From Spinacia oleracea (Eukaryota > Streptophyta > Magnoliopsida > Caryophyllales > Amaranthaceae), in the NCBI RefSeq assembly GCF_020520425.1, contig NC_079487.1, forward strand, positions 132,268,385 to 132,332,384: a stretch of 64,000 nt of DNA, given 5' to 3'. The notes under the pieces were generated by a model that worked only from the letters and a program-made list of their open reading frames with translations, was not told where the DNA came from and did no database searches. Positions 1 through 64,000 of the stretch are shown here, piece after piece. How positions within the stretch are numbered: position 1 is the stretch's first letter; each line of letters starts with the position of its first letter. Both the position numbers and the translations under genes were made by a program.

Positions 1-873
1 GTTCAATCTATCATAAGACAACTTCAATTGACTGAGCATACATTCCAACTGGGACGACCTCATAGAAATGAGATCAACATTTTCAAGGACTTCCTTCCTC
101 ATGTTGTTGGCCAATGCAACTATAGCAAGAGGGAGACCTGCAGACTCATAATACACAAGCTTCCTAAGAGAGTTTACAGAAGAGAAGTCTTGTTTGGAAT
201 CTAAAACACCATATCCTCCTATTGTATGGTGAAACAGCTGCCAACTCTTTTCCTCTGAGAGTGGCTCAACTTTAATGAGTTTCTGGCAATGAAGCATACG
301 ACAAACATCCAGTAAACGAGTAACAATAACCAGTTTGCATTTCTTGGGAATGCCAACTTCCTCACGGCGAAATTCACCCCATATATCATCAAGGAAGAGT
401 ATGCATTTTCTTTTGCAGGACAAAAATGCATGTATGATTCCCGCTCTTCTGATCACATCCTTATCATTCCGAAAATCAAGGTTGAAAGCGTCGATAATTT
501 TCTGCTGTAATTGGTATACAGTAAAATCCATCCCAACAGAGATCCAAGCAATATGATCAGTAATATTATCAGTAATATTGGTGTGGAGATGTGTTGCAAG
601 GGTGGTTTTTCCGACCCCACCCATTCCATAAACACCAATGGAAGTTATCTCATCGTTTCTTAACCATTCAATTATCTTCATAACAAGCTCAGAATTGATG
701 CACAGGGATTTCTGCAGTTTTCTGCGTTTATGAGGTTGTGAATGATCATTGTTTGTTTCAGGATGCTTATCAAGATACTCAGCTCTGCTTCTGAGCCTTC
801 CATTACATGATGCATCAGGGAAATTCTTTACCATGGCCAATAATGAATCAAGTAAAGGTACTCTGATGTTCAT
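1..873 (-). CDS. RPS2-like NB-ARC (NLR) protein, 3' end cut by window edge
   Basis: Intracellular immune receptor of the CNL type; the NB-ARC domain switches on nucleotide exchange. The frame is open from the ATG at 873 to the window edge (about 291 codons). A short N-terminus of about 55 residues contains a basic cluster (HKRRKLQK) and has no full coiled-coil domain. Next come the P-loop GMGGVGKTT, kinase-2 LFLDDIW, RNBS-B VIVTR and the GLPLAIV motif, all canonical; the MHD and LRR parts would lie beyond the edge. The start is the first ATG after a good acceptor (TTTTTGTAG, exon from 890), because stops close the upstream frame. The closest relative in the window is the complete gene at 28364, which has the same short basic N-terminus and a leader intron. 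NB-ARC membership is certain; whether the gene is whole cannot be seen. Confidence 0.85.
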   Translation of the reverse strand, partial: MNIRVPLLDSLLAMVKNFPDASCNGRLRSRAEYLDKHPETNNDHSQPHKRRKLQKSLCINSELVMKIIEWLRNDEITSIGVYGMGGVGKTTLATHLHTNITDNITDHIAWISVGMDFTVYQLQQKIIDAFNLDFRNDKDVIRRAGIIHAFLSCKRKCILFLDDIWGEFRREEVGIPKKCKLVIVTRLLDVCRMLHCQKLIKVEPLSEEKSWQLFHHTIGGYGVLDSKQDFSSVNSLRKLVYYESAGLPLAIVALANNMRKEVLENVDLISMRSSQLECMLSQLKLSYDRLN

Positions 874-1403
874 CTGATCAGCACTTTGATCTACAAAAAC
901 AACAACATAACCATTTAATACGAAGTACTGCACTAGTTTGTGAACACAAAATCTCCCCGTCCCCAATTTCCATTATACAGCTTATTTTTTAATCTGTGAT
1001 CAATATGAAACAGCTTAATATTAGCTCCGCCTAGTCAATCTAGTTGATTGGCTAGCCAAACATATTAAAGAGTATTTTCGTAAATAAATTATCAAAATAT
1101 ACAATCTAAATATTATATGCAGTGTCTTTATATTTAATTTTTTTTTACAAATATTAATTAGATTGTATATGCAATGTGTAGATTGTATATTATTTTATTA
1201 TATTTACGAGAATGTCACTTGATGGACATATCTCGCTTAATCTCAGTATCAAACTTGTCAAGTTTGGACGATCAAGCTTAGCTATACGGAGTATTTTGAT
1301 GTGTTGTTAACTTGTTACAGTCCTTTGTTCTTTTGCATTGTAATAAAAGAAGAAATCGGTGATTCATTAAAATTCGTTAAACACAAATTCTTATTTACAA
1401 GTA

Positions 1404-1686
1404 GTGTACCATAAATATTGTACACCGAAGTAAAAGTTAACTCAACATGGTTAAAAGTTACTCTTGTATATGTAAAAGTTTTCTATTTTTTTTAGTGATA
1501 AAAGTTTTATTTTAATAAAAATTATTTCTTCAAAATCAATAATAATGTATAAAATTAATCATTTAACCCTTTAAAATGTTTATCTATCAACTTTTTTTAC
1601 TAATATAAAAGTTAATCAAAACTAGGTTAAAGTTACAAAAAACTGAATAAAAGTTATCTTGGTGTACAATAAATTTATTGTACACC
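1404..1686. mobile_element. MITE with palindromic GTGTACAATA ends
   Basis: The left end GTGTACCATAAATATTGTAC and right end GGTGTACAATAAATTTATTG are each near-palindromes and are inverted copies of one another. The interior carries repeated AAAAGTTA words. A relative lies at about 53680-53800. There is no coding capacity and the superfamily is not assigned. Confidence 0.5.
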
Positions 1687-2040
1687 TTGAGCGCGCAAGA
1701 CCTTTTGTTCATTAAAAATGAAGTTCACAAGTTTTTAAGCCCAACTCATTAACTCAACTCGTAAAAGGTCACGAGTTAAATCCGAACCCAGACTCGTTAA
1801 TGGTTACACATATAATGTTATAACTAATTATTGGTTCAAGCGATAACCCTAGATATTATATTACAAAATTTCATCAATTAGATTAGTATATGACTTGCTT
1901 TGAGTCGAACTTAAATATTCATTGAATATGCTTTAATAATACTTATTATGTCGGATTAGTAGCTCGTAAGTAATGAGTAATTAGTGATTAGAGACTAGGA
2001 ATGATATAGATCAATTTTCTAATTATATTGTGTTAATATA

Positions 2041-2372
2041 CTCCCTCCGTCTATTTTTGTTTTTTACATTTTTCATTTTGGGTTTTTCAAAATGTTCTTT
2101 ACATTTCCTTTTATATTATCACATAAATAACTTAGTATTCTATCAAAATTAGTGTCCCATTATTGGGTCATTTAATCTTTCACACTTTTTCATTGAGACA
2201 TTAAAATTTTCTTATTTTCCAATATCAGAATTTTGATAAAAGTGAAAATATTATAAATAAAAGTAATTTATCTTGTTTAAATAAAAAAAATTGAGAAATC
2301 CCGATGCAAATTAATTATTCATTATAACGCGTGAAAAATACCAAACGTAAAAACAAAAAGAGACGGAGAGAG
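2041..2372. mobile_element. Stowaway-like MITE
   Basis: The ends CTCCCTCCGTCTATTTTTG and its inverted copy CAAAAAGAGACGGAGAGAG are flanked by TA on both sides (2039-2040 and 2373-2374). At 332 bp and non-coding it fits a Stowaway element mobilised by Tc1/mariner transposases. Confidence 0.75.
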
Positions 2373-2900
2373 TACTTTTGAATATATAGAAAACAACAAA
2401 ATAAGTTATGGCATGGTGGTTAGAATATTTTAGAATTAATGAGGCGCCATGTCAAAGGTAAATAAGAAGCGATATGTGGCAAGATGATATATTTCGTGTT
2501 TGAAGTTTTTAATAATGGGCATTGATAATTAATACGGAGTATAATGTTGTTTCATTCATATTTTGTAACAAGAATTTAAGTCTGGTTTTGGATTATTGCT
2601 CTCTTAATTAAGACGACATGTAATAAACAAATTTCATGTAGCGAAAAATGAAAAGAAAAAGTATTCAAATTAAAACAGTAAAAAAACAAGTAAATTACAG
2701 AGCATGAAAACAACAAGAAACAAAGATAAGGATCCGAAAATACCAACCTGGTTCCTTGGTTAAAGAAATGAGGATCGGATCGGAGGCAATATTGAACGAG
2801 TCAAATTGGAAAGAATCTAGTATTTGAAACACCAAATTTAAATGTCCTCCAATCTCTTTAAATTTATACTTGGATGTCGGTTCGTGGAAAACTTCCGTTC

Positions 2901-3340
2901 ACATTCAAAAGTCTAACTTTCTAGGAAGGAAGCAGGTAGAACTACTCAGGAAGGAAGGAAGGAAGCAATCTCACCTCAAAATTAAATAGTCTTTTATTTC
3001 CAATTTGTTTTTATTCATTTTCCACGGATATTTCTCCTAATGTTCATAAATATTTGTCCCTTTAACTAATATAATGTGTATCTAATCTATCAATGAGATT
3101 CTGGTTTAGTGATTAATGCTGGAGACTTGTATATAATAAGTCAATAGTTCGGATCTCCTTTCCCAGTAGAATTTTTCTGTTATAATGACAAGGTGTCATG
3201 CATGGTCCGAGTTTTTGGACACCAGAACGTGTGTGTACTCTTGTTTATGGGGAGGCCTTGTGCAGAAAGTGTATCTCAAAACTTGAGGGGCATAGGCGGG
3301 TGCTTGATCAGAATAGGCACTCTTGCCTATTGGAGACAAG
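2901..3340. other. Non-coding stretch with a tRNA-like (SINE-head?) segment
   Basis: Positions 3104-3155 read like a tRNA-derived SINE head: a box A-like TGGTTTAGTGATTAATG followed by a box B-like TAGTTCGGATCTCC. No poly(A) tail or target duplication was found. The open frame starting near 3198 has no recognisable protein and continues into duplicated non-coding DNA, so it is not called. Confidence 0.3.
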
Positions 3341-4327
3341 AGTGAGGGTCGAGGGTCGAATGGGACACTTGTGTGCGCACAACAGGCATAAGCGAGACCG
3401 GCGACGATATTGTATCTCTTTTGTGAAGACTTTGTTGAGTCTTGAAAAGCTTAAGAACGAGCGACAATATAATGTCTACAAAGACTTACAACAACGCAAG
3501 TAATTAAGCAAAGACAACTTTCGATGAGAGGCATTGGTTCATATCCCTCATAAAAGTTTATTAGAATTAACTTTAAATTTTCAGTGAACGCTATATTGAT
3601 AGAAACGTAATAATTCGAACCATTTCCCAAAATAGTGTATAAAATAAAAAAAATTCTCAATCTAGTGTTTCCCCAAAAATATTTCCTTCTTCTAGTGTCC
3701 ACGTAGACTCGGACTTCCCGAACCTAATTAAACCCCAAAAAAATGAAAACCACGGCAGATAATTAAAATCAAAAAATAAATAAAATTGCTTCACCTTCTT
3801 CGATCCCGCAATAACAAATCATCTCCTTCAAAAGAAGAGTCAAGCTTTTCTCCTTCAAAGGCAGAGTCAGGCATATATATCTCTTATTCTCCTTCAAGTT
3901 GAAGAAGCAACAATCCACCATTGCGCATTAAGCCATCACCACCTTCAAATGCAAATTATAATTACCAGGTAATGCTTTCCTAAAAATTGTCTTAGTTTTA
4001 CAATCAATTACAGAAAACATTGGTGGGGAAGTTGATTATTGAAAAAAAATGTTGAGGCATCAAGTATTCAAGTTCGTATAAGAAATTGATTCTTGATAAT
4101 TAGTTAGACCCTATTTCACCACTAATTCTTGATTTTTGAATTAGACCTTATTTCTACTAATTATAGGTAATATTTCATAGTGCAATTGAAGAGTATTTGA
4201 AATAAGTAGGCTTATCAAAATTTCCTAAATAGTTTGGGTTTGATTTGTTTTGCTCATGAATAATGTGTGTATTTGTGTTTGGATAATGGGTCATACACCT
4301 GATTTATATTTCTTTGTATTGTAGAAA

Positions 4328-6670
4328 ATGGAAAACTCAAATTATCCATTCGTTGGGTCATTTACACGGATGCTCAACGATGACCAATTTTTTATAAATC
4401 AAATGAATATTGATTATGGAACTCATACCAGTCTTTTGGATACTTGTACATCTCCTATTACCAACCACCTGCAACAAGAACCAATAGGATTAGATGAGCT
4501 TCAATTTGTGTCTTTGAATCGTAATAATGTTGATAGTGATGGAGTAGACAGAGAAGGAGAAGATGCCAATGAAGAACTACATATGGTTGGTGATGATATC
4601 ATTGTAGAGGAGGAAGTAGATGAAGAAGAAAATGTTGTGGCATTAGGTGCTACGGTTCAAGAGTTTTCCCGTTTAAGTGATGTTAATGATGATGAAGTAA
4701 ACAAATGGATTACTTGGATTTCTATGGTGTCTTACAAACCAGGTGCTGAATTTTGTGTCGGACAAGAATTTTCCAACAAAGGTGCATTGAATGAGGCTGT
4801 TACTAGCTACTCTATAAAAAAAAATCAACGTTTTATTGTACTTGAGTCTAGACCTCACACAGTCACGTTCAAGTGTGGCCGGAAACCAATTGGGTGTTCT
4901 TGGAAGCTCAGAGGTTCACAGAAGAGTTATTCTTCTGATGTGTTTACAATTGTATCCTACCAAGGTCCTCATGATTCCACATGCGTCAGCGACATTCTTC
5001 AACTAGATCATCGAAACATGGACTCTAAATTCATTAGTTACCATATAAGGAATCTTGTGGAGGCAGATATTTCCATTAAAGTTCGTGTCCTAATTGAGGT
5101 TATCAAGCAACAATATCATTTCACAATCTCATATAAGAAGGCTTGGCTCGCAAAACAAAAGGCAATAGCTTATATATTTGGTGATTGGGAGGAGTCCTTT
5201 CAAATACTCCCGCACTTTATGCAAGAAATGAAGAAAGCTAATCCAGGGACTGTTGTGCACTTTGCTAACCATCGAACTGCAGATCCCAATTTTGAGATTT
5301 TTCAAAGAGTATTCTGGGCATTTGGACCCTCAATACAGGGCTTCCAACATTGTCGACCCATTATCACTATCGATGGGACTCACTTGTATGGAAAATATAA
5401 GGGGACACTTCTAATAGCTATGAGTGTTGATGCTAACAACCAAATATTTCCCCTTGCTTTTGCCATCGTCGAAGGAGAAAATGGTGATAGTTGGCCATGG
5501 TTTATGGCATGTATTAGGAGATTTGTGACACAACGAACTGGATTGTGTGTACTTTCAGACCGACATTTGGGTATCATGAAAGCTATGACTCAAGATAATA
5601 GTGGTTGGACCGAGCCATATGCGTACCATAGATTTTGCATTCGTCACTTGACTTCAAATGTCAATACGGAATTCAAAAACAGAGAGTTGAAAAACAAAGT
5701 TGGTTGGACAGCTTTCCAACATCAAAAGAAGAAATTTGATTATGGTTTGAATATGATAGCGAAAATGAATGAGAAGGCTCGTGAATATATAGGAAAGATT
5801 AATGCTTCAAAGTGGTCACTTTGTCACGATGGAGGCTATAGATATGGCCTCAAAACAACCAACTTAGCAGAGGTGTTCAACAATGTACTTAAGGGAGCTC
5901 GTTTCTTGCCAATCACGGCACTTGTGAAGCTTACTTTCTATCGAGTTAACTCATATTTTGTGGAGCGACGTCGATTGTCAAAGAAAAGGTTGTTAGATGG
6001 TCATGCATATACTATAAAAGTAACTAAGGACTTGGATACTAATACAGAAAAAGCTATGCACCACAAGGTTGATATTTTTCATCATGAACATGGAATTTAT
6101 CAGGTTACAACGGGTCGTGGTGATAGGGCTGATAGAAAGGGTGGTCATTCCCACACTGTCAATTTCAGCTTGAAGACTTGTACATGTAACAAACTTCAAA
6201 TTTACAAAATCCCATGTTCTCACGTGCTTGCTTGTTGTAGAGCATACAGCCTCTCCCCCTCTCAATTCATTGATCCTTATTTCACATCTGGAGAATATGT
6301 GGGAACTTATAATGCTAGATTTTTTCCCATTCCTGACAAAGACTATTGGTCGCCTTACAATGGACCTAAAGTAGTTGCTGATACTGATCAGAAACGCACT
6401 AAGGGGCGACCTCCGTCTAAACGGTTACGGAATGAGATGGACGAATCAGTTCGAGGGAAAGTAACATGTAGTATATGTAGACAGAAAGGTCATAATAAGA
6501 AAACGTGTTCATTAAGGTAGTTTTGTGTTTAATATGGAAGCAATTTTTTGAAATTAACATTTTATCCCTTTTTTTACTTAACATAAACTCATGTTTTTAT
6601 TGTTGTTGTGATGGGCAGATCACATGATTTGCATGGAGGTTCATCAACATCTACATCTCGGACAACGTAA
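4328..6670 (+). CDS. MuDR-type MULE transposase
   Basis: Catalyses cut-and-paste transposition of the surrounding element in the nucleus. The uninterrupted frame runs to a stop at 6520 (730 aa). A likely intron (6517-6618; AAG/GTAG to GGGCAG/A) would remove that stop and add 17 residues ending STSTSRTT at 6670. Domains: acidic N-terminus (to about 120); MuDR-type DNA-binding region (about 145-195, with SWKLRGS); DDE-type MULE domain with TIDGTHL near 348 and LSDRHLGI near 411; SWIM zinc finger CTCNKLQIYKIPCSH near 618-632 (CxC-x9-CxH); CCHC knuckle CSICRQKGHNKKTC near 713-726. A 5' UTR intron is likely (3969-4324). The start is the first ATG after its acceptor. No breaks are seen in the frame. 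Confidence 0.92.
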
Positions 6671-7481
6671 CCAAACTACATTTGTCCCTGGTTGTTAAAG
6701 AAGATCAAGGAAAAAGAGGCAACATCATCAGTTTTGATTATACTTTTGGAAGTGTGATGAATTTGGTTACAAGTTAGTAATACGTTTATTCTAACTTTTT
6801 ACCTGCTAACTAGTTGGAGAAAAACCAGCCTAGCCAACTACTGAATTTTGGGATCAACAACTAGCTAGGATGCTTTTTTGTATTTGTCAGTTGATATTTC
6901 AATATTATCTTGCTGATTTTTTTTCAAGTCTATCAAATTATGAAATCACAGCCTTCTCCTTTTACCTCTTTTAGAGCTAATAAAGTTTGACAATGCCTTG
7001 AGTATATGTTGCTGCAGTATTTATTGTTGGATGTGTGTGCAAGTGTACCATGTGTGTTGTTAGCTAAGTGTGGTCTGTGTGTTTTGGTGTGCGAATGTGA
7101 GTCGTGAGAGTAGTTAGCTTGGCTGCTAGAATGTGCGGCGTGTTGCAACACTATATACACAATAGACTGCTTGTTTTTATGTGAATGCTGCAGCACTATA
7201 TTCTTTTTTATGTGCTATATAAGTATATGTGAGTGACAATAAAAGTAACACAACTACACCAGATGCCTCCACTATCCCAAACTCTCTGGCTTAGCGCCTT
7301 AATTTTGGTTGTCTGCTGTTTGAGTACTGCTTCTGCTTACTGATGTGTGATTAGCTGCTGGTTATGCAGGCTACTGTGGTTGTTTTTGTTGTGGGTTGGT
7401 TACTCTTTGAGCAGGCTGACTGTTTGTACTGCATGCTTGCTGTGTCTGTTGTTTCTGCAAGCTCATATTGGTCTGTTGTGA
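6671..7481. other. MULE internal non-coding region
   Basis: Lies between the transposase 3' end and the RNase H-like fragment. AT-rich, with a TG-rich stretch (about 7015-7150); the minus-strand open frame there is a low-complexity product. Probably 3' UTR and terminator of the transposase gene. Confidence 0.4.
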
Positions 7482-7948
7482 TCAGGTGGTTGCTTCAATA
7501 GTTATCAGTTGTGTTTGACAGAAAGGTAGCTTAGCATTCAAAGGGCATTCCTCCATCCATACTTTCACCCCTTCCAAAGATATAGAGGCTTTAGCGATAG
7601 AGTCGGCCACCTTATTACAAACTCTACTAACATAATTAAAGCTACAATAAGTAAAGTTGCGTGCTAAAGCTACAATATCATTAACCACAACCTGTGCTCT
7701 ACTTCTTTTTGTCTTCTTTGATTGGATCATTTCCACAATGCTATGGCAACAGTTTAAACCTCCGACGAACGGAACCCCGCATCATGAGCATATCTTAGAC
7801 CAAAACAAATCCCCTTGGCCTCGGCTTGTGCAACAGGGATCACCCCAACATAAGGTAGTCTTGCAGACATCAGGACATCCCCTTCTGTATCACGAACAAT
7901 CATGCCAAGTACAGCAATTTTTGAATATACACAAGAGAGAGGCATCAA
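7482..7948 (-). pseudogene. RNase H-like (RVT_3 type) fragment inside the MULE
   Basis: Two minus-strand pieces in different frames (7948-7754, then 7736-7482) read as consecutive parts of a plant RNase H-like domain. The first has VLGMIVRDTEGDVLMSAR and AQAEAKGICFGLRYA; the second has VVNDIVALARNFTYCSFNYV and SRVCNKVADSIAKASI. Such domains occur at the C-terminus of plant LINEs and in stand-alone host genes. A frame change lies between about 7737 and 7753, just where the catalytic acidic segment should follow, so the domain is broken. It lies on the strand opposite the transposase and inside the TIRs, so it was either captured by the element or inserted into it. Confidence 0.7.
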
Positions 7949-8607
7949 ATTCTAAGTAACTTATCCTATCATGTACCTCCGATTTTTTAATTTCGAACAC
8001 AGTGACTATTAGTTCCTACCCTTCACAAAGCTCTACACTTAAACTTGAGATCTCCTTATGTGTTTACAACATACCCGTTACATATTGTGCAAGAAATATA
8101 CAAGAACAAAACAGCAGCCAAATTGCACATTATACCAACACCCATTTGATTTAAGTGTAACATAACATTATTCTCTATTTTACCAAAAAAAAAAAAGAAA
8201 AGTAACACAATTATATGACAAAACGAAGCCATCTGATTTAAGTGTTAATAGTGTAATGTAATTGGGTTAATTTCTAGCAAACTTGGTGAGTTTAGGTAAT
8301 GGAGGGAACTATAATCGTCAAACAAAAAATAGTGGAGGGAACTAATCTCAGTCAATGAAATGGGTTATATTTTTCACTTTCCGTAAAAGAGTGGCAAATC
8401 TTGGATTTTTTTTCATTAAATACAATTTGGATAGGATTAGGAGAAATAATATTAGGTTTGTAATTACCAATCCTATGTGGACACTAGATTATGGAATTAT
8501 TTATGGGAAAACACTAGAATGAGAATATGTTTAATTTCTAACACTAGATTGGGAAATCGGTCTAATAATTCTATCTAAAGCATATACGACATTTTAGAAA
8601 AATCTTA

Positions 8608-8868
8608 CTCCCTCTGTATTTATTTAAGGGATACACTTGCCTTTTCCGGCCGTATTTATTTAAGAGATACACTTGCCATTTTTAGTAACTTATCAATCTC
8701 ACCATCTAATTAAATAATATATCTACACCCCACCCCCGCCTTTCACACTTGTTTTACTTATTAAAATATCAACCCAACCCCACTTGTTTTATTACTTTAT
8801 TTCATTTAATTCTTTTTCTTAATAATCGTGCCCGCCCAAATATATGTTTTAAATAAATACGGATAAAG
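8608..8868. mobile_element. Stowaway-like MITE (ATTTATTTAAGGGATACACTT family), copy 1
   Basis: The left end is CTCCCTCTGTATTTATTTAA and the right end a decayed AAATAAATACGGATAAAG; TA flanks both ends. The same family occurs at 18537-18819 and 22473-22744. It is absent from the paralogous site near 10820. Confidence 0.75.
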
Positions 8869-9091
8869 TATAAAACAATAGATAAACAAAATAAAAATAA
8901 AGAAATGTTGGACCCTAACACAAGGAGTGGGTCCGAGAACAAGTCACAAATGTAGAAAAGAGAACAAGTTTAATTTTAGTTTTTTTTTTTGGCGTGGAAA
9001 AGTCTAAAATTGATGCAAAGTTTTGGTGTTTAGCATTACTTTTCTAAGGGATGCCCCTACGCTTACGGAAAATTTTGGTCCATAAATGTCA

Positions 9092-9531
9092 TCTATCTAT
9101 TACTATATACTAAAAGAGACATCAGGAATGACACGTGTCAATTCCTTGTGCAATTTTTTCCCGCCAAAAATAACTTTTCTAAAAAAGTATATCTGTTTTA
9201 TTTTATTTTTATTCTCTACCTTTTTTTTATAAACTATTTAGGCATGGAAACAAATTTTAGTTTATAAATTATGGCAATAATATATACGACCTAATTATCA
9301 TTACTCTAAATTGGTAATATTTTAGTCAAATCTTTATTTTAATGATGGAAAATATATCACTTAATATTTTGGTCAAATTGTCATATTAGCATTATAAATA
9401 TGCATATTAGATGAATAAATTTAAACGAGTATGTTAAAAATGTTATAACTATACAGTAATTTGAGAGATATTCAGTTAAATATTTTGTGAAAAAAATATC
9501 ATTATCCGTGCGTGCACGAGATCTAATCTAG
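9092..9531 (+). mobile_element. Non-autonomous Helitron, 440 bp
   Basis: Begins TCTATCTATTACTATATAC, ends with the short palindrome CCGTGCGTGCACG followed by AGATCTAATCTAG, and lies between A (9091) and T (9532), the Helitron target rule. The tandem-duplicate unit keeps the empty site GTCA/TTTTACAT at 11043/11044, fixing both ends to the base. It carries no genes. Confidence 0.92.
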
Positions 9532-11189
9532 TTTTACATATTCGAATACATCTTTCATCTTTAGTTATTTGTCGTATGCATCAAAAGTGTTTTATTAAGA
9601 TTTGGTTGAGCGAAATTGAGAAAATACAAAAATGGTGGAACCAAATATATTTTTTGTTAGAGTAAAATTGTGGTCTTTTTGAACATTTATAGCAATTGGC
9701 TAACTTTTTGGGGATGGATTAAAATGATAAATTGGACAAACAAAAAAAGAACGAAGGGAATAGTTAACAGTTTTTAGCAAACCTCTCAATATTACAAAAC
9801 ATATTTAGTCAAATCTAATGGTTTTGGGCCACCTAATGAGGAGGGAGTAATTTGGTCCACTTAGAGCATCTCCAATGGTAAGCTAATTACTAAATTAGTT
9901 TGTCACGCCACATTGTATTTCAAACTAGTAGGTTTGGATTTCTAAAAATTACAAGCAAGTCTCTGGGTACAACCAATGCAGTTGCACTTATAAGCCTAAA
10001 GTAGGTTTCTCACTAAAACCAATTGGCCATATATAGTGGGAGTAACTCCTCAAGATTTTAAGTTGTTATTTTCTCTCCACTCTCTCTGTTACGGGACAAT
10101 TCACATATGGATAACATTAATTTCAACAATTTTCAATGCAATATTTGGATCTCTTCGAATACACTTAATTTGGAATAAAAGTTTATAAAAAGCCGACATC
10201 GCAAAACTACACGCCCGTCGAAAAGAATCAAACAAAATCTTACGTTACTATTTCGATCATGTTTATTTCTTGTAGATTTATCGATAAAGATTCTAAATAG
10301 AAGTACTCCGTATAAATTAGAAACGATATAGACGATTTCATGTTTTTTTGTTGTAGATTTATTGATAAAGATTCTAAATAATACAAGTATAAATTAGAAA
10401 CGATGATTTTTATCCAAGTTGGCAAACGTAGCATTTTAATTAAAATGAGGGAACACACACCTAGTAGTCTAGTGCCTAGTTGGCTAATCCACATGATGAG
10501 CAAGGGTCAACGATCAATTGAGACACTTGTGTGCGCAACAGGCATAAGCGAGACCGACGATGAGATTGTATCTGTTTTGTGAAGACTTTGTTGAGTCTTG
10601 AAAAGCTTAAGAACGAGCGACAATATAATATCTACAAAGATTTACAACAACGCAAGTAATTAAGTAAAGACAACTTCTAGATGAGAGATATTGGTCCATA
10701 CCACTCATAAAAGTTTATTTGAATTTAACTTTGAATTTCCAGTAAACGCTAGATTGACAGAGACGTAATAATTCTAACTAAAGCATATAAAACTATTAGA
10801 ATAATTCTAATACTTATAATGTAATAGATAAGCAAAATACAAGTAAAGAAATATTGAATTTTAATACAAGAAGTGGGTCCGAGAACAAGTCACAAACGTA
10901 GAAAAGAGAACGGTTTTAATTTGGGTTTTTCTTTTTTTGCGTGGAAAAGTCTAAACAATGATGCAAAAGTTTTGGTGTTTAGCATTACTCTTTTTCTAAG
11001 GGATGCCCCTATGCTTACGGAAAATTTTGGTCCATAAATGTCATTTTACATATTTCGAATATATATTTCGTCTTTAGTTATTTGTCGCATGCACTAAAAG
11101 TGTTTTATTAAGATTTGGTTGAGTGAAATTGAGAAAAGACAAAAAATTATGGAACCAAATATATTTTATGTTAGAGTAAAATTGCGCAA

Positions 11190-11450
11190 TTTAGAAGAAC
11201 ATGGTGCACATAGAGTATGGTGCACCTTAAGAATATTAGTATATAATTAAAAGAACATCTGGTAATTCGTAAAAAGAACATGGACATATATTTTTTTTAT
11301 TTTTAATAAATTGTGATTTTTTATAACAAAAAAGTAAAACATTATATTGCATGTTCTTTTGTCGTAGTCTCATGTTCTTTTGTTTATGTACATGTGTTCT
11401 TTTGGTGCACACGGTGCACCATGCTTTATGTGCACCATGGTCCGTAGTCC
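11190..11450. mobile_element. Palindromic GGTGCACCAT MITE, copy 1
   Basis: The left end ATGGTGCACATAGAGTATGG is mirrored by ATGCTTTATGTGCACCATGG on the right; the interior is AT-rich with repeated AAAGAACAT words. A second copy in opposite orientation is at 22098-22322. It is missing from the left duplication unit, so it arrived after duplication or was lost there. Confidence 0.65.
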
Positions 11451-12169
11451 ATGGTTAACAGTTTAACCATGGACTACGGACCATGGTTAAACAAAATACT
11501 CAACAAAAAAAGAACGAAGGGAGTAGTTAACAGTTTTTAGCAAACCTCTCAATGTTACAAAACATATTTAGTCAAATCTAATGGGTCTGGACAACCTAAT
11601 AAGGAGGGAGTAATTCGGTCCACTTAGAGCATCTCCAATAATAAGCTAATTACTAAATTAGCTTGTCATGCCACATTGTATTTCAAGCTAGTAGGTTTGG
11701 ATTTCTAAAAATTGCAAGCAAGTCTCTGGCTACAACCAATGAAGTTGCACTTATAAGCCTAAAGTAGGTTTCTCACTAAAACCAATTGGTCGTATAAAGT
11801 TGGAGTAACTCCTCAAGATTTTAAGTTGTTATTTTCTCTCCACTCTCTCTGTTACGGGACAATTCACATGTGGATAACATTAATTTCAACAATTTTCAAT
11901 GCAATATTTGGATCTCTTCAAATACACTTAATTTGGAATAAAAGTTTATAAAAAGACGACATCGCAAAACTACACATCTGTCGAGAAGAATCAAACAACA
12001 TCTTACACTATAACACTACTATTTCGATCATGTTTATTTCTTGTAGATTTATCGATAAAGATTCTAAATAGAAGTATAAATTAGAAGCGATATAGACTAT
12101 TTCATGTTTTTTATGTAGATTTATTGTTAAAAATTCTAAATAATATAAATTAGAAACGATGTAGTAGTA

Positions 12170-12411
12170 CGAGGTCGGTGAGGCGGCATGATGTGATGTG
12201 TGAGCAAATACATCACAACGCCAAACATGTACCATTTATTTAAAAAAGTATCATTTCAATAAATAAATAAAAAGAGTACCATTTCGTTAAACAGAGTACC
12301 ATTTCGATAAATATATGTACCATTTTTCATAAAAAGCAAAGTACCATTTTCGATTAAAACATGTACCATTTCATTGATTTTTTTTGCTGCAGCCTGCGAT
12401 TTTGACTTCCT
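12170..12411. mobile_element. Small mobile element with GTACCATTT repeats, copy 1
   Basis: Flanked by a 10-bp direct repeat TGTAGTAGTA (12160-12169 and 12412-12421) and absent from the paralogous site near 10404. Starts CGAGGTCGGTGAGGCGGCA, ends CGATTTTGACTTCCT. The interior has GTACCATTT spaced about 20-25 bp apart five or six times. No clear TIRs or poly(A). The same start, end words and interior occur at 14311-14800. Confidence 0.6.
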
Positions 12412-12529
12412 TGTAGTAGTAATGTACTGTATATTTTTATCCAAGTTGGCAAACGTAGCATTTTAATTAAAATGAGGGAACACACCTAGTAGTCTAGTCC
12501 CTATACCTACTTGGCTAATCCACATGATG

Positions 12530-14310
12530 AGTAGATAATAGTGTCAAAATAATAATAATAATCAAAAAAATAATAAAAGAGGAGACTCCAATATGAAGAC
12601 TTGGTAAAGGTCGTCTTTCCCTCTAGCTAATACTTGGTACTACTATGAAGTTTGGGTGATGCTTCCTTTCTCACTCAGTGTGTGTAGATCCATTTTCACC
12701 ATTTCATCATCATTTCTACACAACTTCAACCACCACTCTTCTCTTTCAATAAAATACTCAGCCTAACTAGCTTATATTTCGCCGGCCGCGCGCGCCATGT
12801 TAATTATATAGTGTTGGTTGTTGAGACGGCGGCAGCAGCGGCGACGACCACCTTGGATAACCTTGTGAGTACGTTTCTGGTCTTGATTATTCCCACACTA
12901 TATCTTTTATGTTTTTACAGACTAATAATATATTATTCTGGATTTAAATCCCATATTTGTTGATTGAGTTCCATTTTGCATTCATTATATTTTGTTTATG
13001 GCCTAGATCTTCGCTTGGGCCGGCTCAGCTACCGGGCGTCTTAGGCTTTGATTATAGTTGCTGGTGGGCCCCACTGGTTCGAGCTGATTTCTTAATCCAA
13101 ACTTTAACAATTTATGATATAAAATAGGTTTTATTTTCTTGGAATGCGTAACCTTAAACCACATGGTATGCAATCCCAGATATATTGGGCTAGTTTAAGG
13201 TAGTTAAGCTTTCTACCAACTGACTAAGGATTTCTACCTGGAAATATGCATGTAACAATCTTTGTACTAGTTTTCACCAAAAATAAATAAATCTTTGTAC
13301 TAGTGCTAATTAATTTGAAAAGTATTTGATGATTTGTATTATTTGCGTGTCAATTTCTGTTTGGGTTATTACTCGTATTTCGCCAACGGTATTTTTAGTC
13401 TCAACATAATATTGATCCAATTGTGTAAAAATAAAGAGTCGGGATGTGATCGAAACAATAGAGCTTGACAAAAATTTAGATTAAAATTTTAGATAAGTTA
13501 TTGTATGAAACATAATTTATTATGTGGGTTTCGTTACATCCATTTCAATGTGCATTTACTAAAACATACGGAGTAATTTTTCAGTTTTTTTGCTAATATA
13601 GATTGAAGATCTTAGGTGATACGTAAATTAAACATTTATAAGAAGATCTGGTTCGATAGGTGTGCTGATCAGAATCTTAATTTATACCTAGTCTCATTTG
13701 ATTCTAACATGATTTTTTAAATAATAATTTCTATCATATAATCCAACTCTTGAATAATTTAGTGTCCACCTAAAATATCGAAAATGCCTCTTTTTTTTTA
13801 TGCAAGCATGGTACTTTGATTAAAAACGCCCTTACTCCTTTACAAATTGAATTCTTTTGATGTTAATGATATATTATGAGTTGTAGTACATGTATTTAGA
13901 ATATAAATTAAAGCACGCATTGTGTGCGTTTAAATCTAGTAAATGTTAAAGAGATCATAACCATTAGTCACTAGTGTCTATTGTTCTTGACCGCCTTCAG
14001 TTCGTTATGGTGTAGGAAAAATGCTGGTCTAAAAATTCATTTTAGTTTAGATTAGTTCAAAAAAGTAGGTCCTAACTCCTAGTGATTAGTCTTTTTCGTT
14101 TTGTTTCTAAAGCTAGAAAAAGGGACTAGTCTTTTTCGTTTTGTTTCTTTTTCCTCTGCCCAAAAAAAAAAAATAAGAAAAAAGAAAGAAAAAGAAGAAG
14201 CTCCTAGTGAGTAGGAACTTGCCTTAACTGAATAGGAACTTGCCATAATGGCAATAGAAATTTGGAAATTCAACATTTGCATTCGTATGATTTGATGAAT
14301 TAACGCGCAC
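12530..14310. other. Intergenic, possible leader exon and a Helitron 3' end
   Basis: No protein-coding gene is seen. At 12660-12868 a C-rich, leader-like stretch ends at ACCTT/GTGAGT and could be a 5' UTR exon, perhaps of the NB-ARC gene at 16392 (very tentative). At 13911-13939 the sequence GCACGCATTGTGTGC plus GTTTAAATCTAG, followed by T, is a Helitron-type 3' end; no matching 5' end was found. An A-rich run lies near 14161-14200. Confidence 0.35.
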
Positions 14311-14800
14311 GGAGGTTGGCGTAGCGGCAGTCTGTGAGGTATTTCATAATACCTCACAGGGTTATTTTCGTAAATTTACACAAACATCAAACAAATTAGG
14401 AAAAGGACAAAATGAGTAGGACAATAGGAAAAAGACAAAATTAATAAATAAAAGAGAAGAGAATGACAGAAAAAAAGGAGAGAGAAAGTGACATGAACTA
14501 CCATTTCTCTTTTACAATGTACCATTCTTTAAAAAACAAATACCATTTTCTTTTAAAATGTACCATTCTTTAAAAAATAAGTACCATTTTTTAACAAAAC
14601 ACCATTTGTTTTTTACAAAATGTCATTCTTACTTAAAAAATACCATTTCATTTCATTTTTTGTACCATTACATCATTTGTTCGATCCATAATCGGTCCAA
14701 AAAAATATGACAGCAAGCAGTTTTGTCTTTTCTCTATTTTGTCTCTTTGTTGATGTTATGTTTTTGGTGATACATCACAGCATGAGATTTTTACTTCCTC
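14311..14800. mobile_element. Small mobile element with GTACCATTT repeats, copy 2
   Basis: Flanked by the direct repeat ACGCGCAC (14303-14310 and 14801-14808). Starts GGAGGTTGGCGTAGCGGCAG, ends GAGATTTTTACTTCCTC, matching copy 1 at both ends. The interior has at least six TACCATT words spaced 20-30 bp (14500-14670). The start contains TGGCGTAGCGG, close to a tRNA box A, but no box B was found. Confidence 0.6.
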
Positions 14801-14808
14801 ACGCGCAC

Positions 14809-15479
14809 GTGACTGCTGCAGTTCTAAACTAGAAAAAACATTCCCCCGGATATTTGAGGCATTTGTGTCTTGTTTGTCTTGAAGAACTCTGAGTTCGAAT
14901 GGTCTTGGCTTGCGCAAACTGTATTATACTATAATTTATATGGACATATGTACCCCAAGGCCCATGCTCGTCCTATACTCCTATTATACACTCAAGGAGA
15001 ACACAACTGCATTGTGCAAAATAACATGACATACACTCTAGAAAATGTAATATCTTTACGATAAAATTTTTATAAGGTAGTTAATTATAACATTTTTTAT
15101 AAAAAAAACAATTTTACAGAGTACAAGCCACTACAAGGTAGTTTTTGACAAATTTATCTTTTCCTATTATGGAAGTTGCATATTAGTTGCATCATTTCAT
15201 TTTATGTTATGTTTTCACATGCTTATTGGTGCATTTACACTTTAGAGTCTCCACTTTACCCTTACTCATATTTCACATTTAATTACCATAGGCAATTTCG
15301 ATATTTACAATACTCTGTCCTTTTTAATCTTTATACCCAACCCAAATGGTACAAATAACTTTTTTTTTTAAATGGAGGAATTGTAAATGTTCTTTTGGTA
15401 CATATTGAGTATCTTGCACATGTGTCCATAGGCCATAGTCCAAGCTTTGCTTGTTACTTGTTAGAATGCTTGTTCTTAA
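14809..15479. other. Intergenic, nothing recognised
   Basis: AT-rich DNA. Two open frames of 60-64 codons (14870-15064 and 15176-15358) have no recognisable protein features and are judged chance. Confidence 0.5.
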
Positions 15480-15488
15480 TTAAAGTTA

Positions 15489-16044
15489 GGCAAATTTGCC
15501 AAAAAGGACCTTTTATAACTCAAATTTTGCGAGAAAGGACCTTATATAATTTTTTTTGTGAGAACACACCTTAAAGTAATTTTTTTTGCGAGAAAGGACC
15601 TAAGGAAAGTTTTCGGCATTGACTGAGCTTTTCCGGCCATTGACTTGCACGTGAGCAGCACGTGTGGCTTACGTTGGCTAAAGACATTGATTTTCCCGAG
15701 TCTTGAATTTTCAAACTTGATTTTATTTCGATTTTTTTTTTCCAACTTTAGGTTTTAAAGCTTGAATTTTGGAGGAAAATTGGGTGTGATTAGCAATATA
15801 AAGTCACACGTGCTTCTCACGTGCAAGTCAATGGCCGAAAAAACTCAGTCAATGCCGAAAATTTACTTTTGGTTGTCTTTCGCAAAAAAAAAGTTACATT
15901 AAGGTGTGATTTCACAAAATAAAATTATGTAAGGTCCTTTCTCGCAAAAAAAATTACATTAAGGTGTAATTTCGCAAAAAAAATTATATAAGGTCATTTC
16001 TCACAAAATTTGGGTTATAAAAGGTCCTTTTTAACAAATTTCCC
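15489..16044. mobile_element. Non-autonomous Mutator-like element with long TIRs
   Basis: 556 bp with ends GGCAAATTTGCCAAAAAGG and (reversed) GGGAAATTTGTTAAAAAGG. Inverted similarity extends about 200 bp inward, with mirrored AAGGACCTT, TTTTGCGAGAAA and CACGTGAGCAG words. Flanked by an exact 9-bp duplication TTAAAGTTA (15480-15488 and 16045-16053). Not coding. It lies about 350 bp before the NB-ARC start codon at 16392 and so may sit in its promoter or leader intron. Confidence 0.88.
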
Positions 16045-16391
16045 TTAAAGTTATCAAAGTTTATACAGGTTGTAAGTTTTGTTTTGGAAATAAATACATT
16101 ACAAATACCTTACCAATTTACTATTAAAAACCAAACATACTTCGCATTCAAGGTATTTTATATATGGACCAATAACTAATTAACTAGTTACAGATTATTA
16201 AGCAGTTTTACGTGTGCGTTCTCTTCACCTTTAAAACTGGTAGGGAGTTTGCAATATTTGAGCTAGTTGAGTTTTCTCTTGTTTCAGAGTAACTTTGCAA
16301 GCAGCTGCATATAAAATTGGCCAGCGTATGGGCTGATGTCTCCACGGTAACAGTATATTTGATCACAGTTCAAACTCCTGTGGGTATAAAA

Positions 16392-17964
16392 ATGATGGAT
16401 GCTTTACTTCAAATAGCGCCAAAGATATACGAGTTTGGGAAAAAATTCCTGCAGGTGGACATGAGATGTACTGAGCTAAGCAATGTACTCCTTGAACTAG
16501 ATAGCAAGGTGGAAGACATGAATCAAGAAGTGAAAAATCAGGAGGCGCAACCAGGTAAGAAGCGCAAAAAGGTGGTGGACGCCTACTCCGGCCAAGCAAA
16601 ACGGTTCAGAGACTCAGCACAATCGGTATTAGACAGCTGCAGCATGGAGGAACACTGGATGCTGACGCGTATGACGTGGGTACCAAGAATTGAGAAACAC
16701 TACAAGGAAGGACAAGAGCTTTTGACAAAAGGAAGACAGTTACGAGAGGATGGTTTGACATACGACGAGGTTAGAGTACGCGGTGAGATGCTTCCATTGG
16801 AGGATGATCAGTACATTGGGAAGACCTTTTCTAGGATCAGGGATTCAGCTTTTGAAGCCTTGAAAGGTGGTAGAGTTCAATGTATTGGTATTTATGGATA
16901 TACAGGAGCAGGAAAGACTAATCTCATGAAACACCTCTACAACAAAGTTTACCAAGATGATGAGGTGTTTAAGGCCGTATTTTGGGCCACGGCGCCTGAT
17001 AATAATAATGGTAAAGGACACTACAACAAGGCGTTGCAGAAGTGTGTTGCAGATGGGATGTGGATTGATTTGGATAATGATGTTGTTCACGACGAGGTCA
17101 GGTGTGCAGGTATGAAAATGATACAAGTCTCAACTTTAGAATCTGACACGTAGTATTAATTGCCATAGTTAAATATTATTGCAACTTACAACCTTTATCA
17201 TCACCCATGCAGGTAAGATAATGGCCAGACTGCGGGATATAGGCCCGGGCCGTACACTTCTTTTCTTGGATAATGTCAAGGAAGAGTTTCCAGCTTATGA
17301 ACTACTAGGAATACCAGAAAGTAGTAATACTAGTAATGGTGTCAACTGTATCCTGGTGATTAGTACATTGTCTAAAGACGTATGTAACAAGATGGGGTGT
17401 GATCTTCCCCTGAAGATGGAGCTGTTGGAGAAGGAAGAAGCCAAAGATCTGTTCTTACATGAAGTAAAACGCGGGGATAATTATAATAATGATGAGAAAA
17501 GGATTAAAGAAGTAGCGATCAAAGTTGCAAATCAATGTGCAAAAATGCCACTTGCTATAATAGTTATAGCGAGGTCTATGGTTGGGATAAAAGATGTTCG
17601 AGAATGGAATAACAGGTTGAATGAAATGATGGGAATGATATCAAGTATTCATGAGGAAGAAGAGAAGATAGTTGAGCAGCTGAAATTTGGGTATGTTTGC
17701 TTGAAAGATAGAACAGTTCAGCTTTGCTTTTTAGCAGCAGCTAAATTGTTGCCGAATGATTGTCAGATTACGAAAGTGGAAATGATTGAAAAGTGGAAGA
17801 GTTCTGGGTTAATTGGTATGGATCGAAAAGGCAAGCATGTTGATGATCAGGGTCATGTTATATTGAATCAGCTTGAAAGGATGTGTTTGATTCAAGTTGT
17901 AGCAGAGTTTCAGACTGTTACTATGAATAAATGGATCTGGAAAATGGCGAATACAGTTTCTTGA
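16392..17964 (+). CDS. LRR-less NB-ARC protein with MNK in place of MHD (489 aa)
   Basis: NLR-type nucleotide switch protein without LRR. Exons 16392-17109 and 17214-17964 allow for one intron: donor GTGCAG/GTATGA and acceptor CATGCAG/GTAAG, the second exon starting at 17213; the codon is split G/GT. The start is the first usable ATG; an upstream ATG runs straight into a stop. Order: helical N-terminus with basic KKRKK (about 56-60), P-loop GYTGAGKTN (about 169-177), kinase-2 LLFLDNV (about 255-261), RNBS-B VISTLS without arginine, GLPL equivalent MPLAIIV, winged-helix region, then MNKWIWKMA at about 477 where MHD is expected. It stops 8 codons later, so LRRs are absent by gene end, not by a break. 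Closest relative in the window: 57887-59467. Likely cytosolic or nuclear; function inferred only. Confidence 0.85.
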
Positions 17965-18193
17965 GTAGTTGGCTACTTTAAACAATGATTTTAATTACGG
18001 AGTACTACAGTTTTGAACAATTACGATTGTGTTTAATTGCCTTGTTTTGGACCTAATTAAGTTTTTTTCATTTTTGGGGACCAACTTGAATTTGTTTCAT
18101 GTGAAATTAAACATGCTTATTGGTTTATATGCTCTACAATTGAATACATTAAATATTAAATATAAAATGATCTTAGCCATTTATTTTTTATTT
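17965..18193. other. 3' flank of NB-ARC gene 16392
   Basis: AT-rich, no ORF of note; probably 3' UTR and terminator. Confidence 0.4.
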
Positions 18194-18451
18194 AAGGCCC
18201 TATTCTGTTCGACTTATTTTGACTTATTTCAGACAAAATAAGTTTGGATAAGTCCAGTTAAGTTCAGATACGTTCAGATAATATAAGTTCAGCAAAAATA
18301 AGTTTTTTTGAGACGTTTTCACACACAAATAAGTCTATTTCAAACAAAATAAGTTTTTTCAGATAAAATAAATTCAGATAATTTCAGTTAATTTCAGATA
18401 AGTTTAGATAATATAAGTTCAACCAAAATAAGTCCAATAGAACGGAGCCTA
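18194..18451. mobile_element. MITE with AGGCYC...GACTTATTTT ends
   Basis: Left AAGGCCCTATTCTGTTCGAC and right (reversed) TAGGCTCCGTTCTATTGGAC are inverted copies; the interior repeats ATAAGTTCAGATAA many times. A decayed relative is at 48302-48475. The superfamily is uncertain. Confidence 0.55.
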
Positions 18452-18536
18452 AATACTACTCCGCATAAGTATTTTGGTGACATTTAATTTGGGGTATATT
18501 TATGAGAACGTATTTAGTTAGTTCATTTGCGAGGTA

Positions 18537-18819
18537 CTCCCTCTGTATTTATTTAAGGGATACACTTGCTTTTTCCGGCCGTATTTATTTAAAAGATACA
18601 CTTGCCATTTTTAGTAACTTATCAACCCCACCATCTAATTAAATAATCTATCTACTCCCCACCCTCACCCCTCATCCCCTAAAATGACACGGTCCCCACT
18701 TGTTTTACTTATTAAAATATCTTTCTAACCCCATTTGTTTTATTACTTTATTTCATTCAATTCTTTTTCTTAATACACGTGCCCGACCAAGTGTATCTCT
18801 TAAATAAATACGGAGGGAG
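18537..18819. mobile_element. Stowaway-like MITE (ATTTATTTAAGGGATACACTT family), copy 2
   Basis: Best-preserved copy: ends CTCCCTCTGTATTTATTTAA and TTAAATAAATACGGAGGGAG, TA on both sides (18535-18536, 18820-18821). The GATACACTTG words near each end are inverted too. Confidence 0.82.
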
Positions 18820-18821
18820 TA

Positions 18822-20140
18822 CATTTATGTGAATGTGTTCAGGTGAAAAACTGAATTGTAAACGATACTTCTCAAGAAAACACAGTAGCCGAAAAAGAAC
18901 ACTACGGCAAAAAAAAATATTTTTTAAAGGTAAGAAGAATAATACATTAGGATTTAGGAGCCCCTCTGCACAAGGAATACTCCTAAGTAATCACTATCTA
19001 AAATGGAAAGTAACTGAGGACTAGTACGAGAGTCAATACACATTAGTGTTGCTAACTAAATGACCAACATTTGCTATCTAATTTGCTGCTCGATTAGCTT
19101 CTCGGTAGATGTATTTAATATTCCAATTGTCGAAAATTAAGAATTTCCTGGACATCTTGAATGATGAAATGGAGCTTCCACGGTATTTTCCAAGTTCATT
19201 TTACTGCATTGATGACCATCAAGTTGTCTTCTTCAATGTAAAGATGCTTGATGTTGAAATTTTTCGTTTCTTGAAATTTTTTGTAAAGAGCACAAACTTC
19301 TGCCATGAAAACTTACGTACAAATTTTAATTGGATTGCGATGAACTATATCAATGTAACTTACCAAAATTCGTGGATGAATGTTGAACTTTTAAGGGATT
19401 CTGTTTCATAAGTTGCCATTTATTATTGGTGTCGTTCACTCGTTTGTTTTCTTTGATGGCTGCCATCAATCGTCATGCACGTACCTTTCGTACTACCTAG
19501 CCTTTATCTCAAAAATGACAGTAAAATTAAAGAACAACAATTAATGGCTTTGTACGTTCATGTTCACCTTATCTCCTTTTATTTTAGAAATACATTCAAA
19601 TAAATTTCGTTAAGTTCACATAGTTAAATAATAGTAGAATTCAGTCATAATTATGGATATACATGTAACGATCCGAGACATCGTTCGGGACTAAAATCTA
19701 GTTTAGATTTTAAAAGAAAGTCAAAGAAAAATAGGATTACAAATGACAAAGATGATTCAAACATAAGACTTATTGTACACGAGTTTTAAGTTTAAACCAC
19801 TAAGTCAATACCTCATTAGTAACTACATAGGCTTGAAGTGATATATGACTTGTATGAGTAGGAGTATGAATATGAGTATGAGTCATCAATTCATGACTTA
19901 TGAGCTAATGCATGATAAATAAGATACAATATTAAATAAATTTTAACAATTAACACAATTCAAAAGGAAGTTTCTTATCCAATTAACTCCTTTTGACCAT
20001 TTGAGGGTCCATGACTTCTAATTAGGGGAGGTTCCTCTATTAAATAAAATAAAACAAAAATAGATCGATGAGTCAAAGCGAACGTCATTCATAGCCGGTT
20101 AGCCACAAATCACAATATATTGTCTCTTATTACTTTGACG
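18822..20140. other. Intergenic, nothing coding recognised
   Basis: Contains the source or sister of a 90-bp segment (19954-20043) that recurs identically at 22984-23073. The frames at 18833-19024 and 19109-19411 have no protein-like features. The words ACATGTAACGATCCGAGAC near 19661 resemble a repeat end, but no partner was found. Confidence 0.45.
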
Positions 20141-20515
20141 TAAAGATGGTTGTGGACTAGGCCGGGCCGGGCTGAAGTCTGACCCTATTCGGCACGAAAA
20201 AAGTCCGGTCCGACACGAGCACGAAAAAAGTCCGGCACGGCACGGGCACGGAGTCATGGGCCGTGGGCCGGGCCTAAGCCTTAATTTTTTGGAAAAAGCA
20301 CGACACGACTCGACCCGGCACGAAAAAGCACGCTAAATTTTGTAAAATTAGCCTTAGGCACGACGGTCCGGCACGAAAGCCCATGTGCTCTGACCGGGCC
20401 TTGTTTTGAACTTTTTTGCCCGACCCGGCCTGACACGATACAATATGGACCGCCCGACCCGGTTAGGCCGATGGCTCGTAGGGGCTCGACCCGATCCGGC
20501 CCACAGCCATCTTTA
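20141..20515. mobile_element. GC-rich hAT-like element
   Basis: The GC content stands out sharply from the AT-rich surroundings. Terminal inverted repeats are TAAAGATGGTTGTGG and (reversed) TAAAGATGGCTGTGG. TTTGACG flanks both sides (7 bp, with one spacer base on the right), close to the 8-bp duplication of hAT elements. The interior is rich in GGCACGAAAAAG and CCCGACCCGG words. Another diverged copy is at 22745-22983 in reverse. Confidence 0.65.
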
Positions 20516-20520
20516 GTTTG

Positions 20521-20620
20521 ACGGAGTAGGCATGGATGTTATCACAAACATATGTACATGCATTATACATACGGAGTAGGCATGCATGTTATCACAAACA
20601 TATGTACATGCATTATACTT
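20521..20620. repeat. Tandem duplication, 2 x 50 bp
   Basis: Units starting ACGGAGTAGGCATG at 20521 and 20571 differ at only two or three bases; probably a recent slippage or repair duplication directly beside the hAT-like element. Confidence 0.9.
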
Positions 20621-20874
20621 CCTCCGTTCCATAATAGATGCATCGTTTCTCTTTTGACCACTATTTATTAACTACCTTTGACAATTATTCTTTCACATTA
20701 TGTAAAAACAAACATTGTCAAATAAGATCTTGTTAAATTCGTATCAATGTGAGGATTCCAAATATAAATTTGTTATAATTTTACTTACACGTAATTAGAT
20801 ATATTAAAGTTCAAAGAATAATGTTGGGATACGTGAAAAAAAGAAATGATACATCTATTGCGAAACGGAGGAAG
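20618..20874. mobile_element. Stowaway-like MITE
   Basis: Ends CTTCCTCCGTTCCATAATAG and its inverse around CTATTGCGAAACGGAGGAAG, with the ATGCATC/GATACAT pair inside; TA at both flanks. Confidence 0.75.
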
Positions 20875-21031
20875 TATATACATGCTGACAGCCTGGCATG
20901 CATATATGTATGAACATGAAACATGATCAATTGAATTTAATAAAACTTATTGGTTTTATATCTTGATGATGGTGACGGACTCATGGACGAATTCGTTAAT
21001 CATCAAATTAAACAAAGTTAGAAAGTTAATA

Positions 21032-21372
21032 CTCCCTCCGTTCCTAAACACGTGTCCACTTTGGATATTTACACGGTAATTAATAAAATTGAATGGTGTG
21101 TAAGAGGTAATGATTGAGAATGTTTTTTTTTGGGAAAGGAAAAAGTAGATAATTGTTTATTAATAAAGTATATATAAATGTAGATGTGGTGATTGAAAAG
21201 TGGTAAAAGTGTAGAATGTGTAAGAAAAAGTAATAATAATTTATAGAAAAGTGGGAAAAGTGGGAAAAGTGTATGGAAAAGTGGGAAAGGTGTATGTCCA
21301 AAAATGGAAACTGGACACTTATAAGGGAACGCTATTTATGGGAACTGGACACTTATTTAGGAACGGAGGGAG
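21032..21372. mobile_element. Stowaway-like MITE (GTTCCTAAATAAGTGTC family), copy 1
   Basis: Ends CTCCCTCCGTTCCTAAACAC and TTATTTAGGAACGGAGGGAG, TA flanks (21030-21031, 21373-21374). The interior repeats AAAAGTGGGAAAAGTG. Same family as 60650-60993 in the other orientation. Confidence 0.8.
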
Positions 21373-21374
21373 TA

Positions 21375-22085
21375 CCATTTGATAATAAGTCACCTATGTA
21401 TAAGTATAACTATATGCTCCAACAAAATCTTCATTTTCGGGGGTCCTTTGTGGGTGATGTTGACTGCATCAATATCAATTATCAAACACTATATGTCTTG
21501 AAAATCATGGTAAGGTAAGGGACTTAAAAGGTAACCGGTAACCGGTCTAGAGTTGTTTGGCCTTTGACTTTCTGTAGGGTATAGTCCGTATAGTCACCTC
21601 ATTCACCTTGTTATGGACTTATGGGCTATAGCTAGCCGGTTAATTGCCACGGACAATCGGAATGTTACCAAAATTTGGGTTGTAATTTATTTATCTTATT
21701 TTCACTTACTTCGAAAAATAAGTTATAAATAAATTTTAATAAAGTATGTTCATTATAACTTAATTAAACTTTTGTTAGGTTTTAATAAATTTTAATACGT
21801 TCGATTAAATTCGATTAAGTGAAAATTGTGTGAATATAAAATTTACTTATTAGTATCCACATATGCAATAAGAAAATCATAAGTGTAGCACAAAGTTTTT
21901 TTTTTGTACATAAGATTTCAGTTATATTTTTGGTAACGTCTTATGAATACTAAATTTTGTTATGAATCTTATGATGGTTTATGGGGAGCGAGGGCAAACA
22001 TGAATAAAAAAAAAGGAACTTATTTGGAAGGTTTGGAGTTGGTCGATCAAAAGAAAAAGGGGGCAAGGAGAGAGAAAAGCCAATC
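21375..22085. other. Intergenic, nothing recognised
   Basis: AT-rich with AAGGTAACCGGTAACCGGT near 21529. The short frames are chance. Confidence 0.5.
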
Positions 22086-22322
22086 CGTGGACTATAGACC
22101 ATGGTGCACATAGATCATGGTGCACCATGTGCACCAAAAGAACACATGTGCATAAACAAAAGAACATGACACTACGACTAAAGAACATGTAATATAATGT
22201 TTTACTTTTTGTTATAAAAAATCACAATTTATTAAAAATAATAAAAAAATATATGTCGATGTTCTTTTAATTATATACTAATGTTCTTAAGGTGCACCAT
22301 GCTCTATGTGCACCATGGTCCA
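22086..22322. mobile_element. Palindromic GGTGCACCAT MITE, copy 2
   Basis: Inverted ends ACCATGGTGCACATAGATC and CTCTATGTGCACCATGGT enclose an AT-rich centre with AAAGAACATG words. It is the reverse complement of the copy at 11190-11450. Confidence 0.65.
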
Positions 22323-22472
22323 CCTTTTAAATTGCGGTCAAAAGAAAAGGGGAAGGATAGATCAAAGCATTCATTTTTTTTCCTAGGGGAAGATAAAAGT
22401 ATCAATTCATAAACCAACAAAAAAAAGTGTTCCATGAAGCAATTTTTTATGGACATTTTTTAAAAAAGATTA

Positions 22473-22744
22473 CTCCCTCTGTATTTATTTAAGGGATACA
22501 CTTGTCTTTTTCGGCCGTTTTTATTTAAGAGATACACTTGCCATTTTTAATAATTTATCAACACCACAATCCCATTCAATAATATATCTACACCCCACCC
22601 CCATCCCCCACTCCCTAAAATAACATGGTCACCACTTGTTTTTCTTATTAAAATATCTATTCAATCTCACTTGTTTTATTACTTTATTTCATTCAATTAT
22701 TTTTCTTAATACCAGTGCCCGGCCAAGCGTATCTCTTAAATAAA
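22473..22744. mobile_element. Stowaway-like MITE (ATTTATTTAAGGGATACACTT family), copy 3, right end lost
   Basis: Left end CTCCCTCTGTATTTATTTAA with TA before it. The right TIR stops at CTCTTAAATAAA, lacking the last CGGAGGGAG, and the next base is already the GC-rich repeat. It is the first part of a patchwork that ends at 24257. Confidence 0.75.
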
Positions 22745-22983
22745 CCCACGACCATGGGCCTAGCTGGGCCCATGTCAGGCCCACATTGCATCATGTCGGG
22801 CCAGACTGAAAAGTTCAAAACAGGGCCCATGCATGGCCCAAGCCCTCGGGCTTTCTTGTCCGGCCGAGCCATCGTGCCTAAGGCTAATTTACTAAATTTA
22901 GCATGATTTGTAATGGCGGGTCAAGTCGTGTCGTTCCTTATCATTTTTTCCAAAAAAATAAGGCACGGGCCCGGCCCACAGCC
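22745..22983. mobile_element. GC-rich hAT-like element, truncated, reverse orientation
   Basis: Reverse complement of the family at 20141-20515: shared words AAAAGTTCAAAAC, CGTGCCTAAGGCTAATTT, TTTTTTCCAAAAAA and GGGCCCGGCCCACAGCC. Both termini are missing. The open frame at 22715-22906 is a by-product of its GC richness. Confidence 0.6.
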
Positions 22984-23073
22984 CACAATTCAAAAGGAAG
23001 TTTCTTATCCAATTAACTCCTTTTGACCATTTGAGGGTCCATGACTTCTAATTAGGGGAGGTTCCTCTATTAA
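22984..23073. repeat. 90-bp segment identical to 19954-20043
   Basis: Reads CACAATTCAAAAGGAAG to GGTTCCTCTATTAA without a single difference from the copy 3.03 kb upstream, same orientation. It bridges the truncated GC-rich element and the truncated mariner. Confidence 0.95.
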
Positions 23074-23711
23074 TTTACAATGCATGTTCTGTCCCCCATG
23101 GCTATTTGTGCAATAGAGTCATATGTGACTTGAACCTTTTTCCTGCCACACTTGTGATACTTACTTTCCACCACATATGAATTCATTGCTGCCTTCTGCT
23201 TCTTTGCTTTGTCCCATATTGACCCTATGGTTTTTCTGTTGTAATCAAATTCTATGGCTGCATTCCTTATTGTCCCAAACAAAAGAGTTTCTGAATCTGG
23301 AATTTTTCTATTCAGCAGGTACACCAAAATTTCAAGCCTCAATTCATTATTTATTCTAGGAGTCCTAGGCTTATGATGATCTGTTCTTTGTGTTGCTGTT
23401 TGATGATGAATTGGTGATGCATTTTCTGATGGTGGTGGAAAGTTCAAATCAAAAAGAAATGGTACCTCTTGAAAGTTGGTAGTTTGCTGCTGCCCTTCCC
23501 CTTCTACTTCTGGTACTTGCTGTACATATTCAGTGCTGTTTGGTACATCTTCATTAAACCCAATGTCCCCAAAATCAGCAGCAGTATTTTGAGAAGCTTG
23601 TACCAAGTCAGCAGCATCATCACCTACCTCCGAGTCAGAATCGGAGTTAATGCCATCGCCTTCATCATCAGAAAATCCGAGGAAATCGTCATCCTCTTGA
23701 TCTGAAGCCAT
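23070..23711 (-). pseudogene. Truncated mariner transposase, N-terminal 213 aa
   Basis: Nearly the same protein as the first 213 residues of the complete transposase at 32940: starts MASDQEDDDFLGFSDDEGD, has the acidic N-terminus, then the helix-turn-helix-like region with RKTIGSIWDKAKKQKAA. It ends at GDRTCIVN because the element is cut, with the stop supplied by the joined 90-bp segment. It lacks all three catalytic Asp motifs, so it cannot cut DNA; it could at most bind it. Confidence 0.9.
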
Positions 23712-24257
23712 TAAGTCCCCTGTTTTTTTGCTATTTAATGCTGAATTGAGGAAGAAATTTTGGTGTTTTCCTTGTATTTATTGAACTTGGTAAAAGTCAG
23801 ATTTTGGTCTTTTGTGGGGGGAAAGTGACCCTATTTATAAAGGGAATTCACTATGTCAACCCCTCAAAAATTTGGAGGGAAAATGAAAATCCCCTGTTTT
23901 TTTATTTGGGGGAAAATTTGGAGGGAAAACTGAAATCAATTGTTTGGGCTAAATTTCCAGCCAAAAAAAACGTGAGTCATTGTATGATTGTTTCTGATTG
24001 GTCCATGTAACAGCAGATGTGTCCCATACCCCATGTGACTGAAATTTTTTGCTGATTTCTTTCAATACTTTAATAAAATATCTACTTTTCTCCCTATTAA
24101 TTAAATACTTTCTCTCTCTTTACTTTATTCAATTTCTTACACCTAATCATTATTCTTACCCCCAATCATTACTCATATCCCAATACAAACCAAGATTCAG
24201 TTTTCTTAAACCACACCCAACATTCTTTAGGGGAAGAACAAAAGGGAATGGAGGGAG
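23070..24257 (-). mobile_element. 5' half of a Tc1/mariner element, truncated
   Basis: The right end CCCTTTGTTC...GGAATGGAGGGAG with TA after it (24258-24259) matches the left TIR of the complete mariner at 32395. Sequence is collinear with it through the promoter region and about the first 210 codons of transposase, then stops at 23074 (equivalent to about 33580 in the whole copy). Catalytic region, 3' half and the other TIR are gone. It ends about 90 bp before the leader exon of the NB-ARC gene at 25524 and may form part of that promoter. Confidence 0.9.
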
Positions 24258-25523
24258 TACTTTCTTGGAAGTGCGCAAAAAGAAGTCCAAACTCCAAATC
24301 CGTAGCGTTTAAATACACAAGAAAAAGAATAAAATTTACAGACTCCATTTGGAATTCACCTTTCTCTCTCTTCTACTACCGATCTCGAAGTCGACTCCCA
24401 CCACTTCACCCAGTTAAAAAGGTACTTTCTTACTCTTACTTCACCTACGGAGTAGTACTCTTTCTCATAATCCCTATTGATTATTGGTAACTAAGTTGAT
24501 TTTATTCAGAAATATTAGTACTTAATCTCCCTTGATGATTGAGTTTTGCTGTTTTTCCATTAAGATCAATCCATATTGTGTGTTTCTTGTTTTATTTGAT
24601 TGTTTAATGCTGATGGGTTGTGATAAAAGATCATGGGTTTTATCAATTCCAGAAATGGGGATTAGTTCATGTTTTTATTATTTAGATTTGGGTTAAATTT
24701 TTTTTTTTTTGATGCAACAATTGCATCCTTTTTTTAGGTTTCTAATGTCTCCAAAGCGATGAAGGGTGGGGAGCTAAACCCCTCTTTTATTTAGGTTTCT
24801 ATGTTTTCTGCGTTATTGTGGTCCGACTGCTTTAGTTGGTTTGGTTGTTAATGGCGGTTTTCCGGGCCCAGAGAGATGGGTGCGGAGCTTGGCTAGGGGT
24901 TTTGGGCGGGTTGTTCAAGCCCAACAGGGTTACGGGGAACCGGTCTCCGACTAGTCACCGCGCTTCAATGGGCAGGTCTGTGTGTTGAGCCGTTAGGTTT
25001 TGCCTATTTGCCGATCCTACCCATTTTTGACCCGAAATCAAACCCGACATGCATTAGTCTGGAGCCGACTCTACCCGAATATGAGTTGAACCAAATCCAA
25101 AAAGCTACACAACCCGACTTGAGTCGAACAAGAGCTGACCGGGGCACCTGAATTGGCCGTGTTACTGCATTTTTACTTTTAACAAATACAGAGTAATTAA
25201 AGTTGGCAGGCCTTTGCTAGTTTTCTGGTCTGAGCCAAATTTGAAAGTGTGTCCTACTGTCCTGCAGACTGCAGTGCTTGTGTCAAAACCGGTACTAGTC
25301 TAAGAGTCGGTTCGCAACCGAGCTGTGTGTTTCAATCTTGTTCCGGCACACTGGGTTGCCACTGCCCATTGGCCATTTTTGTTTGTAGAAATAGCCCTTT
25401 TTAATTCTTTTTACTACATTGACTTTTGGCTTTGATTGTGTTTTTACTCTTTTTAGTTAAAGTCTAAAAGAGTACATGAATTTTAACATACTAATCTTGT
25501 ACAGGAAGTCCGAAGTCTCCACG
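24258..25523 (+). other. Leader exon and intron of the NB-ARC gene at 25524
   Basis: A pyrimidine-rich likely 5' UTR exon ends at AAAAAG/GTACTTTC (about 24421); the acceptor CTTGTACAG/GAAGTCC (exon from about 25505) leads to the ATG at 25524. The intron of about 1.08 kb has no genes. The exon begins next to the truncated mariner end. Confidence 0.55.
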
Positions 25524-26651
25524 ATGAATTCCTTTCCTGTTCTTTTAGACACAGTTAGCTTTCTGGATATCTTAATCAAGGCAGAAAGCTTCGTCGACGG
25601 GAAGCGAATTCTTGAGGGAAAAGCTGATTACTTAAGAGCCAAAATAGAGGATGTTGAAGGAGCATTGTTTTCTGCTTCTATTCAACATGGGAAGAAGAGA
25701 AAGAGGGATGAAGACCTTTTTTTCTGGGCGACTAAGGGTCGGGAGCTTGTTCAGGTAGCAAGAAGCTTGTTAGGACATGATGGTCCAGAGAAGAAAAGAA
25801 AAGTGGAAGAACAGAGCATCAGCTACCTCCAAGCTTGTGCAAAGCTAGTAAAATTTCATAAATTGATGAAGACATTGTCAGACCATGAAGAGGAGGTTGA
25901 TGTGCTTCTGAGTTGCCCCATTTCTGATGAACAAGGCCCGGGTCGTGGTAATTTTATACCAGTGAGAGAATTATTTGGTCATGTAGCTTCTGATTCCTTG
26001 GAGCAACTTCTGGCTCTTTTACGAGGTGTTGAGATTGGAAGAATTGCTATTCATGGGGAAATAGGAATTGGTAAGACCTTTTTGATGAAGCACCTGCATA
26101 ACTCTGTGCTAAAATGGGAAGAGAGGTTTGATTGCGTTATCTGGGTAACTTGTCCTCATCAGTTCAGCATCGAGGGTGTTCAAGATGCTATTGCTGCTGC
26201 AGTGAAGTGTGAACTTTGCAGTGATGATGACGTGAATAAAAGGGCAGAAATATTGTCAGATACGCTTTCAGGCCTAGGAAGTTTTGTGCTTTTCCTAGAT
26301 GATGTTCCAGAATCCCAATTTTGTCCAGTTGAGATAGGAATCCTTGTCCCTGCTGAAGGGAGTAAGAGTAAGCTGGTTTTAACTACCAGGTCGGCTTTGG
26401 TTTCTGAAAAGTTGGGTTGTTTCAGAAAAGTGCATCTTGATCGCCTCTCTGACGAAGAAGCATGTGAATTGCTCTTGAATGAAGCGGGAATTAGTGGGAG
26501 GTCTGCTTCTTTGCTTAAAGGCATCCCTAACTTGCTTGCTAAGAAATGTTGTGGGGTGCCACTTATGATTACAGACATAGCTACTCGTATGTGTGGCATT
26601 GATGACATTCGGGAATGGAGAAATGCATTGTTTGAATTTGGGAAATCTTAA
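25524..26651 (+). CDS. Short LRR-less NB-ARC protein (375 aa)
   Basis: Putative NLR-derived nucleotide-binding protein that ends inside the NB-ARC. The start at 25524 is preferred over the in-frame ATG at 25476, which lies upstream of the acceptor. Order: helical N-terminus, basic KKRKRDE (about 57-63) and EKKRKVEE (about 90), P-loop GEIGIGKTF (about 178-186), kinase-2 VLFLDDV (about 255), RNBS-B VLTTRS with its arginine kept, GLPL equivalent GVPLMI (about 344), then REWRNALFEFGKS and stop. ARC2, MHD and LRR are absent. An acceptor-like TTTCAG/GC follows the stop, so the end may mark an old exon border. Paralogues at 44135 and 51306 end at the same point. All frames are intact, which argues against random decay. 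Partner or decoy role is inference. Confidence 0.85.
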   Translation: MNSFPVLLDTVSFLDILIKAESFVDGKRILEGKADYLRAKIEDVEGALFSASIQHGKKRKRDEDLFFWATKGRELVQVARSLLGHDGPEKKRKVEEQSISYLQACAKLVKFHKLMKTLSDHEEEVDVLLSCPISDEQGPGRGNFIPVRELFGHVASDSLEQLLALLRGVEIGRIAIHGEIGIGKTFLMKHLHNSVLKWEERFDCVIWVTCPHQFSIEGVQDAIAAAVKCELCSDDDVNKRAEILSDTLSGLGSFVLFLDDVPESQFCPVEIGILVPAEGSKSKLVLTTRSALVSEKLGCFRKVHLDRLSDEEACELLLNEAGISGRSASLLKGIPNLLAKKCCGVPLMITDIATRMCGIDDIREWRNALFEFGKS

Positions 26652-27780
26652 CATTTCAGGCAATTACTGATGAACTTCAGACATTGAACTGCAGTGGTAA
26701 TGAAACTGCGGGATTCATTAGAGCAAGAAAAAGAAGAGAAGCTTGATGTGAAAAGAGTAACCTGGTTTTGTGCAACCTAGTTTGCCTTCTTTAAAGGACT
26801 TGTCTCCAGTGATATTTCCGGTGAATGCATGTATTACCCCTGTCCAGGTTTAGTTGTTTCGTGGAGGCATTGGAGGGAGTTAGGCTAACAAGAGTCAGGA
26901 GGTGATGTGAACTGTGAAGTAGGAGCCTGAATTTAACTAATTAAGGATCTGATTAGTTTTGTCAAAAGTTTGTAATATAGAGATTAGGGTAATATGATAT
27001 ATCCCATATATTTTTGTATTTTCTTATACATGTATTTATATAGTATGAAATATGTTGTCTTATAAAGTTGAATCATTTGATGATTTACATAACTAACCCA
27101 CTTAATTGACCTCTAATGTATACTTGTAATACTTAATACAGGTCCTTGATTAGTTAAAAGGGATTATCATTTTCTTATATTTTGCTTCGTAAGTCTGAGC
27201 CTTATTGTTTCATTGTTTGCACTCTTTCCCCGAGGTTGTTTTTTTGCATATCCGATATGTGTGGAAACACACATATCCACATATATCAACTAAAAGACAA
27301 AAAATAAAGTACCATTCATGTTTAAAAAAGTACTCCGTATCATTCTGTGAAAAAAAGTACCATTTAATTTATTTTTTTGTCCTTTTTTCTATTTTGTCTT
27401 TTATTCTGATATGTATTTATCCATACATATCTGATACGCGCTTGTACTCCTTCCTCTTTCCCCTAGCATCAGACCAGAAGGGGGAATTAATACACACAAG
27501 ACTATTTGGCCAAATCGTCTGCAGGAAAGTAGGAAAATGACGACCGGCTACAGCAGGTTTATCATTGAGATCATATTTACAATTTCAGTGTGGGGCCTGG
27601 GGCATCCAGAATTCCAGATTACAACTTTGCATAACTCAAACGTGGTAAGTGGTAACTTGCTATAGCCGGTAACATCTTCCGGTATCTTGACTTTGTTGCC
27701 AGTCAGGTGGACCACAGCCTAACCCAAGTCGTCGTTTCCACAATATAGTTTCTCTCTCATCCCTTAAGCTTCGCATATTC
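26652..27780. other. Intergenic between two NB-ARC genes
   Basis: Probable 3' UTR of the gene at 25524, then AT-rich DNA. Positions 27270-27430 carry AAAGTACCATTCA, AAAGTACCATTTAA and mirrored ATATCCGATATGTGTGG / CCATACATATCTGATAC, a possible third relative of the GTACCATT elements at 12170 and 14311. No gene. Confidence 0.45.
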
Positions 27781-28363
27781 ACATCTTCAATCTACAGTAC
27801 TTAAAGGAGCAAATACCCAATTCAGAGGTAACTTTCTCATTTAATCTCCATTTTACAATAGTTATTTTACTTAATTTTGTCATGGTTTATTCTCCTTTTA
27901 TATGTTACAACTATTTATATGTTTTATGTTTGGATTGTTTATAAAATGATCCATGAATAGTTCAGGATTGGAACCCAGAAAATTTTTGACCTACAAATTA
28001 AAACAAAGAACTGAGCTTAGGATTAGCTATTCATCTGTATTTCCTGGTAGTTTCCCAAATTTGTAGCTGCTTAAAAACTCTTGCTTTTTTCTGTATGCAG
28101 ACCGTGTTTTCTTATTTTTCTTTTTGATGGCTTGGTTTTAAATCCATTTCCTAAATTAGTACTATTAACTCCGTAATTCTTACAAAATCACGAGTCGGTT
28201 GGTGTTATTAGTAATTTTTGGTGGTTAAATGTATCTACCTAGGTTCTACTTGTCCCTTAGGCTGCATATATGTTGGTAAAAGAAATTGATATATTCTCTT
28301 CTATGTAGATATATTATCATTATTCAGGATTCAGGATTCAGGATTCAGGATTCAGGATTCAGG
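27781..28363 (+). other. Leader exon and intron of NLR gene 28364
   Basis: A likely 5' UTR exon ends ATTCAGAG/GTAACTTT near 27828. The intron (about 0.5 kb) ends either at CTATGTAG/A near 28309 or in the ATTCAGG repeat just before the start codon. Confidence 0.5.
28321..28363 (+). repeat. Heptamer tandem repeat (ATTCAGG x5) abutting a start codon
   Basis: Five to six copies of ATTCAGG end directly at ATG 28364. Each unit contains a CAG/G that could act as a 3' splice site. If the intron ended upstream of the repeat it would be translated as repeated QDSGFRI from the in-frame ATG at 28286. Confidence 0.9.
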
Positions 28364-30994
28364 ATGTCAAATGACTGGATTATGGCCTCTGATTTGATTT
28401 GGGGGAAAGTGAGGAACTTGAAAGGGGGAAACCAAACTGAATCTGGGGTTACATCTGTCAGTATGAAGAAAAATTATGTTGTTCAATCGTGTGGAAAGCG
28501 TCAGAGAGAAGAAAGTGTGGAATTAGGAGTCAGGTCCATAGTAGGAAAACTGAACTTGGAATATGTAGAAAAGATTGTGAGTTGGTTGAAAGATGATAAG
28601 ATAAACAAAATTGGCGTGTTTGGGATGGGTGGTTGCGGCAAGACGACCCTTGCCGTTCATGTTTACAACCGACTTCTACGGAGTGAGCTTACGTATGTTG
28701 TTGTGTGGGTGACTGTAGGGATGGGTTTTGATATTCACAATTTGCAACTGTGTATTTCAAACGCTGTCGGCCTTGACCTTGATCACGAGAAGGACGAAAC
28801 AAGGAGAGCTGCTAGGTTGCATAGTTTTTTGTCTAAGAGAGGAAAATATGTGTTGATCCTTGACAATTTGTGGGACCATTTTTCCTTTGAGAAAGTTGGG
28901 ATCCCGTCCTCTGGTGCGTGTAAGGTGATCATAACGACTCGAATGTTGAGTGTTTGTAGGAGAATTAACTGCCACAAGACAATTAAGATTGGCATGCTTG
29001 GGCCTTGTGAAACATGGGAGTTATTTTGCAGCGTATATGGACATGAAGCGTTCACTTCTGACGACATTAGAGATGTAGCACGGCTTGTCTGTCAGGATTG
29101 TGGAGGTCTCCCACTTGCTATTGTTCATTTCGGTCGGAGTTTGAGGGGAGTGAATAGTGTTTCTGAGTGGAAACTTATTCTGCATAGACTCAAAGGGATG
29201 GAAAATGATTTTCTGATAACCAAGCATTTATTTCTGAAACTGCATTCTTCTTATGCAAAGTTGACCAGTGAAAAACTCAGGCTTTCTCTCTTGTATTGCA
29301 CTTTGTACCCTAAAGACTGCACAATCTCTAGAGAAGAGTTAATACGTCTTTGGATTTCCGTGGGTCTAATAGAGGAGGTGTCATCTTTGCAAACACAATA
29401 TGACAAGGGTCACACCATACTGAATAATCTCGTGGACTGCAGCTTGCTGGAATCCTCAAAAGATGGGCATTTTGTGAAAATGCATGATATGATCAGGAAT
29501 ATGGCTATTAGAATCACTGGACAAGAAACCGGACCAAAGTTTTTGGTCAAATGTGGTGCACAGTTACAATACTTGGAGGAGTTAAAGGAAGATTTCCGTG
29601 CTGTTTCACTGTCGAGAAATAACATTACGGAAATCCCTTTCGGCGCTTCTCCAAAGTGTCCCAAGCTTTTAGTCTTGCTGTTGCAGCAGAACCCTTTGAA
29701 AAATGTTCCTGCTTCGTTCTTTTTGCATATGCCGAATCTCCATGTCCTTAACCTTTCAAGCACTTTCATTCAGAGACTACCTGACTCAATAAGTGACCTG
29801 AAGAGTCTAAAAAGCTTACTTCTTCGTTGTTGTCAGAAGCTCACGTATGTCCCTTCATTGGCAAACTTAAATGCTTTGCAAATCTTGGACCTAGGTTACT
29901 CTGCCATTAAACAAATCCCTACTGGCATGGAGATGCTAACCATGCTGAGAGAGCTGGATGTTTCCGGTTTACACAAATTAAAGGATTTGGGTTATGGGTT
30001 GATTGCCAAGCTACCTGCATTGAGGCGTATATCGTGCTATATGGTGGGGATCTTGCAAGAGCTGCAAAGTTTAAGGTCCCTTGAAATTCTTGACGTGACA
30101 TTCCATGACATAAGTGACTACAACAGTTATGTTAAGTCCGAACATTGGCGATTGTTGGACAGTTTCCACCTCCAAGTTGGAGATACTATTGAGCAAGAGC
30201 AGCAAACTAACAAAGGAGTGTGTCATTTTAGAAATAAAGTGTCCTTTTACGGGTGTTCTCTTGTTGGTGAAAGAGAGCAAGAGCAGCTCATCCTACCAGA
30301 AAGTATAAATCAGTTGCACATAGACAATTGCGAAGGTCTTGGCAGCCTATGTGAAACGCTGAACTGGAATGACAAGCCTGAGTTTAAGGATAGTTTAATT
30401 TCCGAAACTGCCCTGCTAGGAAATTCTCAAACTTGCAACGCGGAATGTAAAAACTTGTACTTGGAAAGTACCAGTCTACACAGCTCGAAACATCACTTAG
30501 ATGGAGGCATATGTGGTGGAATCCTTCCGAACCTAGAAATATGTACAATCAGTAGGTGCCATGACATTGAAAAATTGTTCACCCCTATGCAGATTATGGG
30601 TCTCGGAAATCTTGAAACTCTGGAAATTAGGGATTGTTCTGAGTTGAAGGAATTGATTACTGAGGAAAATGGTGATAGATCCCCATCAAAAAGTAGTCCT
30701 TATAGTGTCAAGTTGCCAAATCTGAGAAGGTTAGAACTGACACGGTTGCCAATGCTGTCCAGCATTTATAGGGGTCTATTGCTTTGCACCTCTCTCCAGT
30801 CTATTATGGTTGATGACTGTCCGAAACTTACTCGGCTGCCGTTCTCCTTTTTCTTGGACGATCAACACAAATTTCTTCTCCCAACTCTTCAACAAATTGA
30901 AGGATCAGTTGAATGGTGGGATTCATTACAACTAAGCCAAACGGATACTAAATCATTACTGCAAACTCTTTTCAGATCAAAAAAGTCTCCATAG
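28364..30994 (+). CDS. RPS2-like NB-ARC-LRR disease-resistance protein (876 aa)
   Basis: The only complete canonical NLR here. Intracellular receptor: LRR sensing, NB-ARC switch. The start at 28364 (MSNDW) is preferred; an in-frame ATG at 28286 would add 26 residues made by the heptamer repeat and intron-like DNA. N-terminus of about 85 residues with GKRQREE, shorter than a typical coiled-coil domain. P-loop GMGGCGKTT (about 87-95), kinase-2 VLILDNLW (about 163-170), RNBS-B VIITTR (about 190), GLPLAIV (about 248), LYPKD, MHD in KMHDMIRNMA (about 373-382). LRRs from about 410, e.g. LLVLLLQQNPLKNVP and LQILDLGYSAIKQIP, then a C-terminal LRR-like section to about 860. One uninterrupted exon, as in RPS2/RPS5-like genes. 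Looks functional. Confidence 0.92.
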   Translation: MSNDWIMASDLIWGKVRNLKGGNQTESGVTSVSMKKNYVVQSCGKRQREESVELGVRSIVGKLNLEYVEKIVSWLKDDKINKIGVFGMGGCGKTTLAVHVYNRLLRSELTYVVVWVTVGMGFDIHNLQLCISNAVGLDLDHEKDETRRAARLHSFLSKRGKYVLILDNLWDHFSFEKVGIPSSGACKVIITTRMLSVCRRINCHKTIKIGMLGPCETWELFCSVYGHEAFTSDDIRDVARLVCQDCGGLPLAIVHFGRSLRGVNSVSEWKLILHRLKGMENDFLITKHLFLKLHSSYAKLTSEKLRLSLLYCTLYPKDCTISREELIRLWISVGLIEEVSSLQTQYDKGHTILNNLVDCSLLESSKDGHFVKMHDMIRNMAIRITGQETGPKFLVKCGAQLQYLEELKEDFRAVSLSRNNITEIPFGASPKCPKLLVLLLQQNPLKNVPASFFLHMPNLHVLNLSSTFIQRLPDSISDLKSLKSLLLRCCQKLTYVPSLANLNALQILDLGYSAIKQIPTGMEMLTMLRELDVSGLHKLKDLGYGLIAKLPALRRISCYMVGILQELQSLRSLEILDVTFHDISDYNSYVKSEHWRLLDSFHLQVGDTIEQEQQTNKGVCHFRNKVSFYGCSLVGEREQEQLILPESINQLHIDNCEGLGSLCETLNWNDKPEFKDSLISETALLGNSQTCNAECKNLYLESTSLHSSKHHLDGGICGGILPNLEICTISRCHDIEKLFTPMQIMGLGNLETLEIRDCSELKELITEENGDRSPSKSSPYSVKLPNLRRLELTRLPMLSSIYRGLLLCTSLQSIMVDDCPKLTRLPFSFFLDDQHKFLLPTLQQIEGSVEWWDSLQLSQTDTKSLLQTLFRSKKSP

Positions 30995-32394
30995 TCGGCT
31001 TCAGAATCATTAGTTGCTGGTCCGTGAAGGTGGGCATGAGTGCAGGTCATGGTAACAATTTTACTTCCTTCTGTTATTCCATAATCTTCGAAATATTGTT
31101 GAAACCGACCACTTTTAGTGCATAATATACATCTTATACATATTGAAGTTGACACAAAAACCTCTTAACCGTATATTTTTCTTCCCTATGTCAAATCTAT
31201 TTGAGAACACATCCAAGACAAATTCTTGTACGGAGTAGTCTAGTTAGTTATATATATATCTGTAGTTCCTGGCGAGGTGAGAGTATAGACGATACTCCGT
31301 ATGTTTCAAACTTGGCGTTTTCTTTATTTTGTTTCCAAACGAGTCTTTTGATCCAAATGCCCCTATTGTATTCTTTTTCATACACCCCGTGTCCGGGTTA
31401 AGTTGTCACACTATTAATTCTAGATGAAGGGGGTATTTGCTTGAAGTGTAATGCAGATAGTTGTTACCTCTTTCCATTACTATCACGAAGTGTTTGATTA
31501 TGGCAAGAATATTTGCAGTGAGATATGTTTTTTACAGTTAGTGTGAAGTCATCTAAGCTATGGGTTGCAGACCACAGTAATTTCAGTGAGAAATGTATTT
31601 GTTACTCCATTTGTTTAGTTTGAGCTTACCATGGGAATAGCTGTGCAGTGTCCTGTAAAGTGTAAAGTTTGACCTATTAATAGTATTGTATCCTTCAATT
31701 ACTTTCAGGTCTTCAAAGACCATGATATATGAAGAAATAATTTGTTACTGCGCTTGCTTCAGAACTTGGGTTTTTTCTGTGTTTTCGCTTTTAAATCTAG
31801 GCTTCTCTTTTGATTAGGGGCATGTTAATTTGGTCCATATCTTTAATATCCTGGTTTTTAGGTGGAAAATCGGTGGGTTATGCTGTTATACATCTGCATT
31901 AGCCTTGGTTCATTATATTTTTCGTCTGTACAGGTTGTTATAGTGTAAACAGTCAAAATTGGGGTTTTTTAGACTTGGCTTGTTCATGTTCGATCTCAAG
32001 TAGTCTTTGCCTATTGTTTTCTACGGTGTGCTGAGTATTAGTTTTCATAAATAAATTAAATTTGTTTTGCAATTGTTGTTTTGATAGATTTCTCTTCTTT
32101 TTATCCAGATCGAGGAGAGCATGAAACTGTTCAACAAGGTTTTGCGACATCATATCGAGAATTTTGTGAACTTTGAAGCTGTGAATGATGTGAAACTTGA
32201 TAATTTCTTACAATGGACATATAGATTATGTATAAATCTTTTGTAATTAGTACCTTTATATATGAATTGGAAACTCAATAAGCATTTGAAACTATTTCGA
32301 ATGATGATTTACCTACATTTTTTTTACTACTCTGTACTCAATAAGCATTTGCAACTATTTCAAATGATGATCATGTATAAATCTTTTGTAATTA
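30995..32394. other. 3' flank of NLR gene 28364
   Basis: Probably 3' UTR with one or more introns: donor-like CATG/GTAACAA near 31050, acceptor-like TTATCCAG/ATCGAGG near 32109. No ORF of note. A direct repeat containing ACTCAATAAGCATTTG (32272 and 32336) lies just before the mariner. Confidence 0.4.
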
Positions 32395-32939
32395 CTCCCT
32401 CCATTCCTTTTTGTTGTACCCATAAGGAATGTTGGGGGTTTTTTAAGAAAACTGAATCTTGGGTTGTATTGGGATATGAGTAATGATTGGGTGTAAGAAT
32501 AATGATTGTGTGTAAGAAAAAGAATAAAGTAAAGAGAGAGAAAGTATTAAATTAATTGGGGAAAAAGTAGATATTTATTAAAGTATTGAATTAAATCAAC
32601 AAACATTTCAGTCACATGGGCTAGGGGACCCAACAGAAATTACATGGACCAATCAGATTACAATGAGTCACGTTTTTTTTGGCTGGAATATTTGCCCAAA
32701 AAACAGACTCCCAAATTTCCCTCCAAAATTTCCATGAAATTTTCCCAAAAAATTAAACATTGACTTAGTGTTTCCCTCCAAAATTTTGAGGGGTAGAAAA
32801 AGTGATATGCCTTTATAAATAGGCTGACTTTCCCCACAAAACACCAAAATTCTGATCCAACTCAAGTTCAATAAATACAAACACACACCAAAATTTATTC
32901 CTCAACTCAGCATTAAATAGCTAAAAAACAGGGGACTTA

Positions 32940-34586
32940 ATGGCTTCAGATCAAGAGGAAGACGATTTCCTCGGTTTTTCTGATGATGAAGGCGACGGCA
33001 TTAACTCCGATTCTGACTCGGAGGAAGGTGATGATGCTGCTGACTTGGTACAAGCTTCTCAAAATACTGCTGCTGAATTTGGGGACATTGGGTTTAATGA
33101 AGATGTACCAAACAGCACTGAATATGTACAGCAAGTACCAGAAGTAGAAGGGGAAGGGCAGCAGCAAACTACCAACTTTCAAGAGGTACCATTTATTTTT
33201 GATTTGAACTTTCCACCACCATCAGAAAATGCATCACCTCATCATCATCAAACAGCAACACACACAACAGATCATCACAAGCCAAGGACTCCAAGAATAA
33301 ATAATGAATTGAGGCTAGAAATATTGGTGTTCCTGCTCAATAGAAAGATTCCAGATTCAGAAACTTTGTTGTATGGGGCAATAAGGGATGCAGTCATAGA
33401 ATATGATTACACCAGAAAAACCATAGGCAAAATATGGGACAAAGCAAAGAAACAGAAGGCAGCAATGAATTCATATATTGTGCAAAGCCAATATCACAGA
33501 TGTGGAAGGAAAAAGGTTCAAGTCTCCTATGACTCAATTGCAAAAATAGGCATGGGGGACAGAACATGCATCGTAGATCTTGCAAGAATGCTGAATTTGG
33601 GACCAACAACAGTATGGAGGCTCATCAAGAGGAAAATTATAAAGCCACACTCAAGTCCCTTGCATCCAGGCATTTCAGAAGCATGCAAAATGGCAAGGAT
33701 AAGGTGGGCAATCAGACTGATAATGGACTACACTATACCACAGGAACCAACATATTACAGCATGTATGACTTCATTCATATTGATGAGAAGTGGTTTTAT
33801 TTGACTCAAAAAAACCAGAGAGTTTATCTTGCAAACAATGAACCCTATCCACACAGAAGTGCAAGTTCAAGAACCAAGATACCAAAATTCATGTTCATGG
33901 CAGCAGTAGCCAGACCAAGGTGGGGTGAAAATGGGGAATGTGAATTTGATGGTAAAATAGGCATATTTCCATTCACAAATGCAATTGCAGCCAAGAGGAC
34001 ATCAAAAAACAGACTCAAGGGGACCATTGAAACAAAGCCAGTGAAGTCTGTAAATCAAATAGAGACAAGGGCAATGATGATCAACAACCTCCTTCCAGCA
34101 ATCAAGGCCAAGTGGCCACCACATGAAGGGGAAAAGGTCATCTATATCATTCAAGATAATGCAAAGGCACATATATTGCAAAGTGATCCTGAATGGCAAC
34201 TACACTACAAACAAGATGGGTTCACTTTTGTGTTGACTCAACAGCCAGCAAACAGTCCAGATTGCAACATCTTGGACTTGGGATTTTTCAGGTCAATACA
34301 ATCACTTATGCACAAGAAAATGCCTAAAACTGTGGAGGACTTAAGTGGAGCAGTGTATGATTCTTTTAATGAGTTGCATCCTAAGACATTGTCTAATGTG
34401 TGGATGACATTACAGTTTGTTTCTAATGAGATTCTAAAACACAAAGGCAACAATGATTACCAACTTCCACACAACAAGAAGAAGATTTTAGAAGATGAAG
34501 GCAGACTGCCAGAGCAAGTCAAGGCACCTATATGGGCAGTTAATGAATGCATGCAACTCTATGATGAATGGAAAGCAAACCAGTGA
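32940..34586 (+). CDS. Plant mariner-like transposase, DD39D (548 aa)
   Basis: Cut-and-paste transposase that integrates at TA. Uninterrupted frame. Acidic N-terminus (1-80, many D/E), a Pro/His-rich linker, a helix-turn-helix DNA-binding part (about 120-225, with RKTIGKIWDKAKKQKAA), then the catalytic domain: IDEKWFY (first Asp about 281), IQDNAKAHI (second Asp about 405) and NSPDCNILDLGFF (third Asp 39 residues after the second, counted on the sequence). This DD39D signature is typical of plant mariner-like elements. Start: first ATG after the promoter stretch; the same start occurs in the truncated copy at 23711. All catalytic residues are present, so it is probably active and could also act in trans on Stowaway MITEs. 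Confidence 0.95.
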   Translation: MASDQEEDDFLGFSDDEGDGINSDSDSEEGDDAADLVQASQNTAAEFGDIGFNEDVPNSTEYVQQVPEVEGEGQQQTTNFQEVPFIFDLNFPPPSENASPHHHQTATHTTDHHKPRTPRINNELRLEILVFLLNRKIPDSETLLYGAIRDAVIEYDYTRKTIGKIWDKAKKQKAAMNSYIVQSQYHRCGRKKVQVSYDSIAKIGMGDRTCIVDLARMLNLGPTTVWRLIKRKIIKPHSSPLHPGISEACKMARIRWAIRLIMDYTIPQEPTYYSMYDFIHIDEKWFYLTQKNQRVYLANNEPYPHRSASSRTKIPKFMFMAAVARPRWGENGECEFDGKIGIFPFTNAIAAKRTSKNRLKGTIETKPVKSVNQIETRAMMINNLLPAIKAKWPPHEGEKVIYIIQDNAKAHILQSDPEWQLHYKQDGFTFVLTQQPANSPDCNILDLGFFRSIQSLMHKKMPKTVEDLSGAVYDSFNELHPKTLSNVWMTLQFVSNEILKHKGNNDYQLPHNKKKILEDEGRLPEQVKAPIWAVNECMQLYDEWKANQ

Positions 34587-34819
34587 AGCAAAGTGAAAAC
34601 AATTAGATAACTTTTTGTGTTTTGGGGACATGTTTTTAAATTGACAAGTAAAACCAATGTGTCACTTTTGTAAGCTTAAATGCAAGCATAACATGTAGGC
34701 AAAACATTTTGTAAGCATATCTTTTGGAAGCATCAATGAATGAATCTCATGTTTAAGTGTAGTAAAGTTTGTTTTCTTCATTCTTATTCACATCAATATA
34801 GAGTAATCAAGGCAAGGCA

Positions 34820-34935
34820 ATAAAAAAGGCAGCATTGGCAGAAAAAGTACAAGGCACAAGAGGTAAGGCAGCATTGGCAACACTATAAACAAGGCAGCAT
34901 TGGGTTCTTAAGAACAAGGCAGCATTTGCAATATC
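34820..34935 (+). repeat. Short direct repeats AAGGCAGCATTGGCA downstream of transposase
   Basis: AAGGCAGCATT occurs about four times between 34827 and 34926 at 25-40 bp spacing. It lies within the probable transposase 3' UTR; possible subterminal binding motifs, function unknown. Confidence 0.75.
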
Positions 34936-34946
34936 ACAACTCTAAA

Positions 34947-35027
34947 CACATCGGCTTCAAAATGGAAATAAATAATAATATCACATCATTTTCAGATGGA
35001 AATTATTCCCATTTTGAAACCGATGCG
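34947..35027 (+). other. Foldback II-a in mariner
   Basis: Arms CACATCGGCTTCAAAATGG and CCATTTTGAAACCGATGCG pair over about 24 bp with few mismatches. The loop contains TCACATCATTTTCAGATGGA, which is shared with foldback II-b. Confidence 0.75.
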
Positions 35028-35142
35028 TCAAAAGATGTAATTTTGACAAAAACAATCAATTCATCATTGATAACACATGGAATATGCCTCACATAAACAA
35101 AGATTCATAAATATCTCAGAATGTCCCCAAAAATCATTGAAT

Positions 35143-35227
35143 CAAACCCTTTCCAATTAAACTTAGCTCCTGAAAAACATCATGGATGCTAATGGTGCAT
35201 GAGTTTGATTGAAAAACAAAGGGTTTG
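35143..35227 (+). other. Foldback I-a in mariner
   Basis: Outer stem CAAACCCTTT / AAAGGGTTTG, inner stem AATTAAACT / AGTTTGATT separated by an internal loop. The terminal loop is TTAGCTCCTGAAAAACATC onward to GCTAATGGTGCA. Preceded by CTCAGAATGTCCCCAA, followed by AGACTCATCACAGATCACA. Confidence 0.75.
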
Positions 35228-35301
35228 ACACTCATAAAATGAAGACTCATCACAGATCACAAGGCATAAGTACAAAAACTTTATCACATCACATCTCTAA
35301 G

Positions 35302-35379
35302 CACATCGGCATCCAAATGGAAAGAATGCATATCACATCATTTTCAGATGGAAATTCTTCCCCATTGGATGCCGATGTG
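35302..35379 (+). other. Foldback II-b in mariner
   Basis: Arms CACATCGGCATCCAAATGG and CCCATTGGATGCCGATGTG pair over about 26 bp. The loop TCACATCATTTTCAGATGGA is the same as in II-a; the stem differs at several positions, changed on both arms. Confidence 0.78.
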
Positions 35380-35511
35380 CCAAAAGATGTAATGGACAAG
35401 GAAACAAGAACAAAGCAGCAAAAACAAGGAAGCAATGAACAAGGCAACATCATTGACTCTCAGTTAAGTTGTTTTACATCATTGACAGATTTGTTTCTAA
35501 ATGATTTACAA

Positions 35512-35596
35512 CCTCACCACCAATTCACCAAAGGGGATACTAGATCAATCAATGATGTGACATGATCTGTATTCCCTTTGGTGATTGGTGGTGAGG
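35512..35596 (+). other. Near-perfect 34-bp foldback in mariner
   Basis: Arm CCTCACCACCAATTCACCAA continuing through AGGGGATACTAGATCA pairs with TGATCTGTATTCCC, then TTTGGTGATTGGTGGTGAGG. Only two single-base bulges and one G-U pair are seen, with a loop of about 15 bases. In size and pairing it resembles a miRNA-type precursor; expression unknown. Confidence 0.85.
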
Positions 35597-35764
35597 GACA
35601 TGTTTAGAATCAAATATCTCAGGTTATCAACACATACATCACAGATCAGAAACACTAACTTCATTGAATATCAGAAACACATTATACATGTTTTGCAATA
35701 CATGAATTGCCTCTCCTGTCTAACCTGACATAAGATCTCAGAATGTCCCCAAGCATCATTGACA

Positions 35765-35847
35765 CAAACCCTATCCCCTAACACTTAGCTCCGGAAGAGC
35801 ATCAATGATGCTAATGGTGCACAAGTGTTATTGGAACATTGGGTTTG
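35765..35847 (+). other. Foldback I-b in mariner
   Basis: Outer stem CAAACCC / GGGTTTG, inner TAACACTT / AAGTGTTA. Loop AGCTCCGGAAGAGCATCAAT to GCTAATGGTGCA as in I-a. Flanks CTCAGAATGTCCCCAAGC and AGACTCATCACAGATCA are shared. Confidence 0.75.
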
Positions 35848-36086
35848 AGTCTCAGCAAATGAAAGACTCATCACAGATCAAGCATAACAATATCAATCAA
35901 CAATGCATCAGATCACCATGAACTGATCAAAACATAGGGTTTGAACCTCATCAAATGAAAGACTCATCACAGACCTCCACTGATTCATGGGACATGAAGC
36001 ATTAAACAGATCATTAACATGTAGGGTTTCATTTCTCAGACATATTGACACACATCATTGATCAAGTAGTTTCAATACTATCATAT

Positions 36087-36176
36087 CTTTAACATTCTTC
36101 TGCCGAACGGAATGATTGATATTCACATTCCATTGTGTGAAATGACATTCACTCCGTTCGACAAAAGAAGTTAAAG
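36087..36176 (+). other. Foldback III in mariner
   Basis: Arms CTTTAACATTCTTCTGCCG plus AACGGAATGA pair with TCACTCCGTTCG plus ACAAAAGAAGTTAAAG over about 27 bp, with G-U pairs and one bulge. The loop differs from the other classes. Confidence 0.78.
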
Positions 36177-36278
36177 GACAATTATCAAAACAAAGATCTC
36201 AGAATATCAACAATCACATCATTGAAGATCACAAACCTCCTAATATTGATCTCAGAATGTCCCCAAGCATCATTAAAA

Positions 36279-36365
36279 CAACTCCAAACCACAAACACTT
36301 AGCGCCCGAGAAATATCATTACTGATACTAATGGCAGCACGAGCATTTGTGGTTAGTTGGACTTG
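36279..36365 (+). other. Foldback I-c in mariner
   Basis: Arms CAACTCCAAACCACAAA and TTTGTGGTTAGTTGGACTTG; loop TTAGCGCCCGAGAAATATC to ATACTAATGGCAGCA, a diverged class I loop. The upstream flank CTCAGAATGTCCCCAAGC is the same as in I-b. Confidence 0.7.
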
Positions 36366-36892
36366 TTCCTCAGCAAAAAAAAGACTCATCATCGATCACA
36401 ACAAATAAAGGGACATTATTGTATCCTAAAGGGACATGCTTGGACATTAAGCATTCAACACCAGGCCACACTGAGAGGACTGAAATAACCCAAACCCTAT
36501 CCCCAAATTATGATCATTTCATGCCCTTACTAATCCAAAACATAGTTATACTGATCAAATCTCATACTCACCAAAGCATCATATTTATCATACACAAAAC
36601 ATACCATAAAACAGGGGACATTAAGCCATCAAATCATGTTCATCACACAGACAACATTCCACAAAATTTCATAACCATATGGAAACACCATCATCCAATC
36701 ATCATTATCAATATCAATTTCATAACATCATTATCTAACATCAACATCCATACAACTAATCACAACATCATCATCCAAACAACAACACCCCTGACCAACA
36801 ACAGATCACAGTTGTTGGCATCCACCTTATGACTCCACAGCTAGCCAGCATTCAATAAAATGAAAAAAGGGAGAAAGGAGACAGACTTATCT

Positions 36893-38076
36893 AAGCATCA
36901 TCAGACGCTGAAGCCGATTTTTTTCCCTTCCCTCCTTTCTTTGAGGAGGGATAACCAGATGAAAGTTGTCCTGGAGACCCAATAGCATCACCATTCTCAT
37001 TTTCACACTCTCCAACATACACCAGATCAAATGAATCAGACCCACTTGGTTCCTTGCAATCAACAGGGGACAAACAACATGATTAGTGCCCTCATAAAAT
37101 AACAGGGGACCATGAATTAAAATCAGATTTAATCAAACAACTCAAAATAAAGTTCCAAATAATTTCAGATCACCATGGTTACCACATGCAATGAGATAAA
37201 TGAGAGCAAATCACACAATAATTCCATTAAAATCCAACTAATTATCCGAATACATCCAGATCCCATTTTTACCCAAAAAATGTGAAATAATATCCCAAAA
37301 ACATCCAGATCCCATTTTTAACCACGTGAAATGGGAAATCAGATCAACAAAACACAGGAATATTCCGATTTTCTTCAAATAATTTCCAAATACCTCCAAA
37401 TAAAATAAGAACTCAATTTTAACAACATGCAATGAAAAAACAGAGCACAAAATACCCATAGAACTCAATTTTAACAACATGCAATGAGAAAACAGAGCAA
37501 AGAATAACATAAAAAGCCCGAATGAATCCAACAGATCTCCAAAAAATTCCCAATCATTTCGAAATAATACCAGATCTGCATTTTTAACACATGCAATGGG
37601 AAATCAGACCAACTTATCCAAAAAATAATCCGAGTTTAATGAACAATACTCCAAATAAATCCAACATTTATCAAATCCCACTTTTTTAGACATGCAAACA
37701 ATCATCAAACCATTTTATTAAAACCGACATCAATAACCCTTAAAAAATCGAAAAAAATCAAAAGTAATACCTCATCGGAATCTCCTTCACCGAAAAAACG
37801 CAGATCTGAGGGAGTGGGTTTCCGATCGTCATATTTTGACTCAACCTCCTCTCCTGGCTCCACTTCCCTCTTCCGAAACCATTCTTCCAAATAGTTTCGA
37901 GTACTCGTATTTTCTTTTTGGGCCAAATACAGATTGTTTTTATATTCGGCGGAGTAGGAATGCTCGTTATTGGGACAGTTGCACTTGGATCCCCAATCAC
38001 AGTTGGAATCGGGGATTCTTTGACCAGTAGTTCCCACCCCAGAATCACCTCGAGTTCTAGAAAAAGAAGAACCCAT
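36893..38076 (-). CDS. Probable second mariner-borne gene, unknown 155-aa protein
   Basis: Proposed exons 38076-37771 and 37054-36893. Exon 1 starts MGSSFSRTRGDSGVG, includes CDWGSKCNCPNNEHS and the charged part NYLEEWFRKREVEPGEEVE, and ends GEGDSDE at donor GATGAG/GTATTAC. Exon 2 follows the acceptor TTGCAAG/GAACC in phase and reads EPSGSDSFDLVYVGECEN to a Lys/Ser tail KKGGKGKKSASASDDA and stop. The upstream DNA looks like a plant 5' UTR (pyrimidine-rich, GA/CT microsatellite, no stops needed). I do not recognise the family; the Cys/His spacing is too loose for a named zinc finger. It converges on the transposase gene. Alternatives: a captured host gene fragment, or a chance frame with fortunate splice sites. 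Confidence 0.45.
37230..37690 (-). repeat. Degenerate repeats in the proposed intron of the second mariner gene
   Basis: About five units of some 70-90 bp with TTTTAACAACATGCAATG, GAGAAAACAGAGCAAA and CAGATCCCATTTTTA words. They fall between the two proposed exons; no coding content. Confidence 0.6.
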
Positions 38077-38274
38077 AACGTACCAGAAAAACAAAGATCA
38101 GCGACGATTAGGGACCAAAAAGGGGACAAAAATAGAGGGGATCTGATCGGAAAATCAATCCGAGTAATTTGTATGAAAGTTTTTCGGCAAAAACGTTTCA
38201 GATTTGTGAGATTTGGAGAGGAAAACCTAGATCAGAGGCGGAAAACCTAGGGTTTTCTCAAGAACAGGGGAGGG

Positions 38275-38400
38275 ATTTTAAGAGAGAGAGAGAGTGAAAT
38301 AAGAGAGAGAGAGAGATCCGAAGAGGTGAGAGAGAGAAATCAGAATGAGAGAGAGAGAAATCAGAATGAGAGAGTGAAATCAGAGGGATGAAAGGGATGG
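38275..38400 (-). promoter_or_regulatory. GA/CT-rich leader or promoter of the second mariner gene
   Basis: GAGAGAGAGA runs (CT on the coding strand) lie 200-320 bp before the proposed ATG at 38076. Such runs are common around plant transcription starts. No clear TATA box was identified. Confidence 0.35.
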
Positions 38401-38774
38401 GTAATAAAGGGAGGGGGGGTAGGGTTAGGTTAAATAATTAAATAAGGTGGGTGGGGTAAAAGTGGGTGGGAAAGGGTAGAATCTTAGGGTATTTTTTGTA
38501 AATATTGGGGAATCTTAGGGTAAATTGGTAAAAAAAACTATGGCCAAAAATAGTAAAGATTCAGTAGGGGAACAACAAAAAGAAACGCCAAAAAAGGAAA
38601 TGGGAACAACAAAAAGGAATGGAGGGAGTACTAATTAGTAATACAGAATGCAATTATATTTCCATTTAAGTTGTTACTTGTAATTCAGCACCTCTTTTCT
38701 CCTGAGGATCAAAGTTCAATTTGTTGTTGTAGCGACTGATATTGCACATTACTTTATCAATTCCACTCGCATGG

Positions 38775-41700
38775 ACCCGGTCCACCATAAGATTACCATG
38801 GACCAGGGTAATTAGGTAATTTTTAACAGTGAGTAAATTATAGAAACTGTAGGTTCTGTAAAGTAACTATATCTCTAGAATAATAACTATGAACATAATA
38901 ATGATAAGAATAACTATTCTATCCAAAGAGTAACTATATCATATAGAAAAGTAATTTTAACTGTAAAACAATTACTACTATATATTCATTCTTGCAGACA
39001 AAAAGAGTAAATTATAGAAACTATAGGTTCTGTAAAGTAACTATATTTTCAGAATAGTAACTATGAAATAAATAATAATAATAATAATATAGTAATTTCG
39101 ATGAGAACAATTATTCTATCCAAAGATTAACTATATTATATAGAAAAATAACTTTAGCTGTAAAACAATTACTATATTATAAAAATAAACAATATGATAT
39201 AGATGGTTTAGAGGTCATATAGTAATTTTTTCTATTATATATCACATAATTACTGAAATATAAAAGAGTAACTATATCAAAAGTAACAGTAATTATAACT
39301 CTTGAACAATAATAAAGAAAACATTAACTACTTGGTTAGTTGTTTTAGCTACGACATTTTAATTCTTTGCATCTATTAAATAAACCATCTTAAACTCAAA
39401 TGTTTTTTGAACTAAAAATACTAATCGACACGTCCACGTGGACCACGTCTTTTTTTTCCACCAACACATCATGTCCTTCCTCTACCACGTTCTTGGTTTC
39501 CATTGTTGTCAGGATTTTCTTCTTCTCCTCCTGCTTTTGTTTTCCTTGCAGAATTTATTCTTTGCACGATTTCAATTCTGGGTGCATCATCTTTGTATTT
39601 CTGAATCAATAATATTTAAACTAAGTTAATAATTTAACATTTAAATATGAAAAAATAACATAGTAACTATGTAAAACGTGTAGTTTCTATTATGCATCAT
39701 ATAGTAACTCTTACAATTAACGATGGTAAAATACTTGCAGAATTGCATATATAGTTATTGTTATTGTTATAGTCATATAGTTACTGTCAAAATAATATAG
39801 TCACTTTTATTAATAATAACATGGAGTACAAAGAAAGATCATAAAAAGAACATAATGATAAGATAATAACTATTAAAAATATATAGTTACTATTATACAT
39901 GATATAGTAACTCTTAATATTAATGATAATCATATACGAGCAAGGTTGTAGATATAGTTATTGTTATGATCATATAGTTGTTGTGATCATAACATAGTAA
40001 CTCTTATTACTAATAACATAGAAGAAAACAAAGAACATGAAAAGAACATTATAATATACATAAAAAATTATACCAAACATATAGTTACTATAATACAAGA
40101 TATAATACCTATAAATATTATTGATGGTCATTTAGTCACAGAGTTGCAGACATAGTCGATGTGATAATAATATAGTAACTCTATCCATAATACAGTAACT
40201 ATATCATTAAAAATATAGAATAACATAAAAACATGCACATAACATAATAAACTAACATAGTACCTATTTCAAAAATATAGTAACTATATAAAACGTACAA
40301 TAACTATTAAAGAAAATAAACATATGGTAACAAGTCATGATAAAATAAACATAATATCTATTTCAAACATATAGTAACTATATAAATAATATAGTAACTA
40401 TATAAATAATATAGTAACTATATAAATAATATAATAACTATTGAAGAAAATAAACATATGGTAACATATCATGATAAAATAAACATAGTACCTATTTCAA
40501 ACATATAGTAACTAATATAATAATATAGTAACTATTGTACACATATAGTAACCATTATAATCACACAACAACTAGCTTAACATATAGTGACTATTATTAT
40601 AATAAAGTAACTATTGTACAAATATAGTAATTATTATAATCATATACTATCTAAGAAGCAGACAAAAATATACTCGAAATAACATATTACATAATGTAAT
40701 CGTATAGTAACTATTATTTATCAAAAAGTCACTATAAACTGTTCTTAACATAGTAACTATCTTAAACACATAGTTATTGTTTTAAATTTATAATAACTTT
40801 CTAAAAAATATAGTAACTATTTTAAACACATAGTTACTGTTATAAAGTTATAGTAACTTTTTAAAAAATATAGTCACTCTAAAAACTACTACTAACATAA
40901 ACACAATGAATATTCCAATGACTATTAAAAACATTATTTCGCAACTTAAATTAAAGGTAACTATATCATTTATATACTAACTATATGAAACACTAGCCCT
41001 AATTTCACCCAAACAACAAACACTATTTCTACCTCTTGTGCTTTGCTGCATCAATTCTTAAAGTTCACAGCCTTTGTCTCTTTTTTCTAAATTTAAGGCA
41101 TTATTTCTTCTTATACAAATGATATTGTAAAGTATTTTTGGAGATTCGTCACTAGATAGTGCAACTTTAGGACCTGGAATAACATGTGATTGATACTTCG
41201 TATTATTTTCTTATACAAATATCAAATATATAGTAACTATATAAACCATATAGTAACTATATAAACCATATAGTGACTATTATTAAAATATAGTAACTAT
41301 TGAACACATATAGTAACCATTATAATCATATAGTCACTATCTAAGAAGCGGACAAATACATACTCTAAATAACATAGTACATAATGTAATCGTATAGTAA
41401 CTATTATTTATTAAAAAGTCACTATAAACTGTTCATAACATAATAACTATCTTAAACACATAGTTACTGTTTTAAACTTATAATAACTTTCTAAAAAATA
41501 TAGCGACTATTTTAAACACATAGTTACTGTTTTAAAGTTATAGTAACTTTTAAAAAAAGTATAGTTACTCAAAAAACTACTACTAACATAAACACAACGA
41601 ACATTCCAGTGACTATTAAAAACACTAATTCGCAACATAAATTAAAGGTGACTATATCATTTATATACTAACTATGTGAAACACTAACCCTAATTTCAAC

Positions 41701-42509
41701 AAAACAACAAACATTTCGAATCACTCAACAAAATAATAACTATTGTACACATATAGTAACTGTTGTACACATATAGTAACCATTAAAATAATATAGTAAC
41801 TATTGTACACATATAGTAACCATTAAAATTACATAGTACCTCTTTAAACCATATAGTTACTGTATTACTCATATAGTTACTATTTAAAATCGTGAAGTCA
41901 CTGATCGAATTCGCGAAGTGAAAACGATACTTCGGTAAAACACAAACATTAATTTCTTCAAAACAACAAATATTTTCAATTTTAAATAAAAATAGACTTA
42001 AAATTCTTTAAAAAACAACAAACCGAGATGTGATCTCTAAAAATTATTGCGAAGATTTGTAGGCGAGCGCAAATTCTTCGATTCGATTTCGGCAACGACG
42101 AACCTCCTTCTTGATCTACTACTTCCTCCAATTTTTCCTCATCAAATAGATCCAATCATAAGAATTATAAGATAATTACGAAAAAAATCGAACAAAACCT
42201 AGAAATTTGGGCTAAATTTTGAAAAGCATAGAGAGAAAATGAAGAGAGAGAAAATGAAAGAGAATGAACAGAATGTAGATCTGAAATTTTGAAAAATAAA
42301 AAAGTTTAAAACGTATATAAAGTGGGTTAGACAAAAATCGCATTAAAACTCTTCAAAACACATAGTAACTCTTTAAAACACATAGTTACTGTAATACGCA
42401 TATAGTTACTATTTAAAATTACAAAATAACTGTCACGTGACAGTTACATATGTTACCCATAAAAATTACTCCGTTGCCCTGGTCCACGCTAAGTTAGCAT
42501 GGACCAGGT
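38775..42509 (-). mobile_element. Degenerate TIR element filled with ATAGTAACTAT arrays
   Basis: Inverted ends of about 50 bp: left ACCCGGTCCACCATAAGATT then ACCATGGACCAGGG, right (reversed) ACCTGGTCCATGCTAACTTA then GCGTGGACCAGGG. No target duplication was found. The interior is mostly variants of ATATAGTAACTAT in both orientations, with a direct duplication of about 500 bp at a 690-bp offset (about 40500-41030 and 41190-41720). On the minus strand two stretches look like coding remnants: near 42140-42000 (LDLFDEEKLEEVVDQEGG) and near 39590-39430 (DAPRIEIVQRINSARKTKAG, then Gly/Arg-rich). A Mutator-like origin is possible but unproven. Tandem array and remnants together suggest an old element eroded by repeat expansion. 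Confidence 0.6.
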
Positions 42510-44134
42510 TTATATTAGTGTAAATATTACTTTATTGCTATCTTTATTACTCGGACTTAGGTAGTATGGACTCCCTCATGAAAAAAAGCTTTGTAATTTA
42601 GAACTAAAACGAAGTGTCCTGTATTCATATTCAAACCCGATGATCGTACATGAATACTTGAATCGAAATAAAGAGTTTGAGTCACGGTTTATTGGATTTT
42701 ATCATAATACAACGTTGTCTGCCTCATCTTATTTGGTTTCGTTCTCACCACTCTACGTTTTATCACTGTCTCATTTTATTTGCCTTATTTATATTTTTTC
42801 CTAGATGTCTCAAAAGACTGCGCCACACTTTTGTCTCGCATTATCTACATCCAAGCACAAAATTAAAAAGCAATTTAATCTTGACAAGGCAAACAAAAGG
42901 TAACCTGGTTTTTGTCTTGGAAATTACCTAGATACTTTGAATTTTCAAGTACGGAGAAATCTAGTCATCTTTTTGTGATAATGTGAATGTATAATGGAAA
43001 CACTTTGGGATTAGCCTCCATTTCTTGACTTATTTATAATTAATTTGTTACTAAGTTTTGTTAAAAACTTTAAATGCTCATACTAGATTTTGTGCTCCCT
43101 ATTTCCTAGAAAATCCCCACATGATGATGGTGACTTAAAACTGGCAATTTTGAAAGAAAGAAAGAGACTGTTATCAAGTACGGATGTTTCTAGAGCTAAC
43201 AAGTAACAACGTCTTAATTCACTCTGATCTTAACCGAATTCAACAACTTAAAAGAAATCGGAAACCAAACTACCCAAATCTGATGCATTGCACCAAATTT
43301 CTTGGTTATATTGCATGTTAGCTAATTTTTGAAATCGACAAGAAAAACCAACCTACAAACTTTGATCCAACCCTTTTGCCTACATTGCTTAGTTGGATTC
43401 ACATGAGAAACAAATTAGTGTATTTGAACACTAACTTTCCATATAGTTAAAATAAATTACATTGCAGTGCCAATTGGTAAAAAGCCAGGGGTACCTAAAT
43501 CGGAACCGGTGCTTAAGGTTTCGAAACCGGAACCTATTGTTCAAGTTCCGGTTTCGGGTAACAAAATTGGAAACAACAGTTTCCTTGTTCTCATTTTTAA
43601 GACTGGTACCCAACATAAGCCAAAATCTGGAACTGAAACCAAATTAAATGCTATATCAGCCCAAAAAATAAATTAATTCAAGCTCATTTTTTTGAAAATA
43701 TAAATACATAATAACAATTAAAACCCAAATTCATACAGTGACAGGCTGACAGGTACCCTTAGTCAGAACATGTTGCAACAGTTTCAGTTTCATTTCTCAT
43801 TTCCAAAACCCGTTGCAACATGTTTCGTTTCCAATTTTCATGTTCCGCTGATCCGCTCTACGGAAATTTTGACATGTTACCCCGTTGTGCTCACCCCTAC
43901 TTAACTATTTACATACTCATCAACAACAATGGAGACTAACATTGGAGACATCATGGGAGCCGAGGAAGAGGAAGCTACCATACAACTCTCAAGACATTTA
44001 TTTGATCTGAATGATTCCTAAGTTCATGTTACTATTTACATGTATGCTTCAATTAACTTCCTCCTTAAAATAACCTTGGGGGGCAGCAAGAAGTTGCCTC
44101 GCTTGAGAATGCAACATTACATTCTTCTTCATTG
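42510..44134. other. Intergenic, nothing coding recognised
   Basis: AT-rich. Positions 43465-43640 contain several GGAACCGG / CCGGTTTCG words forming weak inverted repeats, probably a decayed MITE. The frame 42677-42931 has no recognisable features. Confidence 0.4.
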
Positions 44135-45241
44135 TCACACCCCTGGTTCAAACAATGCATATCTCCATTCATGAAGGTCTTCAATGCCACACATACGAGT
44201 AGCCAAATTCACAATCATCCGGGGAACTCCACCACACCTCTCAGCAAGCAATCTAGGAATGTTATTAAGCAAAGTAACAGATTTTGTGTCAATTTTTGCT
44301 TCATTCAGAAACAACTCGAATGCTTCGTTTTCTGAAAGACAATCTACTTCAACTGTTTCAAAACCATCCAAAATCCTGCACCATGAGGTGGAGTTAGTAG
44401 TTAATACCAGTTTACACTCACTCCCATTTGTTGGGACTGTGATTCCTATTTCATCCAAGGAAAAATTTGCATTTGGTACACCATCTAAGAAAAGAACAAA
44501 ACTGCCTAAACTAGCAAGCTTATTTGACAGTATTCCACCCCTTATTCTCAAATCATCATCACTAGAAATATCACACTTTAACACAGCAGCAACAGCATCT
44601 TGCACATGCTTGATACTGAACTTTTCAGGGGAAGTAACCCAGAAAACATAATCAAACCTCTCAACCCATTTTAAAACACAGTTATGCAAGTGTTTCATCA
44701 AAAAGGTCTTACCAATTCCTTCTCTCCCACGAATAGCAACCCGTTCAACCTCACAATTCTGCAATAGACACTCAATTTCCTCCAGAGTGTTCAATGTGGT
44801 TTGCCCCATTATCTCCTGCACTGGCAAATGATTACCGCGATGAAGGACTTGTTCATCAGACAAGGGGCGCGTGTTAAGCACATCGCCCTTCTTGTCATGG
44901 ACTGTAAGTGCATCAACCACATTTTCAAGAACCTTTCTCTTCTTTGCTCTAGATATGAAGCTCTTACATTCTTCAATTTGAGTTAGCAAGTTTTCCGCCA
45001 CCTTCAAAAGCTCCCGACTCTCAGCTACCCAAACATGAATCTCATTGTCTCGCTTTCTCTTCTTGGTTCTTTGAACTGGAATAGAGAATAATGGTCTTTC
45101 AATGTTCTCTATGTCATCTAATCTGGCTCTTAGGTACTCAAATTTACCCTGTAAAACCCGTTTTCTTTCACCAAATCTGGGAACCTCGGCTAAGAGGGTC
45201 AAAAGGGTGAGAATTCCCCCAACAACTACCAAGGCATCCAT
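44135..45241 (-). CDS. Short LRR-less NB-ARC protein (368 aa)
   Basis: Paralogue of the genes at 25524 and 51306. Starts MDALVVVGGILTLLTLLAE at the first ATG after the acceptor TTTTTTACAG (exon from 45264). Basic KKRKRDNE (about 61-68) and AKKRKVLEN (about 100). P-loop GREGIGKTF (about 171-179) is intact. Kinase-2 reads VLFLDGV: the second Asp is Gly. RNBS-B reads VLTTNS: the arginine is lost. GLPL equivalent GVPRMI (about 335). It ends HEWRYALFEPGV, the same point as its paralogues, so ARC2, MHD and LRR are absent. Nucleotide binding is plausible, hydrolysis doubtful (inference from known NB-ARC residue roles). Frame intact; transcribed away from the 51306 gene. Confidence 0.85.
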   Translation of the reverse strand: MDALVVVGGILTLLTLLAEVPRFGERKRVLQGKFEYLRARLDDIENIERPLFSIPVQRTKKRKRDNEIHVWVAESRELLKVAENLLTQIEECKSFISRAKKRKVLENVVDALTVHDKKGDVLNTRPLSDEQVLHRGNHLPVQEIMGQTTLNTLEEIECLLQNCEVERVAIRGREGIGKTFLMKHLHNCVLKWVERFDYVFWVTSPEKFSIKHVQDAVAAVLKCDISSDDDLRIRGGILSNKLASLGSFVLFLDGVPNANFSLDEIGITVPTNGSECKLVLTTNSTSWCRILDGFETVEVDCLSENEAFELFLNEAKIDTKSVTLLNNIPRLLAERCGGVPRMIVNLATRMCGIEDLHEWRYALFEPGV

Positions 45242-46249
45242 AGGGAAGAGTACTTAGTTACTACCTGTAAAAAATCAGCATATTAGTCACTCGGAAGCTG
45301 ATACATATACCCAAGGTGCCAAATTGTAACATACCACTGGTTCCCATTGGTTTTTTTCACGTAAGCAACCCCGCGTGGGATTAAAATTTAAATCTAAAAT
45401 ATCAAATGGTATTTGAATTTGCAATTTTAGACCAATCCCGGCTCAGGGTTTAATACACTAAGGTATATGTAGCCTTTTCGTAGTCACCCTCCTAAATCAA
45501 AATACCAAAACAAGGATGCAAATGAAAGGGCTTGCATAAAAATTCTAGGTTAGAATCCAGCAGAAACTACACAAAAAATTTCCAATTTTCAGGCAAACGT
45601 ATCGAGAAAATTTGCAAAATTGAAGGAATTAGTTGTGCATCATTATAGAGGCAGTCAGTGAGTGATGATTAAATGGTTTGTGTTACCGAATTGAAGGTCT
45701 TACGGTGCACGGAAACACTCCAATGGGTCGACGTTTCTTACAAATTGATGCTTAAAAAAACGTTTCGAAACGAAGACCCAATTCGTTTCAGAATAATGTA
45801 AGCTCGTGGAAACAATTTACCGGCGAGATTCCGAGATAACTCAGGCGGATCAGCCGTTCCAAATCATCTCGAATCGTGGATAAATTAATTTTCCGGCGAC
45901 ATTCCGGCGGAATAGATGAAGCACAGAGTTTGAACATATGTAGGAATTTTCTAAATCGCAAACAAAGAGGGGCGATTCTATTTAAAATCAATAATGAGAT
46001 TAAATTTGTTTTTTCCGGCAGCTAATTCATGAATTAGAAAAACATAGTAATAAAATCAGCAAAGATAAAATGGGAATTGAAGAGAATTCAAAAGAGATGA
46101 GAGAAGATGTAATTACCTGTAAGACGGAAGTGGTAAGGAGACTGGGAGAGTATGGGGGAAAACAGAGTCAAGATTTTGTGAAGTCGGAAAACGAAGTACT
46201 TCGTATATCATTTTGTGTTGGATTCCACCCCTTTTTATATGAAGATTTT
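45242..46249 (-). other. Leader exon and intron of the NB-ARC gene 44135
   Basis: A pyrimidine-rich stretch ends CTTACAG/GTAATTAC near 46121 and is a likely 5' UTR exon; the intron would run to 45265. No other gene is seen. The small frame at 46070-46261 overlaps this leader on the opposite strand and is not called. Confidence 0.45.
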
Positions 46250-46645
46250 CGGCAAAAGTAGCGGTAGCGGGTAGCGGGTAGCGGTTCAGTAGCGGGTAAC
46301 GGTTGGAGTAGCGGGTAGCGGTCAATAGTAGCGGGTAACGGTTAGCTGTCAAAGGTAGCGGGTAACTGATATGAGTGTTCGGTAAAAGTAGCGGTTGATA
46401 TTATAAAATAAAATAAAATGTGAAATATTATTTAAAACTTTATTATAAATTTGTCAAACGCTACCCGCTACCTTAAACGCTACTAATTTTAACGTTTGAT
46501 AAAAGCTACTCAACCGCTACCTCTACCGCTAACCGCTACCTAAATCGCTACCTCGCCAAACACTTACAAATTTTACAAGTAGCGTCTTGACTCAGTCAAA
46601 ACGCTACCCGCTACCTTAAAAGCTACCGCCGAACACGCCCTAGGA
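46250..46645. mobile_element. MITE with GTAGCGGGTAACGG repeats
   Basis: The left half is dense in GTAGCGGGTAGCGG, the right half in CCGCTACCTTAAACGCTAC. The outer words GTGTTCGGTAAAAGTAGCGG (46376) and GCTACCGCCGAACACGCCC (right end) are inverted. Probably a PIF- or hAT-type MITE with extra repeats on the left. It sits directly upstream of the leader exon. Confidence 0.5.
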
Positions 46646-46966
46646 GTACGTATTATAAGCCGCTTTTTCTTTATTTAAACGACTGAACTGAAAGTTCAAA
46701 TATGACGGGAGGTTCTGAGAGAGTGAGAGTGCGTTGGGTTTGTTGGTTCAAGGTGCACCGACTATATTTATTTTTCTTTGTTAATTTTTTGTAACTGTAA
46801 ATTAGTAAATGCATTTAATTTTTTTTCACAAAAATAATTACATCAACGACATTCTTATAATTTTATCTATAAATAGAGTCTAATATTGATATAGTTTTTC
46901 ACCCTTAAAATATTGATATTTAAGTGAATATTAATATTAAATAAAATGCTCTAATTAAAAAAACAA

Positions 46967-47596
46967 CTACATTTTAGCCCGTGCGATGCACGGATTCTAT
47001 CAAATTGTCATGTTTAAATGTATATACCACCTTTATATATTAGATTATTAGATTAGTTTTTGCTTTTGCATTGAATTTCATTTTAGATTTTTTTTTATTA
47101 TGAGAGTGTTTGTTTTTGGATGAAATTGTATATGCGTAATATTAATAATTAATTAATAAAAAAAATCTACGTGACTCTTAATCATTTATTTACGTGGTAC
47201 TCAACTTTTTTAATTCAAAATTAATTTTGATATCTTATTTTTCATTGGCCGAAACCATTAGATTTTTCTACGTGGCGGTCTAATATTGGATTAATGTTTG
47301 ATTTTAAATTGAATTTTATTTATTTTATTTTAGATTATTGTTTGATTTTGGATGAATTTTATTTTAGATTTATTTTTTAATTATTAGAGTGTTTGATTTT
47401 CGATGGAGTTGTATGATTAGTAATTAATTAATTAAAATATCTACGTGGCACCTAATTAATTATCTACGTGACACTTGATTTTTTTAATTCAAAAAGAAAT
47501 TAGAAATCTTATTTTTCATTGGCCGAAACCATTAGTAATCCTAGGTGGCGCTCTAATCTTTCAGCAAATATGCCTCCTTTATATATGTATATTAGA
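46967..47596 (-). mobile_element. Non-autonomous Helitron, 630 bp, internally duplicated
   Basis: Read on the minus strand it begins TCTAATATACATATATAAAG (47596) and ends with the hairpin CCGTGCATCGCACGG plus GCTAAAATGTAG (46967), one base off the usual CTAG, between A and T. The inside has two diverged copies of about 230 bp, including TTTTTCATTGGCCGAAACC (47240 and 47507), and a second 5'-end-like TCTAATATATAAAGGTGG at 47045. Confidence 0.75.
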
Positions 47597-47628
47597 TTAA
47601 CAATGTCAATAATTTTATTAATGAATTA

Positions 47629-47885
47629 CTTCCTCTGTCCCGGAATACTCGAAACGGTTTGACTTTTTGCACTATTCACATAATTCACTTTGACCCTATT
47701 TTATTTCAAGTATATGAAAACAAATGTAATTAGTATATAATATATTGTTGGCTACTTGGCTTCATCTTAACATATTAATATTTTATAAGTTTTTATAATA
47801 TGTAGTTAAAGAAATTGGTGATCAAAGTCGTGCATTGACAAGCGTGTCCAGTCAAAACGTTGCGAGTATTCCGGGACGGAGGGAG
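47629..47885. mobile_element. Stowaway-like MITE
   Basis: Left CTTCCTCTGTCCCGGAATAC, right GTATTCCGGGACGGAGGGAG; TA at both flanks; GTTTTGACTGGACA-type words inverted inside. Confidence 0.78.
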
Positions 47886-48301
47886 TATATTAGTATATAA
47901 TCTCAAAACTAGAAATAATTAGTACTCCGTATAATATTTACTTAAAGATATTATTTTTTCTAAATAGTCCTAGTCAACTTTATCTATCAAAGTCTTAAAC
48001 TTCTAAATTCACCGCCTTCACTCCATCTCCTCCATTTACCCGTTATGCTGAGAAATCCTACATTTGTAGTTGCAAGTTTTTCACCTCTCAAAGTCTCAAA
48101 TTGGTTTACATGGCGCTTTTTATTTATGTTACTCTATATGTATATCTCGCTACCCCTTCTCCTCTCCAATGTTATACGACTTCTGAGTTATGACTTCTCT
48201 CATCTTCAAGCTCTTGGACCACCATCTGAAACTATGAATGGATTTTGCATGTTCTGTATGGGGGAGGAAACTAGAACACCTACACCACCTCCGATTTATT
48301 T

Positions 48302-48475
48302 TATCTGAAAATAACTTATTTTGTCTGAAATGAACTTATTTGTGCGTGAAAATATTTGAAAAAAACTTATTTTGCTGAACTTATATATCTATCTGAACTT
48401 TATATTAAACTTAACTAACCTTATCTGAATTTATATGAACTTATTTTGTCTGAAATAAGTCGAACATAACAAAAC
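48302..48475. mobile_element. Partial MITE related to 18194-18451
   Basis: Repeated AACTTATTTTGTCTGAAAT words and an inner inverted layout match the family; the outer ends are decayed. Confidence 0.4.
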
Positions 48476-50529
48476 TTAAATCCCTTATTTATAAAACAAA
48501 CCAAAGTTCCTCTACACCATAAATTATAAATTAACATTTTTCGCTAACGCAACAGAAATGTAGGAAAAACTTATAAAAAAGAAAAGAAAATAGTCCAGAT
48601 AAAATTGATAAGACATATACTGATATACGGAGTAATGTAGAAAAATCTCTAAATTCTTTAACAAACCCTTGTAGACTTGTAGTCTTGTAGCGTAGTGTAA
48701 GCAAACTGTCTTTTTGACTCTGAAAATCGCGCATCTCAAATCCTATTTGGCTTCCTTTTTGCCGTTTTCAACGACATCGTGCAATGCCAATTTGGACCAA
48801 CCATAATCATATCTACTACAATCAAGTACGACGTATCAACCATATTGTTCTGGATTTCGGGGATCCACCTCTCCTTCCTAAAATCAAACAGCTTTCCAAA
48901 CTTGTTGACATGACATAATCTTTGTTTTGTTTAAGACTTAAGTATCACTTCAATGTAACCTTTAGACAAAATTAGCCCACTGTCTTTATGCTCCATTATT
49001 AATCTGTTTATGGGATAAAAATTAAAATGGTTGTGAATTAATTAAATGATTGTGTGCGAGGCAGTGGCAATGCCTGACATTTCCTGTTAAGGGTTGAAGT
49101 TTGAAAAAAAATAAAAATTGTTAATTTTCCTGAGTTTTTTTTATAAAAAAAGGTTAATTGATCGAAAAAAGGGAAAAGATCCATAAACTATTGAGGTTTA
49201 CAAAAAAATTATTGGGTACAAATGATACATAAAGAACCATAACTAAAAAAAAAAAAAAAAAAGAAAGGATAAGCAAATAACAATAACTATATATAAAAAA
49301 ATAGAAATGCAACAATAACTATAAAAAATAGAAAAATAACGAACGATAACTGTAAAAAATAGAAATAGAAATAGAACAAGAAAAAATAATTTAGAAAAGA
49401 AAAGAGTTTGGTTGGGTATCAATCCCGCATCAATAGGATAATAGAGATGTAACTAGACCACTAAGCTATCTATGTCCATCAATATCATTTATGCGCGAAA
49501 TTATATGTAAATTATTGGTTTTTATTTTATTTATTTTATCAGATTTACAAAATCTAGTAGGGGTCCAGTTGTACCCACTGAACCCCTTTTCAGCGCCACT
49601 ATGTGAGGGTCATATACTCGTAGTCAATCGATGGTGCCGTTGTTGTATGGTGTTGTTTGGGTGGTATTTTGTCATTCAACACCCCTTTCTTCTCTCACAA
49701 CGGTTTTCCTCACTTGTCATGGACCACCCTCCCCCTTTTCGGAGTTGCCCCCACCCCCACCTTCCTTTCTTGTCTCCGTCACTGGCCCCGCCCCTAATTT
49801 TAGTTGTCATCAACGCCCCTACTTTCACTTCATGTAACACCCCAATTATTATCTCTATTTTAAAAATTAAATTTCCATCTAAATAAAACCTTAACATATT
49901 ATTAACGTGTATTATTGCCCGTGAAAACTTACGACTTATTCATAATTATGCAGCGGAATGAATAACCTAACCTTCAATAAATGACTAAGGAAATACTTAC
50001 AACTTAAAACCATTAAAGACCGAAAAGTCAAAGTCAAAGTCAACTTTAAATGAAATCCTTACTTGACACAATACATACTAGACCTTGATTCGTGCTAATA
50101 AGTTCGAACTCTAAGTTTATTAAAAAACAATGCTCCAATATTTTATACGAGGTAAGTACTTTTTACAAATTAAACCCCGAATACGGATATTATGGTTATT
50201 CTACTTGAATACCAAAGTGCTTAAAAGTTGACTTATACGATAAAAATATTTCGTCGCTATTAAAATGTTTGGGTCTGTGTGTTAGAAAACTTAGAATAGT
50301 TGAACGAACTCAGGCTCAACCCACAACACATTAGAGTCATAGATTACATAGACCCAAGAGGCCAAGACCAATGGATCCATTTTTGGACCCAAATTCCGAC
50401 AAACGGTTCGGATCTTAGAACACCGAGAAGGGGGAAATAAAATAACAGGCATCAAAAGGAACCGAAGCAGCTCCTTCTCAGTTCTCACCATCAAAGGCTG
50501 ATGGGTAGTTTTACACTTTTACGCGTTCG
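48476..50529. other. Intergenic, tRNA-like segment and unresolved repeats
   Basis: Reading on the minus strand, 49480-49410 has TAGCTTAGTGGTCTAG and GGGATTGATACCC, close to tRNA boxes A and B; with no 3' tail nearby it is at best a SINE or tRNA relic. An A-run is at 49243-49262. A TGTAACACCCC word at 49833 may be the edge of an old repeat. No gene is recognised; the frames at 49491-49886 are low-complexity. Confidence 0.35.
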
Positions 50530-51305
50530 ATTTCTATGAAGAAATTACGATGGAAAATAATCCATTTCTGGATTTAATCACAGGAAGCTGCTTGGAAAGA
50601 GATACAAAAGAAGATTATGAAAATAAACTGAGGTTTAAACTCCTTTCATTTCATGCCAAAAATTACACAAATTGTAAAACAATTCCCTCTAATACCAGAA
50701 TTCAACCTGTAATCCGCCTAAAACAGGTAAATTTATATCTTCTCTTCTATAACTGATACTTCGTATTTGTTATTTTTATTCTTCATTATCAAATGTTTTT
50801 TTAATTTAATATTCCGAATGTTTCAATGTTATTGTTATGATTTACTTGGTTGATTATTTACTTTGTTCATCAATTAGTTCGTTCGACTTTTGTTTTCTGG
50901 TTCATTTAATTGTTTCCGTCAAAAATTTGAGACGGTTAGTTCTTTTGGGGCGATTACTTTTTTTTTTGGGAATTGAAATTAGGGTTTGATTTTGTGTTAT
51001 ACGGAATATTGGGGAAGATCTACAGCGTGTTTGGAAATTTGATTTTAAAGCAAAGCAAATCACTCGTACTAATTTTCACTTGTTGATTCCATTGTTTGGA
51101 TACTTTAATGAGGAAAACGAGTGAAATTAAGAAGGGTATTTAGATTTTTACTTTTTCCACAGATTTTGAAAGGAATATTATGTTTGCCGATTATAACTAT
51201 AAGGATTATCAGATGTTTCCTCAATAAATTGAAGAATTTGTGCATTTCTATACTGTGTACTATTAACGGAAAACAGGCTGAATTTTTTCAGGTTAATCTT
51301 TCTCT
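50530..51305 (+). other. Leader exon and intron of the NB-ARC gene 51306
   Basis: A likely 5' UTR exon ends CTAAAACAG/GTAAATT (50726). The acceptor TTTTTTCAG/GTTAATC starts the coding exon at 51292, 14 bases before the ATG. The exon holds an upstream open frame from 50550 (MENNPFLDLITGS) that after splicing would end out of frame with the main ORF, a possible uORF. Confidence 0.5.
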
Positions 51306-52403
51306 ATGGTATGCACAGCCATATTTCTGGGAATTTGGGGGCTTTTAACCTATTTAAGTGGGGAAGCCAGTCTTGATGAAAGGAAGAGAATCCTCATGGA
51401 TGAAACTGAATCCTTAACTGCCAGGATGCAGGACATTCAGAGAGAAATCTCTTCCACTCAGGTTCAACGAGGCAAGAAGCGAAAACGAGATGACTGTCAC
51501 TGGATGACTGAGGGTCAGAAGCTTGTCGACGAAGGGGAACGCTTGTTAAGGCAAGTTGGAAGATGGAGGTGCTTCCTCTTGGGTGCAAAGATTAGATGGG
51601 ATGTTTGTAAATTGGTTAATGCTTTGAAAGTCCATGATAAAAAGGGCGATGTGCTCCTTAAACATGCCTTGTCTGATGCACGAGGCGTGTGTCGTGGCTA
51701 TCATATACCGGTGGAACAATTATTTGGCCAGGTTGCTTCTGAGGCTTTCAACCATCTTAAGCTTCTGTTGGAAGATGATATAATTGGAAGGATTGCTATT
51801 CATGGAATAAGAGGAATTGGTAAGACTTTTCTGATGAAGCATATACACAACTATGCGCTAAACAGGTTTGATTATGTTTTCTGGGTCCCTTCCCCTGTTG
51901 AGTTCACCATCAAGTGTGTGCAAGATGCTGTTGCTGCTGTTGTGAAATGTGATTTTGCCTGTGATGATGACTTGTTTGTAAGGGCTAGTAAACTGTCTGG
52001 TACACTTGCCAAGCTCGGCAGTTTTGCCCTTTTCTTAGATTGTGTACCAAAAGCTGATTTTTCTCTGGAACAGGTCGGAATTCCAGTCCCTAGAGAAAGT
52101 AGTAAGTGCAAGGTGGTATTATCTACTAGCTCTACTTTAGAGTGCAAAATATTGGATTGTTTTGAAACAGTGGAAATTGAGCGTCTTCTGAAAGAAGATG
52201 CATACGAGTTGTTCATGCATAAGGCAAATATTGGGAAAGAATCTGTTTCTTCCCTTGATGGCTTTCCTAGTTTACTTGCTGATAGGTGTTGTGGAGTGCC
52301 ACAAATGATTGAAAACGTAGCTAGTCGTATGTGTAGCATAGATGACCCCCGTGAATGGAAATGTGCACTGTTTGAATTCAATGGAGTCGTACCACTTAGA
52401 TGA
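51306..52403 (+). CDS. Short LRR-less NB-ARC protein (365 aa)
   Basis: Third paralogue of the 25524/44135 type. N-terminus MVCTAIFLGIWGLLTYLSGE, then the conserved SLDERKRIL stretch, basic GKKRKRDD (about 58-65), P-loop GIRGIGKTF (about 168-176). Kinase-2 is ALFLDCV: the second Asp is replaced by Cys. RNBS-B is VLSTSS: both the second Thr and the Arg are changed. GLPL equivalent GVPQMI (about 329). It ends REWKCALFEFNGVVPLR, eight codons past the shared ALFEF end point. No ARC2, MHD or LRR. The start is the first ATG after the acceptor at 51291. Frame intact over the whole length, so the substitutions are not simple decay. The most diverged switch residues of the three. Confidence 0.85.
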   Translation: MVCTAIFLGIWGLLTYLSGEASLDERKRILMDETESLTARMQDIQREISSTQVQRGKKRKRDDCHWMTEGQKLVDEGERLLRQVGRWRCFLLGAKIRWDVCKLVNALKVHDKKGDVLLKHALSDARGVCRGYHIPVEQLFGQVASEAFNHLKLLLEDDIIGRIAIHGIRGIGKTFLMKHIHNYALNRFDYVFWVPSPVEFTIKCVQDAVAAVVKCDFACDDDLFVRASKLSGTLAKLGSFALFLDCVPKADFSLEQVGIPVPRESSKCKVVLSTSSTLECKILDCFETVEIERLLKEDAYELFMHKANIGKESVSSLDGFPSLLADRCCGVPQMIENVASRMCSIDDPREWKCALFEFNGVVPLR

Positions 52404-53930
52404 GGGTAAGATAACTTCCTCTACTTGCAAGGTTAGGTTAACTGGGAACTCGATGGAGTCGTGCAAGTTGTAGAGAAGAGGTATTTCAGTAATTCATTCG
52501 GTCAGATAAGAGGCAATTGATTCACTTGCTGTGTGCTCTTTGAGTTCCCAAGTTTCATACTCCTTTCTTACATGAGCTGCTGATTGTATCTATTAAATTC
52601 TTTATTTTTTCTTTTCTTGTTACATGCAAATAAAATGTGGCATGATTCTGATCTAAGTTTACAAGCTATTGTGTACAAGTTTTTTCGATATGTTCTGTGT
52701 CTTCTTATTACTTTGTTTTCCTTCATATGGTTCTCCCTTCTCTAGTTTTCTTGTACTTCGTATATGCTTTCTTTGTGTCATTTGATGTTATTTCATACTC
52801 CTTTCTTACATGAGCTGCTGATTGTATCTATTCAATTCTTTATGTCTTCTTTTCTTTGTTACTTGCAAAAAAAATGTGGCATTACTATGCTATTGCACAA
52901 GTGTTTTAGATATGATCAAAGTATTTTAGTCTTCTTATTACTTTCCTTTACATGGTTCTCCCTTTCTCTTGTTTTCTTGTATATGCTTTCTTTGATACAT
53001 CTGATATTATTTTATGGTTCCCATGAGTCAGATTTCTAATTTTTCATGCCTTAAAAATTGAATCAAATGATGGCGGAGAGGGAGGAAAAGGAGAGACTAA
53101 TTTTTTTTCTTGAAATGAAAGAAGGAAAGGGGGCAGAATTCGAGCAAAGCAAGGAACATCCAAAGAAATTTTCTTGAGACACATTGTAATTGTAAATTGT
53201 TATAGCGTAGAATTTGTGTTCAGGTATATTCTTATATTTATCAGTTTAAAGTACTTTTTATATATAAACTTCGTATGAGTTTTTGTCTTCTTCTGAGATT
53301 TGCTTCAGTATCCTTATACTTATCGAGCTCGTCTACTTCACAATATATGGTAAAGGTTTAAGACATTTTCATGTCATATCCGATTTCAGAGGCGAGAATT
53401 GCTTAATCTTTTCATCAGGTATGCATTTACATATAAGAAGAAATATCCATGACTAAATTCATAGCACACCGCAATGACTAAAAAATTAACTCTTTTGATG
53501 ACTGAAAGGGTCAAGAAAGAGAGGGAGGATGGAAGAGAAATTACCCTAAAGGTAGGGAATTGAGGTTAAAATTATAAACAAATTATATTTATAAAAAAAC
53601 CGTATAAACGATTAACAGATTATATTAAATAAAATCGTGCATCGCACGGGTTAAAATCTAGTAATGTATAAACATAATCCTTTAAAAAAATTTCAATTAA
53701 AAATTAGTTTATAAATATAAAAAGTTAATCCAAACATGTTAAAAGTTATAAAAAACTGAATAAAAGTATCCTAATGTATAACAATTTATTGTACAGTAGT
53801 GAGTTCAAAGAGGTGAAATTTATCAACCAAACCCCTCCTCGGCTCCTCTTTATAGAGTAAAGTAAATAGATGGATACATACATGAAAATGACCACTAACC
53901 GCATCAAATTTCCAATCTTCCGTAAAAATT
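52404..53930. other. Intergenic with a tandem duplication and a Helitron 3' end
   Basis: A unit of about 238 bp starting TTTCATACTCCTTTCTTACA is repeated head to tail (52553 and 52791). At 53624-53661 CGTGCATCGCACG plus GGTTAAAATCTAG followed by T is a Helitron 3' end; its 5' end was not located. Positions 53680-53800 resemble the MITE at 1404. No gene is seen. Confidence 0.55.
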
Positions 53931-53936
53931 GTGGTC

Positions 53937-53944
53937 TATAAATA
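53937..53944 (+). promoter_or_regulatory. TATA box of the glycosyltransferase gene
   Basis: TATAAATA in the context GTCTATAAATAGAG, 60 bases before the ATG at 54004, which would leave a leader of about 30-35 bases. Confidence 0.65.
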
Positions 53945-54003
53945 GAGTTTGAGGAATCCTATATTTGTACACAAATTAGGAATAGGAAGAGAAACCGCAA
54001 AAA

Positions 54004-55383
54004 ATGGGTAAACAACTCCATATTGTTATGTTTCCATGGATTGCTATGGGACATATGACACCATTTCTTCATCTCTCAAACAAACTTGCTGAAAGAGGTC
54101 ATAAGATCACCTTCTTCCTTCCTAACAAAGCCAAACAACAATTACAACATTCTGTTCTTTACCCTTCCCTCATTACCCTCCATCCTATTACTATCCCCCA
54201 TGTCCACCCTCTTCCTCTCGGTACCGAAACCGCCTCCGATATCCATCTCCACCTTACAGGCCACCTTGCCACCGCCCTCGATCTCACCCGTCCTGAGGTT
54301 GAGTCTCTTATCAAAGGCCTTACTCCAAAACCTCACTTCATCTTTTATGACTTCGCTTATTGGGTAACCGAGATCGCCACCGAGCTCGGGATCAAATCCG
54401 TTCACTACAATGTGGTTTGCGCCGCTTCGTTAGCCATCGCCTTGGTCCCGGACCGTAATGTGCCCCGTGATCGACCCCTTACCATGGAGGACAATGCCCA
54501 ACCCCCACCGGGCTACCCCTCTTCGAACGTCGTCTTTCGCGGGTCGGAAGCCCGGCATATGCTCCTCTTAGGGATGGAATTTGGTAGTGGGCTCACGTTC
54601 TACGAACGTATAACTACAGCCATGAAGTTAAGTGACGCCATTGCTATTAGAACTTGCCGTGAGGTTGAAGGAAACTTCTGTGATTACATGTCAGCCCAAT
54701 ACAACAAGCCCGTTTTCCTTACAGGCCCGGTACTTCCAGACATCGACGACAACATCCCACTTGAAGCCCAATGGGCTGAGTGGTTGGGCCGGTTCGAGCC
54801 AGGTACGGTTCTCTTTTGTGCATTTGGGAGCCAGTTTATCCTTGAGAAAGATCAATTCCAAGAGCTAGTCCTCGGATTTGAAATGACAAAATTACCCTTC
54901 TTACTGGCATTAAAGCCACCCAGTGGGTGCGCCTCCATCGAGGAGGCGCTACCAGAAGGGTTCAAGGAGAGAGTAGGGGAGAGGGGTGTGGTGCATAGTG
55001 GTTGGGTGCAACAACCACTAATACTCGCGCACCCCTCGGTAGGTTGCTTTGTGAACCATTGTGGTTTTGGTTCGATGTGGGAGAGTCTAATGGCGGCGAG
55101 CCAAATAGTAATGGTGCCTCAGTTGGGCGATCAAATATTAAACACTAGGTTGATGGCGGAGGAGCTCAAGGTGGGTGTGGAGGTGGAGAAGGCGGAGAAT
55201 GGGTGGGTGTCTAAGGAAAGTTTGTGTAACACTATCAACTTAGTGATGGATCAAGGAAGTGAAGTGGGGTGTTTGGTTAGAAAAAATCATGCTAAGTGGA
55301 GACAAATTATGGTTAACCAAGGATTTATGAGTGGTTACTTTGATACTTTTGTCAAGGATTTGGAGATGATCATGGGTACGTAA
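54004..55383 (+). CDS. UDP-glycosyltransferase, UGT79-like (459 aa)
   Basis: Transfers a sugar from a UDP-sugar to a small molecule in the cytosol. Single exon. GT1 fold: N-terminal acceptor domain with catalytic His17 in FPWIAMGHMTP and likely partner Asp117 in FYDFAYW; C-terminal donor domain with the complete 44-residue PSPG box at 334-377 (WVQQPLILAHPSVGC to VPQLGDQ, with HCGFGSMWES). The last PSPG residue is Gln, usual for glucose donors, but family members also use xylose or rhamnose. The start motif MGKQLHIVMFPWIAMGHMTP and the length fit the UGT79 group, whose known members add a second sugar to flavonoid, anthocyanin or triterpenoid glycosides. The substrate cannot be read from sequence. 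A good TATA box precedes it. No link to the NLR neighbours is evident. Confidence 0.93.
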   Translation: MGKQLHIVMFPWIAMGHMTPFLHLSNKLAERGHKITFFLPNKAKQQLQHSVLYPSLITLHPITIPHVHPLPLGTETASDIHLHLTGHLATALDLTRPEVESLIKGLTPKPHFIFYDFAYWVTEIATELGIKSVHYNVVCAASLAIALVPDRNVPRDRPLTMEDNAQPPPGYPSSNVVFRGSEARHMLLLGMEFGSGLTFYERITTAMKLSDAIAIRTCREVEGNFCDYMSAQYNKPVFLTGPVLPDIDDNIPLEAQWAEWLGRFEPGTVLFCAFGSQFILEKDQFQELVLGFEMTKLPFLLALKPPSGCASIEEALPEGFKERVGERGVVHSGWVQQPLILAHPSVGCFVNHCGFGSMWESLMAASQIVMVPQLGDQILNTRLMAEELKVGVEVEKAENGWVSKESLCNTINLVMDQGSEVGCLVRKNHAKWRQIMVNQGFMSGYFDTFVKDLEMIMGT

Positions 55384-55401
55384 ACAACCTAATACAATAT
55401 A

Positions 55402-55497
55402 ATGGTTAATCAAGGATTTATGGATTCGATCCATTTATAAAGAGTTATATTGATGCGATACTTTTGTTAAGGATTTGGAGATGATCATGGCTAAATA
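55402..55497 (+). repeat. Duplicated 3' end of the glycosyltransferase gene
   Basis: ATGGTTAATCAAGGATTTAT and AAGGATTTGGAGATGATCATGG repeat the last part of the UGT coding region (from about 55310) just after its stop. The second copy has an added stretch and no open frame, so it lies in the 3' UTR. Confidence 0.85.
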
Positions 55498-56899
55498 ACT
55501 TAATTGTGGTATAATTTCTTTACATTAAGTTGATTAATAATTGTGACACCGTAAAGTTGATCGAGATCAGGTAAGTACGGCCCATACGTTGGCACATATG
55601 GTAATCAATGGAGGCACTATATTCACTATCTTTGCTCTAGAACCCGACTAGGTTTTATCTGTTGGTTTTATTTTTAGCACTATTACTGTATGTCAAAAAA
55701 AAAATTGTTAAAAATAGAAACTTCATTTTTTTTTTTTTATTGTTTTAAGTTAGCATCAAACTATCCCAAATAAGTAGTGATTCAAGGACAAGAAATGGCC
55801 AGGAAGAGGCTTCTATAATTATGTAATGTAAGTGGTTAAGATTTTATCTTTGTTTTAGTTGGTTAGTTATTGTCTTGTATATAGGGAGTTTGTTTTCTTT
55901 GCACCTATTCCGTTTTTTTTTTATTATTCTTTTTATTTAGAATGTATTTTAAGACAAAAGAAGGTAAAATATACAGAGAGACCAAAATATGGAGGAAGTA
56001 GCTTTTGTGCGGAATAACAATAAGTCTTTAACCAATATAGGAATGTTTCAATTCGTATGTTCATTTGAGTTTACTATTGTATCTAACTCCATTTCTTAAT
56101 AACCACGCGCATTGCAAACATGTCAATGTACAGAGTACATTATCGGGTGCACACAAATAGACAATCATGACAAAATTATATTGAAAATTATTAAGTATAC
56201 CCAAACGCACCGTGCATCCAAGGGTATTTTTACACCCGTTGGTGATCCCTATCATATTTTCTCCTCACATGTAAGAAGAAAATGTGAGATGGTGTACCCG
56301 GATGCATGTAATATGTTCTAAAACTATATAAAGATTGAACGTGTTACGGAGTACCTCATTTATGATTCATGAGACAGGAAATGTTTGTATCGAGTATTCA
56401 ACATATACTCGCATCAATTTGAGTACAAAAATCACACATACAAGTATGTAATAACAAACCCCCAAATAAGGTGACAGAAAATGAGAAAATAACAGAGTTT
56501 TTTTCAGTAAAGAAAGCTCCATAAAACTCTTAACATACATCACAAATCCTTCATATGCTGACAAAATCTTCCGGATTCACAATTCACAGTAAGGCCCCTC
56601 CTCCTGTACAGCCATCACATTAATCATCAAAAATATAAACAAAGACAAATTCCAGATAAGGAATTAAATGGTGCAACACTACAATATTAATGTTAGAAAG
56701 TTTGTCTATAAACAAAAAATTGAAACTAGAATATAGGAGGTAACTAAATTGTCCTTAATATAATATTAGCTCTGCTATTTTGCTGTTGGGAATCGTGGGA
56801 TTAATAGTGGCTAATTACCCTTAGGATTCCCTAATCAAATAGAACAGAATTACAGAAAACTATTCCGTTCTCCCTGAACATGCTTTTCAGAAGCTTCAG
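55498..56899. other. Intergenic, possible distal exon of the 57887 gene
   Basis: AT-rich; no clear gene. On the minus strand GGCTGTACAG/GAGGAGG at 56604/56603 is a fair acceptor. Joined to a donor at 57989 (ACCAGAG/GTAAAC) it would give the 57887 protein a short alternative end (EEGPYCEL). Speculative. Confidence 0.3.
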
Positions 56900-56916
56900 G
56901 GAACGGAAAACTAATT

Positions 56917-57115
56917 TTTTTTGGTTCTACTACGAGGAGTTCCCACAGCCTTCGTCGAGTGGACTAATGACTAATCTCCAGCGGAAATTTACATGGATAC
57001 CTCGGTGGGCAGCATCCCTCCAAGTTGAGATTTTTTCCACACCGAAGGCTCAAACCCGAGACCTTGGTTAAGGAGCAAGAGGACCTTAACCATTTATGCC
57101 AACCTCAATTGGTTA
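56917..57115 (-). mobile_element. Complete tRNA-derived SINE, 199 bp
   Basis: Exact 17-bp target duplication GGAACGGAAAACTAATT at 56900-56916 and 57116-57132. Minus strand: head GAGGTTGGCATAAATGGTTA (box A-like), GGTCTCGGGTTTGAGCC (box B-like), and a short A tail (T-run at 56917-56922). All parts of a plant SINE are present, and the identical duplication points to a fairly young insertion. Confidence 0.9.
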
Positions 57116-57132
57116 GGAACGGAAAACTAATT

Positions 57133-57515
57133 AACCTTAACTAACCGTTATTTCTTCTCTTCTTTCATTAAACTACCATTCAATCTTATCCTAATGAGTA
57201 CTAAACTAATCATACATTAGCTAGCCATCACGCTTCCTTTCTTCTTCTTGTGGTTGAACTAAACATTCCCACACAACTTCACCATCGAAGACTACACACA
57301 ACGATTAGTTCAATTACTTGATTTTTTTTTTAACTTGGAAGTGTCTGAATGAGATCATACAGGAAATTGATGAATACTTATTAAATAGAAACCATAAAAC
57401 CTTGAGTTTCCTCCTACAAACAACTAGAGTATATAAACAGCAAAAAAAATTACTTTAAGCATATACAAGCATTCATACAAGAAATAAGGAGTTGTGATGA
57501 TTTTGGGAAGAAAGT
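57133..57515. other. Intergenic, nothing recognised
   Basis: AT-rich, no open frame or repeat of note. Confidence 0.5.
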
Positions 57516-57693
57516 GGGCAATCTATCAGCTCTATCTTCTTAAAGGCATGTTTGGTATAAATTTAGGAAAAGAAATAAATAAAAAAGGGAAATGGTAATG
57601 TTAAGGGCAATCCATCAGCTCTATCTTCTTAAGGGCATGTTTGGTATAAATTTAGGAAAAGAAATAAATAAAAAAGGGAAATGGTAATGTTAA
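57516..57693. repeat. 89-bp tandem duplication across a Tourist end
   Basis: GGGCAATCTATCAGCTCTATC at 57516 and GGGCAATCCATCAGCTCTATC at 57605 start two near-identical units that include the left end of the MITE and its flank. The second unit continues into the rest of the MITE. Confidence 0.88.
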
Positions 57694-57912
57694 ACTATTA
57701 CCATTATAAGTTGTTTAACATATAGGGTTGATGAAGGTAACAATTTTGTTACCATAGGGTTGGGAGAGGTAACAAATGGGGATAATACTAATGGTTATCC
57801 TTAGGAAAAGGATTGTGTTACCATACCTCTCATACCAAACCAAACATTAGATAATGGAAATAGTTAAGTGATTCCATTTCCATCACTTAAAAAACATTAT
57901 ACCAACATGCTC
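57632..57912. mobile_element. Tourist-like (PIF/Harbinger) MITE
   Basis: Ends AGGGCATGTTTGGTATAA and (reversed) GAGCATGTTGGTATAA lie between TTA trinucleotides (57629-57631 and 57913-57915), the PIF/Harbinger rule. The interior has GTAACA / TGTTACC words inverted. Its right end contributes the last codons and stop of the gene at 57887-59467. Confidence 0.8.
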
Positions 57913-59467
57913 TTAGAAGAAACAGACTGATCAGGAAAATAATGTCATCAATAACGAAATAAACAACGAAGTGTAGAAGCGGGTTTACCTCTGGTGTTAT
58001 CTTCTCAGCCATTTTTCTTATCCACTTGTTCATACTCACGTATACTGTTCCGTCTAGTTCTACAACTTCCAGCAAGTAGACTCTCTGTAGTTCCTTTATT
58101 ATAGTATGACCTCGGTCGTTGATGACAGAAGAAGTCAGAATGGCACCCCTAGTACGCTTCCTGCTGATTCTTCCGTTTTGAACCCAATGCTGAATTAGGC
58201 TTTGTTTGGGCAATTGACGCCCCTCGGGCAGTTCCTTAGCAGCGTCCAAGAAACAACTCCGAACAGTATGATCCTTTATGCCATTGAAGCTGAATTTTAG
58301 CTGCTCTAGTATCTTTGCCTCATCGCCATGAATGTCCTCAACGATGCCCTTGAGCTCATTGAGGCGGTTATTCCACTCACATATGTCCTCCTTCCCTGTC
58401 ATAGATCGGGCCATTACCGTGATGACAAGTGGCATACGGGCGCATTGCTTTGCCACATCAGTTGCAATCTTTTCCATCCTAAGGGAATAACTTCGGGTAC
58501 AATGAGTATTCCACCCAGCTTCCTGCAAGAACAACTCCCGTGCTTCAGACTCAGGGAGAAGGTCCATTTTGATCTTGGTTGAGCAATTCATCTTGTTGCA
58601 AATATCCTCCGATGAAGCTGTAAATACAAGTGTACACCAGAAATCATCTTCAGTTTCTGTACCCCCAATTGGAATCCCTACTTCATGCATCCGAAATGGC
58701 TCCTTCACATTATCCAGAAAGAGAACAAAATGGCCAGGAGCCATATTCTTAAACTTGGCTGCAAGAAGGCCACTCCTTCTCGTCACATTCTCATCCTCAA
58801 ACTTGAATTGGATAGCCTCTGCAATGCAATCCTGTAAGTTCCTGATATTAGTCAGCTGTTCTTGAGGTGCCCCCGCCCAAAACACACCCTTATATTGCTC
58901 AGGATCACCATGAACATCATTATGCAACAACTTCATAAAGTTGGTTTTTCCAGCTCCAAGGTTTCCATGTATGCCAATGATTTTAGCCTTCTTCCTTATT
59001 GAACTAAGACCTTCAACTTGAAGTCCTTTTGTTGTATTGCCAATGAGCTCCACCACAGGCAACCTCATACCGCGTGAGTAAACTTCAGAGTGAGTCAACC
59101 CTTCCATCATCAGTTGGTTGGCTTTGTTCAGTAAACCCTTCCCTTCCTCTAGCAGGTTATCTAGCTGTGGCCACACAGCTATGCGAATAAGATTCCACAT
59201 ATTCCTTCTCCCTTCTCCATAACACTTCAGGGTTTTATTGGCATTGTCTTTGAAATTTCTCACTAGTTCAAAGTAAGTCTCCACATAAGCCTTCGGCTTC
59301 TTGCATGGATTGCATGCCTTCTCTTTCTTCAATTGCGCAACCATGTCCCTCTCCCTGCTGTCTATCTGTTGCAGTAGGCCTGTCAGCTCAAAGCACTTGT
59401 CAGGCATCTCTTTGACGGCTTTGATGGAGTTGTATACATTTGGAATATTCTCCACAATCATATCCAT
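57887..59467 (-). CDS. LRR-less NB-ARC protein with MNK in place of MHD (526 aa)
   Basis: Paralogue of the 16392 gene, here without the intron. Starts MDMIVENIPNVYNSIKAVKE. The helical N-terminus has only a weak basic patch (CNPCKKPKAY). P-loop GNLGAGKTN (about 168-176), kinase-2 VLFLDNV, RNBS-B VFTASS (no Arg), GLPL equivalent MPLVITV, winged helix with CFLDAAKELPEGRQLPKQ, and MNKWIRKMA (about 478) at the MHD position. After ITPE the frame reads a hydrophobic stretch, PLLHFVVYFVIDDIIFLISL, and the final RACWYNVF plus stop come from the Tourist MITE at 57632-57912. A donor-like ACCAGAG/GTAAAC at 57989 could end the exon before that, so the hydrophobic tail may not be translated. The 5' exon is unclear: an acceptor-like CTGAATAG lies 30 bases before the ATG. 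Confidence 0.83.
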   Translation of the reverse strand: MDMIVENIPNVYNSIKAVKEMPDKCFELTGLLQQIDSRERDMVAQLKKEKACNPCKKPKAYVETYFELVRNFKDNANKTLKCYGEGRRNMWNLIRIAVWPQLDNLLEEGKGLLNKANQLMMEGLTHSEVYSRGMRLPVVELIGNTTKGLQVEGLSSIRKKAKIIGIHGNLGAGKTNFMKLLHNDVHGDPEQYKGVFWAGAPQEQLTNIRNLQDCIAEAIQFKFEDENVTRRSGLLAAKFKNMAPGHFVLFLDNVKEPFRMHEVGIPIGGTETEDDFWCTLVFTASSEDICNKMNCSTKIKMDLLPESEARELFLQEAGWNTHCTRSYSLRMEKIATDVAKQCARMPLVITVMARSMTGKEDICEWNNRLNELKGIVEDIHGDEAKILEQLKFSFNGIKDHTVRSCFLDAAKELPEGRQLPKQSLIQHWVQNGRISRKRTRGAILTSSVINDRGHTIIKELQRVYLLEVVELDGTVYVSMNKWIRKMAEKITPEVNPLLHFVVYFVIDDIIFLISLFLLRACWYNVF

Positions 59468-60400
59468 TTGAAGTGCACAGTATCAGAGCACACCGTACTA
59501 TTCAGAAAAATAAGTGATGGAATCAATACAAGTAAATGACAAATGCCACCAAAACTGACGGACACACATTGCAAAAAACCAGACTCTATGAAGGTAAACC
59601 AATAGGAATTTAGTCATTTACCAACAACAGCCAATTTTGAAGCAAGGGGGAATTCAAACTACCCAGGTAAGGAAAACCAGATTCTACTTCGGGATTTATT
59701 TTGGCAAAAATTAGAAACTCAAAAGGCATTAACTTATTCTGGGGTCAATAACATTGAATTATTTATTTAATGCTAAATGGATATGGAAAAGCAGTGCACA
59801 CACGGATGTAACGCATCATCATATGAATACATACTTGGGAGTTGGAGAATCTGAACTGCCTTTTCACACTCAGTGCCAAGTCCAAGCCTTACCCGTCGCA
59901 ACAATCGAAGAGCGAACAGGAAACACTGCCAAGATCAGCATGAAATCAGAGAAAAATGTTAGTAACATAAGCATGACATCTTTCTATTATCCCAGAAAAG
60001 AAAAAAAGTGTGACGAAAAGTAATATTTCAGTCACACTGATGAATAAGGTAAGGCAGCAAGTTTCATCAGATCAATTCAGACTTAAATGATAGTTGAAAC
60101 ATGGGATGTTAGAAGACTAACAGTCTTTATACAACATGTAAATCATTTTGTAAGGGAATACATGTCAGAGAAATTTATGGATCAAGAAAAACAGGCGCAA
60201 AATTAATAAATTATCAATCTATTGGTATTACTTCCATAGTTCCATGTAATTTGGAAAGTAGTAGCAGTAGAGTATTTAGGATTAAAGATATGATACCTAA
60301 CTACCCATAGTTACCACTTACCACAACTCATTTCCTTTTATAGAAACTCCCAGCAATAGCATGACAGGGGAGAGTTCAAATCTATACTCCCTTACTATAT
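59468..60400. other. 5' flank of the NB-ARC gene 57887
   Basis: AT-rich; the frame at 59754-60023 has no recognisable features and is not called. Probably leader intron or promoter. Confidence 0.4.
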
Positions 60401-60404
60401 GCTA

Positions 60405-61013
60405 CCTCCGTCTCTGAAAGTTGTTAACAAGTTTGTTTTATTCTGTTTTGGGCACACCTTCTTTACTATATTACCGCTCTTACCTCAAAACACATGTTTC
60501 CACTTTCTCTCTCTTGCTTTATCCCCCTTTTTCTTATACCGGCCCACCTTCTTACACATTCTCTTATTTTATCCTTTTTTCTTACGCCCATTCACCACAC
60601 CAACACTCACAGTCCTTTGTCTTAATATCTGTGTTGATAGTAAATGTTACTCCTTCCGTTCCTAAATAAGTGTCACATTTCCATTTTTGGCGTTCCCTTA
60701 TAAGTGTCACATTTCTATTTTTGAACATGTACTTTTCCCACTTTTCCATACACTTTTCACACTTTTTCATACACTTTTCTATAAATCATAATTACTTTTA
60801 CTTACACATTCTACACTTTTCCACTTTTCAATCCCCACATACACTTTTATTTGTACTTTATTCAATTAAACAATTATCTACTTTATCCTTTCCCAAAAAA
60901 AACATTCTCAATCATTAACTCTTACACACTTTACAATTTTATTAATTACCTTGCCCGAGCCCAAATGTGACACTTATTTAGGAACGGAGGGAGTAACATG
61001 TAGAAACGAAGGT
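60405..61013. mobile_element. Outer MITE interrupted by a Stowaway
   Basis: CTACCTCCGTCTCTGAAAG at 60402 and the inverse of CTACCTTCGTTTCTACATG ending at 61014 look like the ends of one element split by the Stowaway at 60650-60993. Ends diverged, so moderate confidence. Confidence 0.45.
60650..60993. mobile_element. Stowaway-like MITE (GTTCCTAAATAAGTGTC family), copy 2
   Basis: Ends CTCCTTCCGTTCCTAAATAA and TTATTTAGGAACGGAGGGAG with TA flanks (60648-60649, 60994-60995). Reverse orientation relative to 21032-21372. Short frames inside are repeat artefacts. Confidence 0.8.
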
Positions 61014-61015
61014 AG

Positions 61016-64000
61016 TAATTGCCAACAGAAAATTTGAGAAAAATACAACTAATGGGATAATGAACTTAGTTGATATTCCTACATGCCAAAGAGAAAAAGT
61101 TGTAACATTGTGAACTCACGAATCAAGTTCATGCCTGGGGAATTAATAATGCTTCATCCCAGTGTTAGATGCTTTGTACACCGAATTATGAGCAGATTTC
61201 TGTTAACAAACTTCAGTTGGGACAATTGAGATTGATAACAGACATCTTTTATTCAAAGTTTATGATTAAATTGAGAGATTAAATTAAAGACAGCGGTCAC
61301 CATGTCAAACTACGAATAAGAAAGACATCATCTACGCTAGTTACGCTCTTGAGGTCCGGTTGGGGATGAAGGTGACAGCTTATTAGATTGTGGATTGCAA
61401 CATGTTCGATGCAGATTTTCATGAACTTAGGCTCCTTCAAGAAATGGGAAAAAGAAAGAGAAAAGGGATCGGACTAGAGGAAGTTACACTGAGCCGTTCA
61501 AAACACCTATATCAACCTTCTTTAGGTCCCTCAATGCATAACAAACCGCAGTATCTAAAATTTATTTACGACATCAACCAGATAATTTTGCAATTTAAAC
61601 AACGATGAATTGATGATTGTTAAATGGCAGAAAACGTTAGAATTATGAGACTGTTTAGCTGCTGTGTTTTAATCAATCAAATACAGGCTACCAGAAAGAG
61701 ATATGGGATCAGTCTCATGAAAGAAGGGAGGGGGGTCGGATGTAGCTGGAACATATATACAGAAATCACAATGAATGAAATTTCTAAAATAGCACAGTAG
61801 GGACACTACTGCTTTGTATCCTAAGCATGTACACTCCCTTTATTTTTTATTTTTTTAAAAAAACTTGGAAACTACAAATGAAAGTTTATGGGAGGTACTG
61901 TGGGAAAATCATCTGATTAACAAATTCATATTCCTTACTACAGTATGTGGTAAATAGGGGGTATGCATGTAAAGAAGGAAGCTTTACTTTAAGAAGAATT
62001 ACTTAAAATCTTGTTTTGTATGACTAATATTTAAACAAAAAAACAAATGGTGTTCAATGTAGCCATTCCTACGTCTCCAGCTTATATACTACGGAGTATG
62101 AAGCTATGACCACTCTCGGTACCCTGAACCTAGCAATGAAGTTTACATTGGATGTGTTCTCTTGTACATGTAAGTTCAAGATAAGCCAGGTTCCAACTTC
62201 TTAAATTCCTAATTCCTTCAAAAACCCATTGCTCAGGCGAGTACAATGTATAAATGAATGAGTAAAACCATATAGAAATAGAAGCTAAGCCTAAAAGTAC
62301 AATATATCAAGAATACCTAATATGGTTAATTTGAAGATACATAACAACAATACAGGTACAGGAAGGACCATTACTCGACCAAACTCTCGTACCAATAACC
62401 CCAAAAAATGTGAATGAACTAACTCATGGGCTACCCGGTTTAGCAATTCCGAATTCTTCTTACAAAAACTACACTAGAGTCTCGAAACTGGGAGCAATAA
62501 GTAAGGATAGACAGGAGGCCAGATACCAGGAATTCACCAAATGAAGCTTTTTAATACTAGTACTTTTGATATTTTTAACTTAAAAGAATACAATCAAGGA
62601 ACTTATATCTTTTCAGCCCTACTGATCTTTGAGTCTTTTCTACGCTTTGTCAAAAAGTCCTCCAAATAAAGCTACCATTTTCCAATATAAGTGAGTTTCA
62701 TTGCTTCAAATAGGAAGCTCCATTTATTTATTATCTTTCTTCATCAGATCAAACTGGAAGGGAAATAAAATCCTACTTCCCCCAATTAATCTCTACTGTA
62801 CTATCTCCTAAAATAATTGGGGTTTTCAATTGAAATTGAGCAGATCTAGTGGAAAAAACTCAACTGCAGTCAAATATTAGTGAGAAAAATTAAAACCCAG
62901 AAGAAATCGGCATATTTGATTAGCAAATGATAAATGGAACATAAGAAGTTCATACTAAACAAAAGAAAAGCAAGGATCTTGGAAAAATTAACAAACAAAA
63001 ACAAAAGCCAGGAAACAAACAACAAAATCAAACAGACAAATTATACTAAAAATTGAACATTTAAGGAAAATAGACTTACATAATTGGGCAATATGTGCAA
63101 ATCTGTTGAAGCACACAGGAGTCAAATGTCTAGTTTTAGCCATTTTTTTTCTTTTCCACGAGCTAATATGGTCAAAGAAGAGAAATTTCAGAGAAATGTA
63201 GTGACCTTCTCTTCAGAAGTCTTTCTTCCGAGAATATTGTAAGGACTTTAAACGAAAAAAAATTCTCGAGCAAAAACGAGAGTAGGATATGAGGAACATT
63301 ACCAAAAAAAAAAAAATGAAAGGATGAGGATGAGGAAAATTACATTAGCAGATGAGTAAAAGTGAAAATATTAAGCGAAGTGTAATGATAATCAAATATT
63401 TCCCGAGTGTTAATAATAACACTAATCGCCACGTGATTTTGTAATTTTTAATAAAAGTATGATAAGTTTGTCAAAAATAATTGAACATTTTCCTTTCACT
63501 GGGTGAATTAATATATAATTAACTAAAATAAAAATTAGTCTCGTTAATTGAGTTATTGTTTTTTATTGCATTTAATATTATAACATAACACAACAAGAAA
63601 GAGCTTATATTAACAAAATATGACTTCCTTCGTTTCTTAATGTTCTACGCTTATGCAATATTTAAGCACTAATGTATCCAGTTTTGTATTTGAAAAAAAA
63701 TTAAAAAAAGTTGATATTCTGAAAATACATACCGAGATCAATCTAACAAGATCTTACATGATAATGTTTCATACTTTGAACACATAATTTAAGGCGTAAA
63801 GAATTTTAAGGAACGGATGTAATAATAGTTTTGTACATCAACGACTAATCCAACCTAGATAGCTAATGAAATCATCAAAACTCAAAAGGGGTAAATAGAA
63901 AATTAAACTAGCAAGGGGTATATAAAATATATAATACAACACCTTTGGACCCCCAACAAAAAAAGTTTTGAACCAAAACCTATCATTCGAAGCTAGCGCT
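61016..64000. other. Intergenic, possible upstream exon at 63080-63300 (-)
   Basis: No gene can be supported. On the minus strand a leader-like stretch with an ATG at 63143 (MAKTRHLTPVCFNRFAHIAQ) ends at donor TTAT/GTAAGT (63080). It could be an upstream exon of the gene at 57887; joined to that gene's acceptor the ATG would be out of frame, hence a uORF. The frame at 61390-61608 is probably chance. An A-run is at 63303-63316. Confidence 0.35.

Follow-up and report, generated by a model that had tools for sequence, protein, structure and literature searches.

Putative miRNA-like hairpins with shared bases and differing duplexes within a plant mariner-like element

The mariner-like element and its surroundings

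The window analyzed here is a 64-kb stretch that, judging by its genes, is plant nuclear DNA; its open reading frames include resistance-type NB-ARC genes, a UDP-glycosyltransferase and a MULE transposase. NB-ARC genes or gene fragments were found at six places (16293-17964, 25461-26651, 28280-30994, 44135-45253, 51297-52403 and 57887-59482), two of them confirmed by Pfam and the other four judged from their translations. Positions 40166-41891 are taken up by a large, AT-rich tandem array whose ATAGTAACTAT-type units of about 20 bp are imperfect palindromes.

Within this window lies a full-length element (Table 1) with the TA target sites and terminal inverted repeats of a plant mariner-like element; its two ends, including the TA, match at 97% over 31 nt. 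In the transposase, 39 residues lie between D406 and D446 as counted from the motif positions, which corresponds to a DD39D signature. D446 is the D of LDLGFF, and the spacing to the earlier D441 is 34. Searches of Pfam with the whole transposase frame gave HTH matches alone, all below the cutoff, and the C-terminal part matched DDE_3 below the cutoff as well (E 0.011; 16 bits vs a cutoff of 28.6). The search of PDB sequences with the transposase returned no match up to E 1, and the search for relatives gave one pattern match in viral contigs and ten in genome contigs, none of which was confirmed by tblastn. An initial reading of the sequence had described the hairpins as mariner-borne, and the TA sites, the terminal repeats and the DD39D transposase at 32395-38628 bear this out.

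The hairpins are internal to the full-length element, approximately 2.2-2.5 kb from both of its ends. A single further copy of the element was found in the window (23073-24262, minus strand); it is 87.9% identical over 1.2 kb and truncated, stopping at 23073, before the array, and carries no hairpins. A 90-bp stretch starting where this copy stops (22984-23073) is identical to 19954-20043.

Table 1. Features of the mariner-like element; for the hairpins the strand given is the probable RNA strand, and z-scores are for folding on the plus and minus strands.
Feature	Position	Strand	Remarks
Mariner-like element, 6,234 bp	32395-38628		termini CTCCCTCC...GGAGGGAG, TA on each side
Flanking TA sites	32393-32394 and 38629-38630
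Left terminal inverted repeat	32395-32423	+	28 of the first 29 bases equal the right end
Transposase ORF, 548 aa	32940-34586	+	motifs HIDEKWF, QDNAKAH, SPDCNILDLGFF
Hairpin IIa, class II	34929-35045	-	z -5.8 plus, -9.7 minus
Hairpin IA, class I	35108-35266	-	one arm bulged by 5-6 nt; core 35125-35245: z -4.6 plus, -2.9 minus
Hairpin IIb, class II	35280-35400	-	z -8.4 plus, -13.8 minus
Hairpin III	35480-35622		long stem, at the expected class I place; z -9.8 plus, -9.1 minus
Hairpin IB, class I	35730-35890	-	core 35747-35865: z -4.3 plus, -3.3 minus
Relic	35929-35973		class I right half; partner arm not seen
Hairpin IIc	36080-36185	-	class II kinship not established; z -6.6 plus, -10.0 minus
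Hairpin IC, class I	36244-36408	-	core 36262-36382: z -3.3 plus, -4.8 minus
ORF2 exon 2, with stop	36891-37052	-	AG acceptor and frame from the sequence; splicing predicted
ORF2 exon 1, ATG at 38076	37771-38076	-	frame and GT donor from the sequence; splicing predicted
CT-rich stretch upstream of ORF2	38270-38390	-	contains tandem repeat 38279-38385
Right terminal inverted repeat	38600-38628	-	28 of 29 bases pair with the left end

Folding and classes of the seven hairpins

Seven foldbacks occur in the element, and they are real and above chance. All seven had been noticed in the sequence-only reading, although their paired region is longer than was described there, extending over approximately 34929-36408. 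Each hairpin was compared with 200 dinucleotide shuffles on each strand. None of the 200 plus-strand shuffles folded as well for six of them and one did for IC; on the minus strand, none was as good for five hairpins, one for IA and two for IB. A scan of 3,194 windows, in which an island was defined by z < -4 together with a gain of at least 10 kcal/mol, found 21 strong hairpin islands, six of which fall within about 1.3 kb (34921-36201). IC is not among them.

The upstream word reported for class I, CTCAGAATGTCCCCAA, is common to all three class I copies (IA, IB and IC). IA and IB both contain AGACTCATCACAGATCA, which carries two changes in IC; TCACATCATTTTCAGATGGA is present in both IIa and IIb. 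The loop had been described as constant, which is correct for IA with IB and for IIa with IIb; IC, however, reads ACTAATGG, not GCTAATGG, and its upper stem and loop are 61-65% identical to those of the other two copies. The assignment of hairpins to two classes was likewise upheld in part. IA, IB and IC in class I, and IIa and IIb in class II, are certain copies, whereas the membership of III is weak and that of IIc unsupported: for III against class I, 3-25 of 300 shuffles were as good in five of six tests and 278 of 300 in the sixth, and for the flank similarity of IIc to class II, which was rejected, 17, 218 and 63 of 300 shuffles were as good.

Probable RNA strand and the second reading frame

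The minimum energy is lower on the minus strand for six of the seven hairpins (e.g., -54.5 vs -33.6 for IIa), and the shuffle z-score is better on the minus strand for IIa, IIb, IIc and IC and on the plus strand for IA, IB and III. The folding advantage of minus over plus averages 8.3 kcal/mol inside the array and 0.0 outside, with a standard deviation outside of 8.0. Stem mismatches that are able to pair as G-U number 16 on the minus strand and three on the plus strand, a skew with p = 0.004 at even odds and p = 0.09 under a null of local base composition. In IIa, IIb and IIc together the skew is 14:0; four of these sites are common to IIa and IIb, and the approximately ten distinct sites give p = 0.02 under the composition null. 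Six hand-picked control hairpins (two MITE-like pairs and four islands chosen from the 15 that lie outside the array) also lean to the minus strand, 12:2, with seven of the 12 coming from one tandem array. We consider the minus strand to be the likely, though not proven, RNA strand.

On the same strand, upstream of the array, two predicted exons form a second reading frame, ORF2, of 155 aa when joined. It runs antisense to the transposase, with a predicted intron at 37770-37053. Pfam gave no match for the ORF2 exons, the query for exon 2 being the stretch that holds most of it. We know of no second gene in plant mariner-like elements. CT-rich stretches such as the one upstream of ORF2 are often seen in plant 5' leaders; a bacterial promoter scan of the upstream region was set aside as having no bearing on plant DNA. 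Within the predicted intron, 37145-37622 is occupied by degenerate repeats, about 40-76 nt long and built around CATTGCATGTGTTAAAAATG on the minus strand, that belong to the families D2, D4 and D6.

No AATAAA occurs on the minus strand from the ORF2 stop to position 34000, and the plus strand has one at 34819, past the transposase stop and ahead of the first hairpin. The ORF2 transcript could therefore cross the array, and that of the transposase could terminate before reaching it. This argument for read-through is a weak one, because polyadenylation signals in plants are loose and the plus strand is A-rich here.

Constant base and variable duplex in class I

In class I, flank identity is 86-96% on the 5' side and 74-87% on the 3' side, compared with 55-68% for the 5' arm and 31-69% for the 3' arm; the upper stem and loop are 83% identical between IA and IB. 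For the three pairwise comparisons, which are mutually dependent, Fisher tests of flanks against arms with the loops left out gave p = 0.013, 5e-5 and 2e-4, and tests of flanks and loops together against arms gave 0.013, 2e-4 and 0.018. Loops alone against arms gave 0.09 (IA/IB), 0.018 and 0.5 (IB/IC). The base is thus clearly more constant than the duplex, and the loop is so only in part. On the minus strand the flanks pair with each other through 13 basal pairs in two helices, 11 of which are the same in every lettered row, and the constant words of class I therefore correspond to the base of the predicted precursor.

The duplexes differ among the copies, yet each arm is matched by its own partner, as had been claimed: 19, 17 and 18 of 21 pairs are formed in the three class I copies, and class II agrees on its two copies. 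When the same numbers of substitutions were placed at random (20,000 trials in each of six directed comparisons), the mean number of pairs was 8.0-11.7, and the observed pairing exceeded this null with p from 0.0055 down to 0 of 20,000. Drift alone, which had been expected to break the pairing, is rejected for class I on these grounds. The proposed test for compensatory changes also gave a positive result. On the plus strand ten pairs are changed on both sides, a number reached by none of 500 shuffles and compared with 0-3 when the partner is slid; on the minus strand nine pairs are changed on both sides (one of 500 shuffles; 0-3 when slid). These counts are to be read with the caveat that the structure was folded from the same sequences, so that it is favoured over the slid versions, and that the shuffles ignore relatedness. 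Inspection of class I by eye gave nothing in the way of a codon period.

Selection at the RNA level is supported, but not proven, by this pattern. Arms might instead be kept complementary by arm-to-arm copying, through template switching or conversion at the DNA level, as a mutational by-product in which RNA selection has no part. This explanation is the strongest of the alternatives, although we consider it unlikely. Such a mechanism has been described for RNA stems (PMC8794818), and it accords with the 21 variable class I pairs on the plus strand, where no one-sided changes were found against 3, 8 and 4 two-sided changes in the three comparisons. Copying should, however, give perfect arms, whereas the stems hold mismatches and their potential G-U pairs are skewed to one strand. 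One-sided changes do occur on the minus strand (1, 4 and 4 over all 38 class I pairs), and copying alone does not explain why the arms diverge faster than the flanks.

A slightly less probable alternative is a host-directed silencing trap, where Dicer-like proteins would cut the hairpins to siRNAs that silence the element and the matching of the stems would reflect nothing more than their young age. Plant transposon hairpins have been described as sources of siRNAs that may mature to miRNA genes (PMC3086885; PMC10004981). Nevertheless, faster change in the duplex with the pairing kept is unexpected for decaying young inverted repeats.

Class II and the origin of the array

In the class II pair, IIa and IIb, flanks and loop are identical at 49 of 50 positions and the arms at 38 of 50 (p = 9e-4, a value that leaves out alignment columns 81-89, which hold a 3-base gap and its border); with columns 81-86, gap included, put back, flanks and loop are identical at 52 of 56 positions and p becomes 0.015. 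On the minus strand 35 pairs are the same, two have one-sided and four two-sided changes, and none is broken. MAFFT alignments that include IIc or III were left out of the pair counts, with the exception of the IIa/IIb pair listing, which comes from the IIc alignment. Within a 22-nt arm the two hairpins have two differences, both of them synonymous in one frame. A codon-period reading of these differences is at chance level, with a probability of 0.09 (that strand) to 0.13 (either strand).

The copies in class I and in class II show homology across flanks and arms, with identities of 81% and 75% (151 columns) and 82% (125 columns). A further stretch, 35931-35973 within the relic, is 90.7% identical to 35835-35877, and none of 300 shuffles was as good. 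Since this half copy has no partner, class I copies evidently also decay. The hairpins follow each other in the order IIa-IA, IIb-III, IB, IIc-IC, an arrangement suggestive of duplication of a unit of two hairpins; the evidence from the kinship of III and IIc and from the spacers is mixed, the spacers between class II and class I hairpins being matched or exceeded in similarity by 51, 18 and 2 of 300 shuffles.

The least probable alternative, that several small inverted-repeat insertions or inverted duplications arose independently, with flanks alike by chance and no function, draws on III and IIc, which are not clearly related to the classes, and on how often the CTCCCTCC/GGAGGGAG words recur in the window (at 12 places, many of them as Stowaway-like termini), but the five class I and class II hairpins are not independent because they are homologous over both flanks and arms.

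miRNA precursor features and targets

Plant miRNA duplexes are expected to be of 21-22 nt with at most five mismatches, of which at most three are asymmetric. On the minus strand all seven hairpins have at least one placement that passes this rule, IA with only one of 104, and on the plus strand six of seven pass, IA with none of 87. The rule is lenient and discriminates weakly: outside the array 965 of 3,111 windows pass on the plus strand and 918 of 3,111 on the minus strand (about 30%), against 31 of 70 and 49 of 70, respectively, inside it. Stricter duplexes of 21-22 nt with at most two mismatches were found on the minus strand in 20 of 70 windows inside and 121 of 3,111 outside. With at most one mismatch, the counts are 11 of 70 vs 31 of 3,111 on the minus strand and 5 of 70 vs 16 of 3,111 on the plus strand. 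The 12 border windows were excluded from both the inside and the outside counts. On the minus strand IIa contains 21-nt duplexes without any mismatch. The likeness to small-RNA precursors drawn earlier is thus a fair analogy in view of the enrichment of duplexes with at most two mismatches; it was, however, drawn on the plus strand, and six of the seven hairpins have the lower energy on the minus strand.

The arm complementary to the plus-strand 5' arm changes less, both in class II (22 of 26 positions identical vs 16 of 24) and in two of the three class I pairs, and may therefore be the guide.

Rfam gave no match in the window at the gathering score. Relaxed matches to MIR families (E down to 6e-6) were rejected as shape matches, since every one listed falls short of its gathering score, the best having 39.4 bits against 87, 48 below gathering. 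ARAGORN found no tRNA.

A search for targets of the arms gave no convincing site in the window outside the array (34900-36450 masked), where the best sites of the 14 arms have 3-6 mismatches, as do those of five shuffles of each arm, and 13 of the 14 arms match no better than their own shuffles. The 5' arm of IB beat all its shuffles with three mismatches at 36486; this site is itself within the element and could be a further relic.

A model for the hairpin array

The interpretation that we prefer, to which we give roughly even odds, is that the array is a cluster of young miRNA-like precursors carried by a DD39D mariner-like element, most likely on the minus strand as the 3' part of ORF2. In class I each unit would then act as a scaffold: its paired base is conserved, its duplex of about 21-25 bp varies, and its loop-side end is conserved between the two most similar copies. 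Local duplication within the element would have given rise to the copies, after which the duplex would have stayed paired while its sequence changed faster than the base. From here the model is built on inference: once the array is transcribed, each hairpin would release its own, different small RNA through the host Dicer-like pathway, and after loading onto Argonaute these small RNAs could, by analogy with rice miR820, target host genes such as those for silencing factors and thereby benefit the element.

In plants, Dicer-like 1 places its first cut by a 15-17-bp stretch below the duplex or by a paired stretch above it (PMC7577975). A ruler of this kind would tolerate changes in the duplex as long as the base stays constant. 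A bolder form of the model, which we regard as doubtful, is that of an autonomous mariner-type transposon with a diversifying microRNA cassette in its second gene, selected for new host targets. It is a similarly speculative step to view that cassette as a set of constant processing scaffolds with exchangeable 21-25-bp duplexes, the transposon counterpart of a variable effector array.

In ordinary plant miRNA families the mature duplex is conserved and the remainder drifts. The arrangement here would be the opposite if the model is right, with one DNA transposon maintaining several small-RNA precursors side by side that can be re-aimed. The element would provide a direct system for studying how miRNA specificity changes while the precursor stays processable, and for finding out whether transposons use more than one small RNA to counter silencing by the host.

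Comparison with known systems

Transposon-derived plant miRNAs and template switching in stems are already in print (PMC3086885, PMC10004981, PMC3459959, PMC8794818). Among the matches listed in the open-access literature, none described a mariner-like element with an array of hairpins, which is not proof of novelty. The element resembles other plant DD39D mariner-like elements in its TA target site, terminal repeats and DD39D transposase (PMC4054914), and it carries a second, antisense ORF and the hairpin array.

One close likeness is to rice miR820, whose precursors lie in CACTA DNA transposons and whose target is OsDRM2 (PMC3459959): in both cases miRNA-type hairpins are found inside the body of a DNA transposon. 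By this analogy alone, host silencing genes would be the first target candidates. Of the five miR820-carrying element copies described, three encode the same mature sequence and the other two depart from it by one and two bases (PMC3459959), whereas here the element is of the mariner type and holds seven different putative precursors in a single copy. Stowaway and other MITE-derived plant miRNAs are similar in that Tc1/mariner-related repeats provide miRNA-like foldbacks, although there the foldback is the MITE itself (PMC10004981), while the present hairpins are internal to a full-length element.

The trans-species miRNA superfamilies of Cuscuta also form related sets with variable mature sequences (PMC6917502), as the putative small RNAs of the array would. 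In Cuscuta the variation, which sequencing supports, often recurs every third nucleotide in step with the codons of the target (PMC6917502), unlike the two synonymous differences between IIa and IIb, which are at chance level (9-13% of trials). What is unusual in the present element is the combination, in which several re-sequenced duplexes stand on shared bases within one transposon.
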